64,000 nucleotides of DNA from Agarophyton chilense (lineage: Eukaryota; Rhodophyta; Florideophyceae; Gracilariales; Gracilariaceae). The notes below the pieces were generated by a model. The model saw nothing but the letters and a program-made list of their open reading frames with translations. It had not been told where the DNA came from and searched no databases. A program made the translations under genes and the position numbers. The DNA lies in NCBI GenBank assembly GCA_030374765.1, contig JARGXX010000138.1, positions 186,001 to 250,000 of the forward strand, in the 5' to 3' direction. Position 1 is the first letter of the stretch. Every line of letters starts with the position of its first letter. Shown here one piece after another: positions 1 through 64,000 of the stretch.

Positions 1-498
1 AAAATTTTGTTGGAATTCAAAACCAGTAAAAGTGGTCATAGTTAAAATTCTTTGATTATTACCGTTGTTTTAAAATGAATCAAACAATGGAGAAGCGATT
101 TGTCCTTCATCATCAGTTCTCTCTGCAGTTTTGTACTTTTCAATTTCAGCACTTTGCTCGGCTGCCTTGTCAGCTAGCATTCGCAAAGCAGCAGTAGTCT
201 CATCGAGAGTCAGTACCATGATGAAGCGAAAGCAAAGATGTCTTGAGACCGGCATATCTAAAAAAGACTTGCTGTTTTTTTTAATTACTGTGTCTTTTTT
301 AAGGGTTTAGAGTGCTTTGATAACGATGCATTTGGCGCCATTTTTTGAATATCTGTTGAACACATGTTTAGCTTATTTACTTTTTGTTTTTTAGAAATGC
401 TTAGATAACCGTTTTGCGACAGCCTTTTTTCTAACAACAATGCATCACTTTCCCTTTGTTGTGATCTGCTTACTTGGAAGTAAAGAACTGACAGAAAG
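1..498. other. No gene recognised, AT-rich
   Basis: Open frames here are short and of biased composition, and none resembles a known family. The stretch ends where an LTR begins with TGTAGTA at 499. Confidence 0.5.
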
Positions 499-1150
499 TG
501 TAGTATTCTACTACTGTTGGAATGGCGATGGAATTTTTTTTGTCTAACTACGATGATACTCATAGGTGAGTGCAACGGCTGGGATGAAGTTATGAAGCGG
601 CATCCCGCAGATAGCCAGCGAGGTGGTATGTTACAAGTGGGACCTCGTTCTGCAACGGCGCATCCGATTCGACCCTTTGTAAGGAAATACCGGATTGACA
701 ACGGCGTATATAATGGGTAGCCACGTGGCAACCAAGGCTACCCTTCGTAGGGGGAAGCCCATTTAGAGCTAGTTACCCCGTACTGTAGAGTGATTAATTG
801 GCTAACCAAGTTTATATCTAGATATCATTATGTGCGGCGCTCACCCCTGTGCCCAGTATAAATGGTACAGAGTGGAGCGCCGACTCAAAAGAAAAGGTGA
901 CTACAACGGGTTTACAAACTATCTTGTTACTTTTTCAGGAATCCTTAACAGGAGATCCAGACTAGCTACAACAAGAAGTTGTACGTTCCATAGTACTAAC
1001 AACCCTCATTGGCGAGTGGGGCCTTACAACCCCCATTTAAGCTCGCTAGTGTTGTGCTCTACCACATATTCACCTTAGCGGCAAGCACCCATTCGGCAGT
1101 CCCGAACACTGTCGCAGGTGTCTGCTCTCTCCGTTAGAGAGGATAGTACC
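499..1150 (+). repeat. Solo-type LTR of the E3 Gypsy family
   Basis: This 652-bp stretch aligns throughout with the LTRs of element E3 (49166-49885 and 57579-58246). Shared landmarks are the start TGTAGTATTCTACTAC, a run matching gcggcatccc, the block around 'cactcaccc..g..cacagt', and the end ctgctctctccgttag. Its last dinucleotide is CC rather than the usual CA, which I read as a point mutation. A primer-binding site follows at 1153-1170, so this is the 5' end of an element whose body has been lost or replaced by E1. Confidence 0.8.
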
Positions 1151-1152
1151 AG

Positions 1153-1170
1153 TGGTCTTCCGACTTAGAA
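1153..1170 (+). other. Primer-binding site of truncated Gypsy element
   Basis: TGGTCTTCCGACTTAGAA begins 2 bases after the LTR end. It differs by one base from the sites at 49888-49905 and 58650-58667, so the same tRNA is used. I cannot name the tRNA isotype from this sequence. Confidence 0.7.
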
Positions 1171-1190
1171 ACACAATGGTTGGCTACTCC

Positions 1191-1372
1191 TGTGGAGCAA
1201 AACCCGGCGACGGGAAGTGCTCTCAAGGTGTTCGAAGCCCTGCTCCCTGGTGGAGGCAGACTCAGAGACAGAGCCCTCCGTTCCAACCGTAGTGTGGGGT
1301 GTAACTTTCACGGGGATTCCGGCAGTACTGACGGAGGTGAGGGGTAGAAACCGTTGGATCGAGAATGGGTAT
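1191..1372 (-). repeat. Inverted fragment of E1 LTR
   Basis: These 182 bp are the reverse complement of the last part of the E1 LTR (compare 2105-2288), running from TGTGGAGCAAAACCC to the edge of the E1 5' LTR at 1373. The fragment abuts the intact LTR head to tail in opposite orientation. It probably results from rearrangement or partial insertion of a second E1-family copy. Confidence 0.8.
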
Positions 1373-2288
1373 TGTAGAGAAACGCCCATTTAGGAGATAC
1401 TTGAAGATGCAACTCATAGAATGAGGATTGAACCCTCCGAGGGTTATGATTATGATCCCCTCTAAGGAGTGCTGAGGTGGCACTGTTTTCTGGTTATATT
1501 TCGCCTATAAGGGAAAATTCGGATGGCCCATGGTTGGATTGGCCCCGTGATACACGTGGCTTAATTTTGGCACCGAATTTCGGATATTTGTTAGAACGTT
1601 GGATTTTTGGGCCCTGGCAGTGGGATCTCCACGTGTATGGCCCTGAACAGGTGTGCACTACTGTAGGGTTTAGTTAGTGGGCCCTACTTAGGGAGGCGAG
1701 ATCTGACAGTCCGAGCTCAGAGTAAATGGTAACCAAGGTTGGTCTTTCATACCTTTAGAGGTTCTTCGTCGCCATCGTTTCGGCCTTACAACCCGGAACG
1801 GGCTCTGGTTAGCAACGCCTGCGTAAGGACACGACTCCACTTGGAGAGTGCCCACGTTTGGGTTCCGTGCAACCATCCCCTTTGGGACCGCTCAGACGAC
1901 CTGCGTGCACGATACCCCGTGGGGGTTCTGCTTACTTGTTGCGTGCTTTTTGTGTTTCCTTTCGAGGACAGGTTTTCGCCCCTGTATTGGGTTTCTTTTG
2001 TTTTTTCGCCCCTTTTATGGTTCTCGGGTCCGGTGCCTGTTGGTGCCCGACCCTCGCCCCGTTTTTCCTCTTCGCCGGATTTTCCCCCATTCTTTGGGAT
2101 ACCCATACCCATTCCCGATCCAACGGTTTCTACCCCTCACCTCCGTCGGTACTGCCGGAATCCCCCGTGGGAGTTACACCCCACACTACGGGTGGAACGG
2201 AGGGCTCTGTCTCTGAGTCTGCCTCCCCCCAGGGAGCAAGGCTTCGAACATTTTGAGAGCACTTCCCGTCGCCGGGTTTTGCTCCACA
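1373..2288 (+). repeat. E1 5' LTR
   Basis: 916 bp, TGTAGAGA to GCTCCACA. It pairs with 9883-10796. Long open frames inside it (for example 1739-2392) repeat in the 3' LTR but show no recognisable protein and are treated as chance. Confidence 0.92.
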
Positions 2289-2290
2289 AG

Positions 2291-2308
2291 TGGGCTCCCG
2301 ACTTAGAA
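2291..2308 (+). other. E1 primer-binding site
   Basis: TGGGCTCCCGACTTAGAA starts 2 bases after the LTR, with one difference from the E3 site at 49888-49905. The same primer is therefore used by E1, E2 and E3 although their LTRs are unalike. Confidence 0.75.
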
Positions 2309-2514
2309 TCCGTTCTCGGACTTTTGGGTTGGTCATCCACGTGTTGGAATATCTCTTGGAAGAGGAAGCACCGTCGTGAAGATTTGTTGTAGTGGTCCCC
2401 TTTGGAAAGGGTGGAATTGGTTTTTATTTTTGTTTTGTGTTACGTCATCCGTTCTCCGGGAATCTCGTGATCGAATTCATCGTTACCCCGAATTGTCCGT
2501 GTCGTGTCTGCAGC

Positions 2515-4545
2515 ATGTCGCCGCCTACCCGTGGTTCCAGGACTGGATCGAACCGTCAAGCGGATTCAGTGCCCCAGGCCCCGCCTAGGTCGAGGAGCTC
2601 TATTCCCGAAGGTCGGAACGATTCCAGTATCGATCCGGACACTCGGAGAGCACCCTCAGTGGTTTCAGGTCCTCGAGAGGTCGTGGCTTTGGGCCCAGCT
2701 CCAGTGGTGGAGACCCCCTCAGCAGCACCCCGAAGTCGGGCCGACCCTGAATTACAGCGCCTGGAGACTCGAATCGATATCGCCAACGCGGCTCACGTCG
2801 AGCTCCTTCAGGAGGTTACTACCCTCCGCCTCAAGGTGGAGGACGCCCAGGTGCGGGGAGTCGCCGACGACCTTCGTACCCTGAGGAGGGATGTGAACTC
2901 CCTTTTGGAAAGCTTTGGTACCCCTGGGGTCTTTATCCAGGAGTACCGGAGCCTCGTGGAGGAACACCGCGTGCAAGCGGAACGCTTCCGAGCTCGGCTG
3001 GACACCCTCGAGGCCATTATCCGTATGGACGAAGACACAGAAGCCTCGAAGGATAAACCCGACGTTTCGGAAGACGAAGAACACCGCTCCGCTAAACGGG
3101 ACCGCCGTAAGTCAAAGAAGAGGGTTTACCTCCAAGAGGATTTATCGGATTCCGATCCCAATCGCTCGCCATCGAGTTCGTCCTCCGAATCTTCGGAAAG
3201 TGAAGATGAACGCCGGTCATCCCGGGCGACTCGGTCGAAGGCTACTTACACCTCTCAAGGGGCAATCCGTACCCGGAAGAAGGGTAGGAAACACCTTGGA
3301 TTAAGGGAGCTGAAGCCGACGAATCCTCTCTATCGGAAGCTGCTATCGTACCGCTATTACCGGTTGGATAACCCTTCGGGAGATCGAACATCCCGCGGAA
3401 CGGGTAAGGTCAAGGACTACATCAAAAGGCTGAGCATCACCCTACAGAAGAGGGAGTTCACAGGAACAGACCCAATTCTGGTGCTCGATTTCCTTGCGAG
3501 GTTCGTCCAGGAGGCTGACATCCTCGGTATGAGTGAAGCGCAAGCGTATCTTGCATTACCCTATTTCTTAAAGGGGATGGCTGAAGACCAGTTCAACTCC
3601 GTCCGTGGATCATCCCGAGCCTCGGAAGGGGAAGTCACGTGCTGGCCCGAAGCGGTGCAGTACCTCTTGAGGTCATACGCTACTGGAAATGCGATTCAGG
3701 AAGCAATCCTTGCATTAAGGGATACGCGGCAGAAGCCGATGGAAACCGAAACGGTGTATTCAACTCGCTTGAATAAAGCGTTTCACCGATGCGGGAATGT
3801 ATTCCCCGCCTACGAGAGATGCTCCATGTTTGTGGATGGTTTGGACCCCTCGATAAGGGCATTGGTTGCCCGACATCGGGAAGAGAAGCGCAAGCTGACC
3901 TACTTGGAATTGGTTCAGTACGCCCAGGCTGAGGGGGATACTCTCCGTGCCCGGCAGAACCGAAAGAGTCGGCCAACACGTGCACCCCTCGCCGATGGAG
4001 GTAACTCGTCTTTATCACTCGCAGGAGGCCCTGCCCCTGTGGGGGTCAATGATAACATTCACTTCATGGGAAGTAAACCCGAATCTATGGGTACGTCTGA
4101 GTTGCCGTCGACATCCGCTCCGACTACGGATGAAGACTCCGCGCTCTATACCCACGGACGGAGGGTGCCAGCCGCATCGCTACCTTTTGCAAATACCGCT
4201 GCTCGGTTCTCTCGCCCCGGATGGAGGGATACAGCACCACGTCGCGTGGATTCACGTCCACAACCGAACCCGGTAGAACTGATTTGCTATTTGTGTTACC
4301 TTCGTGGTCACAAAGCACCAGACTGCACATTTTTCCTGCGAGAGGGTTCACGAATTATCGCTCAGTACGAGGCTCTGACCCCTGAGGAGAAAGCTCGAGT
4401 CCCGAGTAGGTCCTATGAGGAACAAAGGATACTCCGAGCTCACCTTGCTGACAGGGATACAGAACTTGTACCCGCGAACGGGGAACAACCGGTCCCCTTC
4501 GAGGCGGCTGCACCGAATTCGGTGGGGTCCGCTTCGAAAAACTAA
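2515..4545 (+). CDS. gag: E1 Gag polyprotein with CCHC zinc knuckle
   Basis: This 676-residue structural protein would form the retrotransposon particle and bind its RNA. The start at 2515 (MSPPTRGSRT) is chosen because gag of E3 (50101) and E2 (58505) begin with similar short basic openings; the open frame reaches back to 2392. The N-terminal third is low-complexity, followed by a heptad-rich segment at roughly residues 85-185, an acidic Ser/Glu stretch, and a retrotransposon capsid-type domain centred on the PILVLDFLARFV region. A CX2CX4HX4C knuckle lies at Cys591, Cys594, His599 and Cys604. The frame is intact. It ends in AAA AAC TAA, and pol continues in the -1 frame. Confidence 0.9.
   Translation: MSPPTRGSRTGSNRQADSVPQAPPRSRSSIPEGRNDSSIDPDTRRAPSVVSGPREVVALGPAPVVETPSAAPRSRADPELQRLETRIDIANAAHVELLQEVTTLRLKVEDAQVRGVADDLRTLRRDVNSLLESFGTPGVFIQEYRSLVEEHRVQAERFRARLDTLEAIIRMDEDTEASKDKPDVSEDEEHRSAKRDRRKSKKRVYLQEDLSDSDPNRSPSSSSSESSESEDERRSSRATRSKATYTSQGAIRTRKKGRKHLGLRELKPTNPLYRKLLSYRYYRLDNPSGDRTSRGTGKVKDYIKRLSITLQKREFTGTDPILVLDFLARFVQEADILGMSEAQAYLALPYFLKGMAEDQFNSVRGSSRASEGEVTCWPEAVQYLLRSYATGNAIQEAILALRDTRQKPMETETVYSTRLNKAFHRCGNVFPAYERCSMFVDGLDPSIRALVARHREEKRKLTYLELVQYAQAEGDTLRARQNRKSRPTRAPLADGGNSSLSLAGGPAPVGVNDNIHFMGSKPESMGTSELPSTSAPTTDEDSALYTHGRRVPAASLPFANTAARFSRPGWRDTAPRRVDSRPQPNPVELICYLCYLRGHKAPDCTFFLREGSRIIAQYEALTPEEKARVPSRSYEEQRILRAHLADRDTELVPANGEQPVPFEAAAPNSVGSASKN
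4536..4542 (+). promoter_or_regulatory. Candidate -1 ribosomal frameshift site at gag stop
   Basis: The heptamer G AAA AAC sits directly before the gag stop TAA, and pol is open in the -1 frame across it. The identical heptamer plus TAA occurs at the gag end of E2 (47380-47386, minus), and a one-A-shorter version at E3 (52245-52250). Use as a slippery site is an inference; no downstream pseudoknot was worked out. Confidence 0.5.
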
Positions 4546-4547
4546 AC

Positions 4548-7500
4548 TTGGGAGTCTCCCCTGCGGGAGGGGCGTCTTCTAAGCCGGAGTTGAAGACGCC
4601 CGAGGCGCTCCAGCTTCGCTCCCCAGCTGTGACTATCCTTTCAAGAAAAACGGCTGACACCGACGTTAACTCGGGATACTTTAGTGTCCTCCGTCGCCCG
4701 TGGATACGGTCCCGTAATTTCCGTATTCCGGATCGAGTTATGGTAATGGCCAAGCGGAATTATAAAGTATTCGCCGACTTCGGCCTGTCCAACCAGTTTA
4801 TGGTTCGTCAAATATCTGTCCTGGATACAGGAGCCGCTCCTAACTTAATTCATGTGGAATTGTTACCCCCGCTGCTCCGGGTCCAAGTTCGTACCGGTCC
4901 ACGTTTGGGTATCGCCGATGCCAACAACAACCCGCTACGGACACTGGGTACTATTTCCCTCATGGTGAGGTTAGGCTCCTATCTCGTTCAACTGGAGTTT
5001 ATTGTATGCAAGTCACTTGCAGCACCAGTCATACTGGGTTGTGACTTTTGCGACCGCTTCGTTGAAGCCATCCGTCCTCGGAATAGAACTGTGGAACTCG
5101 AAGACGGGTCTACGATCCCAATCGTTCGTAAACCCTTACAGGGAGCAGCGCGAACACGCGTTCCTCTCCCCGTCGCGCAGAAATCTGTGAAGAAGGACCC
5201 GGTGTCTACACGGGTAAAGGTTGCGAAGTCAGTGGCTATCCCGCCAGAAACCCAGGTTTGGGTCACAGTTGTTACCAAGCAAATTGGTGTGCATGTGGTA
5301 CAACCGAACCCGTCTCTGTATACGCGGCGTCAATTCGCCCTTGCGAATGGGGTTGTCTCCGTGAAACCGGATAAACCTTTCAAGGTTTTGGTAGCCAACT
5401 TTGGAAAGACAACGCAGCATTTGGTCAAACACCAGATCCTGGGTTCTGTTCTTCCACACCCGCATGCCGTCGTACCTACAAAGATCTCTATCGCAGAGGT
5501 CCTCGGTGTGGCGGACCCTAAGGAGGGGGAGGACACTGCCGAAATCGCGGAAGACGGTGAGCATACGACTGCAGCTCCACACGCTGAACACTTTAAACCT
5601 CAGAAGGTTACGGCCCCTATCACTGGAGCAGACCAGACGGATCCTGTTCAGATATTGGAAAAATGGGATCTCAATCATGTACCCGCATCTCATCGGGAGA
5701 AGCTGAGGCACATGCTTCGTGAATTTACCCCCATGTGGGATGGTTCCCTTGGAACTATTGGGATTACAGAACACCGCATCGACTTGTTACCGAGCACTCG
5801 GCCTATTGCCCAACACCCTTACAGGGCTGGACCGAAAGCTCGGGAAGAGGAGAAATCTCAGATGGAGAAGATGCTTAAAGCGGGCGTAATTGAACCTGCC
5901 CAGTCCGCTTGGGCCTCACCAGTGGTGTTAGTTCCGAAACCGGATGGATCGTGGCGTTTCTGCATCTATTACAGACGCCTGTACGAGGTAACCATTAAGA
6001 ATGTGTACCCGATCCCTCGGATGGACGAATACATCGACTCCCTTGGGAGCGCTACTGTTTTCTCTACCCTCGACGCCAATTCGGGCTACTGGCAAGTCCC
6101 TATTAGGGAGGAAGATCGAGAAAAAATGGCTTTCGTGTGTCATCAAGGACTTTTCCGATTCCAGAGGATGCCTTTTGGGTTGACAAATGCCCCCGCAACG
6201 TTTCAACGGGCGATAGACATTCTGTTGGCTCCCTTCAAGTGGAGGACGTGTCTAGTGTATTTAGACGACATTATTGTCTTCTCCAACAACCTGGATGACC
6301 ACCTCGAACACGTCAGGGACGTAATGAAGATACTCCGCGACGCGGGAATCACCTTGAAACTCAAGAAGTGCGAGTTTTTCACCGATTCGGTTAAGTATCT
6401 GGGTCATATCATCCGTCCCGGACAGCTTTCAATCGATGAAGTACGAGTGAAATCCTTGAAGGAAGCAAAACACCCGAAAACTCAAACGGAGTTGCGATCC
6501 TTCTTAGGTCTGTGAAACGTGTATCGCCGATTCGTCCCGAACTTTGCGGATATTGCCACCCCCCTCAACAGGCTCCTGACGAAGGGACAGCCAGTTGAAC
6601 TGGAACCTTTTGGCGACGCGGAAACGTCTGCCTTCACGGCACTGGTGAATGCCGTAACATCACCGCCAATCTTGGCTCTACCCAATCCTGGGCTCCCTTA
6701 CGAAGTGGACACCGATGCTAGTGCAAACCAAGTAGGGGGTGCACTGTTCCAATCCTCTAAGGATGGTGAACGTCACTCTATTGGGTACTGGTCACGTTCG
6801 CTGAATGTCAATGAAAGGAACTACTCGGTCTCCGAGAAAGAATGTTTAGCCGTTGTGTGGGCCTTAGCTACACTTCGCCCCTATCTGATGGGTACTCGTT
6901 TCAAAGTCCATACGGACCACGCATGCTTGCGTTGGCGCCTGGAGATCTCCGAACCCTCGGGCCGCCTTATGCGCTGGCGTCTCCGACTGTCGGAATTCGA
7001 CTTTGAGATCCTGTACAAGAAAGGGAAGCTGAACACTCAGGCTGATGCACTATCCCGCTTGGGAACCACAGCGGAAACGGGACCCTACGAGGACGATGAC
7101 ATCCCACGTTTTATGGTATCGGACCTCGAGGGAGGAGCTCAACCGCTGACGGATGATGTTTGTGACGATATACTCGTCAACGAGAGTCTGGATTCGCCGA
7201 CTGGCTCTCCGCCTAAGGAGGGGGAGGAGGACTTAGTTCCTTCGCAGAACGATGTTTCGGCGTCAGCCAGTCGCCCTAACAGGGAATCTAGTTCTCATAG
7301 TGAGACGGCGAGCCCGACCGAGCCGGCGACAGAGAAGTCACAACCCCAGCGTATGGGTAGCAACATCACCGCCGACCCAGCCGAGCACGACGTCAGAAAA
7401 GATGACGAAAACCCGCCTAGGGAGAGTCGTGTGGAGAACTCCGCACCCGGAACGCCTACAGAGCCGACGATCACCCGCCGCCGCGGAAGAGACACTGAAG

Positions 7501-7616
7501 TGTCGCACACTCAAACCCCGCTTTCTCGGGAACGAGCTGTATCAGCGGACCCGCACGGGGATGATCTCGACGACGAGGTTGACCAAATTTGGCTCTCCGT
7601 TATGGAATGGGAATAG
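4548..7616 (+). pseudogene. pol: E1 Pol: protease, RT, RNase H (one in-frame stop, no integrase)
   Basis: This polyprotein processes Gag-Pol and reverse-transcribes the element. The aspartic protease motif DTGA is at residue 93, counting from 4548. Reverse transcriptase has the first catalytic Asp in STLDANSGY and the YLDD box at Asp573-574. RNase H shows VDTDAS, SEKECLAV, HTDHA and ADALSR. A TGA at 6513-6515 replaces the Cys codon of FLGLCNVYRRF (compare the intact E3 version near 54180), so this is a point nonsense mutation. Two further odd RT residues, IYYRRLYEV where relatives have IDYRRLNAV, suggest damage. The last 170 or so residues are an acidic Ser/Pro linker ending at 7616. No HHCC or DDE integrase follows. 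There is no usual start codon; expression is presumably by -1 frameshift from gag. Confidence 0.88.
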
Positions 7617-7784
7617 GAACTCCTATGGAGACACTGGAACCCTCAGGAATGGGAAAGAAATGAGTGAGACCCGTCGGGGACAGCTCAGGAGAGTGCTAGC
7701 GCGTGTCGAAAGCGCCACCTCACATCCGCTTGCGGAGTGGCAACCGGCGCCCGTGCATTTATGTGGCACACGTCGAATGGCACC

Positions 7785-7934
7785 GAGCCAATCGAAAGGC
7801 TCTGACGACCAACCGTCGCGCAACCCGCCTCATTGAGCCAATCAAAAGGCTCTGACGACCAACCGTCGCGCAACCCGCCTCACTGAGCCAATCAAAAGGC
7901 TCTGACGACCAACCGTCGCGCAAACCGCCTCCGT
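7785..7934 (+). repeat. Three 50-bp tandem repeats
   Basis: A unit starting GAGCCAATC(A/G)AAAGGCTC recurs at 7785, 7835 and 7885 with one to a few differences per copy. It lies between the RNase H/linker ORF and the chromodomain ORF of E1. Each unit contains the inverted pair GAGCC...GGCTC. No coding role is apparent. Confidence 0.85.
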
Positions 7935-8215
7935 CGCACGGCGCGTTGCACAAGAGCAACCTTCGTCCCCGTAGCTCGGGTTGACGTTGAAGTCTTACCC
8001 CCCTGAGATTGGAGACGCTACGGCGTCGCAGTTTCTCAACCGTCACGAAATCTAAGAACACCGGTGTTATCGGGATAATCTCAGCTTTAAGAAGAACTCA
8101 AAACTGGGCCGTTTTGACTCCGTAGACGGAAGTTACAACGTAGCCCACAGGCCACTCGGCGCCGTTTGGACAAAGTGCTGAGACCCGCTCGCAACACGGA
8201 AAAGAACCCACCGGG

Positions 8216-8506
8216 GTGTGTCTAGATCCTACGTTGACACCCTCAAGGGAACTAGATCGTTCCAAGATGGAAGAGAAGCCCGAACAGGGAAAAGTGTACC
8301 CGCTGGAATTCGTTATCGATCGCATCGTGCGTCACATCTACACCCCCGAGGGAGAAGTTCGCCACCAAGTCCGATGGTACGGATTCTCGCCTGAGGAGGA
8401 TACAGTGGAACCCATTGAGCACCTTCCGAGGTCTAAGGTTTTATCCTATCACCGACGCGCTCGGGTAACCTTGCCTCCAGGTCTGGATCGTGCCCAAGTC
8501 GGGTAA
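8216..8506 (+). CDS. E1 chromodomain ORF
   Basis: This 96-residue frame carries a chromodomain-like segment: VIDRIVRHIYTPEG, VRWYGFSPEEDTVEPIEHL and SKVLSYHRR. The usual aromatic WEP motif is VEP here. In chromoviruses this module sits at the integrase C terminus and directs insertion toward particular chromatin. E2 (42375-42620, minus) and E3 (about 56840-57066) carry the same module with the shared ending PRSK(V/L).YHR. In E1 it is cut off from pol because the integrase is missing, so whether it is translated separately is unknown; the ATG at 8216 is only the first available. Confidence 0.7.
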   Translation: MCLDPTLTPSRELDRSKMEEKPEQGKVYPLEFVIDRIVRHIYTPEGEVRHQVRWYGFSPEEDTVEPIEHLPRSKVLSYHRRARVTLPPGLDRAQVG

Positions 8507-8689
8507 GCCACCACGGGAACTGTTGTGGATGGGACCTCGAAGTGAGGAAAATGTTGGACCTCTGAAGAGGAATTGAGGAGAGTATCCCGAAGAACACGTA
8601 TTGAGAGGGAAGGTCTACTGGCTCTCGGCCTAGCGCCGTTAACCGGGGAACACAACACCGGTTATCGAGACAGTTTATAATGAAAAAGG

Positions 8690-8835
8690 AAAAGAAGACC
8701 CACGAAGTGGAGAAGAAGATTAGGAAGAAGATTGGACCCTAGGAAGGGAAGAAGTCGAAGACGAGGATGAAGAAGATCCTAAGAAGGAAGAAGATGAAGT
8801 AGAAGTTAAGATCCTAGGAAGGAAGAAGAAAAGAA
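8690..8835 (+). other. Purine-rich tract after E1 chromodomain
   Basis: About 145 bp almost entirely A and G on the sense strand, built from variants of GAAGAAG and AGGAAG. Equivalent sense-strand purine-rich stretches follow the chromodomain in E2 (about 42230-42370, pyrimidines on plus) and more weakly in E3 (57070-57240). It separates the sense ORFs from the antisense coding region. Confidence 0.6.
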
Positions 8836-8903
8836 GTTATGCAAATATCAGAAGTTTACTATTGTCGCCAAGCTATGGACTCTACCATTGCCCGAAGGCG
8901 GAA

Positions 8904-9801
8904 CTACGGAAAGCCCGAGGAGGGACCCGCCCCACCGTTGGGATTCTGACCCTGATGGTACGCCGAGGCGAAAGCCAACATCTGGCTCACATCCGTCATA
9001 CCCAGGGGAATCGGAATGCCTGCGTTCACGAGGCCTTGTCGCACACTATCCGCTTGCGGAGTGGCAACCGGCGCCTGCGCAAGGGTGTTCACACCCCACC
9101 CGGGGGGAGCAGATGAACCGCCACCGGATGCATTCGCCGCCGCAGCTGAGGTCGCTCCCACTGGTTGGAAGGGTGCAGATGGCTCCACAGGGAGTACTCC
9201 ACTAGGAGCTGGCATGTCGTTATCCAACGCTGGATCGTCCAGGTCTACTGGAGGCTCCTACTCGTAATCGTCGTTATAAATGAACTCCGTCGGGTGTCCC
9301 ACTGGCATCGGTGGAGGCGAGTCCATCAGCCCCCGTGCTTGCGTCGCGCTGATGCGAACCCCTTCTAAGGGATTGTAATAGACCCAGTTACCGGAGCCCG
9401 GATCGTACCGGCCAGGAGACTTGTCTCGCGCGGATCCTTCCCCTGCGGGCTGATTTTCCACTGGAACTCGATCCCATTGGGTGTTGTCGATCACGTCCAA
9501 GATTGGATACAGATCCTGCACGTGGCTGGCCGAACCCAACGCTGGGACAAGGTCGATCTGACGCACGATGGTCCGTAGCATCGGAGAAATCTCCACCCTG
9601 TTGGGGAGCTTCGTTGTCCGCCGGCGCGGAGACCGATGGCCCCGAGAGTGGGTCGATAACGTATGGGTTCATTCCCTTGAGAGGGCTAGTCGAAACCGCT
9701 GCTGCGGGAAGTTGCTTATCGCCGAAAGTCGGAGGAGTAGAAGAAAGTTGTACCGATGTGCCGGTTTTGTGGCGATCCTCAGAAGTGGTGAAGGACCCCA
9801 T
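8904..9801 (-). pseudogene. Antisense coding region conserved between E1 and E2, broken
   Basis: This reads opposite to gag-pol, between the chromodomain and the 3' LTR. An N-terminal part (ATG at 9801; the frame is open to 9867) shifts frame around 9600-9650. A second part (9596-9258) then runs through a single TAG at 9258-9260 into 9227-8904. The middle segment aligns by eye with the antisense frame of E2: both have (V/I)RQ.DL, W..VPV, SPGR, a (V/I)(Y/F)(Y/F)NP block, a (P/Y)GHP.(E/G)FI motif and a DD(Y/F) end. The C-terminal part is Gly/Ala/Pro-rich in both. I do not recognise the family. The E1 copy is roughly half the length of the E2 copy and is probably inactive. Confidence 0.6.
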
Positions 9802-9869
9802 TGGGAGAGAAGTATGTATAGTGATCGGAAAGCTAGACACCCGCGGCTCGGAATGTTCTTCCTCGTCTT

Positions 9870-9882
9870 AAGGAGGGGGAGA
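9870..9882 (+). other. E1 polypurine tract
   Basis: AAGGAGGGGGAGA lies immediately before the 3' LTR start TGTAGAGC at 9883, the standard position for plus-strand priming. Confidence 0.85.
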
Positions 9883-10796
9883 TGTAGAGCAACGCCCAGT
9901 CAGGGGATACTTGAAGATGCAACTCATAGAATGAGGATTGAACCCTCCGAGGTTTATGATTATGATCCCCTCTAAGGTGTGCTGAGGTGGCACTGTTTTC
10001 CGGTTATATTTCGCCTATAAGGGAAAATTCGGATGGCCCATGGTTGGATTGGCCCCGTGATACACGTGGCTTAGTTTTGGCACCGAATTTCGGATATTTG
10101 TAGAACGTTGGACTTTTGGGCCCTGACAGTTGGATCTCCACGTGTATGGCCCTGAGCAGGTGTGCACTACTGTAGAGTTTAGTTAGTGGGCCCTACTTAG
10201 GAAGATGAGATCTGACAGTCCGAAGCTCAGAGTAAATGGTAACCAAGGTTGGTCTTCGATACATTTAGAGGTTCTTCGTCGCCATCGTTGCGGCCTTACA
10301 ACCCGGAACGGGCTCTGGTTAGCAACGCCTGCGTAGGGACACGACTCCACTTGGAGAGTGCCCACGTTTGGGTTCCGTGCAACCACCCCCTTGGGACCGC
10401 TCAGACGACCTGCGTGCACGATACCCCGTGGGGTTTCTGCTTACTTGTTGCGTGCTTTTTGTGTTTCCTTTCTAGGACAGGTTTTCTCCCCTGTATTGGG
10501 TTTCTTTTGTTGTTTCGTCCCTTTTCTGGTTCTCGGGTCCGGTGCCTGTTGGTGCCCGACCCTCGCCCCGTTTTTCCTCTTCGCCGGATTTTCCCCCATT
10601 CTTTGGGATACCCATACCCATTCCCGATCCAACGGTTTCTACCCCTCACCTCCGTCGGTACTGCCGGAATCCCCCGTGGGAGTTACATCCCACACTACGG
10701 GTGGAACGGAGGGCTCTGTCTCTGAGTCTGCCTCCCCCAGGGAGCAAGGCTTCGAACACCTTGAGAGCACTTCCCGTCGCCGGGTTTTGCTCCACA
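9883..10796 (+). repeat. E1 3' LTR
   Basis: 914 bp, TGTAGAGC to GCTCCACA. It matches 1373-2288 with scattered substitutions and one- to few-base indels. Confidence 0.92.
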
Positions 10797-11614
10797 CCTT
10801 GTTCATCGATGGGCTCGAGCCCACTATCATACATCTAGTGGCTCAATTTCGAGAGAAGCATGAAAGAACCCCATTTCTGGAGTTGGTTCAGTTTGCACAA
10901 GCTGAAGGTGACGCGGTAAGAGCTCGCGGAGTTACGCGGAATACCACAACGCTTGGTGCATCCAAAGAAGAGGAAAGACGAAAACAAGCCGCGAAACCCA
11001 CTCGAAAGGTGTTCTGTTAAGAAAGTCCAGCGTGAAAGGATCCTCAATGTAGAAGAACTGAAGAACCGACTGGTTGAATTATACCCTGTTGTTCAGAATA
11101 CCGTACGGACTAATCGTGAGCGTCACCGTTTGCCTTCTGCACAAGAGCAGTTACCGAACTTCACAGAAGGTGATCACGTTCTGGTTGCGAGAGAAGAATT
11201 CTTTGCTGGTGAAAAATAAGCTCTATGCTGGCGCGGGCCGCGACGAATTATCAAAGCAGTGAACGACTACGTTTACCAAGTAAAAGGTCTCCGTAACAGA
11301 TTAGTTGAGAACGTGCACTATACACGACTGAAGCTCTACCATAACAGTTCTCTCGAAATAGAATCTGTAGTGTCTCATGTAATCTTTTCTGAAACCGGAA
11401 TGGTGGTAGCTAGACTTCTGAACCTGAAAGAAATCGATAACGGCCTATTTGCCGCCGTCCGTTGAAACGGCCTACCTAATTCAGAAGATTCTCTAGAACC
11501 CATTGAAAGGGTTTATAAAGACGGACCCCAAGTGGTGGAATGTCCACTTTGTCCTAAGAATACACCATCTGGTCTTGCCGACACGCTGCATTCTCGCTCT
11601 TTAAAAGAGGGGAG
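10797..11614 (+). pseudogene. Chimeric Gypsy relic: gag fragment fused to integrase C-terminal/chromodomain region
   Basis: Residues from 10797 to 11017 match the gag middle of E3 (FIDGLEP, REKHERTPFLELVQFAQAEGDAVRAR against the frame near 51470-51590). From about 11020 the frame changes to the end of a different chromovirus integrase: ELKNRLVEL, FTEGDHVLVAREEFF, then in another frame CWRGPRRIIKAVNDYVYQV, HYTRLKLYHNSSL, and a closing DSLEPIERVYKDGP. A large deletion joined the two, and at least one frameshift (near 11215) breaks the rest. AAAAGAGGGGAG at 11603-11614 looks like the polypurine tract before the LTR. Confidence 0.7.
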
Positions 11615-11944
11615 TGTAACCGCTATTTCTGTTTTACAGTAGGTACCTTATCGGTTTATATATGACAGATGCATATGCGTTTGCTTTCGACATAACCACT
11701 AGGTTTACTCATTGAACTACTATACCGAACGGGTGGCTGAGCGTGCCTATAAGGGAGAGAGAGCAGCTCTGAGACCCTACGGTTGGGTTATAAGCTTGGT
11801 AGCTACCGTCCGCCACAGTCTGGAGTAAACTATCGAACTATCGGTCAACTTTCCCTTTCTTTGTTCCCTGAACCTGCCATAAGTGTGAATGGATTGTGAT
11901 GATTGTCGTGGTCTTTTGTGGTTCCAAGTCACTTTAGCATTACA
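11615..11944 (+). repeat. Probable 3' LTR of the 10797-11614 relic
   Basis: It begins TGTAAC directly after a purine tract and could end at ATTACA (11944), giving inverted ends TGTAA/TTACA and a length of 330 bp. It contains TATATA near 11660. No second copy is in the window, so the end is a guess from the termini. Confidence 0.45.
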
Positions 11945-12528
11945 CGTTGACTACACTACTGCCTGTCGTATTTTCCTCCGAATGAAACGCAGGTCAATCT
12001 AGACCACCATCCAGAACGAGACATTTGCAGTGCCATCTTCTGGTGAGAACGACGCATGTAGTATAAAGTCCCCCTTGAGCGCGTAGAATCTCTACAGAGT
12101 GGGCATGTCCTTAAAGTATATTCGTTTATGATATCGATCAGGTTCCTTTTTTTCAGTGTCAGGCAAGAAGGTAAAGCACATTCTGAGCAGCAATCGATTT
12201 CTCCCAGTTTTTTCAGAAGGTTCGCCTTAAAACACGTCTGTCAGTTCACGGATGGTCTGATTTTTTAGCGAGCGCCCAACGAGAGGGCTGCTGTGACTCT
12301 AAAAGAAGGCGTGCGCACCTGGCCTTTACTTTCCTATGGGAACGAGGACACAGACAACGTTACTACAGAACAGCCACAAAAACTTGAAGGTTCTAATAGA
12401 CGTCGTTTATCGCTTTTTGGTTCTAGAAGAATCTCATGTCATTCTCTAATGCCTAGACAAGCGGGCAATGAATTGAGAACAAAAGAAAAATTTCTATTGG
12501 AAATGACAAGTTTACTGGTGTGCTTGCA
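11945..12528. other. No gene recognised
   Basis: I see no supported coding region, RNA gene or repeat in this stretch. Confidence 0.4.
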
Positions 12529-12957
12529 TCATCTAGCGGAGGAAAGGTCAATGCACACTCGGCGGTGATAAATCAGCTCATATGACCTGGAGTACCTTCG
12601 AAGGCAGTGTTCACATTGAAACACTCTGGTGACAACACTAACCGGGTTCGTCCCGTGCCTCGTCTCGCAATGCCTGAGCATATTGTGGTTCACATTGGTT
12701 ACATAGGGGCAGTAATCACATGGGAAATATGCATTTTCATTCTCAGACAGCTTAGGCGTCGTTGGCTGACTTGATCTGGCGCTACGATGGAAAGATCGAT
12801 TATGGAATCGATCGGAACTACTCTTATTGAACTCTGACCCACACGTCTCGCATTGAAATCTCTCGTTTCCTTCTTGAACATTTCGAATATGATTAGCTTT
12901 GAAGATACATTCTTCAGCTGCATAGGGCACACTGGCGTTTGCTGTACTGTAGTACAC
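12529..12957 (-). CDS. C2H2 zinc-finger protein (partial or spliced)
   Basis: Three zinc fingers with regular spacing are visible in 142 residues. Finger 1 is C-X2-C-X12-H-X4-H (FQCETCGSEF...). Finger 2 is C-X2-C-X12-H-X4-H (FPCDYCPYVT...). Finger 3 is C-X2-C-X12-H-X3-C (FQCEHCLRRY...), a C2HC variant. Such fingers bind nucleic acid, so a nuclear regulatory role is likely by family. The open frame begins at 12987 after a TGA and has no ATG before finger 1 (position 12957 is GTG), so a 5' exon or lost start is likely. A linker of Ser/Arg-rich sequence joins fingers 1 and 2. Upstream (12930-12995) lies a short repeated sequence containing gcactggcg twice. It could be a host gene or a captured fragment. 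Confidence 0.55.
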   Translation of the reverse strand: MYYSTANASVPYAAEECIFKANHIRNVQEGNERFQCETCGSEFNKSSSDRFHNRSFHRSARSSQPTTPKLSENENAYFPCDYCPYVTNVNHNMLRHCETRHGTNPVSVVTRVFQCEHCLRRYSRSYELIYHRRVCIDLSSAR

Positions 12958-12990
12958 CGCACTGGCGAACGCTGCAGTACGGTACAGTCA

Positions 12991-13735
12991 CCAGGCGTGG
13001 CTGTCATTAGGAGGGAATTCTGTATTATATTGAGCTACACCGATGAGGATATTATGCGATGTGGTGGACCTTGATGGTTGCCTGCTTGCATCGTGTACTA
13101 CAGCAGTTTATTTAGCAATAAGCTCATATTTTCGCTCATTTAGTATTACTTATAAAAGAGTTAGTGTATAGGGAGGCCCCGCTCAAGTGCACCTCCTTTT
13201 GGGCACGTGGTGAGGAGCGCCACAGCAGATCGGGGGGCTGGTGAGGTATATGTTCATCGAGCACAGCCATCCCTGTGACTATTGTAGAGACAAGAACCTA
13301 TTAGACTACTTTTACCCCTTTCCGTTTCTATTGTCGACCATAAAGGAAAGTCTAGTATCCTCAAGGTTTTCCGGACCCGCGTGCGCTGTACAGCATCGTC
13401 TACAAGCGTGGTATCAGTGAGCCCGCCGTTCCTGTTGCACTCTTCAGTGGCTAGTGCTACCACAACTTACAGGTATCTTCAATCTCCTCTTTCTAGGTCG
13501 TACACATCCCGTGCTTCATAGAACGGTCAGGTCTGATACCCCTTGCTACCGTTTTGGTTTATACCACAGCTTTTTACTTTATCCAACACCCGAAAGAGCT
13601 TGGGAGCACAGTCGATCAAACCTCAACAGCCTCTTTTAGGGTGGGTTCGTAGTTGTTCATTACTCTGATTTGAAGAGTACACTGAGCAGATCCAGCAGTG
13701 AACCACCTTCGCGGTGCATGACGTGTGCGACAAAA
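12991..13735. other. No gene recognised
   Basis: Only short unassigned frames are present. There is no recognisable repeat or RNA gene. Confidence 0.4.
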
Positions 13736-14253
13736 TTACCGGGGATTCATATCGGAGTTATGAGGAGCTTTTAAGTGATTTAAGAACAATTTCTCATTAC
13801 TTCCGGAGCCTACCACGTGTTCTTCATCATCTACAGATTTAGACTGGGGTTTGGCAACCGCCAGTGTGAAACTACCTTCTGCGTGGAAAACTTCTTTGTC
13901 TACAATGCCATTGATTGAGACCGCACGGGATGCATAATCCATTGCTTCATCACAGCCAACGTCATCGTTGTAATCATCGTTTGAACTGAGTTCAAATTTC
14001 ATATAATGAATACCAGAGGGCGCACCTGGAACTTATATTCATCGAAAGTGACATGCCGAGACTCAACAATGCGTGGAGTACCATCGTTATTCATAACTAG
14101 TACTTTGTTCACACCACGCTGAAGATTATCAAAGCGCATTCACTCAAGTGCAAGAGCCTCGAACTTGAATCCACTTGAAGTCCTCAGCACAAATACGGTG
14201 CATACAAACACACGCACACATTAAAGTGATGGCCGGTGGCAAGTAACAAAAAG

Positions 14254-14829
14254 TTAAGGAATATTGTCAACAGTGTAATGCGTCACTCGGTTAGGCACAT
14301 CGATGAAATGCTTCAATTCAAATGGCCACAAACACTCCGGTAAAATGCCTGAAGCAGTGAGAATGTGGCAGCCTCCTACATTGTACGTTTGATGCTTTCT
14401 GAATTCTCGATATGCTGGGGGGTGCAGGGTGTAGAGAAAGAGGTGATGATGCAGTTCAGCCAGGTTTTGTTGTAGGGCTTTGTACTCTTCAGCTCCATCG
14501 GAATACAATCTATTGATACCCACTCCTCTAAGCTGGTTCAACTTCACATTAACTCCGTAAAACACATCGCTAATGCCACTGCGATGCGTAATCAAACCAA
14601 TAAAAGCATATCGGGAATGGTCATCAAGAAAAGTACATGGATACCGACACCCATCTGGAAAGCACATAACCAGGGGACCAACAATGTCCGAGTGGACAAC
14701 GTCGCCAGCTGCAGCTGCATGCTCAAAGTAACCTGGGAACGAAAGCTTATTCCCTTTACCAAGTCGACTTTCCCGGCCCACCTCCTCCATTTCAGACAGC
14801 AGCAGCACTCCTTTAGTATACTTGTGCAC
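14254..14829 (-). pseudogene. Copia relic integrase
   Basis: 191 residues contain the integrase core signatures DVVHSDIVGPL (first Asp), TFLDDHSRYAF and LYSDGAEEY (second Asp). The catalytic Glu region is degraded. The segment begins in the pre-integrase region and ends at a stop. It is clearly a Copia integrase but non-functional. Confidence 0.75.
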
Positions 14830-15193
14830 CTTTTTCAGGTCTTGTGGGTTGATGTGAGCAAGTAGTGGTTGTTAGAGTTGTTTCTTCGCGGAGTTCGAAG
14901 TTAACAGAAGACCAGGTGTTGCGTGCACAATTGGTTCAGGTAATATGTACATGCCAGATTTTTTAGGGCGGAATCCAAAGATGATCTCAAACACGTTCGA
15001 TTCAAATATCAAACGTACAGTGTGGCGAGAAAAAGGCGATTCGATACCTTTGTCTGCCAGGCACCTTGTAGACACCAAGTTGTATTAAACACTGGGAAGA
15101 AGCAACACAACGGTGAGACGCAAGTTCGCACCTTCAAACGAGATTATCACCTCTCTGCATGGTGTGGCTTCAACCGATGTATCGTCCGCAAGT

Positions 15194-15637
15194 TCACTGT
15201 TTTTTCTCGCATGGGTGCACTGATCCAAGTAGGAATGCAGAAGATGAGTGGAAGCAATTTGCTGTGGCAACAGTATCTGCATAGATGCTAAGATCCTTTG
15301 GGGGAGTAATGGCGGTTCTGTCCACAGTCAAAACTGCAATTTCAATCTTTTCAGACTTCCCAGATGACTTACTTAAACCACTTTTGTTGTCACTATTGCT
15401 CGTTTTCCTTGCTCGTGTTTTAAGCTTATCCATAATACTTTGAGGCAAGTAGTCAGGATTATCTGGGTTGATGTAGTATCGATCTTTCGTGTGTCTATCA
15501 CGGTCACAAAAATCACAATGATGGCCATTGTTCATTTCAGAACGTCCGAAAGTGAAGGATCGAAGTGCGGAAGCAAATGCACGGGCTGTAGATTCTGTAT
15601 ATGATTTATAATTTGAATCATTGCCAACATTACCCAC
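15194..15637 (-). pseudogene. Copia relic Gag C-terminus and protease start
   Basis: The knuckle remnant reads HCDFCDRDRHTKDRYY: the CX2CX4H part is kept but the last Cys is Tyr. It is followed by a Lys/Ser-rich linker and DLSIYADTVATANCF, which sits where the Copia protease active site (usually a D-S/T-G/A box) should be. The frame ends at 15194 and the reading continues in other frames toward 14872. Confidence 0.6.
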
Positions 15638-15790
15638 ATTGCTTCAACCAAGATAATTAGACTCGTAATTACCACTGAATTTGATCCGGCCTGGCTTCTT
15701 ACGACGTAATAAGCTGTTTTAAGAACCAAGCTCTTTCTACTTTGTTTGGAACAAATATTTGCGGTTTTTAAGTACATATCGTTGCTGCAG

Positions 15791-18149
15791 AGGAACCGGT
15801 GGGCACCGTATGGGAATGGGGATGAGCTGTAGCTGGGTGACTTGGTGTGTTTGATGGACTCATGGGTGGGTCAGACTTGTTCTGTTCTCATGATGATTTT
15901 TGGGATTGTACTCCATTTCTGATCGAATTGGAATGGTTGCGCGTGAATAAATGACAGATTTAGTGTCAGAAGACTCATACAAGTCTCAAATTTAACACTA
16001 CACTGCACTGTTTCAATATAGCAGAATATTCTACAGAAATTTGGTTTCCGAACTAAAATCTGCCATGATGCAGTTCTCTAAAAAATCCAATCTAGCTTTC
16101 GTTTTCTTTAGTTAAAACGGCTATTATGATGAATGCAACAAAAAATCAAGAACAGCTGTGCAATTCGTGACCAGTGAAGATACGACCTCTCTTTGAACTC
16201 ACCGCTTGAGAGTCAAGCTATGACAACTTTTCGACACCTGTACTTGCTACCAAAATCTTGCACTAAACTTTACTTTGTTCTGCATAGAAGCACAAATCTA
16301 TAATTAAAACAGCAATCGATGATACGACAACAAAACTTCAGCTCCTGCTTTTCAATCGACTGTTATCAACTCAACTACCAATAGTGCAATTAAAGTATTT
16401 CACCTTACGTACTCCGTGGACAACGAGTGAGTGCAATTTATCCATTGTTCTCAAACTAATGTCAAACATTTCGGACCCTGACATGCTTGTACGTGTGATG
16501 CTACGCAAGGCTTTGGAAGAAACCCCTGGTTTTGTCCATATAAGGGCCTCCATGGGCAAAATACTTTGAATAAATAAGTATGGCCCATATGTGCCCAGGC
16601 ACATATAAAACTTTTTGCGATTTTCTATATTAGCATTTTCTCCTGCTTTTAATGCCATAAACGTTATACTTGAATCTTAAGAAGAAAGATGAGGTGAATC
16701 TCTTGTGACGCTATTTACATACGATTTTAAGATTTTTTCACAGCTCTCGCGTTGCTGAAATTTTTTGGACTAGCGAACTTTGAAACAAATCGTAATGTGG
16801 AAATATTTCGTCATAACTATTTTTATAATGTGCAACAGTTTTATATTGGTAGTGGTTGTTTTGGTGCTTTAAACGCTGCTACCATCGATTAGAGTTACTT
16901 ACTTTCAAGCATACAGTAGTAATGACAGAGTATTAATGCGTTTCATCTCCGCTTTGGAAGTTGACAATCTCTAAAAAAGAGGCCCTGATGTCTCCAAATT
17001 CTCTCTAAGGCGATTGTGACCAACACGTGACACCAATAACAACACTATTGTCTCGGCTTCGAGCCCTTCACCTTTATCAAAAGTTGAAGCGTTTGCTGCC
17101 TGGTTTCCAGTGAAGTGACCGCAGCTGGAAGAGAAACCAAATCTAATAAAAAGCTCTTTAAGGTCTTTGCTGCATAACAAGGAACCAATGAGGCCTTACT
17201 TGCTGTATAAAGCACCCCCTGACAGCCTATTGTACCCTTTGAAGCGTTTTCGACATGGAAAGAAAACCATCTGTGTGTACTGATAGTGCTGGGTCTGTCA
17301 AGACATATCCCGCAGAGTGAGTAGTTTGTGGCAGTCGTAGGAACTTGAGAACAATCTGGGATCTAAAACTGAACCGGAATCTGCTGAAAATGGTACCAGG
17401 TATTCATTTCCACAAATCTCTAGCTTCAGTTATAGAATAAAAACATATGTTTTGTTTTTACTTCTTCTAGAGAGGCATTGTATAGATTTGACATGTTTAC
17501 TTCTGTTCAACGCAGAATTGTGAAGGTTGAAGAATTTTTGACATATCTTACATGTTTGACTAAAAACCAGGATATTATACATCTTCTGATTACTGACAGA
17601 AGTATTTTCTTTTGTTTGTTTAAGAAGATCAAGAAAAAAAAGTTTATATCGGAATATTTATATTATATTCATGTATTTGGGCCACTCAGTAACGGAAAAG
17701 GCTTATTTTTGTCAAATATTACTGTAAAACATTTCCCACAGCGTCACACTCAAAAATGAGGCCAACAATGTTTGTATGAAATTGCATATGGTGAAACTCA
17801 TTGTTATTATATATGGCTTTAGTAAGCTCTCTGTTATGTTTATAAAGCTAACAAATGTCTTAGGGTTCTGTTATCGTCACTGTTTTGCTCAACATGTGGG
17901 TTTGTCAACTGCATAGAGCAAGAAGTTACCAAAGGATGTTTTGTGTCTCCAAAAACTAGTGCCAAAAACAGCTTTTAAGTTTTGCAGGATATAATGGAAC
18001 AGTTCTGCGTCATAAATATATTCTAAACTTACATTTCTGAAAACTACAAACCCAATTTCTTCTCGTTTAAGCAGATTCTTGCTTAACTCTGACTCTCTGC
18101 CTCGGTATTAGCGTTACGAACAACGAAACACAGAAGTTTTTCTTAAAAG
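15791..18149. other. No gene recognised, AT-rich
   Basis: Only short frames are present. The minus frame at 16371-16658 (95 residues) and the minus frame at 16971-17180 look protein-like in composition but match no family I know. Confidence 0.35.
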
Positions 18150-20757
18150 TACGCGAAAACTAGAAAAACTGTACAGCAATGTACCAAATATGCAATTTTC
18201 AAATAGTTTTGAGGGGTTTTTCTCCAATTTACTCTGCCCGGGAAGGGCACTTGTATTGTATTGGCGTAGCACCGTTGCCCAGAGGAGTGGCAGCGCTCAT
18301 GCGGGTGTATACGTGTACCGGCTCCGTGGCCCCGATTGGGGAACACGTGTTGGAGGGGTTAGCCTGGAAGAAGTTGGCCCAGCGTTGCTGCCTAGTTGGT
18401 ATATTTATTTGGAATATTTGTACCAAGGTAGAGGATTTACAACAGTAGTATCTTTACGTTGGAAGTTTTACTGAGTGCTTTGGACACTTTCTATCTTCCC
18501 AAACCAAGGTTTCTGGCTGTGAGTCCTTTCTGCTTTTGGGTGCAGCAACTCTTTTTGCGGACTAGAACGCGTCACGTGTGGTAGAATTATCCGCTCTGCA
18601 TTTTCAACAAGACTGTCTCCGTTCTATTTTGTAAAGTTTATTACTATTTATGTTCTTGCCCTGTTTAAAGCGTTCTTAGCAGGCAGGCATCTCTGTTTAT
18701 TCTTTTTCATTCCTGCGGTATTTTTCCCGTTTTCAGTTGATAGATGTTTCCATAGCAACGTGTCGCGCACGCTGGCTTATCGCCTTGTGTCTTTCACCAC
18801 TTTGCACTCGTATTCTCTGCAGTGGACGCACTTACTCACACTGGAACCATTTTACGCTTGACATATTCCTCTTTACCCTCTGTTACCTATCTGTGTCAGT
18901 CTACCTCGAGCTCTCATTTGGACTCTCTTGTGCATTTTCAAAGAGACTTCAATGCTGTGGTGGCCTTCAGAAGGAAAAAAACCGAACTTTATGTTTGGCT
19001 TGGCCTCCGAATAGTGCACCACACTCACCTACAGTCCGTGCTCGCGGAGATATTCACGAAGAAGCTACGCAAACGTATTCCGTACTCGCTTGACAACATT
19101 TTACTACTCAGCAACACAGTATCCACATTTTCATAAAAAGCTTCAGAAAGTTTTTTGAAAGTGTGTCGTGAGTACTCCGTCCCCCTGCATCCAAAAAAGC
19201 ATTTTGTCCACAAAGTCTTTCAGTTGTTGCGGATGAATTATTCCCGCAGCTGGAGTGCAATGCGACCCACTGCAGCTCGAAGGTCTGCTTTGAATGGAAC
19301 TACCGGGCAATTAAGCGCACGCGCAACAGGGTTTTTGTGCAGTTCAGCAATGCGTTTTGATGATCATTCCGCATTTCTCCACAATCATCTACAGCCTACA
19401 CCAATTCTTTGAGAAGTTGTATACTGAAGCAGCAAAACGCATGCAGACTGTTACACCAAAAGTGGATTTGATAACTCTCGGTTACACCACGATCAGATGC
19501 GTAGTCCCTTGGCTTTGAATTCTGTCCTGTTCAACGCAACACAGTTTGGCTGGTCTATATGGGGGAAAGAAGTCTTCATCATTCTAGCTACTCTTGCAAG
19601 AGCGCACTTATTTAATAGAAGGGTCTGATATAAGATGAGCGAAGCACTTCTATTCTGAATGCATTCGTTTTTTGTACTGATCAGTTTCTTGTGCTTGTCT
19701 AACAGTTCTGGACTCTCCGCCACAAGCTTTTGCTCTTTTATACGCGAATTTCTAGTTGCTGCGCCGATGTTGCACCGATACTGCGCCTCTCGAGCCACTC
19801 TTGATTATCAGCCTGACACTCACGAACACACACAGACAGCTTCCACTGTCAGTGCAACCATCCAAGCTCGGCGCGCCCTAAACACGTCAAGTGTCTGCAT
19901 TTGCGTTCCATTACATCACTTGCTTTTGAGCAACTGCACTAAAAATTGTTGCAGCATCTGCCAGAATCCGCCAGCTAGTAGCAACCACATTACATAGAAA
20001 TGGCTCGTCGCGACTTTATTTGGTCTTTATCCACACACTGACCATAACAATTTTATTTTTTGAATCTTCGATCCACTCTCAAACATCCCTGACCTCAGCC
20101 ATCCGCCAATTAGGAAGGTACTTCGTTGGGCCTTGAAGCTTAGAGCACACAATTTTATCTGCTCAAATATTTAAGGAAGCGGCAACGTGTGGTCAGACAT
20201 GCTCACGCAATGGGCCGCATCACCATCAGTCAAACGACTGGTAACGGTGCCTCATCTGTCCTTGAGATGCGCTGATGACTTTGTATTGCCGAAGGCTGAA
20301 GAAATCCGATTGGAGCTGCCTTTGAAAAAAGAATTGCGACCAAAAGACCTGAACAGTCTGAGAAAGTCCAAAAATTGGAGCTGTACGGGTTCCTCAAACA
20401 TCCGAGTCACTATGACTTCGTCTTGGCGTCATCGCACACACTGGACCAGACGGGCATAGAAGTTGCCTGGTTATTGCAAACATCGTACAAAGACAGTATG
20501 TATGGGAGACACAAAAGAAATACATTCACGCAATCGTGCAGTATTTCACTCACTACATCTCTACCACTGGCGGGGAAACTGTGCCCAGAGCGATTGGCCC
20601 TGCCGTACATAAGACGTTCTCCAATGATCTTCTAGAATTCTAGTTTGTTTAGACAAATATATCGTGATGTTGCCTGACGATCATTCGGACAAAAAGCGGT
20701 TGTTCGCATTTTCGAACAGGGCGGTAGAGCACCGCATCTGAAGTCTCTTCCCGTCGC
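18150..20757. other. Unassigned, possible decayed element
   Basis: Locally GC-richer islands (18235-18400, 18740-19000, 20190-20600) contain frames such as 20375-20635 with protein-like composition but no family signature. They could be remnants of old elements. No termini or catalytic motifs were found. Confidence 0.3.
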
Positions 20758-21218
20758 GTGCAGACTACCGCGCACGGCCAAGAAGTGACCACGCACCACA
20801 TCGATTTCGCGCCTTTCATCGGCGACTGCTTAGCTGTATCTCCTCGTCACAAAAATTGTTGCAGTTACGCCCGCGTTTTTGGAAAAGCCATGCGTTCATC
20901 GCTTTACTTGAGCTCAAGCGGCTCTTGCAAGGGTGCAGAGAAGGTGAAGCGGCGACAGCGTATCCACTGTCACCACGCCCCGCCGGAGAGCGCGCCGACG
21001 CCAGGAAGCGCCGTCGCCGTCTCGCGCGAAAGCGGTGCGGCACCTGGGCACACGGCGTTCCGGCCGGCGACGCCGCGAGCCGCGCACGACACTGCGACGC
21101 GCGAAAGCGTGAAGAGCGAGCAAAGCAAAACAAAGCAAAGCCAAGCAAAGAAGAGAAAAGTTTAATGTGAGGGGGGTGGCAGTTCACCGCACGCAAGGCT
21201 TAGGCAGTAGGACGCAAC
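20758..21218. other. GC-rich stretch beside secreted-protein gene
   Basis: This CpG-rich sequence, with overlapping open frames on both strands, lies downstream of the gene at 21219-21890. The frames are Arg/Ala/Pro-rich products of base composition. I see no supported gene. Confidence 0.4.
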
Positions 21219-21890
21219 TCACGCGCGACGCAGCGTGAAGCGCGAGTGCGAGTCGCCGTGGAAGTACTCGACGGTGGCAACAGTGGTGGCCGCGCACGTG
21301 GTGCCGACGCCGGGGTACACCGTCGTCGCCAGAATGGAACCCTTCTCCACGGCGCCGCCGTTCTTTTCGCGCAGATACACGGTCACGCGCGCCGCACCCA
21401 GGTTGCGGTCGCCGTTCCACGCGGCGCGCGCCTGCACCACGGCGTTGTCGTCAAAGTAGCCGCCGTTTGCGCCGTATATGTCCACCACGGCCACCTCCGC
21501 GCCGCCGAAATCGGTGTCATCTCCGTCGAACCTCACGTACGGCGCGGTATCATTGCAGTCAAAGCCCACGCTGGGTTCTCCGACGCCGAGCGACGTGCTC
21601 GTGTCTAGGTCCTTCTGCTCGGGCGACCACGCGTACTCCACGACCATTTCCAGCTGCGCCAGCCGGTCGTACGGCACGAGGATCGAGTTTGGCGGCAGCA
21701 CGCACGAGTGTCCGCCGTTGCAGCGCTGCACGCGGCACAGCGCGTAGATCTGGTCATCGGAGCTGTCGCAATCCTGCTGCGCGAGGCGCCAGTCGGACCG
21801 GCACCGGCTAGGACAGATCTGTCCGTCGCCCACGTCGGCCGCGGCGCGCGCGGCTACGGCCAGCAGACAGGTGGCGAGGATCCAGTTCAT
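21219..21890 (-). CDS. Small secreted cysteine-containing protein, unknown function
   Basis: The chosen start at 21890 gives 223 residues beginning MNWILATCLLAVAARAAA, a typical signal peptide with cleavage expected near residue 18. The frame is open upstream to 22244, but that extension is Arg/Ala/Pro-rich and would bury the signal. The mature N-terminal region has six cysteines in about 45 residues (ICPSRC, QDC, ALC, QRC, HSC). A second region, from about residue 95, is rich in Asp/Gly with alternating hydrophobics (VRFDGDDTDFGGAEVAVVDIYG, read in two pieces) and has two more Cys, suggesting a beta-rich extracellular fold. Eight mature cysteines would allow four disulfides. It lies in a GC-rich island unlike its AT-rich surroundings. 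I do not recognise the family; a cell-wall or defence role would be speculation. Confidence 0.65.
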   Translation of the reverse strand: MNWILATCLLAVAARAAADVGDGQICPSRCRSDWRLAQQDCDSSDDQIYALCRVQRCNGGHSCVLPPNSILVPYDRLAQLEMVVEYAWSPEQKDLDTSTSLGVGEPSVGFDCNDTAPYVRFDGDDTDFGGAEVAVVDIYGANGGYFDDNAVVQARAAWNGDRNLGAARVTVYLREKNGGAVEKGSILATTVYPGVGTTCAATTVATVEYFHGDSHSRFTLRRA

Positions 21891-22392
21891 GGGGTGCGAT
21901 GTCAAAGAGAAGCGGTTGAAAACACGACGTTGGGGAGTGAGACGCTCCCGGTGAAATGTGGCGACGAAGAAGGCCACGCCGCACCCCCCCCCCGCCGCGC
22001 TCCGCTTAAGTACGCGGCGCGCGGAAGGCCGGCCGCTGGTCGTCGGCGCCAGACGCGGCGCAGTCTGTCCGCCTCGCGCGCGCAGAACAGGGCGCGGTCG
22101 GCTGGCGGCGGGTGCGCGAGCCGGGGCGACGGCCGCGGAGGGGGACGCGGAGGCGCCGAAAACGATGGGCACTGTTTTCGCCACGCGGCGGAGCAGCTGT
22201 CGGGGATGTGTCTGCCGGAGTGTCGCCCTTCCTCCGGCCAGCAAGTCCGGAAGTTGCCGTTTTAAGCGCGTTGTCGGGTTGCGCGAGCTCTCCGTTGCGG
22301 GCTCGCGCTGCCTCCGGGGTGCCGTGCCCGCGTGGCTCCTTCACGAACATGCCAGAGTTGACAGTTGTGGCAACCCGGAGTGACGCATTCAC

Positions 22393-25186
22393 AACGTGCC
22401 CGTTGGCCGCATGCGTGTGTCCACTACGGTTTGCCCTCCTTCAAAAAAGCGCTCGGCGCGCACACCAAAAGGAATCAAACGTTTCGTCACTCCAGAATAC
22501 CGGACATGGAACTGAAGCAGTTGCGTGAAGCTTTTCCTTGACTGCTTTGGAAATGAAAAAACTGTAGGGAGTTGGAAGAATGCATCTCGTAGCTATGGGT
22601 CTATCGTCTGCAATCACACGCCCCTGCAAAGAAAAACAATACTTGCTACCCGGCTCATATTAATATGACGACCGGTCATATTTGAATTGCTTTGTATTTC
22701 TTGTCTTTGGGTTGCTTCATGATGCAACCTTCTGTTTTGTCTTAGTATTTGACATGGCACTCAGTTACGTCTCTTGGGGTGCTTCAGTTTGTATGTCTAT
22801 GTTTCGCCTGTATAGTTGTTTGCTACTTAATGTCAGTCGAGGTCTTGATTGTAAAACGAACGACCGCGAGCTCGGTGCAACGGTGTACGCTGTTCTACAC
22901 CTTGTTTGTGATATCGATTCTACCGATTTCAGGTTGCACCCTAACTATTCTTGGCTCAAATACTGTAATCTCTGACATTTGTCGGCGAGGAAACGGTTGA
23001 ACCCATATAATATTCCCTGATTTGACGCATGGTTCTATCTCATACGCGGTCTAGTCCGGCTCACTCAAATCTTTGGAAGGTGGTTCCAGTGTATATGAGA
23101 CCGTTGGCCTCATATGGGGCAATAATTACAGCATTGATACATTTTATAAACTCAGCCAATCTTCCTAAATTTTTTCGCCTATGTGTTCTCAACACTCTTC
23201 TTCTCTGGCATCAACCTCCGACACCACAAAAAAGATCGTCTAAAACCTGTACAAAACATGATTTTCCCCCGATCTGTCAACATTTGAGCAAAATATCAAC
23301 ATCTACAGATACCCGACGTGTGGTGTGAAACAAAGTTCACACCCTGACACGCCTTGTTTTGTCAAAGAGCGATTGAAAATGCTTCGTTAGCAAAATATAG
23401 AGAATAAAACTGGTCATTAAGAGTGTGAAAAATGTTTTGCTTGTTGTCAAAGAGAATCGTCGACACACTTTTGTCACCACAAACTTCCATATTTACCTGG
23501 TACAAAGCAGTTGTGCAGTCAAAAAATTTACCATTTTAAACCTGGTGGTCCAGTCTCGTTTTAAAATTTTTCAAAGAACCGTTTATCTCAACCTATAGAT
23601 ACATGGTGCTTTTATTACTTATGGAGTTCCGAACTATAGCAAACAACATACTTTCACGAATCGCGACTAAACTCAAACTATTACTGCAACTAGGCCTTTT
23701 AGTACGACAAAAAGTGGCACGCAATGCATTATTGTCAAAGTTCATTCAAACAGGTGAACAAAGAAAAACTTTTCCTTGTCTCTAAATCACCGAGTACGAA
23801 TTCATCAATTAAAAGTCCCTGGATCGGTAGTACATTTTATCTCGGACATGAAAGCTTTTTAAGGACCCTTCTTGTATAATTTCTTTAAGTGGTTGTTTGT
23901 TGTCGCTCATTTGGAACAAATTGTTCGATTTAAAGCTTTTCGATGGATAAAAAAGTTCTAAAGCAGACTGTTGGATGAAGATTAAAGATGTTTGGCTTGA
24001 TAGTTTAATTATAGGCTTTGAATTTTCGAGTAGCAGATCACTATGATCTAAAGAAATATCTTCTAAATTTATCAACTCTTCACAGCTCGGAAATATTATG
24101 TCACCCAAGGAGTGTGAACATATATGAAAACATATGGCTTTCAAAGGATCTAAAAGCGATCAAAATTCCGGAGGAGCAAGGTGATTATGCATTCCTGACT
24201 TCTGGAAATCTATAAATGACCACAGAAAAGCTGTCGTAACGCCGTCACTTTCATTTTGTGTGGAAAAAAGTATGTGATGTTGGAATGGACTTGATAAAAA
24301 TTGAATTGGAGTCTGTGTTCCACACTACATTGTTCTAGATTAAAGACCTGAAAGTGGTTGGGAATTGAAAACAATTTGTTGCAGAAGGAGTGTAATAATT
24401 CTTAAAATCGTAATGACCATCGAATCTTCAAAACCAACTGTCCAGAATTATAGTTTCGAACATGCAAACGGCCTAGTTGTTCTAATTAGTAAAAAACAGT
24501 TTTGAAACGGATCGCATCGTTTGCACTGGTTCATTTTCGGCATCTGTTACACCACCGCATAACTTTTAAGAAGAAGAATGAGATTTATTGAAGTTAAAAA
24601 AAGCTGTTACCAGAACGCTTGCTTTGAAACAAATTTCCAAACTTAAAATGACTTGACGAGGCTAGCATGTTTAAATAGAGGCTAGCGGTTCTGATTTAGA
24701 CCGAAAGCTGATGTCTTTACTCTGGTTGGACCTCGATAGGATACATGTTTCCAGTACTTGCAGCAGCACACAACCAAAATATCTTATGTTTCGTGAATAA
24801 TAGAAGACCAAAGATTGAGTACAGAATATCCCACTGTAGACTCAAAAGATTCTATAGGACAATGACTGTGTGAATTACATTTTCCGAACCAGACACACTA
24901 AACTGAAAGAAACACAAAAGAGGTTCTACGACGGTGTTTTGCTTTGTTTTGGGATTTACCTGCTATTTATGAATCCGTTTAGCATGTCCATTTAGCAAAG
25001 TACTAGTATCACAGGAACAGATACAAACGTTTTTTCATGGTTTCTTTTTCATGACATCGGACGTCAAAGGATCGCAAAAAAGGTTTAATACTGGGTTGTA
25101 GCTGTGACAAAACAAAAACTAGATCAAATTTCTGTTTTTCTGACTGCAATATTGCATTAAAAAGTCTGTTAACTGTTTTGAACTGC
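22393..25186. other. No gene recognised, AT-rich
   Basis: About 2.8 kb without a supported gene. The longest frame, minus 23809-24144 (111 residues), has no recognisable motif. Confidence 0.45.
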
Positions 25187-25191
25187 ACTGT

Positions 25192-25520
25192 TGTGAAACT
25201 GTGAAACGTACGATGTTGCAGAGCACGCAATGCTCGCAAGTTGAAGAAGGGCTTACGCGCCCAATGTAGCATTCGCATAATACAAGTTGAACCAGGGCTT
25301 GCGCGCCCAATGACGATTGTCAGCACGAACGACGCTAGAGAGTGCCCACGCGAACGGGCACAAGCAGAGAGCTACAAAGGCCCAGCCTGAGGCCGAGTAA
25401 ACGAGATGGCGTCGGTCGTGCAGAGACGAGCCCAGCGTTGTGCTGAACATATTCCGTGAACCTACGACTTTGTAGACGCAGCCCTACGTAATGAATCAGA
25501 ACAGTAACCCTGTTGTTACA
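25192..25520 (+). repeat. Copia 5' LTR
   Basis: TGTGAAACT to GTTGTTACA, 329 bp. It contains a near-perfect internal direct repeat of 27 bp (25240-25266 and 25286-25312, three differences). The last 30 bases encode the first residues of gag. Confidence 0.95.
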
Positions 25521-26681
25521 GTTATGGGCCCAGAAGGGTCTGTATCTACAGAGTCCAGCGGTAGTCTTAACCGCGCACCTAAGTTCATCACAAATGTCAC
25601 TTCCAAAGTCCGCTATCGAGATGCGTTACGAAGATGGATGCGCATGATGACGAAGTTCGCCCAAGTGGACAACAAATGGAAAGCCTTGTGTGATGGCGCA
25701 GGTCACATCATCTATATGGCTTGCGATGAAACAGCACAAGATATGCTCACGAAGGCAGAAACCTCAGGACTTCTTTCTCTTGACGGTAACCCGGATGATC
25801 CGAATAATGAGCGCTTGGTTGAGACAATCCTTGAAGTTATTGCTAAAGATAGCCCCACAGAATCTATCAAGAGAGAAGTCGACCTGCTGACAGCAATCCA
25901 GAAATGTGAACGTAACCCTGATGAGAGGGTATCATCTTTTGCTAGCAGATTCTCTGGAGCAGTGGCACGCTATGCAAACCACACTGCAGGTATCAGCGAC
26001 GCGATAAGCAGACAGTTTGCTATCCTCATGCTTCGTAACGCCAACCTTACACCGGATACAATGAATGCTCTTGTGTTCCAACTTACCTCGTCAAGCAATT
26101 CCTCAAACGTACAACACTCTGCCCAACTCCCTGTCGTATTATCTGAACTAAAGTCGTTGTCAGAGCTGTTGTCATCTGCGGACAAAAACAAGTACTCCAA
26201 TTGTGAGGTACTTGCAATCAAAGTGACTGAAGCGGAAAAGAGAATTCAAAACCAACGCTCATGTAATGTCCCTATGTTTACACAGGACGTCGCATCGGAA
26301 TACCTATCACACGTAGATGACACGCAGCAGCTACCTTTCAATGCGAGCCACACCAGAGTTCAGAACACCATGCTTGGAAAGAGGACGACAAACAATCAAC
26401 ACGGGCGAGGACAGTTTATCAAGAAGCTTAAAGAAGAGAGTGCATGCCGTGTATGCGGCGAGATCGGGCACTGGTACAAAGACAAGGAAAAATGCTTCGA
26501 GGAAATGAAGAGACGACGTTCTCGAAGCAAAATGACCACAGCAAAGCCAGTTCCTGACCATGAGCCACCTCAAGCTGACGAGGTGAAACCCGAAACCGTT
26601 TCAAAATCGTCCCACATCACGCATCTACTATGCATTCGCTACTCGGCAATTCAAACAGGAATATGGATAAGAATGCAATAA
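25491..26681 (+). CDS. gag: Copia Gag with zinc knuckle
   Basis: The frame is 396 residues from the ATG at 25491 inside the 5' LTR; an alternative ATG at 25524 lies just after it and would give 385. Gag packages the RNA. A capsid-like helical region covers roughly residues 25-240, with the segment VDLLTAIQKCERNPDERVSS in the usual position. A CX2CX4HX7C knuckle (CRVCGEIGHWYKDKEKC) lies near residues 320-336; the last spacing is longer than the usual X4. The C-terminal 60 residues are basic then diverge. The end overlaps pol by 52 nt counted from the pol ATG, with pol in the -1 frame. The final residues probably reflect a deletion junction rather than native gag. Confidence 0.88.
   Translation: MNQNSNPVVTVMGPEGSVSTESSGSLNRAPKFITNVTSKVRYRDALRRWMRMMTKFAQVDNKWKALCDGAGHIIYMACDETAQDMLTKAETSGLLSLDGNPDDPNNERLVETILEVIAKDSPTESIKREVDLLTAIQKCERNPDERVSSFASRFSGAVARYANHTAGISDAISRQFAILMLRNANLTPDTMNALVFQLTSSSNSSNVQHSAQLPVVLSELKSLSELLSSADKNKYSNCEVLAIKVTEAEKRIQNQRSCNVPMFTQDVASEYLSHVDDTQQLPFNASHTRVQNTMLGKRTTNNQHGRGQFIKKLKEESACRVCGEIGHWYKDKEKCFEEMKRRRSRSKMTTAKPVPDHEPPQADEVKPETVSKSSHITHLLCIRYSAIQTGIWIRMQ
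25521..25533 (+). other. Copia primer-binding site, complementary to initiator-tRNA anticodon arm
   Basis: GTTATGGGCCCAG directly follows the LTR. It is complementary to the conserved CTGGGCCCATAAC anticodon stem-loop of eukaryotic initiator tRNA-Met, the half-tRNA priming known from Drosophila copia. The site lies inside the gag reading frame. The tRNA match is from general knowledge and was not checked against this genome. Confidence 0.7.
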
Positions 26682-29569
26682 AGAAGATACACAGATTTAC
26701 GCAAGCGACTTCCGATGAGATGAAGACGTTATTGGAAGACGCAGATGAGCTGAACGACAACCTAGCTAACATTTGTGATGCAGTTTACGACGCATGCGAC
26801 GTTTGCGCGTCAACTGGAAGACCTGCGCTCCGTAAGAAGATATCAGTCAGCCATGTGAACGAAGCATTTAACGAATCCGTGCAAGCCGACTTTCTCGTCG
26901 TTTATGTCGGTGAAGATAAATACGAAGTCCTGAATATAATTGACGCTGGTACAAACTACGGAGAACGCGTAATCGTGGCCAAGAAGAATGCAGAAGAGCT
27001 GTCGAACAAGCTGGAATCGGTATGGATATATAATCATGGAGCGCCCCAGTATTTCAGTGCGGACCCTGAGTTTACGAGGCCAGTTTTGACTAGGTTGTTA
27101 TCCTCGCATGGTATCGTAATTGAAGAACGGCCATCTCGGTGCTCTTCTAAGAACGGAAAAGTCGAGCGCAACAATGGTCTGTTCAAATCCGTATTTTCAC
27201 GCATCGCGAAGGAGAAGAGTACCCATTCACCCAACACACTAGTAGCCCGCGCATCTTTCCTTAGCAATCTTTTTCATGGAAACTCTACACTCAGCGCGTT
27301 CCAACTGGCACGAGGATACTCACCATCGCTTTTAGGGATCCCTTCAGCCCTAGTTCCAGAAGAGCTGCTCAAAGCTCACAAACGCACCATGGCAACGAGA
27401 GCGCTTCAGAAGGTTCTTAAGGCACATGATAACCACCTTCTTCCCCCTCACTGCGTCAAGACAGGGGCTGACATTTGGGTCTATTATAATACATCTAAGC
27501 AAAATGATCCTGTCCGATGGATCAAGGCCACAGTGATAGACTCGGCACCTTTCTATGTACGCTGCAGACGATCTAGTCGGGGTCCGCCTATGAAAGTTGC
27601 GTACGAACATGTCAGACTTGTACCAGACAGCGAGCTTGCCAAAGAGCTGCAAGAAGGAATACTGGAAGACGTACTCGCCGACGATACGCCAATAGAAGAT
27701 ATACCACCAGCCGCCACTAATGAAGAATTTGTCCAACGTACAGAATCTGAGCAGATAATGTACGATGTGTTTGGTCCAGAAAGTCCTACTGATGATGCCG
27801 GAGTAACGAACATGCCCGCCCGTTCATCGTTTTTCACCACTAAATTTGTCGGAGACCCCTCACGGGACATAGGACAACCTGATGCTAAAGGTCCTAGTGA
27901 CGAGAAGGATGTATTCCTCAAAACGAATGAACAATGCGTGTTGAATGAGATCTATAATGCGATTGGTAATACACAGGTGAACCGGAAGAAGATGGATTGC
28001 GCTCCACAATGGATACTAGATAAGGCAGTTAACGAGGAGCTGAAGAAGGCCTGGAAAGGCGCTTACATCGAGGTTACCGAACAAACGGTACCACGGAATG
28101 CTAACGTTATTAGCTCACATGTGATTTACAAGGTGAAGAGCGAAGAGAAAGACCGGAAACGCATGAAAGCCAGGCTCTGCCCCCACGGAAATCGTGACAG
28201 AGAAAAAGGGAACATTCGCAACGATTCTGCCAATGCCCAGTTTGACATCATTCGTACACTCTTGTCACTCTCTACGATTATGAAATTTCGTCTCGGATGC
28301 ATCGATATAAAAGGGGCCTATCTACAGAGTGGACCTATCAAGCGTGACCTGTACGTAAGACCCCCACCAGAATGGAATGGGAAGCGCGGCATGTTGTGGA
28401 AGCTCGTCAAGCTCCCATACGGGATCAGTGAAGCTGGAAGGCAGTGGGCCACAGTAATCGAAAACTGGCTGTTATCTGAGGCTAACTTCTCACGTGCATT
28501 TGGAGTGAGTCAGCTGTATATTAGACGGAAGCGGAATGGCGATATCAAGATGCTCCTCGCCAAAATCACAGACGACCTTCTCATTTCAGGGTCTGTTCAA
28601 GACATGCAAGATTTCTCAGACGAAATTCAGAAAAGGTTCAGGATCAGCAAGGCAGTCATCGATGAAGATATTAAGTTCAACGGCTGTACGATCTCGCAAA
28701 CCGAACAGTTCACCACACAGCTCTCCATGGAAGAGTATGCCAGTAATATCAAGCCGATAAACCGTAGTAGGGCAAGAAAAGTCATGCAAAAAGACAAGAC
28801 ACTCCCACACGAAATTGGATCGTACCGCACGATGGCAGGAGCGCTCATCTGGCTCGGTTGCGGAGCACTTCCGCAAGCAGCATACTTTGGTTCCCTCATG
28901 CAGCAAAGGCTTTCCCGCCTGACAGTGGAACAACTGCTTGAAGCCAACCGCACTCTTTCAGAGCTTCGAAACCTGCGACCTGTTGTTACATTTCGACTTC
29001 CTCCAGGGAAAATCGAATCTGCCGAAGTAGTTTCGTTTTCGGATGCTTCATTTAACATCTCAGCTAATCAACAATATGGCCAGACCGGGTATGTTAGTGG
29101 GATTCGTTATAGGACAACAACAGGTGATGCTACTACCTACCATCTGATTGATTGGGCAAGCGTGAAGCAAAGAAGAGTATCGCACTCATCGTACGGCGCC
29201 GAGATCATTGCATGCACCGATGCAGACGATAGAGGGTTTAACATTAAGGGCACGCTGAAATCGATCTCTCCTGCAGACGAGTTCCCGCATGTCTTGAACG
29301 TAGATTCGAAAGGACTTTTTGACACCATTACCACACTGCACGATGGCAAAGAATACAGGCTTCGCCAGACCGTTCAAAGGATCAGGGACTCATTTGAGGC
29401 AAAAGAACTGGACTCTTTACGCTGGATTCAAGGTAAGGCCAATATTGCAGATGCTCTAACGAAGAACAACCCAACATCTCACCGTTTGCTTAATCGGATT
29501 GCTGCAAGCGGCAAACTACTGCTCCCCGATCACAAGTCATTCTCCCTAAACAGTAATACTTGGACGTAG
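26630..29569 (+). CDS. pol: Copia Pol: integrase, RT, RNase H (no protease)
   Basis: The open frame is 979 residues from ATG 26630; the frame is open from 26579. It starts in the pre-integrase zinc domain (MHSLLGNSNRN ... ACDVC). The integrase triad is assigned to Asp87 (QADFLVVY), Asp145 (FSADPEF) and Glu179 (NGKVERN). Reverse transcriptase has CIDIKGAYLQ and a catalytic box reading ITDD instead of the common YVDD. RNase H shows SFSDASF, SSYGAEI, LNVDSKG and GKANIADALTK. The last codon lies 32 bp before the 3' LTR. The frame is intact throughout, consistent with recent activity. Translation would need a -1 shift from gag or re-initiation. The missing protease means Gag-Pol cannot be self-processed. 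Confidence 0.9.
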   Translation: MHSLLGNSNRNMDKNAIKKIHRFTQATSDEMKTLLEDADELNDNLANICDAVYDACDVCASTGRPALRKKISVSHVNEAFNESVQADFLVVYVGEDKYEVLNIIDAGTNYGERVIVAKKNAEELSNKLESVWIYNHGAPQYFSADPEFTRPVLTRLLSSHGIVIEERPSRCSSKNGKVERNNGLFKSVFSRIAKEKSTHSPNTLVARASFLSNLFHGNSTLSAFQLARGYSPSLLGIPSALVPEELLKAHKRTMATRALQKVLKAHDNHLLPPHCVKTGADIWVYYNTSKQNDPVRWIKATVIDSAPFYVRCRRSSRGPPMKVAYEHVRLVPDSELAKELQEGILEDVLADDTPIEDIPPAATNEEFVQRTESEQIMYDVFGPESPTDDAGVTNMPARSSFFTTKFVGDPSRDIGQPDAKGPSDEKDVFLKTNEQCVLNEIYNAIGNTQVNRKKMDCAPQWILDKAVNEELKKAWKGAYIEVTEQTVPRNANVISSHVIYKVKSEEKDRKRMKARLCPHGNRDREKGNIRNDSANAQFDIIRTLLSLSTIMKFRLGCIDIKGAYLQSGPIKRDLYVRPPPEWNGKRGMLWKLVKLPYGISEAGRQWATVIENWLLSEANFSRAFGVSQLYIRRKRNGDIKMLLAKITDDLLISGSVQDMQDFSDEIQKRFRISKAVIDEDIKFNGCTISQTEQFTTQLSMEEYASNIKPINRSRARKVMQKDKTLPHEIGSYRTMAGALIWLGCGALPQAAYFGSLMQQRLSRLTVEQLLEANRTLSELRNLRPVVTFRLPPGKIESAEVVSFSDASFNISANQQYGQTGYVSGIRYRTTTGDATTYHLIDWASVKQRRVSHSSYGAEIIACTDADDRGFNIKGTLKSISPADEFPHVLNVDSKGLFDTITTLHDGKEYRLRQTVQRIRDSFEAKELDSLRWIQGKANIADALTKNNPTSHRLLNRIAASGKLLLPDHKSFSLNSNTWT

Positions 29570-29592
29570 TTGCAGCAAGAGCTTGCTGCAAC

Positions 29593-29601
29593 TGGGGGGA
29601 A
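29593..29601 (+). other. Copia polypurine tract
   Basis: TGGGGGGAA immediately precedes the 3' LTR start at 29602. Confidence 0.85.
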
Positions 29602-29930
29602 TGTGAAACTGTGAAACGTACGATGTTGCAGAGCACGCAATGCTCGCAAGTTGAAGAAGGGCTTACGCGCCCAATGTAGCATTCGCATAATACAAGTTGA
29701 ACCAGGGCTTGCGCGCCCAATGACGATTGTCAGCACGAACGACGCTAGAGAGTGCCCACGCGAACGGGCACAAGCAGAGAGCTACAAAGGCCCAGCCTGA
29801 GGCCGAGTAAACGAGATGGCGTCGGTCGTGCAGAGACGAGCCCAGCGTTGTGCTGAACCTATTCCGTGAACCTACGACTTTGTAGACGCAGCCCTACGTA
29901 ATGAATCAGAACAGTAACCCTGTTGTTACA
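29602..29930 (+). repeat. Copia 3' LTR
   Basis: 329 bp, identical to the 5' LTR except position 29859. It is followed directly by the target duplication ACTGT. Confidence 0.95.
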
Positions 29931-29935
29931 ACTGT

Positions 29936-30521
29936 AGAGTTGATGAGCGCCAGGTACGCATATATTGCTAGAGTTTTGTAAAATTTTCTACACATAACTG
30001 ATATACGGTGATTTTATGGCTTGCAAGATAAAAATCGATAGAATGTTTTTGAAAATATTAGATTAAAAATATGAATTAGACTTATGGATGGAACATTTTT
30101 AAGAGCGTACCTTGAGAGTTTTTCTCGAGAGTTTTTCATAAAGGAAGAACCAATAATGCTACTAATGATGGATTTGTTGGAGGTAGAGGTGAGTTATTGG
30201 AGGTGAGAGAGATGAGGACGAGAGTTATACCTGAATGATGCTGACGCGTCGCGCTGGCACTTTTTCATCGAAAGTTTCGGCTCCAAAAATTTCGAATTTT
30301 GGCTGGACCAAGCATATCTTCTACACTGGCGCACATGAGCCTCTACTTGGCGCGAGACTGCTCGTGGGGTGGGAATTTGAAATGGGAACTAGAGAGGATT
30401 GGCGCAGAAGGGCGAAAAGACGTTCCAATTCGCGTCCGGAAGATGTGGCCGGAAGTGCGCTCTGAAATGGGTAACACGGCGCATTCTGCGCTCCGTGAGC
30501 TCGGTAACCTATTCGTATTGG
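29936..30521. other. No gene recognised
   Basis: This is the insertion flank of the Copia element. The short frames at 30235-30532 on both strands show no family signature. Confidence 0.4.
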
Positions 30522-30884
30522 TCAATATTTAATCATTCTGCTACGTGTTGTAAGTGGTATGTATTCGCCCTTCGCCGAGTTTGCTACCTGAGCTGCAAAT
30601 CGAGACTTGATGAAGCGAAAATATTCGGTTGAACGCTGACGCTCAGAAAGAAGATCGTTGAAATTCTTGAAAACCTCACCGACAATTGAAAGAGAATCAA
30701 GTCGATAGACTGCACTAAACATTGCATCAGCCTCGTCAGCAGACTGTATCAAGGTGTCTCCGAAGCCCATGCATTGGTCAATAGCACGTTCAAATAACTG
30801 TGAGTTGAGACAGATCCCTCCCAATTCAGTAGGTATTTTGTTGAAATTGTTACCATTGAGCCTCTCATGAAAAGCACTTATCAA
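30522..30884 (-). pseudogene. Copia-type gag fragment
   Basis: This 120-residue frame resembles the capsid-like part of Copia Gag: a helical FHERLNG/MFSAVYRL region followed by ERQRSTEYFRFIKSRFAAQV, which parallels NPDERVSSFASRFSGAVARY in the intact Gag (near 25910-25970). No neighbouring pol was found, so it is an isolated scrap. The assignment rests on this short similarity only. Confidence 0.4.
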
Positions 30885-31735
30885 TCTGAAAACATTCGAA
30901 AACCCTTCTTGGGTTCAGGGAACGTCGGTTGGTGGAACAGTTTTGATGTCCCATGAGAACTTGGGACGACTTGGAAGATTAAAACTAGACGCTGGGCCTA
31001 TAAGTGAGGGAAGATAATAGAAGAAACAAAAAGAAACAGTACCACGTAAGGAATGGTACTTGGCTCGACCTCATATGGAAAGCCAGGAGACGACGGGCGC
31101 CGGGCGCCTTTTTCGTTGCAGATTCGGGTGAACACGGGCAAATGCCATGGTGCCGTGCCAAGCGGCGGCCCGGGAGGTGTCATGCACCGTTCACATGAAT
31201 GTGTTGGAACGTGGGACATCGGTGCAGCGCACAGGGCAAAACGACAGGGGGAAGGATTGTCAGCGGTCGGGGAACCGTTGTCGTCGAGTGTCGCTGTCCC
31301 CCGCTACAATAAAATCTGGAGTTTTATTGTAGGCTCATAGAACGCTGCCGCTGCGATCTCCGCTAGGAAGGTACGCAAGTTGGGGGGCTTGCGTCAGCCT
31401 TTCAACAGAATCAAGCCATTTTTTTGTCTCGAGTGACAAGTAAGGGTTATAGCGTCGCTGTGAGGGGGCGATTTTAGCCGCAGATTTTTAACCCGAGATT
31501 TTCTTCCCGGGGTGCTTAAATATCTTCCTTACAGCCACACAAATAATCAGGAGCCATGCCCATCGCGTGTAGACGCATTTCCTTTATTGCACAATGACGA
31601 CCGTTTTTAATGAAACAGTCCGTAAAACGTATCACAGAAAGACTAGACCGATTTCTTCTACCAAGTCCAATGGATTCGCGGCGACGCCATGCGATACTGT
31701 TCTAATACTAGACATTTTGTAGAGAGGTTGCTTTG
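30885..31735. other. No gene recognised; holds one perfect hairpin
   Basis: Frames at 31004-31340 are overlapping and unassigned. A minus-strand AATAAA at 31583-31588, about 150 bp past the stop of the haloperoxidase-like gene, could be its polyadenylation signal. Confidence 0.35.
31304..31332. repeat. Perfect 11-bp inverted repeat
   Basis: CTACAATAAAA and TTTTATTGTAG flank a 7-base centre. It carries AATAAA on the plus strand in one arm and on the minus strand in the other, so it could act as a bidirectional polyadenylation or terminator-like site. Function is inferred only. Confidence 0.5.
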
Positions 31736-33331
31736 CTAATCTTCCCAGAAACGCTCCACGTCGTCTCCGAGCCATTCAATCCATGTAACGGACGGTTCAC
31801 CTCGGACAAGTTTATCCATTACATCCTGTGCCCTCACTCCGAGTCCTTTACACAGCTGCACCCCAGCAGCGATGGCCGGCTGAAAATGCACCCCAGCCCA
31901 CAGTCTAGACTCACCACACAGCTTCGCCCAGTCCGAGAGCCGATTGATAGATATCATCACATTCCTCGAAGGCACTTGATCGGGGTAAAACTTGCTTGAA
32001 CCCTTGATAAACGTCAAGTTGAAAGGAAAGTAGTCACGTCCCCCAACAAACAAGCTCGCATGTTCGATGAAAGCGGAACATAGACAAGCAGAAGCCGACG
32101 GAAACTCGCTGTGGGGCATGGTGCGCAGATACGGCCTCCACTCACCCGCGCTGATACTGGTTGTCTGGCGCTTTGGTCCCCCCCAAACGTCGAACGATTC
32201 ATTCCCAAACAACAAGTGCATGGTCTGTGCGGTGGGTCGAACGGCATCCTGCCGTATCTTCTCGCGCCAGACAATCTTCGTCGCGTCGTACGTAACGATG
32301 TTGGAAGCCATTCCGTAAATCAGTTCGTCGTCATAAGACAGGTCCAGCCCATCACCGAAGACAAACAACCGCAGCACAGCAGCCAAACTTGGCGTGCCGA
32401 GCGGACGGTCTGGCGTGCGGAACGCTGCCACTTTATTATCGAAAAGCTCGGCTAACAGGCGCTGCTCTTCGGTCAACCCTGCAGAACGACGGAACACATC
32501 CCGCGCGTGCCGACGCAGGGTGGAGACATCCTTGGAACGGGCATTCGAAACCGTTGCTCGCGGATTTCGATACGGTGAGTTTATCTTGCGACGGGCTGCC
32601 TGCCTCGGCGTTTCACTGAACGAAATTCCTTGGCCGGCGAACGGCGTGACATGTTCCTGACGGAAGAAGAACCCGAAACCATCAGTTTCAAGCAGCGGCT
32701 GCCAGCGGAAAGGAAACGAGATACGCCAGGGCGTGTTCACCGGGGTGTAAGAGGTGTAGTCCGAAAAAGGCTGTGCGTAGAACTGGTCGGTGGAGGTGAC
32801 AGAGCCGTCAGAGTTCCAGCCATCGATCAGCATGAGGCGGACAGTGTCGCGCCCGGCGCGGTTGCCGATGCCTATAGGAGTAGACATGTTGAGGCTCATG
32901 TCATCAGGATCAAGTCCCCGTAACCTCATGCGTTCGCGGAACTCTGAAAGTTTCGAGGGTCCCCCAAAGCTCGCTGGGTTCGTCTGGTAGAGTCGATATA
33001 GAGCATAGTAGATTGCTACATTTTTGTTTTCGACGGTATGCTCTGATTTCGGTCGTCTAAAACGTGATCGACCAAAGATGTCGACAGCGGTAGGGTGGTA
33101 ACTTGTCCATGCGTTGAAAACGGCGAGATTGAGGTAAAAGAAGGCTCGAATTTGTATCGGTGTTTCGACACCATCAGTGGTTATGTCGTTGAAAACATTT
33201 GGGAAGAGATCATACACGTAGGCTTGACCTCGACGCTCTATCGTGTTCTGCGTGCGTTGAGCTTTGACATGGAATATCTGCGCAAACGTGACGCACAGTG
33301 CAACACAGCACCAAATTGCTCTATGTTCCAT
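31736..33331 (-). CDS. Vanadium-haloperoxidase/PAP2-superfamily secreted protein
   Basis: The chosen ATG at 33331 gives 531 residues opening MEHRAIWCCVALCVTFAQIF, a signal peptide; an in-frame ATG at 33397 would add 22 residues. The family motifs of vanadium haloperoxidases and type-2 phosphatases are present in order: K-X6-RP (Lys358 to Pro366, KIRQDAVRP), a PSGH-like box reading PSAS (411-414), and SR-X5-H (Ser475, Arg476, His482; SRLWAGVH). The family binds vanadate or phosphate and, as haloperoxidase, oxidises halides with hydrogen peroxide; red algae use such enzymes for halometabolites. The His of the PSGH box, the usual acid-base residue in haloperoxidases, is Ser here, so activity may differ. 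A TATATATAT stretch lies upstream at 33437-33448. The frame is intact and intronless, flanked by transposon debris. Confidence 0.8.
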   Translation of the reverse strand: MEHRAIWCCVALCVTFAQIFHVKAQRTQNTIERRGQAYVYDLFPNVFNDITTDGVETPIQIRAFFYLNLAVFNAWTSYHPTAVDIFGRSRFRRPKSEHTVENKNVAIYYALYRLYQTNPASFGGPSKLSEFRERMRLRGLDPDDMSLNMSTPIGIGNRAGRDTVRLMLIDGWNSDGSVTSTDQFYAQPFSDYTSYTPVNTPWRISFPFRWQPLLETDGFGFFFRQEHVTPFAGQGISFSETPRQAARRKINSPYRNPRATVSNARSKDVSTLRRHARDVFRRSAGLTEEQRLLAELFDNKVAAFRTPDRPLGTPSLAAVLRLFVFGDGLDLSYDDELIYGMASNIVTYDATKIVWREKIRQDAVRPTAQTMHLLFGNESFDVWGGPKRQTTSISAGEWRPYLRTMPHSEFPSASACLCSAFIEHASLFVGGRDYFPFNLTFIKGSSKFYPDQVPSRNVMISINRLSDWAKLCGESRLWAGVHFQPAIAAGVQLCKGLGVRAQDVMDKLVRGEPSVTWIEWLGDDVERFWED

Positions 33332-33436
33332 GGCCGGTAGTATTTGAGAGTGCAGGGCTTGATATTGTCGAGCGGACTGCAGCAGATCAGTTCGCAAAAA
33401 TCATGCGGTTATGCTAACAGCGAGTGATGAATGGAC

Positions 33437-33448
33437 GATATATATATC
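33437..33448 (-). promoter_or_regulatory. Candidate TATA box of the haloperoxidase-like gene
   Basis: The palindromic GATATATATATC lies about 110 bp upstream of the ATG at 33331 and 40 bp upstream of the alternative ATG at 33397. With a usual 30-bp offset, transcription would start near 33410, just upstream of the first ATG. Confidence 0.35.
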
Positions 33449-36049
33449 GGGTCTCGTCAAACGCGCAAAGAACAAATGGGTCCATCGGAAAAACCCTATT
33501 TCCCTGTTCGCAGAACCTGTTTGTGGGGAATATGTATGAATTCTATTGAAGACCGAGCGGAGTACAGATACCGGGGCACGAGCCAGCACCAAATCGGTCC
33601 CAAGCCGTGTCTGCACAGGCTTTTCGAAACAACTTGCTTACCGCACTGCCTTGGGCATATATGCTTCGCAGTAGCTTTTGCGTTCTTGCGAATATGAATA
33701 AAGGCCAGATTTCATATCACAATCGCCCTGATTGCACATCACAGTCAAAGAGTGGGATATCAATGGACCGCTCAGATATCAGCATTTACACATTGCAATA
33801 AATGGTAAAGGACCGTTTTTGTGTAAGTTTCGAAGGTAATGAAAACCATCTCGAATACAAATTCATATTTATCAAACATGATGAATGCCGACATCTCAGC
33901 GGTTCTTGGATATCACCCTCCAACCAGAGTGAAATCTTAGTGGTCGGCTGTCGGCATACTTAATATTGGCAAAACTTTGCCAGACGAATGTCACAGAGAC
34001 AATAGCGAGATGTCACAGACGAGTCTTGCCATATCAGAGAGCACTACAAAGAACAATCCCTCTCACTGTATGACGGAACTCACAAATGCTAGTGATATAG
34101 CAAAACTCACTCGTTGTGTTTTTCTATATCAACAGGGTACTCAATGGCCAATCAGCGTTCGATAATCTACAACCAAGTGCTGATACAACTCCTACGCATT
34201 TAGTTTTGAGTGTATTCAGTGTATTCAGTGAAGAATTTGGCACTGGGACTCGGCCATACAAAATGAAACAGTATGGGTTTGTTTGAAATTAGGAAAGAAG
34301 AGACACATTTCGGGCACCCCACCTTTTCTCTGACAGTGTGATTTCGGGACACGACGCACACCTTTGGCTCAAGATGAGTATAAAGCTATATTCCAGACCA
34401 TGAATCCTTTCAGATGCGCGAGCGTTACTCTAGCCCTTATTCATACACGACAGTGTGGATATTTGTGGACCGCAAGCGCTAGCTACCGTCACGTGCACCT
34501 CCACATTGCAAGAGATGTTGTCAAACCCCGATATTCATGCCCAATACACGATTGCCACCTGGCACTATGCCGCCGGTGCTGCATACTAAATCTCAGCCTT
34601 GCTCCGCCCGAGACATTGGTAGACGGAGAGAGCAAGAAGGGGCCTTGTGCCCGCTCGATTTTCCCCGATTCAACCGCGCGTTTTACGAGCGCATACTGCA
34701 CTTAACACCAATAGCCCTGCCGCTATGTGTACAACTTTCAACAATAGATATGGAGCCAGCGTCCGTAGCTGTTGTGTTTTTCAATTCAACAAACCCGCCA
34801 AAGATTCATCCTAACAAATATATACGAAAATGACGCTGCAACGTTTGTCGATAAATCGAAAATTTTTTTACTGCTTCAAAAAAAGGACCAAGCATCGTAT
34901 CCAAACAATATTTGCATCTTTATTGTATTACAAGTTTTTACTTAAAGCGAACAAATCTATGGTCAGAACAGCCCAACAAACCAATATACACTACAAGCAG
35001 TAGGAAGAAGTGAATGGGTCATTCCAAATCGTTAGATTTGTCGCAGTCGATCTTTCAATTGCTGTTTTTCCTCGTTCGATTTTTTCCTGCAATCGTGTGA
35101 CAAATTTCCGTCTTCACAAGAATAAGCCTCTGTCCAGCTTCGTTTCGGGGTTTTCGGCTCAGATGCCGATCATCTCATGCATTGTGGATACTCGTCTTCT
35201 TTCTAAGTGGGAATCTTTCTGCAAAATTAGGTACTCAACCTTTTTTGAGAGTGTAGAAATTTAGTAATTTTAAACTAGAAATAATCTATCTCTTCGATGG
35301 CTGCATGATAAATGAAAATCAAACTAAGGATACAAAGAACCAAGTACATCTTGAAAGATTTCAAGAGTTCGAGAGTCACCTTTCAGGCATTTTCTTATAA
35401 ATCCGCTTAACTTCCTTTATCTACAAGCACGTTTAACCTTCCCGCAGATGTCGTAAAAAGCTGAATGACGCCAAAAGAGTCATACAGAATCTTTCTTCAA
35501 CCTGTTAGAGCTCTGCTGCTCATTGTAAGAGGAAGAACCTTGAAAACGATCTGGGTCAAAAATTCCAAACTACCCTATGCGCAATTTCTGAATCCAACCA
35601 TAGCATACTATCTGGTTTGGGAAATAAGAAGGAGAATATACATCAATCGTGTCTTTCAAACCGGGGGATTAAAAGAGAAACCGCACCAATGTTATGGCTG
35701 GGAAAGGTGTAAAGTGGCCTTTCTAACAATGGTTAGTGTGACACACAGGAGAAACTTCAAAGAACTGAGGCTGAACACAGAAAGTCAATGTAACTCAGGC
35801 GCAAGTCCTGACTTCAATTTACAAGCAGCTACCTACAGAGTAGACTTATATAGTCCTCAAAGCTGAGGTTAGACAAAAGTACATACATTACAAACAACAT
35901 ATAAAATACAAACTGCATGGCAACCATTCACGTGATATGAATCTGGCAAAGTCACAACCATTCAAATCTTATGACTCAGAATATCCGTGTTGGTCAAACA
36001 TCATCAATACTTTCTCTTTCGATTGGGATGATATCTAGCACATGGCGTG
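33449..36049. other. No gene recognised, one dispersed repeat
   Basis: No supported gene. The frame at 35465-35866 (133 residues) has no recognisable motif. The interspersed repeat at 34560-34760 is listed separately. Confidence 0.4.
34560..34760. repeat. Interspersed repeat copy 1
   Basis: The sequence from 'ccgccggtgctgcatactaa' through 'gccctgccgctatgtgtac' aligns with 61485-61670 over roughly 200 bp at perhaps 70-75% identity by eye. No termini, target duplications or coding capacity were identified, so the element class is unknown. Confidence 0.55.
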
Positions 36050-36231
36050 AAATGAAATTTGCCCTGGTCTCTAAGTTCTGACGAAGAAGAGAAAGCTCTA
36101 ACGCCAACAAGACATCCGAGAAATGATACCTCCAGAAAGAAAAAACGTGGATCTAACGCGTATTTTACACCAGTCGCCGCTCCATCGAAGCGCTATCATG
36201 CCTAAAGTAGCGGATTGAGGCGCCTTCTGAT

Positions 36232-36531
36232 GTGGTCAGTGAAGCGAAAGATCGTTACCCCATCATTGACATTGGCTGTCCCCGTGGTTTGGGAGGAATG
36301 CAGTCCGCCGCTGCACTATCAATCGCAATGGGGATCCAATTTCACGTTGAAAAGCTCGACTGTGACCCTTTCGATCACGGATTTGGTCCAGAATTTTCGA
36401 AGCCAAAACTGGTATTTCGATCTTCGATATTGAGTATCAAAGCACTTAACGATGTGAAAGCAATCATAAAGTTCGACGTACCGAAGGTGACAGTCTTCTG
36501 CTACTGGGGAATGACATATTGTCACGTTTAG
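36232..36531 (+). pseudogene. Copia-B protease
   Basis: IIDIGCPRGLGGMQSAAAL matches the Copia protease active-site region where D-T-G is expected; here it reads D-I-G. The following FDHGFGPEF, VLKSLI-like beta segments and FCYWGMTYCHV end are in family order. This domain is what the intact Copia element at 25192-29930 lacks. Confidence 0.6.
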
Positions 36532-36737
36532 ACCTCATTAGCTCATAAAACACGCTCACATTACCCATTTTGGTCGTAATCACCCAGTTTGACGCATTTC
36601 TGTCAAAGTAAATTCTATGAGAAGACAATGACCACCTAACACACTTATCCCTGGTTCACTTATTGGAAACGTCGTTCCAATCTTTCTTCTCCTCTCATTC
36701 TTCTTTTCTCTCTAAGAACCCTACACTGATTGCCAAA

Positions 36738-37777
36738 CTACGTGGCAAAAACGATAAGGATCCAACCTATTCCCACCGCTTTGTAAAACCGCTTCACTGT
36801 CAGTCCCACCTCTCCATGAAGGACATGAAAAAGCTTTGCGTTCCATCCGGGATACTCAATGAACTCTTGCTGGTGAGCTCGAACAAGCCTACAATTCCTG
36901 CACTTTGTGCAAGCTTTCTGGCCCCCAATTACATGTTCGGAAGTTTTCACTGAAGAGAATACGGTGTGAGTTCAACGACCACCTTCAAGTCGACTTTCTG
37001 TTTATTCAATAGCTTAGAAACCTCCCCATTCTGCAAATGAAAGATGTATTTACTAGTTGCTCCGTCAATGTGTGGATAAATCCAAAATTTTTGACTGCTA
37101 CCGCTAGCATGATTGTCTTTCATTGGATTGATTTCTTCGGGCTTCCATCAAATTTATCAAGAGGTCCAGAGTTCAACGATGAGTCCATTCCGAAAATGTG
37201 TGCTGAGACTCACAGATCACTCGAACCGCGCCCTCTTTGACGCCACAATAGAATTGGAAGTGTCGATTCGAGCAACGAGACCATCCTAACAATTGTCTAA
37301 ACTCTGCTTCTCGAAGAACTCCATCTGCGGAAAACTCATCAAGTTTATCGCACGGACTTTGAGGTCCTTACAAAATATACATTTCTAAAGAATGTGCTGT
37401 TTGTTTACAAGTCAGTCAGCACCTTTGAGTTTGTTCACGGCTACACTCTTTCTGTTTCTAGGTTACCCAAACAGATGCTACCAGAGAAGCATCTCACTTC
37501 CTACTACAAAAAATTTTCCAGGCGTGCCGCACAAACCCTAATCTATACCAAGCCATCGAATCCTTTTTAACAACACCATCTGACATCAACCACTTTGGTG
37601 TACGTCTTCAAGAGGGTCGGAAAATATGGTGCTTGGTACAAGGCATTTGTGGTAACTACTACTGACCACATATTGTCGGTCTCTTCGAGTAAAAATCTCC
37701 AGGGAACGAAGCTTCAGATCGCCTACGAGGACATACGGTTAGTCCCGCGTTCATTCTTTCTACAAGAACTAGACTAA
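36738..37777 (+). pseudogene. Copia-B pre-integrase and integrase
   Basis: The pre-integrase segment RFVKPLHCQSHLSMKDMKKLC (36775-36840) is followed in other frames by WIDFFGLPSNLSRGPEFNDES (around 37125-37190, the second-Asp region) and a C-terminal domain YGAWYKAFVV ... QIAYEDIRLVPRSFF. The last resembles KVAYEHVRLVPDSEL of the intact Copia Pol near 27595. Stops and frameshifts are frequent. Confidence 0.65.
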
Positions 37778-38183
37778 CAGGAGCTCGGATACTCGTTCGT
37801 CTCGGAAACTACCGCCTAAGAAGAACAGGTCCCAGTCCCTGAAAAAAGGAATGATGCCGATCGTTCTTCTCTTTCACCTCTTTTAGATTGAGAACTCACA
37901 AATGTTCATGTTCCCAACATACAAGACCCTTTGAGTTTGGACCCAGACATATTGGACGAACCAAACTTGTTGTCTCTCCATCCGTTCCGTTCATCCTTCT
38001 TTGCGTCACAGGAAGAAGAAACGGCTGTGAATGTACCCTCAATGGACGTCGGGAACCTCAACTTGGCAGAGATGTTCGTGAGACCATGCTTAGGTTCCCT
38101 ACCACAGGCGAAAATCTATTCTCTTCAGAGCACAGGATTATCGAGCTGATCAAGAAGGTCATTGGAGACCAACCAGCAACAGA

Positions 38184-38895
38184 AGCTAGTTTTCAGTACG
38201 CCCCGCGATGGATAATCGACAAGGCCATCGAAGCAGAGAAAGGAAATTACTCCATAGCTGAGGCGTACAAGCCGGTCTCTATCAAAGGACTCCCGCGAAA
38301 TGAAAATACTATCCCACCCCATCAATTATTCGTGACGAAAATCGATGGAGAGAGTGGTAAGCTTAAGATCAAGTGCCGTCTGGTACCCCATGGGAATCGA
38401 GATTACCCAAAAAGATAGCATTCGATCTGACTCTTCCCTGGCTCAGTTCCCCTGCATCAGAAATCTGTTTTCCCTTGCAACTTTGCTACACTTTACCCTT
38501 GTAAGCATTAACATCTCTAGAGCGTATTTGCAATCAGGCGACCTCAAACGAGATGTATACATGCAGCCTCCAAAGATATAGACACAGTTCGTAGACGAAG
38601 TATGGAAGTTACTCAAGCCTGCGTATGGCCTCGTATACTCCGGCTGTCTTAAACAGCTGTGTATCGAGGAATCTTTGTGCGACTACGGATTCCGTACTGT
38701 CCCTGGTATGCCACAGGTGTTCATATTGTGGGCCGATCGCGGACGTATATTATACTCCTACCCAAATTGGTGGACGATTTTCTCCTTTCCGGATCAAATA
38801 GTGAGATGAACACCTTCTACAACGCTCTATCAGCTCACTTCAAGGTTGACAGAGCACCCTTCAAGAACGAGATTATCTACAACCGCCTTTAGATT
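38184..38895 (+). pseudogene. Copia-B reverse transcriptase
   Basis: APRWIIDKAIEAEK through LVPHGNRDYP matches the RT start of the intact Copia element (APQWILDKAVNEEL, LCPHGNRDRE). SINISRAYLQSGDLKRDVYMQPP corresponds to DIKGAYLQSGPIKRDLYVRPP, with catalytic Asp changed to Asn. LPKLVDDFLLSGS is the VDD box. At least three frames are needed to read it. Confidence 0.7.
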
Positions 38896-39193
38896 CAGCA
38901 ATACAAAGAATTGTTGATCGAGATCTCTATGGCAGACTTTATGGAAAAGCTCGACCCCATTATGATCTCGATGGATAGTAGAAAGCAGTCCGAAGATCTA
39001 TGCACCCAACAAAAAGTCCGATAAATCCAGTCTCTTTCTGGAAAACTCAACTACCGGCCATGGTGTGCTGCCTCAAACCGCGTACGCTGCTAGCTTCATG
39101 GAGCAGCTGGTCCCAGAGATGCGCGTTAGGCATCTTTTGCAGGCAAACCGGATCCTCAACCTCGTCCTTTAGCTCCGTCTGGTCGTTAAGTAC

Positions 39194-39423
39194 ATGGCTC
39201 CGAGATCCCCGATGGTATCGGACAACATGAACGCTTGCCACATAGTGACGTTCTCTGACGCCAGCACTAAAAAATCATCCTACGGTCAAACTGGTTGCAT
39301 CAGTGGCATTGCCTTCTGCCAAGGTGAAAACGTTCTGTATCACATCTTCGAATGGCATAGCGCGAAGGAAATACGCATATCCTTTAGATCAATTCGTGCC
39401 GAAATTCTTGCGGCAGCACAATC
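39194..39423 (+). pseudogene. Copia-B RNase H, left half, interrupted by E2
   Basis: VTFSDAST, YGQTGCISGI, FEWHSAKEIRIS and RAEILAAAQS match the Copia RNase H. The E2 insertion follows codon AATC|T. After removal of E2 and one CAATC copy, the frame continues as AERFILLKE at 59410-59671. Confidence 0.8.
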
Positions 39424-40269
39424 TGTAGGACAACGCTTGGAGCGGAGACACCACGAAGATGTTCGGGACCTTCCTCTCTTGAGAAACACGCCTCAGGCGG
39501 AGGAGACGCGCTCCAGCAGAGCACAGGAACAGAGCCACTCTGGAAAGGCACGACGGAGTCGGATATAAGACCGCAGCCAATCTGGCGGGATATACCTAGA
39601 GTGTTTAGGTGAGCACGGCACAGTCCGGGGTGTGACCAATCCTAGGCGGAGCGATACCACGGCGATTGTCGGAAAAGAAGCGAGGAAACAATCGTATGAG
39701 GTGGACGAGCGGGGTCAGTGGAGCGGCCACTCACGAGAGCCAAAAAGGAGAACAAGAGGAAACGGGGGCGAAACCCTATACAGGGGCGAGACTACGAACA
39801 GTGTCGGCGATTAAATATGAACCCACGGTGGTGGTAGCACTCTGGTCGACAGAGGGGTGGATGAACTAACTTGCGACGGGCGCTCACGCAGTATGCAGTG
39901 AAGACGCGCCGAAGGCGAAGAGTTCAGAGCCAAGAATCCCTCCTTGGGATCCCCCAAGAGGGTGTTTACTGGGGAGCAGTGCTCAACCTCCTAAGTAGTG
40001 TGGTGCACGGCCCCTGAAAGTGGGCGCGCGCCCGAAAATTAGACACTAAATAGCGATAGCGTAGCTAAATAAATACTGAAAATTACTAAATAATACTAAC
40101 CATAAAGTAGAATCCGGGCCACGTGTGGCACGCCTCGCACTCGAGCGTCGGCATCCGTGCAGTTCACGTGTTCCACCAGTGTGCACCTCCGGTCCTAACC
40201 GGCCGTCGGCACGCAATGGTGGGATAGCTTGTCATAGGCCAAGCTAGTTCTCAAGCGAATTGCCCTTCA
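39424..40269 (-). repeat. E2 3' LTR
   Basis: 846 bp in the minus orientation, starting TGAAGGGC (40269) and ending TCCTACA (39424). It matches 58671-59404 with a few substitutions, apart from about 112 bp near the outer end that are deleted in the other copy. Confidence 0.9.
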
Positions 40270-40282
40270 TATCCCCCTCCTT
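40270..40282 (-). other. E2 polypurine tract
   Basis: AAGGAGGGGGATA on the minus strand abuts the 3' LTR start. It is nearly the same as the E1 tract AAGGAGGGGGAGA. Confidence 0.85.
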
Positions 40283-40304
40283 AGGTGACAAACACGCCGT
40301 CGAC

Positions 40305-42161
40305 ATGGCGGGGAGGCAACGGTCCAACCGGCATAAAAGCGAGCCGCTTAACGCGTCCAGCAACGACTCGACTGTCGAAGGCAGAGCTGCACAACCGAAC
40401 GACAAACGCACCAACGTGGTAATCACTCCTCGAACTTCGAGCGTTCTTCTGCATCGTACACCAACTTCCAGCGAACACATTCCGATACCTGGGCGACCAG
40501 TATTCTTGATGAACGGTGGTAACAATTCCCGCCGGGGTTACTTCTCCGGTTTCCATTCGGCTCCCCTTCCGCGGGGGAGTGCCTCGTCAACCGCGCCGAG
40601 CCGATCCCGGGGTCCCGTTGAAGCTTCAAGCCACATCACTCCTGCGGAGGACACCTGGCCGACTTACGACGAACTCGTCGGGTTAAACCCGCGTCAACAT
40701 GCGGCGATTCTCCGGATAGCTCCGTGGTTCCATCCGACAGCGGTCTTCGACGAAGAACTCGCGTGGCGTTCTATGCTGATGGCAATGCGCGTCTCCCGGG
40801 CGAGCTGCTGGCTTTGATCACCACCTCGTGGGATTGGCGACGCCGTGTGGCGGTTCCCGTTCACGCGATTCTGAGGCGGAGGCGCGAGTCGGCGGAGGGG
40901 GCGCATTGCGTATTCGTCCGCATTGGCTATTTACGGATCAACCGGGCGAACTTTCAATACCCCATCCCCGACGAATTCGGCTTCGACCTACAGATGTACC
41001 GGACTCAGGGTGAGATCGGCTATTGTGACCGCCTTGCGGCGTTGGAAACTTACGCATGGCGCGGTCAACCGCGAGCGCGTCAAGAAGCAATCTGCTATCA
41101 TTCGTGCCGAGTTCCGTCACCTTCGTCGTGAGTCCCGATATCGGTGGTTACAAAACTTCATCTGCGAGGAGCGTCGGGGCAGATCCCGCTTTGGGTTCTT
41201 TGTCCCTTATCAGAAAACGTAGATAAACCGGATTAGTCCCTTCTATCAGTTCGGGCGATACGTTCCCTTGCCTGGGTGGTGGTCCTCCGTCGATGTGTGC
41301 CGGGGATGTTACGTGGAGTTGCCTCCAGTCGTCTCCTATCTGGGCTCGTACCTCATCGAGGATCCGCACTCCGGCTTATGGTGCGTGGTCCTAACCGAAT
41401 GGGCAGTCCGCGCCGTGGCGTACATCTTGTGGGAAGCCTACGACCGGTATCGACTGTGGTATCTTCCTCCGCGTTTTCGTGGTTACATCCGGCAGCTGGA
41501 CCTTCAACTCTCTCTTGGAGGTTTCAATAACGCTGATGAAGCTCAGGAGCTCATCGACATCATTGGGCGTGTCGACTGGGCTGTCGTGCCTGTCCGACAG
41601 AGCGGCCGTGGTCAAGAAGCCCGTGGGGCTGATCGGTCTCCGGGGCGTCGCACGCCGTTGGCGGGAGATTTCATCTTCTTTAACCCATGAGAGAAGCAAG
41701 AGATCTCCGAGGCGGAGGCGTCGGCACTCCGGATGGCTCCGCGAGGCATACCATACGGGCACCCCGTGGGGTTTATCAACTCGGATGACTTCTAGTACGC
41801 CTATGGCGGTGATCTCCCGGAGGAGTCGGGCGAATACCGTGGCGACGAGGTCATGGAAGACGTGGGAGACCCCGATGGTGCCGATACTACGGCGTAGCCG
41901 GCGCAGGGAGCTACTCATGCAGGTGCAGTGGTCGATCCAGTGGCGGAGGCGTTGCCGGACGAACCGGAAGTTGTCGAGGTTCCCATGTGCCCAGAGGCGG
42001 CCGTGATCTCCCAGTTCCTTCGGGGTGTTGAACTGAACGCGCAAGCGGCGATCGGCGACATCGGTACGATGAGAGACGCCCTCGTGGCACTCCTGGCCGG
42101 CGGGAGTAACTCCGCTAGCGATTCTACTGGCGCGCACGGTAATCCGGGTTCTTCCAACTGA
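40305..42161 (+). pseudogene. Antisense coding region of E2, conserved with E1, unknown family
   Basis: Opposite in strand to E2 gag-pol, it begins with ATG at 40305, 36 bp inside the 3' LTR, and runs about 1.86 kb (about 619 codons). Frame 40305-40817 is followed by a shift near 40730-41130, then one frame from 41223 to 42161 broken only by stops at 41688, about 41794 and about 41896. Visible parts are a basic, Ser/Thr-rich N terminus, a Trp/Tyr/Arg-rich middle (YDELVGLNPRQHAAIL, WEAYDRYRLWYLPPRFRGYI), then RQLDL, WAVVPV, SPGR, FIFFNP and YGHPVGFINSDDF, and an Ala/Val-rich tail. The segment from RQLDL to DDF aligns with the E1 antisense frame. The function is unknown; it is not gag, pol, env-like or a known chromovirus extra ORF that I recognise. 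Confidence 0.65.
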
Positions 42162-42229
42162 TCCCTTGGGAACTTGGTTAATATATCCCGCTGTGCGGTA
42201 GTTTTTGCAGCAACTTCGAAAATAGTACA

Positions 42230-42370
42230 ACTGCTTCCGTCCATGACGTATTTGTTATCTTTCCTCTCTTCCACTTCTTCTGAGTTTCTTTCTCCAGGTT
42301 TTCTGTGCATCTTCTCCTTCTTCCGAGGGTCTTTATCCAGATCTTCTGTTCCTTTATCCCCATCTGGTGT
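42230..42370 (-). other. Purine-rich tract after E2 chromodomain
   Basis: The plus strand is pyrimidine-rich (repeated CTTCT, TTCCTC), so the E2 sense strand is purine-rich. It lies between the chromodomain stop and the 3' end of the antisense region, as at 8690-8835 in E1. Confidence 0.55.
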
Positions 42371-42374
42371 CTTC

Positions 42375-43464
42375 TTAGCCCACTTGGGCTCGGTCTATGG
42401 TAGCCGGCAAAGCCGTGACAGTAAGACGATGATACTGTACCACCTTTGACCGAGGTAGGTGCTCTATCGGTTCGTCTGAATCCCATTCGGGGCCGTACCC
42501 GTGCCAACGGACCAAGTATTGGATATATCCCTTTGGGTGGTAGGAGTGCTCCAAAATGCGTCCGACCACGAACTCTTGTCGGTAAACTTCCCGGCCATCC
42601 CGTGTCGCTATTTCCGGGTGGTACCCATCCTGAGCCAGGGGGTACCGAAGTGATCACGCGTTGGGTGGCTTCGCTCCGGTCGGAACGTGTAGCGCGCAAG
42701 GCAGTCCTCGGCTGAGTGGAATGTCGACCCGACTTCGGCGGTTCATCTTCCCCAAGTGCCTGGTTTGCTTCGGCGTTTCCCACTCTGGTTGGAAGGCCCA
42801 CACCGGCGGGTAACCCGGGTGGTCGTTCCGCTAATCGGCGTGGTGAAGCTCGCTTCGGCGGTGAGATTTGCGCGGGCGGTGGCGCATTGTCGCACCTCTC
42901 TGTGTCACGGCGAGGTTCCGTGTAGTCACGTGAGGGTTCTGATGGCTGGCTGTCCGGCGTCGGCGCCGTGGATGGGTCCGCCTCCCTGTGCGGGGTACTT
43001 GGCGGTGCGTCGTCCACTCGTACCGTATCAGGCTGCAGTGCGTCGAGCGCATTTGCATTCTGTGTTGCACGTGTGGTGACACCTCGGCGAGTGTTGGTGG
43101 CGTTATCCGCAGCTGCGTTTTGAGGCTTGGATAGCGGCTGCGTCGAGTCGTGCAGGACATCGGTATCAGGCACCCCTGATGGGCGAAGAATGACACGCGA
43201 CGGTGCGGCGTTTCCAGCGACGATATCGACCGGATTATGACGGCTGTCGGGCGCCTCCCCCTCCTTCGACGATGCACCTGGGTTGTTGTCTGTCAGGTGG
43301 ACCAGGGAGGAGCGACGAATGCGCGACACGATTTCTTGCGGGTTGGGCGCCGTGGGTAGCGGGAGGTCAGAAAAACCCCCGACATGGGTGGGGTAAGGCG
43401 TAGGGACGTGGATGGACCTGGGGTAAGGGTGTCGAGGAATCCGTTTTAACGGGAGCAGTAACAC
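42375..43464 (-). pseudogene. E2 linker and chromodomain
   Basis: A Pro/Asp/Arg-rich linker of about 250 residues follows integrase in a shifted frame (from about 43460). The chromodomain then lies in a third frame: EFVVGRILEHSYHP, YLVRWHGYGPEWDSDEPIEHL, SKVVQYHRL and a final AQVG stop at 42375. Two indels (near 43400 and 42590) break what was probably a single Pol C terminus. The same AQVG ending occurs in E1 at 8506. Confidence 0.75.
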
Positions 43465-44686
43465 CAGTAGGTTGGGTGGTTAACGGCGGAGGAGCCGATA
43501 CCACGCGATCGCGGGAGATGCAGTCGTGATTACCAGCGACGTCAACAACGACAGTGTCGGGAGCCACCGAAATAACCCGAAAGGGGCCGTCGGCAACGGG
43601 TGACGGCTTGTGGCGTTTCTTCTTCTCTGGGTTCCCATACTCCTTGCGGATGAATACAAAACCGTCGGGGGCGAGACGTGGCGGCGAGCGAGGGGCTTTG
43701 GTATAAAAGTCACGCTTGTAAGCGGCCTGGGCTCGACCCATTGAACGCCGTGCGGCGGGAACGAGCTTCGTGAGCCAAGTTTTCCACGCTTCGCGGTAAG
43801 CAGTCGGTGACGGAAAGGTATCCAGCGTGGGCTGTGGTTCCAGCGCCACGGGCGGTGGGGTACGGGACAGTACCAACTCGAAGGGCGTCAATCCAGTTGT
43901 CCTGTGCACCTGCGTATTGTACGCAAAGGTGAGCGCATCAGTGAACAAGTCCCAATCTTTGGGGTGGTCTGCAACGTATGAACGGAGTGTCGCAAGTAAT
44001 GTCCGGTTGAACCGTTCGGCCTGCCCATTAGTTTGGGGGTGGTAAGTGGTCGTGAACAGCTTCTTTATGTCCAAGATGCGATATACATCCTCGAAGAAAC
44101 GAGAGGCGAACTGTTTCCCGTTATCGGAGAGGAGATTGACCGGTGGACCGTAGACGAAGACCCATTGTAGGACAAAGACTTGAGCCACGCTCATAGCGGA
44201 GATCTTCCGTAACGGTACGGTCCGGACCAGCTTTGAGAAGGGATCCATAATTACGAGTAAGAACTTGTAATTCTGCTTAGTGATAAGGAAGGGACCGAGT
44301 ATATCGATGGCCACAAACTCTAATGGAGCGCGAGCTGGAAACAGATTCAACTTCGTCGCGTGACGGCGGAGCTTGACACGGTTCCGAGCCCAATCGGTAC
44401 AAATTCGCGCCGTTGGGTAGCAGTCCACCGACATGGCTGGCCAGTAGAAGTTATGACGTAGGGTGAGGTAAAGTTTCCGTCTCCCGACTTGGCCACTCAG
44501 TTTGGAGTAGTGCAACAACTGCAAGACTTTCGACTGGAGGTTATGTGGTGCCACGATTTTTGGGTGCGATCCGACGGTCCGTACCAGGTATCCGGCGTCA
44601 TTCACCTGAAAGGGGAGAGTACTTCCTCCATTGATTTGAGCGCGGAACTTCGCACAGAACGGGTCAGTGAATTGCTCCCGTATCAT
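43367..44686 (-). pseudogene. E2 integrase
   Basis: 439 residues follow a TAG stop that separates them from RNase H. The HHCC zinc domain is present with the last CX2C altered to C-TDW. The core has Asp in VAIDILGPF, Asp in LLSDNGKQF and Glu in NGQAERFNRT, the DDE triad that joins the DNA copy to the chromosome. The TYHPQTNGQAERFNR motif is typical of Ty3/Gypsy. The frame runs into the linker and ends at 43367. A TAG before it means it is not expressed as part of Pol today. Confidence 0.85.
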
Positions 44687-46489
44687 CTACTCCGGAGTAA
44701 TAGGCACGAAGTTCCCTGGTAAGGGTTTCTCGGAATATTTCGAGAGAAGAAAGTCGTCTAATTCGGAACCCGAATCTGAAGAGTCCGTGTCTCGTTCCTC
44801 GTCCTCGATGGTAGCTTCGTCGCCATTCACTGCAAAGCAGGGTATTTCGTCGTCTTTGACGGGTAGTGCTTCGCCAGTAGTGACCACGCGGGAGATAGCA
44901 TCGGCTTCGGTGTTGCACGATCCTCTTCGGTACTGCACGTCAAAGTCAAATTCCGCTAGACGGAGACGCCAACGCATCAAGCGGCCTGAAAACTCCGAGA
45001 TGGAGAGTAGCCATCGAAATGATGCGTGGTCCGTAAAAACGGTGAAATGATTACCCATGAGATGGAAGCGCAACGTTTCTAATGTCCACACTACTGCAAG
45101 GCATTCCTTCTCCAAGACGGATTAATTCTTCTCGTGGACGTTTAGCGATCGGGACCAGTACGCTACGGAGCGTCTTTCCCCATTGTGTGCAGTTTGAAAC
45201 AGTGCACAACCTACTTGGTAGTCGCTGGCGTCCGTATCTACGGTGAAGGGCCTTCCAGGCTTGGGCAACGAGAAAATCGGGGCGGAGACGAGAGGATCCT
45301 TAAGAGAGTTGAAAGATTCCGATTGAACGGGGGTTAAGGGGTCCAGTTTTGGTGGTGGGTCTTTCCGCAAAAGCGCGTTTAACGGTGCAGCTTTGTCCGC
45401 AAAGTGCGGGATGAATCGTCGGTAGACGTCTGCGTGTCCCAGTAAGGAACTAAGCTCGGTTCGCGTCCTCGGTTCTTTAGCCTCTTTGAGTGACTTAACA
45501 CGAGTCTCCTCGATCGTAACACGTCCTGGACGGATAACATGGCCGAGATACTTCACGGTGTCCGTGAAGAAGTCACATTTCTTCAACTTAACAGTGACAC
45601 CCGCATCTCGAAGCGTGGTCATGATATCCCTCACATGAGTGAGATGTTTGTCCAGATAATCTGAGAAGACGATTATGTCATCCAGGTAGACCAGGCAGGT
45701 ACGCCATTTGAAGCGATCCAATAGGATGTCGATGGCTCGCTGTAAAGTAGCGGGGGCGTTGGTAAGACCAAAAGGCATCCGTTTGAAACGGTAGAGACCG
45801 GAGTGACACGCGAAAGCAGTTTTACCCTGGTCTTGCTTCCTTACCAGAACTTGCCAGTATCCCCAATTAACGTCCAGGGTTGTAGAGACGGTGGCGGTGC
45901 CCAGCGAGTCAATGTGCTCGTCCATTCTTGGGACTGGATACACGTCCTTGACGGTGACGGCTTTCAACCGACAGTAGTCGACGCAAAACCTCCATGAACC
46001 ATCCTGCTTTGGAGCCAGTACTACTAGAGAAGCCCACGGCGACTGAGCCGGTTCAATGACTCTTGCTCCAAGCATTTTATCCACTTGTGCCTTTTCCGCC
46101 GCGCGTGCGGCGGGTCCGGCACGGTATGGGGGCTGAGAGATGGCTCGGGTGTCCGGTAGCAAATCAATCCGGTGTTTCGTAGTGGCAATCTCAGCAAGGG
46201 AGCCGTCCCACATAGTGTTGAAGTCCCTTAAAAGTACTCGCAATCGATGGCGGTATGACTCCGGGACGTGGCTGAGATCCAGGTCCTCGAGTTCTTGGAC
46301 TGGATCGGGGCGGTCACCACTCGTTGAAACGGGCTGCATCCCTGATGTTACAGGTTGAACCCCGGGTACCGGCGGTGAAACGGGTTCCGGGCTGTCCCCC
46401 TTCTTAAATTGAACGAGTCCAAGAACGTCAGATGCATTCAGCTTTGTCGGCACCATAGCGATGGGGTGCGGCATGACGGACCCTATCAC
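44687..46489 (-). pseudogene. E2 reverse transcriptase and RNase H
   Basis: RT (46489-45122) shows the catalytic Asp in STTLDVNWGYW, PFGLTNAPAT and YLDDIIVFS. RNase H spans a TAA at 45119-45121: VDTDASDYQVG lies before it, EKECLAVVW, FTDHASFRW and EADAISR after it. A second stop ends the frame at 44687. A TAA near 46490 separates RT from protease. These are single-base nonsense changes in otherwise well kept domains. Confidence 0.88.
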
Positions 46490-46492
46490 TTG

Positions 46493-47374
46493 TTACTTCA
46501 CCAGATACTGGGGTACAGTCCCTAGATTGGCGATCAGCACGTGAAACGGTTTGTTTGGCTCCACATGCACGATTCCATTCGCAATTGCGAGGCTGTGCCT
46601 GTCGTACAGTGACGACAATGGTGGCAAGACCCGGATTTCGTGTTGACGGGAGGTTACTTTCACAATCATTTGGGACTCAGGCGGGACGCACAACGACGCT
46701 GTGACGCAAAGCTTATTAGATTCACGGTTATCTGGTCCAGGTTCCTGTGCTGCCGCTAGCGGGACATGCTTCTTCGTGGCACGTTTAAACGGACGACGAA
46801 CGATCGAAGTGAGCGATCCATCCTCCATCTCGACACGCCGTTGGCGGGGGAAGATCGCTTCGACGAAGCGGTCGCAAAAGTCGCAACCCAAGATGACTGG
46901 GGCGGCTAGTTTTTGATATAGGACGAAGTCGAGTTTCACCACGCGAGCGCCGACGCGGACTACCAGTTCTATGAACCCCACCGTATCCAACGGTTTGTTG
47001 TTTGCGTCAGCGACCTCCGGGACGTGGTCGCGGCGGATCCTAGACTGCAAAGCAGGCGGTAACACTTCCTCCACGACAAAGTTCGGACCGACATCGGTGT
47101 CTAAGACGGTAAGGTGTCGCACCATAAACTGGGGTGATAGGCCAAGGTCAGCATAGACCTTGTGTTTTCTTATGGCCATCACCAGAACTCTATCCGAGAA
47201 TCGGTTATGGGAAACACGTTTCCACGGACGACGGAGAACGCTAAAGTGTTCCGAGTTCACCTCATTGACGGCCTCTTTCCTTGAAAGGATTTTGACCAGG
47301 GATCGAAGCTTGGACACCTCGGGCGCCGTCGACCTCGACTCTGAGGGCGCCCCTCCTTGAGAGGAGACTCCCAC
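46493..47374 (-). pseudogene. E2 protease region of Pol
   Basis: This 293-residue frame is aligned end to end with the start of E1 Pol. The protease active site reads VLDTDVGPNF where E1 has DTGA and E3 DTGT, so the essential Gly is replaced by Asp. ILGCDFCDRFVEAI is shared with E1 and E3. The frame is in -1 relation to gag. Confidence 0.85.
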
Positions 47375-47376
47375 AT

Positions 47377-49165
47377 TTAGTTTTTCTGGGCCTGCTCCGC
47401 CGGAGGCGGCTGCTCAGAGCGTTGAGCGGGCAACGCCTGGACATCAGGTCCAGAAGGTACCGCAGAAGCGGTGCGGTGACCGACCACGTCAGTGACACGG
47501 GACTCCGTTGCAGGTACCACCCGAGCGCGGGGAACTGACACGTGACGTGGAACATCCATTCGAGCACGGGTATACGATGCAATCGGAACCGCTGCTTTGC
47601 CCTCCGGGGATAGGCCCTCGTCATTGACTACGATTTGTGCCCATTCTCGGAGAGACAACACACATTGTGGAGAAGTATGGCCTGCTTTGTAGCAGAGATG
47701 ACAAATCAGACCAGAAGCCGGTGTTGGGTGGCGAGGCTCGGCGAACTTCACCGCGGGGCGGGTATCTCTCCAACCAGGACGCGAAAAGTGGACATAACCA
47801 CTCTCGTGTGGGAGGCGTGGCGCACGAACGCGACCATTATCCGCATAGAGTAGCGTTTCATCCTCAATCACGTATTGTGACTCGTCCAAGGTTGAGGGTA
47901 ACTCCGTTGTCGGGATGGAATGAACGTCGCTATGGGCCAGCTGCATGTTATCATAATCCCTTCGAGAGGCCTGTTCGTCGATCATCGAAGCTGTATTATC
48001 AACGCTTTTGCGGACCTAACCCTGGATCCAGGAGTGCGTGCGCGCAGTGTTTCACCTTCTGTGCGAGCGAACTGCACTCGTTCCAAATACGTGGTTTAAG
48101 GTCTATCTTCTCGACGTCAAGCAACGAGAGTCCGTGTCGCCGGGTCCAAACCATCGACAAACATGGTACAACGCTCTTCAGCAAGGTAAACATTGCCACA
48201 GCGGCGGAAGGCTTTGTTAAGGTGCGACGAATAATCGGTTTCCGACTCGCCTGGACGTTGGCGAGTCTCCCACAGGGCTAGCATAGCCTGCTGAATGGCA
48301 GAGGTAGTAGCATACGACCTCAAAAGGTATTGAACTGCTTCAGGCCAGCATGTGACCCCTCCTTCGGAGGCGCGTGATAAACCTCTGACAGAGTTATACT
48401 GGTCTTCTGCAAGCCCACGTAAGAAGTACGGTAAGGCAATGTAGGCCTGTCCCTCGTTCATTCCAAGGATGTTAGCTTCCGCGACAAAGCGTGCCAAGAA
48501 ATCCAACACCAATATTGGGTCTTCTCCAGAAAACAACTCGTTGCGAAGTGAGAGCTGCATTCGCTTAATGCAGTCCTTCACTCTTCCCGTACCACGGGGT
48601 GTACGAGCCGAAGAGGAGTCCTCCAAACGGTAGTACCGGTATGATAAGAGCTTCTTAAAGAGCGAATTGGTATGTTTAAGCTCCTTTAAACTTGTGTGCT
48701 TCCTTCCCTTCGGGCGGGCGCGGATCATACCATGGGTGGCTGTTGACCGCTTAGAGCGTGAGGAACGCTCACGGCGAGCTACTTCCAACGATCAGTCAGA
48801 AGAGTCGGACTCCGAGGATGAGGAGTCTGACGGTTCGGGATCCGTGTTCCTTCGCTTCTTTCGAGCCTGGTGGTTCTCTTCCTCACTTCCCTTGTGGGAT
48901 ACTGCAACCGGCTCGGCCGGATCATCCCCCGACTTTAGGGTTTGTTCCAACGTCTCGAGACGGCTTCGGACGCGCGAGAACTTGTCCGCGACGTCCTTGA
49001 CAAAGGCTGAGGGTCCACCAAGGGACTCTAGAATCGAGTTCACATCCGCCCGGAGGACACGGAGGTCCTCAGAAAAATACTGCGTAGCAGTGTCATCCAC
49101 CTCCTTGCGAAGGGAATCGAACTCCTCTGCAAGGATGACTTGAGCTTCCCGCATAGAGCGGAGTG
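47377..49165 (-). pseudogene. E2 gag, 3' part
   Basis: This continues gag after the E3 insertion, starting at LRSMREAQVI. A coiled-coil-like segment and acidic Ser region precede a capsid-like domain (PILVLDFLARFV, shared with E1). The CX2CX4HX4C knuckle reads CHLCYKAGHTSPQC. One frame is kept throughout but is broken by TGA at 48792-48794, TGA at 48117-48119 and two more stops before 47985. Confidence 0.85.
47380..47386 (-). promoter_or_regulatory. Candidate -1 frameshift site at E2 gag stop
   Basis: G AAA AAC followed by TAA on the minus strand, identical to 4536-4545 in E1, with pol in the -1 frame. Confidence 0.5.
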
Positions 49166-49885
49166 GCTGTAGTATTTTACTATGTCGGGGAATCCGATAG
49201 GTTGGTTTTTCGCGAAGTCGCGGTTGGAACTCATAAGTGAGTGTTATCATCAGCATTGTGACATGAAACGGCATCCCGAATAGGATGCCTAGAGGCAGAA
49301 TGTCTTATTGGAACACGTGGCGTCATGGGTCGAGTGGCTTACCACGGCGCGCGCATAGTTGCGACCCTTCCTAGGGGAATTCCATATTGGCAACGGCGCA
49401 TGTAGTGGCGATCCACGTGGAGGGCTTAACTACCCGTTGTAGCTAGACTTCCATTAGGGACCATACCCCCATACAGTGGTTTGGCTAAGTGGCTGACCAT
49501 TTGGTATTATTTATATATTTATTTGGGCACTCACCCTGGTACACAGTGTATAGTGTACCAGACGTGAGCACCGACTCCAAGTAAAGGAGACAACATGGGC
49601 ATCATGAGTATTCTGTTCCTCCCTTGGGATTCCTTAACCGGAGCTCCGGAAGAGCTATAATAGATAGTCAGCCCCCAACCACTTCACGAGCCGTCTCATA
49701 CCTACGTTACATCAACGTTTTACAGTTGCACTGTTCACCCTCGCTGGCGAGTAGTGGCCTTACACCCCACTTCCAGCTCGTTGGTGTTGTAGCTCTACCA
49801 CCCCTTTTCCTTCGCCGCAAGCGACCCATCGGCATTCCGAACGCTGTCGCAGGTGTCTGCTCTCTCCGTTAGCGCGGATATTACA
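49166..49885 (+). repeat. E3 5' LTR
   Basis: TGTAGTATTTTAC to GATATTACA. It is about 50 bp longer than the 3' copy because of indels, for example the block around 49345-49395. It is also homologous to 499-1150. Confidence 0.88.
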
Positions 49886-49887
49886 AG

Positions 49888-49905
49888 TGGTCTCCCGACT
49901 TAGAA
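49888..49905 (+). other. E3 primer-binding site
   Basis: TGGTCTCCCGACTTAGAA begins 2 bases after the LTR. It is identical to the E2 site on the minus strand at 58650-58667. Confidence 0.75.
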
Positions 49906-50100
49906 CCACTGTGGTCAGCTGCACTGAACAATTCGTTCCTGGAACGTGGATTCGATATCGATACTTGGAAGAAGTGGAATCACTACAGTTATTGTTTATC
50001 GACCCACCTCCGGCCATTGTGGAATTCTTCGTGATTGAACACGTGGTCGAGAAGTCGAAGACACCATTTGGTTCGCACCTGGACTCAGGTTTGGTCTAGG

Positions 50101-52253
50101 ATGCCGAAGACCCGAAGCCAGTCGAGTACTGGTCGCCCCAGTCCTGCGGGACCACCCCCGAAACCGAGGCTCGCCTCATCTGTTGAAGCCGGAGAGCGGC
50201 TGTATCGTCAAGCGATGTTGCGCTCACGCTCGGTGAATGATGAACGAAATCTCTCGGATGTATCGGCCCCTGTGGCAGCGGCAGTCGCGCCCAGCACAGA
50301 AGCCGTAGTTGACCCTGAGGTCGTAGGACCTCAAGAAGAGGATGATTTGCGCAGGGAAGTGTGTCGTCTCAAGTCTGAGTCAAGCGCTTCACGTGTGCGC
50401 ATGGTTGCGTTGGAATCGCAGATCGCTGCTCTTATCGCTGATGTCGAACAATTACGCAGTGCGCATCAAGCACTCATTCGTCAAGACGATGGGAAGCAGG
50501 TCTCTTCATCAGTTAAAACACTACGTGAGGGTTTGAACCATCTACTGGAGAGGTACGGGAATACGCCCGATGCGCTACCCGGCTTAACCGTGTATGTATA
50601 GGAAGTCTTCACTCGAGTTAACCCTCGTCTAGAACGCCTGGAGGTGGCAGTTCATGCGCAGACTGCTGCTAAACCAGTCGTGCTGGAAGAGGAAGGAGCT
50701 CCTTTGAAGGAAGCTCGTTCGAAGAAGTCGAAGTCACGACGTAAGAAGCGGAAGTCCGCACGTGAGTCGAGTGATTAATCGTCAAGTACGGAGGGTTTCA
50801 GTTCCAGTACTGATGATTCTGATGATTCAGGTACGTCAGATGACTACGACAGTGATGATGGTCATCGAAGGTCCCGATCTCGGAAGAAGAACACGTCTTC
50901 GTGGTTAATGAGAAAAAAGACTCACCTTACAGAGGAGTGAAGGTGCTCCCGGGCACGAATCCGCTTTATCGGAAGGTCCTGAATTAGATGTACTACCGTC
51001 TTAAGGTGAAGAGCAAGAAGCGCTCAGGACGCGAAACCGCGAAGGTGAAGGATCACATCAAACGATTGAAGATCGGCATTAATGAATCAACATTTGATTG
51101 GAAAACTCCCATTCTCGTTATCGAGTTTCTCACTCGATTAGTTGCCGAAGCAGACACTCTAGAGATGAGTGAACCACAAACATTTGTGTCTTTACCACAC
51201 TTTTTGAAGGGTTTTGCTTTAGAGCAATATCGTTCCGTATGCGGATCATTGACAGCCAATGAAGGCGGCGTTACCTCATGGCCAGAGGCGGTGCAGTATT
51301 TGTTGCGCAGTTACGCGACTTCAATCGCGATACGTCAGGCGATCCTGGACTTAAGGGATGTGACCCAAAACCCTGAGGAGGGCGAACCTGAGTACAGCTC
51401 AAGGCTTAGCAAAGCTTCAGTCCGTTGTGGAAACGTCCACTCGACGGAGGACAAGATTACCTTGTACATCGACGGGCTGGACCCGAGCATCAAGTCGTTG
51501 GTAGCTCGATATCGAGAGAAGCATGGGAGAGTCTCCTTTTTGGAGTTAGTTCAGTTTGCGAAAGCTGAAGGAAACGCGGCCAGAGCGCGTGGTAGCCACA
51601 GTCGTTCAGTGGCTTTTGGAATCTCAATGGGTAAGGAGAAGATCTCCGCCAGAGTTAATCAGCGCAGCAAACTGTTACATCTGGAATCTCCAGTGCACTC
51701 ACGAGATTCGTCGTTGGCACCCAAAGGGAGTGATTCGCATGAGGAGGCGGTCCATTTAATGGAATATACGGACTCTTCTGTACCTACAGTGTATTTCCCA
51801 CACTCGGAGTCTTAGGACGAGGAAGCCCTAATGGCTATGGAGGGCCGTCGCCCTATACACCGTCCCTACACGGTGCCTCCACAAGGAGGTTTTAAGAAGG
51901 GGAAACCCGGATGGGTGGATACTCGCACGGCATACCGTTCACAACCTATGTTGACCAACGGTCGTGACGGTTTGATATGTTATTCATGTTATGGAAAATA
52001 CCATTTGAGTGCAGAATGCACGCTCCCTGCAAAGGATCTGAGTCTTATTATGACGAATTATGAAGCACTCTCAGAAGAGGAAAGGAGGTGCGTACCGGCG
52101 GGCATGTATTGGAAAGCCAAAAGTTGGTTTTCTCAGACACCAATGCCCCGGACGGATAAGCCGGTTGCTCAAAATGCTAAAGTGTTACAACCTGGAACCC
52201 CTGTAGGAAGAGGTGCCTTTGAGGCGAATAAGCCTGTGCAACCAGAAAACTAA
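50101..52253 (+). pseudogene. E3 gag, broken
   Basis: It begins MPKTRSQSSTG at 50101. Coiled-coil, acidic Ser region, capsid-like domain (ILVIEFLTRLVAEAD) and a CX2CX4HX4C knuckle (CYSCYGKYHLSAEC) are in the same order as E1. Stops at about 50599, 50776, 50985 and 51813, plus a frame change between about 50880 and 50990, disable it. It ends GAA AAC TAA, one A short of the E1 and E2 heptamer context. Confidence 0.85.
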
Positions 52254-52294
52254 GTGAGAGAGCCCCTAGGGGGTCGGCACTAGTCGATCCCGTA

Positions 52295-55200
52295 GTGCTG
52301 ACCAGGGAAAACTCGCCTCCCTGCTCCCGCGCTTGGAAGCCCAAGATTCTCTTGAGGCCTCCCAAATTTCCGCCGTACGGAATCAATCCGCCGGACGGAA
52401 AGCGATTACAGTTTGACTGTGAGTTACATCGTCCTTGGAGACGTTATGCTTGTCCGTCAAAACGGGAAAGTTACCTCATGGTAGTGTCTAAAAGAAACTA
52501 TAAGGTCTATGCCGACATCGGCTTTGACAGGAATATGTTGTCTCGTCGATTGACAATCCTGGACACAGGTACTGGTCCGAACTTTATACGGGAATCGGAG
52601 CTCGCTCCTGCTGACTTAGAACGTATTCGATACGGTCCTTTACAGGACATCCGGGATGCCAACAAAAATGCTGTGAAGACACTGGGAACAGTTTGACTCG
52701 TGGTGTGTTTGGGACGCTTTGTAGTACTAGTCAACTTCATCGTCTGTAAGACGTTAGCTGCACCAGTGGTACTGGGATGTGATTATTGCGACAAGTTTGT
52801 CGAAGCCATTCGCCCGCGAAAAAAACTAGTGGAACTAGATGATGAATCAATGGTACCAACTGTTCGCAAGCCCATGCGTCGTTGCTCTGAAGCATCTCCA
52901 CTTACACCATCTCTGGAATACGGGAAATCCCGAGGACGTGTCTCGCCGAGGATTCGAGTAGCGAAGAGTGTCATTCTGAAGGCGCAAACCCAAACTTGGG
53001 TTCAAGTAAGAACAGAACGACACGGACTGGTGGTAATTCTACCGAATACTCGGATGTACGAATCCCGTGGATTGCTAGTCGCTAACGGCATGGTTCAGGT
53101 TGATACTGGTAGCCCCTTTTGGATACTAGTGAGTAACTTCACCGATAACGATTATCAGATACCGAAGAATCAGGTTGTTGCAACAGCTTTGCCTCATCCC
53201 ACAGTGGTGGTACCTACTCATATTTCTACTGCAGAAGTATTGGGATTAACCCATGTCGGTGACACAGACGAAGAACTGCAAACTCCGTCTGGAGATCAAT
53301 TGCAAACGGCAAAGGATCCAGAGAGCCTGGTCGATGAGCTAGACTTTGCACATGTGTCGGAACACTACAGAACGAAGATCAGGTCTATTATGAAGAAGTA
53401 TACATCCATGTGGAGTGGAAAAATAGGAGAGATCTCCGCTACGGAACACCACATTGATTTGGTCCCAAGGTCACGACCCATCTCCCAACCACCCTACAGA
53501 GCGGGACCCCGAACTCGCCAAATCGAGGAGGAGAATGTCAGCCAAATGCTGGAAGAAGGAGTAATCGAAGCAGCTCACTCTGCTTGGGCCTCACCAATGG
53601 TGCTGGTTCCAAAACCTGATGGTTCTTTACGATTCTGTATCGATTATCGAAAACTGAACGCAGTTACAGTTTGGGATACATACCCGTTGCCTCGAATGGA
53701 CGAATATATTGACAGCTTAGGAGAAGCGAACGTGTTCACCACGTTGGACGCCAATTCTGGCTATTGACAGGTGCCTGTAGCGGAAGAAGACCAAGACAAA
53801 ACCGCATTTGTGTGTCACGCCGGTCTCTACCGTTTCAAAAGGATGCCCTTTGGCTTAACGAATTCACCGGCTACTTTCCAGCGTACTCTGGACATCTTGC
53901 TCTCAAGATACAAGTGGAAGACTTGTTTAGTCTATTTGGACGATGTGATCATCTTTTCCCAGGATGTGGAAAGCCATTTACGGCATGTCGATCCTCAAAG
54001 CCCTACAGAGCGCAGGTATCACCTTCAAGTTCAAGAAATGCGAATGGTTCGCTGGCACCGTCCGGTAGTTAGGACATGTGATCAAGCCGGGACAGCTTGC
54101 CATTCAAGAGGCACAAACAGCGGTTCTCCGCGAAGTACAACCTCCGTCGACACAGAAGCGATTGCGTTCTTTCCTGGGCTTGTGCAACGTCTACAGACGA
54201 TTCGTGCCACGATACTCGCATATAGCGGCACCGCTCAACGCAAAGCTGCGTAAAGGACAAACAGTACAGCTGGAACAATTCAGACAAGCTGAAGCGGAAG
54301 CGTTCTACACGCTGAAGACAAAGATTATTACAGCCCCAGTCTTGGCGCTGTCCATCCCCAACCTGCCACACTCAGTGGATCCCGACTCTAGCTAGTACCA
54401 AGTAGGGTGTGCCCTTTTTCAAACACACCCTGATGGTGAACGCAAACCCATTGGTTACTGGTCAAGATCGCTGAACGCAGCTGAGAAGAAGTATTCAGTT
54501 TCAGAAAAGCAATGCCTTGCAGTCGTTTGGGCTCTAACCACATTGCGACCGTATCTCCAAGGAGAACGTTTTACCGTCAACACGGATCATTCGTTTCTAC
54601 GATGCTTACTGTCCATTACAGACCCGTCTGGTCGTCTCACAGGATGGCGCTTACGCCTTTCTGAATTCGATTTCGAAGTGAAGTGTAAGAAGGGATTGGC
54701 CAATGTCCAAGCTGACGCGCTATCGCGACTCAAAACACTGGGCGAAACCCAAGGCGAAATCGATGAAGAGATACCTTGCTTCTACATGGAGACCAATTCA
54801 CCATCTTTTGAAGAAGAGGAACAAGAGACCCTTGATGATTATTCGGATGCAGACCCATTCCTTGCATTTGCAGACACTGACCCTTCAGTTCAACTCGAGC
54901 GAATCTCGTGCACTGAGCTCCTCAATGAGCAACACGCCGCTCCGTTTTGTGCGTCGATACGCTCTCGTTGTAACGGGGGGGAGGAGCTCCCCTTTTCAAT
55001 CGATTCACGAGGAATACTGTTAAGACATGTCGAAAAGCATGATCAAATCGTGATTCCACACGTCTGGAAGAGTCGAGTACTCCATCTGGCACACTACAGC
55101 AGGCTGTCTGGTCATCCAGTAGGAACGAAGTTGTTCATGACTCTAAGAAGAGATATTTACTGGCCTACTTTGGCAATGGACTGCCATGCTACAGTGAGGT

Positions 55201-56138
55201 TGTGTACAACATGTGCGAAGAATCGCGTGAAGCTTTACAGGAAGCGGAAACCGATGACGTTATTCCAGGCGAAAGTGCCTTTACAATACGTCAGTATCGA
55301 CATCCTATGGGAATTGATTCGCTCAAGGCGAGGTTATCGATACCTATTGGTAATCACCGACCGCTTCTCGAATCTAGTGCGGACTGTGTTGCTGAAGCGG
55401 ATAACCGCCGCCGTAATCGCACAAGCGTTCATCAAACATTGGGTGTTTATATACGGACCACCAGAAGTTCTGTTATCAGATAATGGGAAGCGATTCGTTG
55501 CGAAGTTCTTTCAGAATGTTTGCCGCATTATGGGCATTCGAAACGTGTTTACCACGACCTATCATCCGAAATGCAACGGTCAGGTGGAGCACTTCAACCG
55601 CATGCTGATAGCAGCATTACGACACTACATCGCGGACCACCCGAAAGAATGGGACATGTTTACAGATACTCTGTGATACGCGTACAATACCCAAGTGCAT
55701 ACCTCTACAAAGACGGCACCGTTCGACCTCGTGCTCTCACGTAACCCTCCTGCTTTACCTGTTGCGCTCGACGACGAGACAGAATTGGACGCGCCGACCC
55801 CCGGCTAAGTACCATCTGAAATGGAGGAATGACCTGAAGGCCAGAGCGGAAGAAGCTGCTAAGGAGTTATCAAAGACGCAAGCTCGCTATAAGCGAAACT
55901 ATGACGCCAGAAGGCGAAGAGGAAATCCAGAAATCCGAGTAGGAGGTCACGTCTTCGTGCTAGTCCAAAGACCTGACAAACAGTAAGAATCTCGTCATAA
56001 GTTGTTGCCGATAGCGGCTGGACCCTTCAAACTGGTAGACCTTAATGAAGACACAGTGGTCATCAAGACAGGTGAGGACGTTGAACGTGTATCGCGCGAT
56101 CGCGTTGAAGTCGCGCCTGACCCGCAAGTGGAAGTCTA
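52295..56138 (+). pseudogene. E3 Pol, broken
   Basis: Protease (ILDTGTGPNF) is followed by a TGA at 52694. RT has FTTLDANSGY, with TGG to TGA just after it (53765), and YLDDVIIFS. The frame changes near 54000. RNase H begins after a TAG near 54393 and keeps NTDHS and ADALSRL. Integrase has a complete zinc domain (LCTTCAKNR) and the DDE residues in VSIDILWEL, LLSDNGKRF and NGQVEHFNR. A TGA at 55674 and a frameshift near 55750 precede the integrase C-terminal segment RARYKRNYDAR-like and VERVSRDRVEVAP. The LGLCNVYRRF box near 54180 is intact and shows that the E1 stop replaced a Cys. Confidence 0.88.
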
Positions 56139-56310
56139 GGTATCTGGTAGAACTAAGGAGGCAAGTGCCACGGAACGTCACGGCCAAAGCCCAAGTGACT
56201 CTGGAGAGAGTGAACCGCCACCAATGGCTCGAGCGGAGTAGAAAGCTCTTGATCTCCCACCGCCGGCAGTTGCGTACGCCAATCACGGACAGCTTTCGAA
56301 GTATCGGGAT

Positions 56311-57069
56311 ATGCTCCGTGGCACGTGCACACCCATAAGTACAGAAATGGAACCTGAAAGCAGGAAAGATGTTTTGGACTTTGGCCCCAAGGACTTGGAA
56401 ACGAGTGCACGCGAAAACGCGCCGTTGCCGCTTCAGGCTGAACCGTCAGGTGAAGCGCCACTCGCTGTTCCGCCGATATCGGCTCCCATCCCTCGCGGGC
56501 AGGAAGAGGAAGAGGTATGGCCTCCTGTCGTGGTGCAAGCACCATCGTCCACCGAACAGCGGTCAGAATCGGATAAACCGAAGAAAGTTCATCGACCAAT
56601 GGAATTGAGAAATAGCAAGAAGTACGCTTCTATGGAACCTGGAAAACAGGATAGATCTTTATCAGAGAAATGTTCTCAAGGAATGAGTACACTGCCCCTG
56701 CGGGCAGAACGACAGTTAGTCGACGAGCGAACGCTTAGCGACGCTGAGACTGCTAACACAGAGACGCTTGGGTCAGCCCTAAGGCATTTCGAACCTGTTA
56801 AAAGGAGTATCGCGCCAACAGCGAAAGAATTGGGAAACGCCCAGGAATATGTTATGGATCGCATATGTGAACATGGCGAGCAAGAAGATACTAGAGAATT
56901 ACTGTATCGAGTCCGTTGGTACGGTTTTCCTCCGGAAGCGGATACGTGGGAACCTATAGCTCATATCCCCCGTTCGCAGCTCGTGCGATATCATCGACGC
57001 ATGCGATTACTACTCCCCAGGGAGATCCACTCCTCGATAGTCGGGCTCATTGGAACATCCCATTTCTAA
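56311..57069 (+). pseudogene. E3 Pol C-terminus with chromodomain
   Basis: 252 open residues contain a Pro/Glu/Ser-rich linker then a chromodomain: YVMDRICEHGEQED, LYRVRWYGFPPEADTWEPIAHI and LVRYHRRM. Unlike E1 and E2 it keeps the canonical TWEP. It is in the same frame as the preceding integrase end but separated by stops between 56138 and 56311. The last residues lie about 510 bp before the 3' LTR. Confidence 0.8.
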
Positions 57070-57568
57070 GTATGAGCTACAAAGGTAGTAAAAACTCGAA
57101 AGGCGAGAAGAAAACAAGAAGTCATGAAGAAGAAACGTGAAAACACGCAAGCACAGGACATTTACTGATTATCACTTATGAAGAACTCGAGAAGCGAGAA
57201 GAAGAATTGAAGAACTCGAGAAGCGAGACAAGAATTCAGGCACTCATTAGGCCGGGAACAACCAGTATCATTGGTATTGCTTTATGGCTCGGGTGTGGCG
57301 TTTGTTAAGATCGGCAGACACCATATGATGGAGTGGACTGCTTGCTGAAGCCACACTGGCTGAAGGAACCCTGAAGGCACGACTTAGCCGTCAAGTTTGA
57401 CGGGCTGTGACCATTGCGGTTCATCGCAGGATGTGGAAAGGCGGCTGGCGCCCGAACATTAGAGGACTGGGTGTGCTAAAAGAAGTCCTGAGAACGATGA
57501 GTACCCGGAAAGCCGGTCGTCGCACGTGTGGCGCACCTGTCTTGCGCCCGATACGGTTCGCGCTTAGC
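57070..57568 (+). other. E3 3' untranslated region
   Basis: This holds a purine-rich part (57070-57240) with the unit AACTCGA(G/A)A(G/A)GCGAGA repeated about three times, then non-coding sequence. No antisense frame comparable to E1 or E2 is present. Confidence 0.5.
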
Positions 57569-57578
57569 GAGGGGGGTA
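57569..57578 (+). other. E3 polypurine tract
   Basis: GAGGGGGGTA abuts the 3' LTR start TGTAGTACT at 57579. Confidence 0.75.
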
Positions 57579-58246
57579 TGTAGTACTCTACTACTTCGGC
57601 GTTCCGATGGTTTTTTGTCGCAAAGTGGCGTTTGGAACTGATTACTGAGTGGCCTGGTCAGTGCTAGGATAAGAAGCAACACCCCGCACCGCGTAGGATG
57701 CCAGGAGGCAGGGTACATTGTTGGAACACGTGGTATCACGAGTGGAGTGGCTTGCAACGGCGCATGTAGTGGCGATCCACGTGCCTGGTTTTACTACCCT
57801 TTGTAGGTGTAAGTCTATTTGGAACCATACCCATACAGTGGTTTGGCTAAGTGGTTGACCACGTGGTATTATTTACGTATTGTTTGGGCACTCACCCTGG
57901 CACACAGTATATAGTGCACCAGAGGTGAGCGCCGACTCCAAGTAAAGGAGACAACATGGGCATCATGACTATTCTGTTCCTCCCTTAGGATTCCTTAACC
58001 AGAGATCCGGACGAGCTATTATAGATAGTCAGCCCCCAACCAGTTCACGAGCCGTCTCGTACCTACATTTCATCAACGTTTTACAGTTGCACTGTTCACC
58101 CTCGCTGGCGAGTAGTGGCCTTACAACCCACTTCCAGCTCGCTGGTGTTGTAGCTCTACCACTTCTTTTCCTTCGCCGCAAGCGACCCATCGGCAGTCCG
58201 AACGCTGTCGCAGGCGTCTGCTCTCTCCGTTAGAGCGGATTCTACA
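57579..58246 (+). repeat. E3 3' LTR
   Basis: TGTAGTACTCTAC to GATTCTACA. It is clearly diverged from the 5' copy (indels and many substitutions), indicating an old insertion. Confidence 0.88.
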
Positions 58247-58505
58247 GTTGCTCTTCCACAGCTGCAATTCTGGGATGGAGAGTGACCTCCCTAGCAGGGG
58301 AGAGCATCTGGGCGGCGGCAGACACCGGTTCTGCTCCACTTGCTGGGGGTGTCGAATCAGAGACAGGAGGTCTCGAGGTCCTTCCGCCTGGCACGCCAGT
58401 CGATCCACCGGTATGAGCCCGTGAACGGACCGGGATACGGGATGGTTGCGATGGTTCCAGTGCACCGGTTTGACTCCGCGTCCTCGGACGGTCTTTGGAA
58501 AACAT
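58247..58505 (-). pseudogene. E2 gag, 5' part
   Basis: ATG at 58505 (MFSKDRPRTRSQ) opens E2 gag. It reaches AAVEEQL at the E3 junction and continues in frame at 49165 with RSMREAQV once E3 and one 5-bp duplication are removed. Confidence 0.85.
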
Positions 58506-58649
58506 GAGATCAGAATCCGTTACACGTGAGTATCCAAACCCGATCGGCTAGTGGGGCCAAGAAACTTCCTCAAAGAGGGCAACTGAGATCAACCTCAATT
58601 TGTGAGTCCTTTTTCCGATTAATCGTGACTGAGTGTGCCCGATTCAAAC

Positions 58650-58667
58650 TTCTAAGTCGGGAGACCA
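58650..58667 (-). other. E2 primer-binding site
   Basis: TGGTCTCCCGACTTAGAA on the minus strand, three bases after the LTR end at 58671. Confidence 0.75.
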
Positions 58668-58670
58668 GTT

Positions 58671-59404
58671 TGTAGGACAACGCTTGGAGCGGAGACACCA
58701 CGAAGATGTTCGGGATCTTCCTCTCTTGAGAGACACGCCTCAGGCGGAGGAGACGCGCTCCAGCAGAGCAAAGGAACAGAGCCATTCTGGAAAGGCACGA
58801 CGGAGTCGGATATAAGACCGCAGCCAATCTGGCGGGATATACCTAGAGTGTTTAGGTGAGCACGGCACAGTCCGGGGTGTGCCCAATCATAGGCGGAGTG
58901 TACTACGGCGATTGCCGGAAAAGGAGCGAGGAAACACTCGTATGAGGTGGACGAGCGGGGTGAGTGGGGCGGCCACTCACGAGAGCTAAAAAGCAGAACA
59001 AGAGAAAACGGGGGCAAAACCCTATACAGGGGCGAGACTACGAACAGTGTCGGCGATTAAATATGAACCCACGGTGGTGGTAGCACTCTGGTCGACAGAG
59101 GGGTGGATGAACTAATATGCGACGGGCGCTCACGCAGTATGCGTTGAACACGCGCCGAAGGCGAAGAGTTCAGAGCCAAGACTCCCTCCTTGGGATCCCC
59201 CAAGAGGGTGTTTACTGGGGAGCAGTGCTCAACCTCCTAAGTATTGTGACGCGCGCCCCCTGACAGTGGGCGCGCGCCCGAAAATTAGACACTAAATAGC
59301 GATAGCGTAGCTAAATAAATACTGAAAATTACTAAATAATACTAACCATTAGGTAGAATCCGGGCCACGTGTGGCACGCCTCGCCCTCGAGCGTCGGCCC
59401 TTCA
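58671..59404 (-). repeat. E2 5' LTR
   Basis: 734 bp. It pairs with 39424-40269 and lacks about 112 bp between GAGCGTCGG and CCCTTCA that the other copy retains. Its outer end at 59404 is fixed by the CAATC target duplication that follows. Confidence 0.88.
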
Positions 59405-59760
59405 CAATCTGCAGAGAGATTCATACTACTTAAGGAATGCATGGAAGTTCTTGTATCGGGTTTCGGTTCGCTCATCCTTTACGTCGACTCATTTGGTTTT
59501 TACTCAACGATAACTTCCCTTCACAAATGCCAAGACTACCGATTGGGCCCTAACGTGTCACGCTTCCGTGAATTATTCGAAGCTGGAGACATATATTCCA
59601 TGCGTTGTATAGCAAAAAGTCCGAACTTACGCCGACACGTTGACAAAGGGCAATCATCATTAATTTACTGAATTGAACCGAGCTTTGGCTCGAGGTATAC
59701 CCAGCAAATGTATCATACCTACTATGTGCCACCATCTTGGAGCATGAAACCCTAAAACTT
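59405..59760 (+). pseudogene. Copia-B RNase H, right half and 3' end
   Basis: AERFILLKECMEVL, LILYVDSFGFYSTITSLHKCQDYRL, FEAGDIYSMRCI and LRRHVDKGQSS align with the RNase H end of the intact Copia (VLNVDSKGLFDTITTLHDGKEYRL, FEAKELDSLRWI, ADALTK). The frame joins 39423 directly. It ends at 59671, and no LTR was recognised after it. Confidence 0.8.
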
Positions 59761-59804
59761 AGGATCTAATGGCCAAGCTTTCAAACTCTGTTTGAGGAAC
59801 CTTC

Positions 59805-60518
59805 TTGGTGACGACCTTTTCTCCCGCAGCGAGCGCGTTTACCATCCTTCCTCTCCGAGATCAAAGGCACCACGCAATAGTCCGCAATATGACTGAAAGA
59901 ACGGTCTGTTTCAACACAGGACTGGAGGGCAACCTGCCTGATATCCATGTGATACTTCTCTACTGGATCAATATTTATGTTGCGCTCCCCATCTATGCAA
60001 ATCGCATGAAATTATCCGTCAATCGTCTGAAGACTGACAAGGAAGACCTTTCCCCTATCGATAACGTTATCCAAATCGAAGATTTCTTCTCGATGTCCAG
60101 TCCCATCGCGAATGTATTCGAGGCTAATGACACAGAACTTTTCCCGAACAATCCTCTGCATATCTTTCAGGTCCTGAAACAGTCCTCGGACCTCCCTTCG
60201 CGCTTTCCGGTTCCAATGTTCAAGCTCAATAGCATCACCAAACACAAGATCTGCGACGGCGTTCAATTATATTTTTTTATCGTCTGCATTCTTACTGAGG
60301 CGATTGATGGGCTATGCCCAACATTCAGTAGCCTTTTCAGACCAATTAATGATATTCAATGCATAATTCCACTAAATTGCAACGCACAGGAACGATTCCC
60401 CGCAAAACTACAGAAACGTATAGCCGAGAGGAAAACTTTGGATACGAGACGATGGCTTGCGCGCTTTAAATTAAAGCGAAGTGAATCTTTAACTTCAATT
60501 TGCGCTTCTAGTAGCTAA
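59805..60518 (+). CDS. Open frame of unknown significance
   Basis: An uninterrupted 237-codon frame without a recognisable domain. The opposite strand (60012-60266) also carries a charged, protein-like frame, so either could be a remnant. The length is notable for AT-rich DNA, but there is no second copy in the window, motif or neighbour to support a gene. Confidence 0.2.
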   Translation: MVTTFSPAASAFTILPLRDQRHHAIVRNMTERTVCFNTGLEGNLPDIHVILLYWINIYVALPIYANRMKLSVNRLKTDKEDLSPIDNVIQIEDFFSMSSPIANVFEANDTELFPNNPLHIFQVLKQSSDLPSRFPVPMFKLNSITKHKICDGVQLYFFIVCILTEAIDGLCPTFSSLFRPINDIQCIIPLNCNAQERFPAKLQKRIAERKTLDTRRWLARFKLKRSESLTSICASSS

Positions 60519-62309
60519 AAAGTTCTCGATCGTTTCATATCAGCCCTTGACCCTGCAATGAAAGGTTGTTTCAGCTCCTGTGCCACCACATATCACTTTA
60601 GTTCTCTACAAACCACCTCTAATTGCTTGAACTTACTCAATGCAAAAAGAATGCATATTCATGAGACACAATATGTTCATGTTATGTCTTAGAGCATGTA
60701 CTTTGTTCTAAATCTCACCCAGAACTGCTATCGACCATCCCACCTTCTTTACCATCCAATCCTTATCCTAAATTCTCATATTTTGACCTTTTTCGTCATG
60801 CAAGGCCTCGGTAAGGCCTTATTGGAACGGTATTAACTCTTAGAACTGAGTGCCACGAGACTGCTGGATGAAATGCGCTATCCTTCGCCCAAGCAAAATA
60901 ATGGCTTTGGTTTTGCTAAAACGCACAAAATTGTTGCTTTCTTTGAAGGTTATGGCGTAGATCTTTAGCACGCTGCGCCGTGGTTTGAATATAAAAGCAT
61001 GACAATAGTCTTGTTCATAGATTGGTGAAGATAAGTTCTGCGTGTAACTATCACCGCTTAGCCGGCGAGCTGCCGCCTAGGAGCTTGTTAACCATCAAAT
61101 TTGCGAGACATTTTTTTAGTACGAGCCATCAAAGAAGTCACCTGAGCATAAGTCGTCCACGCTGATGGAAAAGTGTTGTAACGTCGAGTTTCGCGTCAAG
61201 GTTTGACGTATATAGATAGAAGCAGTTGACGTTTCAAATGTGACGTTTTTGCGCGTGCGCGGTGCTCGAGAGGAAACAAGGGGGGTTACAGCAAAACGCA
61301 GAGGGCACGCAGAAGAGATTTGCTAGGCAAACTGGCCCGCGATAAAGATGCACCAAAAAATAATAACTCGTTGAAGGTCAGAAGGCGAGGGGTTGTGCAT
61401 TTGGCTGCACTCCAAAAACTCTAACTTTATTGTATGGCGCCAATGCGGGGGGAATGCAGTACACGAACGCCACATTGAAAAAAACCGCCGGCGCTGCATA
61501 CTAAACCTCACCCTTGCTCCGCACCGAGACACTGGGAACGGAGAAAACCAGGGGCGACACATTTTGTTCGCTTGATTCTACCCGATTTTGCCGCTCGCTT
61601 TACGAGGGCATGCAAAAGTTAAGACCAACAGCCCTGCCACTCTGCGTACGACTGCGTACAATAGTGCGACAGCGCTGCTCGAGCAATCTGTACAATCAGA
61701 TTGCTGGTTATGGACAGCGCGTTAGATGAGTAGCGCAGCTCCCTGTACTGTGGCCTTTAGCACGTAAAATGGACTGAGATCTTTAATCTTTCCTCCGTGG
61801 ACATTCCGTAGGGCAATATCGCTTCTTCAGCAATGCTACCCTGGGCTGAAAAATCGTTCCCTTCTGTTTTTGCGAGCGATTCTCACCAGCACAAAGCGCA
61901 TGATTTTCAAAAACCTTACCACAGATGCAAATCAGTGCTGTAGTCCAGCGCAACAGATAAAACACCCGCAATGAATTGTGTGTTCGCAAAAACTGCAATT
62001 CGTTTCTGAACCTTTTTTTAAAGCGTAGAACGGTATTTACGCCATCAGAATTCCAAAATACCCTTCTCTACTACTACTACAAAACAGTTTAGGCTAGTTT
62101 TCAAGACGTTTATGATCACTTTCGTTTACCACAATCAACACTGCAAACGTACGGAGACGAATAATGTGATATTCGCTCTTAAAACAAGGCACCATGCCCT
62201 CGTGATATGCACATAGACTCTGAGCAACTCAACAGACCTGCAGTGCTCACAAAAAAGAAGAAGAGACTATATCACTCCTCATTCAGCACTTCGCCCTTCA
62301 ACATACTCT
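60519..62309. other. No gene recognised, one dispersed repeat
   Basis: Only unassigned short frames are present. The interspersed repeat at 61485-61670 lies here. Confidence 0.4.
61485..61670. repeat. Interspersed repeat copy 2
   Basis: It aligns with 34560-34760 from 'ccgccggcgctgcatactaa' to 'gccctgccactctgcgtac'. The short peptides encoded on the minus strand also match in part (GAR(L/V)RFSMQ.RR), so the ancestor may have been longer. Confidence 0.55.
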
Positions 62310-63584
62310 TTGAACGTGGATGTGTCTTCCGCAAGTTGTGAAGCACTTTGTCGAACTTCTCTCCCCCACCCCCCCACCCCCCCCTCCAAACAGATGCCGT
62401 TTGGGAACTGTACACCAAGATCATCAGGGGTGCTGTACTTCCTTCGACGCCATCCTGATCTGAAATACAAAGCCGTGCAGATAATTGAAAACAAAAGAGT
62501 TGAAACTGTCACAAAAGGGAATATTTCTACACACATTGCACGTTTTAATTGCCTGATGGAACGATACATCATTATCGATCCAAGTCTTATTTTCATCGTG
62601 GATCAAAGCGTAATAAGGCTGCACCGCATGGGCAGACGCTGTTTGCGGAGAGAAGTTGGTCCAAAACACAAGAAGTTAGTCCAGGTTAGTCAAGTCATGA
62701 CAAAGCTAAGAAAAAAATTGACCACATTACTATCATGCCTTTCATTTCAGCTGCAGGGAAAACAATGAAACCGATGGTCATGCTTCCATGGCAAAAGTCT
62801 CACTATCCGAAGGTCAAAGGTCGCTACCGCACCTTCCACAAGGTTCTTCTACACTGCTATTTCTAGTAAAGAGACCTTAAAGGAGTTGACAGAAGACTTT
62901 TCATGGACATGGCCAAGCAATTCGTCGAAGAGGTCAAACCAATTCAGGATCGAAAAGAATGCATACTGATACTGCTCGACGGACATAGTGCTCATGTTCA
63001 GCTCGAACATCTCTTGTTTTTCAAGACAGACAGTATATTTGCCATAGACATTCCAGCACACTGCTCAAACGTGTTACAACAGCTTGATGGGTTGTCTCCG
63101 CTGAAATCTCATCTTATGCAAAGTGTCTATCTGAGGACTAGAAAAAAGAAATATTTGACGCCTTTGACGCACCCAGAGCCATAACTATAGCGTACCGTGC
63201 GTTTGTACCTTCCAGATACATTGTCGATGGCTTTGAGCTTTCCGGTGCGTACGTGTCGGAGGAAGGAAGGGCATCAATCGCACCATTAAAAGGCTTGAAC
63301 TACGTGGATTCAGTCTACAATATTGTAAGTGAGGACACCCTGGTAATCGCGTACATGCGTGGATGGCGTAGACTGCTGAACGATATTGTGGATCAGGTCA
63401 ATTGAGTTATAAGTGTCAGGTCATATCGGGACCGATACCTTACAAGCCAAGAGGTATTGAGTGCGCTAGAAATGCGCAACGAAAAGCGAAGGAACAATGT
63501 AAAGAAGAAAGCTGGGACCATTGATGCTCGACAAACTGAAACTCAAGCCTACAAAGAGTTGGTGGATGATCTCCGGCGATTATA
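62310..63584 (+). pseudogene. pogo-like DDE transposase relic
   Basis: Ordered fragments of a pogo/Tigger-type (Tc1/mariner superfamily) transposase, which would cut and reinsert its element, are visible. They are FLRRHPDLKYKAVQIIENKR and KGNISTHIARF (end of the CENP-B-like DNA-binding region), IFIVDQSVIRL (first catalytic Asp), MPFISAAGKTMKPMVML (62735 on), ILLLDGHSAHV (second Asp), NVLQQLDGLSPLKS (third Asp), then AYRAFVPSRYIVDGFELSGAYV and a Lys/Arg-rich tail to 63584. A frameshift near 62690-62715, stops near 62865 and a shift near 63150 disable it. No terminal inverted repeats were identified. Confidence 0.7.
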
Positions 63585-64000
63585 AGATTTGGAACCACGT
63601 CTAGACGCCTGCAAGGAGGCTGCTCTTGCGCAAAGACGGAGTCAAGAAACGGTTTCATGGAATGGTGGAAGTTAGGAGAGTGTTTCTCTGGGTTGCAGCT
63701 TAAACAGGTCGCGGGATGGAGACCATGGTCGTAGTTGTAGGCGTCGTGGTGTTTCATTGCGGTGCAGTGATCTCGTTTTGATTGGAGGTGCACCACGAGC
63801 TCGGATTTTTAGATATTTTATTTATTTTGAGTCACACGTTTCGCCTTGCCAATTAGTGGCAAAGCGCTCTCGCGACGTCGTTATAATGTAGCAGCGCTAA
63901 CGCCGTAGACACGAAAAAAGGGGGCCAAGAGCAATAATAGTAAAGAACGGTCTTGCGACATCTTTACTAACAAACGCGAAGAGACGAGTTTACCTCTGTC
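63585..64000. other. No gene recognised
   Basis: This is the sequence downstream of the transposase relic. I see nothing supported in it. Confidence 0.4.

Follow-up and report, generated by a model that had tools for sequence, protein, structure and literature searches.

At least four Ty3/Gypsy retrotransposon families of Agarophyton chilense share a gene encoded antisense to pol and next to the 3′ LTR

The window, by which we mean the whole stretch of 64,000 nucleotides of Agarophyton chilense DNA analysed here, contains two LTR retrotransposons, E1 and E2, each of which carries a copy of a gene encoded on the strand opposite to pol (Table 1). E2 is interrupted by a third element, E3, nested within it. 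Reverse transcriptase (RT), RNase H and integrase are found in Gypsy order and a chromodomain is present, features of chromoviruses (Ty3/Gypsy), the assignment being made by domains alone. The chromodomain profile PF00385 scores 27.7 bits against a cut-off of 25.1 in L072, a member of family F4 described below, and 13.4 bits, below the cut-off, at the frame end of L071 from family F3.

Table 1. Retrotransposon features in the window (positions are those of the window)
Feature	Position	Strand	Basis or remark
E1 5′ LTR	1373..2288	+	
E1 protease-like region and reverse transcriptase (RVT_1)	4548..6515	+	
E1 RNase H frame	6519..7616	+	
E1 region similar to F4 chromodomain	8306..8500	+	44% over 66 aa
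E1 antisense gene, copy with an internal deletion; its intact homologues have 618 aa	8904..9801	-	translation, tblastn, profile
E1 3′ polypurine tract	9869..9880	+	~67 bp from antisense ATG
E1 3′ LTR	9883..10796	+	
E2 3′ LTR	39424..40270	-	LTR comparison; outer and inner edges approximate
E2 3′ polypurine tract	40272..40283	-	21 bp from antisense ATG
E2 antisense gene, copy in decay; its intact homologues have 622 aa	40305..42161	+	translation, tblastn, profile
E2 antisense gene, part lying in a different frame	40763..41098	+	tblastn
E2 region similar to F4 chromodomain	42381..42578	-	40% over 67 aa
E2 integrase (rve, Integrase_H2C2)	43367..44686	-	
E2 reverse transcriptase frame	45122..46489	-	homology to E1 and F3 pol
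E3, member of family F4 nested within E2; no antisense gene	49168..58246 (approximate)	+	
E2 5′ LTR, extent matching the 3′ LTR; nested E3 lies between it and the remainder of E2	58671..59398	-	

In E2, a sequence-only reading had described a plus-strand coding region of about 619 codons starting 36 bp inside the 3′ LTR. The start was placed well, the ATG lying ~35 bp from the LTR edge, and an antisense coding region does occupy 40305-42161, but it does not form a single open run, as six internal stops (at 40815, 40872, 41220, 41688, 41793 and 41895) lie between the initial ATG and the terminal TGA at 42159. When an intact relative was used in tblastn, its residues 1-153 and 268-622 were recovered in the 40305-42161 frame, and its residues 153-264 in another frame, at 40763-41098. 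Since this segment is homologous in another frame, the true path through the window copy of E2 changes frame twice and contains four stops. The counterpart placed by the same reading in E1, at 8904-9801 on the minus strand, is present in the same relative place and orientation as in E2, and is missing ~320 residues, the gap running roughly from residue 70 to residue 390. Given that both window copies are decayed, the two regions first noticed are remnants of a real gene.

Intact relatives of this gene were found in the assembly from which the window is taken (79.8 Mb, 135 contigs). Searches with two pieces of the E2 frame gave at least 150 and at least 151 scored matches, and a search with a piece of the E1 antisense gene gave at least 150. 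Nine of the 150 scored E2-family matches (counted by eye) have no stop in the matched piece together with an open frame of at least 600 aa, and open frames of at least 610 aa occur in 51 of the 150 scored E1-family matches, both being beyond what chance would give. Families F3 and F4 were found by searching the assembly with the database protein P0002 (68 matches, L072 among them). Complete ATG-to-stop frames are present in the E1 family (L031, L032 and L036; 618 aa), the E2 family (L011 and L015; 622 aa), F3 (L039, L040, L048 and L050; 645 aa) and F4 (L072; 560 aa), and the start codon context is ATGG in all listed family members. The antisense gene combines a high copy number with conservation at the protein level (between-family omega ~0.23). 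In 20 of the 150 scored E1-family matches the open antisense frame is exactly 254 aa long; this form may be a truncated derivative that spread. As regards more general sequence signatures, no exact match to a spliced leader of the dinoflagellate/perkinsid type was found, and within the window none with up to 3 mismatches; Fungi_U3, hydrophobin and Fungal_trans likewise gave no match, but these three negatives carry little weight because the controls gave no signal either.

The ordered block of residues that had been noticed as common to E1 and E2 reflects true homology, intact members of the two families sharing 41% identity over 437 aa (E 1e-114). By BLASTP, the antisense proteins of E2 and F3 are 48% identical over 639 aa and those of F4 and E1 are 35% identical over 476 aa. 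A profile built from F3, F4, P0001 (another database relative) and P0002, without E1 and E2, matched the antisense frames of intact E2 and E1 loci with E values of 3.6e-173 and 2.4e-154, respectively, the remaining frames of these loci giving 1.3 or worse. Applied to the window, the same profile retrieved the antisense frame of E1 and, for the broken gene of E2, the two frames over which it is spread; the best of the remaining frames had an E value of 0.24.

Comparison between families indicates selection on the encoded protein, as had been claimed from the window alone. For the antisense genes of E2 and F3, dN/dS by the Nei-Gojobori method is 0.19-0.22, with silent sites near saturation; maximum likelihood (ML) estimates of omega are 0.233 (GY) and 0.235 (MG) with two E2 and two F3 copies, and 0.232 with all seven antisense sequences. 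For the integrase of the E2 and F3 families the values are 0.165 (ML) and 0.087 (Nei-Gojobori), and since omega is higher for the antisense gene, the latter is selected but less constrained. Four of the six possible family pairs were examined, and in these no frame other than the antisense one is free of stops, and none has a lower pN/pS; second-lowest is the mirror frame, which shares third positions with it and contains 18-25 stops. Two other explanations do not account for the shared block, namely sense coding, as each sense frame across the antisense region contains 3-25 stops and the chromodomain ends before the region, and nucleotide homology, as E1 and E2 are 48-49% identical at the nucleotide level over ungapped codons of the antisense gene. 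On the basis of these sequence comparisons, purifying selection maintains the antisense frame in at least four families.

The same data bear on the possibility that the frame is open by chance, or as a shadow of sense coding or of conserved DNA on the facing strand, and has no protein function. Sense-strand shadow frames of 279-298 codons are indeed present, and the within-family test for E1 and F3 presented below does not favor the antisense frame. Nevertheless, the sense frames carry stops and are not matched by the profile, the between-family omega is 0.23, and even the decayed E2 copy has six stops in a frame for which base composition predicts ~20, so that this explanation, already largely refuted by the frame comparison, the profile and omega, is extremely improbable. 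We also regard it as very unlikely that the antisense RNA is the functional product, acting as double-stranded RNA or by interference with gag-pol, and that the protein is secondary: non-coding antisense transcripts are described for some elements (PMC7264820), but here it is the amino-acid sequence that is under selection (omega 0.23), and four families have an open frame longer than 550 codons.

Comparing copies within families by dN/dS, which had been proposed as a check, gave a mixed outcome. For E2, 28 copies were taken, non-randomly, from the best-scoring matches (L051-L070, L020-L028 and the window copy L009, minus L020 and L025, which were left out because they represent the same places as L062 and L066). 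Their antisense dN/dS is 0.61, and eight copies of the E2-family integrase give 0.48. Among the 28 copies, variants found in at least two copies are enriched in synonymous changes (synonymous:nonsynonymous 101:128) relative to singletons (231:570; p 2e-5), and so are those found in at least three copies (31:44; p 0.034). The singletons, on the other hand, are near neutral, as expected after insertion. The mirror frame -1 also gives a signal in this set (p 0.0017 for variants in at least two copies), yet it contains ~26 stops per copy. In E1, for which 7 of 10 loci were long enough, antisense dN/dS is 0.681 versus 0.662 in frame -0 and 0.680 in frame -1, and in eight copies of F3 it is 0.847 versus 0.652 in frame +2, so that the antisense frame is the lowest in neither family; too few differences are available for within-family dN/dS to separate the frames in E1 and F3. 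The shared-variant test likewise gave no significance for the antisense frame in the seven E1 and eight F3 copies. For frame -1 of E1 a p value of 0.013 was obtained (4:0 versus 45:92), which we read as noise.

Identities of the reverse transcriptase are 72% for E2-F3, 66% for E1-F3, 63% for E1-E2, 56% for F3-F4, 50% for E2-F4 and 49% for E1-F4; for the antisense protein the corresponding values, from alignments of unequal length, are 48, 37, 41, 35, 38 and 35%. The two rankings agree in the closest pair, E2-F3, and in the low values for F4, while E1-F3 is out of order, and E2 groups with F3 in the codon tree of the antisense gene as it does by RT identity. This suggests that, in four or more families within a single genome, the antisense gene and pol have descended together. 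The lower identity of the antisense proteins (35-48%, against 49-72% for RT) denotes a fast divergence that would fit an arms race, and copy numbers are high, both of which would be compatible with a counter-defence factor blocking host silencing of the element by RNA interference or heterochromatin. However, omega is far under 1, no known silencing-suppressor domain was recognised with Pfam, and convergent transcription itself would tend toward double-stranded RNA; we therefore hold a counter-defence role to be quite unlikely.

As to the protein itself, a Pfam search with 15 family members found no family over the cut-off, and in particular no bZIP domain; PF04195 (TRP28) was found in none of the 15 at E values up to 1. 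A PDB sequence search with the antisense protein found no match, and neither Pfam nor PDB sequences revealed any similarity to gag or capsid. A search of a database of ~5.8 billion proteins, in which 8000 candidates were scored, identified two relatives. P0001 is 48% identical and 581 aa long (longest contig 21.9 kb), and P0002 is 30% identical and 648 aa long (3.3 kb); a second search returned P0001 only. By comparison, F3 pol has 5682 relatives at E 1e-50 among 8000 candidates scored. Relatives of pol are thus plentiful and those of the antisense protein seldom detected, a scarcity that may be due in part to faster divergence combined with a word-based search. The protein is variable at its N-terminus, which is followed by a core and an acidic linker; weak structure models (mean pLDDT 47.5 and 62.2) suggest that the N-terminus is disordered, that the core is mainly helical and that the C-terminus forms a short pair of helices, and a fold search with these models gave no match. 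The top 19-residue hydropathy mean is 0.93-1.57 in four antisense proteins, so by this measure there is no clear membrane segment, including of the Env-like kind, in these four, and the protein is probably soluble. By a crude count, the E1 and F4 proteins are without a basic cluster.

One could imagine that the protein is a structural or complex-associated component, made late and entering the particle or the pre-integration complex, where it would aid nuclear import or target choice. The conservation of the antisense gene together with pol would agree with such a role, the helix pair and the helical core of the weak models could serve assembly, and transport of the pre-integration complex has been raised as a role of such genes (PMC7264820). 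A particle protein has no need of an antisense promoter, though, and similarity to gag or capsid was absent from the Pfam and PDB sequence searches, and we consider this possibility unlikely.

In E1, E2, F3 and F4 alike, the antisense gene is located between pol and the 3′ LTR on the opposite strand, which is the arrangement of the aORF-3R class; in L071 (F3) and L072 (F4) it runs toward the end of pol. In E2, ~219 bp separate its stop codon from the chromodomain region; in F4, the stop codon and the end of the chromodomain frame are ~360 bp apart. At the other end, the ATG of F3 is 20 bp from the polypurine tract; in F4 a polypurine tract was looked for and not located. The 3′ polypurine tract TAAGGAGGGGGA, exact or with one mismatch, also has two internal copies each in E1 and E2, the sites being 5519-5530, 7214-7225 and 9869-9880 on the plus strand and 40272-40283, 43256-43267 and 46395-46406 on the minus strand, i.e. 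six in the window versus 0.2 expected, and L071 has two internal matches to a shorter form, its sites being 1339, 5077 and 8216. The internal copies in E1, E2 and L071 have the appearance of conserved central polypurine tracts.

Antisense accessory genes of LTR retrotransposons have been reported chiefly from plants and from a single fungal element, and their function is presented as open (PMC7264820, PMC11963269); the accounts available cover the plant class and brtn of Boty (PMC11963269, PMC5348765, PMC7264820, PMC5408684, PMC8365987, PMC4227169). The position between pol and the 3′ LTR is not new, since it is known from Grande (gene23), RIRE2 and Retand, in which most family copies retain the gene (PMC7264820, PMC11963269), and from brtn of Boty, a fungal Gypsy element of Botrytis cinerea and Sclerotinia (PMC7264820, PMC8365987). 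Nor does the suggestion hold that such a gene in chromodomain elements is a first occurrence, because the gag-pol of Boty-like elements carries a CHROMO domain in addition to brtn (PMC4227169, PMC7264820). The elements studied here share with Boty both the chromodomain gag-pol and the extra antisense gene, and differ in that one homologous protein is found in at least four diverged families, BRTN being compared by its description only; no match in our protein-database searches with the antisense protein bore the name BRTN. Retand belongs to a non-chromovirus lineage and has the TRP28 domain in 97% of clusters (PMC11963269), unlike the elements here, which have a chromodomain and whose 15 proteins are without TRP28 (PF04195). 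No description of the present protein was met in our searches of the open-licence literature on antisense genes of such elements, and the protein family appears to be new.

With regard to function, the Grande antisense gene has its own promoter and a nuclear product (PMC7264820, PMC11963269), and HBZ of HTLV-1, also an antisense gene, is expressed from the 3′ LTR, is nuclear and lowers sense expression (PMC10186651). The likeness to HBZ lies in antisense coding near the 3′ LTR; HBZ differs in being a bZIP protein, and the link to the LTR is seen here in the nearness of the ATG. As the ATG adjoins the 3′ LTR, an antisense transcript arising in or near the LTR would be the simplest route to expression. 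The antisense mRNA, converging with gag-pol, would then start at a promoter in or adjoining the 3′ LTR. By analogy with Grande and HBZ, the protein might act on the cycle of its own element, most simply as a nuclear regulator of transcription, of copy number or of the handling of the pre-integration complex. Established here are the gene and where it lies, its homology between families and the selection acting between them; we consider it fairly probable that this is a genuine antisense accessory gene of a chromodomain Ty3/Gypsy group, whose product regulates the cycle of its own element via an LTR-side transcript. A more far-reaching version, in which a new protein family without recognisable domain or fold match is ancestral in a whole chromodomain Gypsy group and acts as an LTR-driven antisense self-regulator, a retrotransposon counterpart of HBZ with an origin separate from that of the TRP28 proteins of plants, is possible but doubtful.

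At least four diverged families of high copy number have intact frames for one homologous antisense protein, and selection on it is therefore measurable. The intact antisense frames are ready targets for stranded RNA sequencing and for localisation. If the gene is expressed, the set of antisense-coded retroelement genes would gain a protein that is matched by no library used here, and if self-regulation is indeed its role, the four families and two database relatives would mean that Gypsy evolution has arrived at antisense regulators more than once.

Some further observations concern the nested element E3 and other repeats in the window. Although E3 is the nested element, its LTRs are the more dissimilar, with an identity of 90.8% over 490 bp versus 95.5% over 729 bp in the enclosing E2. 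At window positions 57228-57540, E3 is without the antisense-gene stretch that L072 has (L072 5865-5972); at the break point, repeat matches overlap with a spacing of ~29 bp. Elsewhere, at 14254-14829 and 37888-38418, the window contains frames that by eye resemble fragments of Copia integrase and reverse transcriptase.
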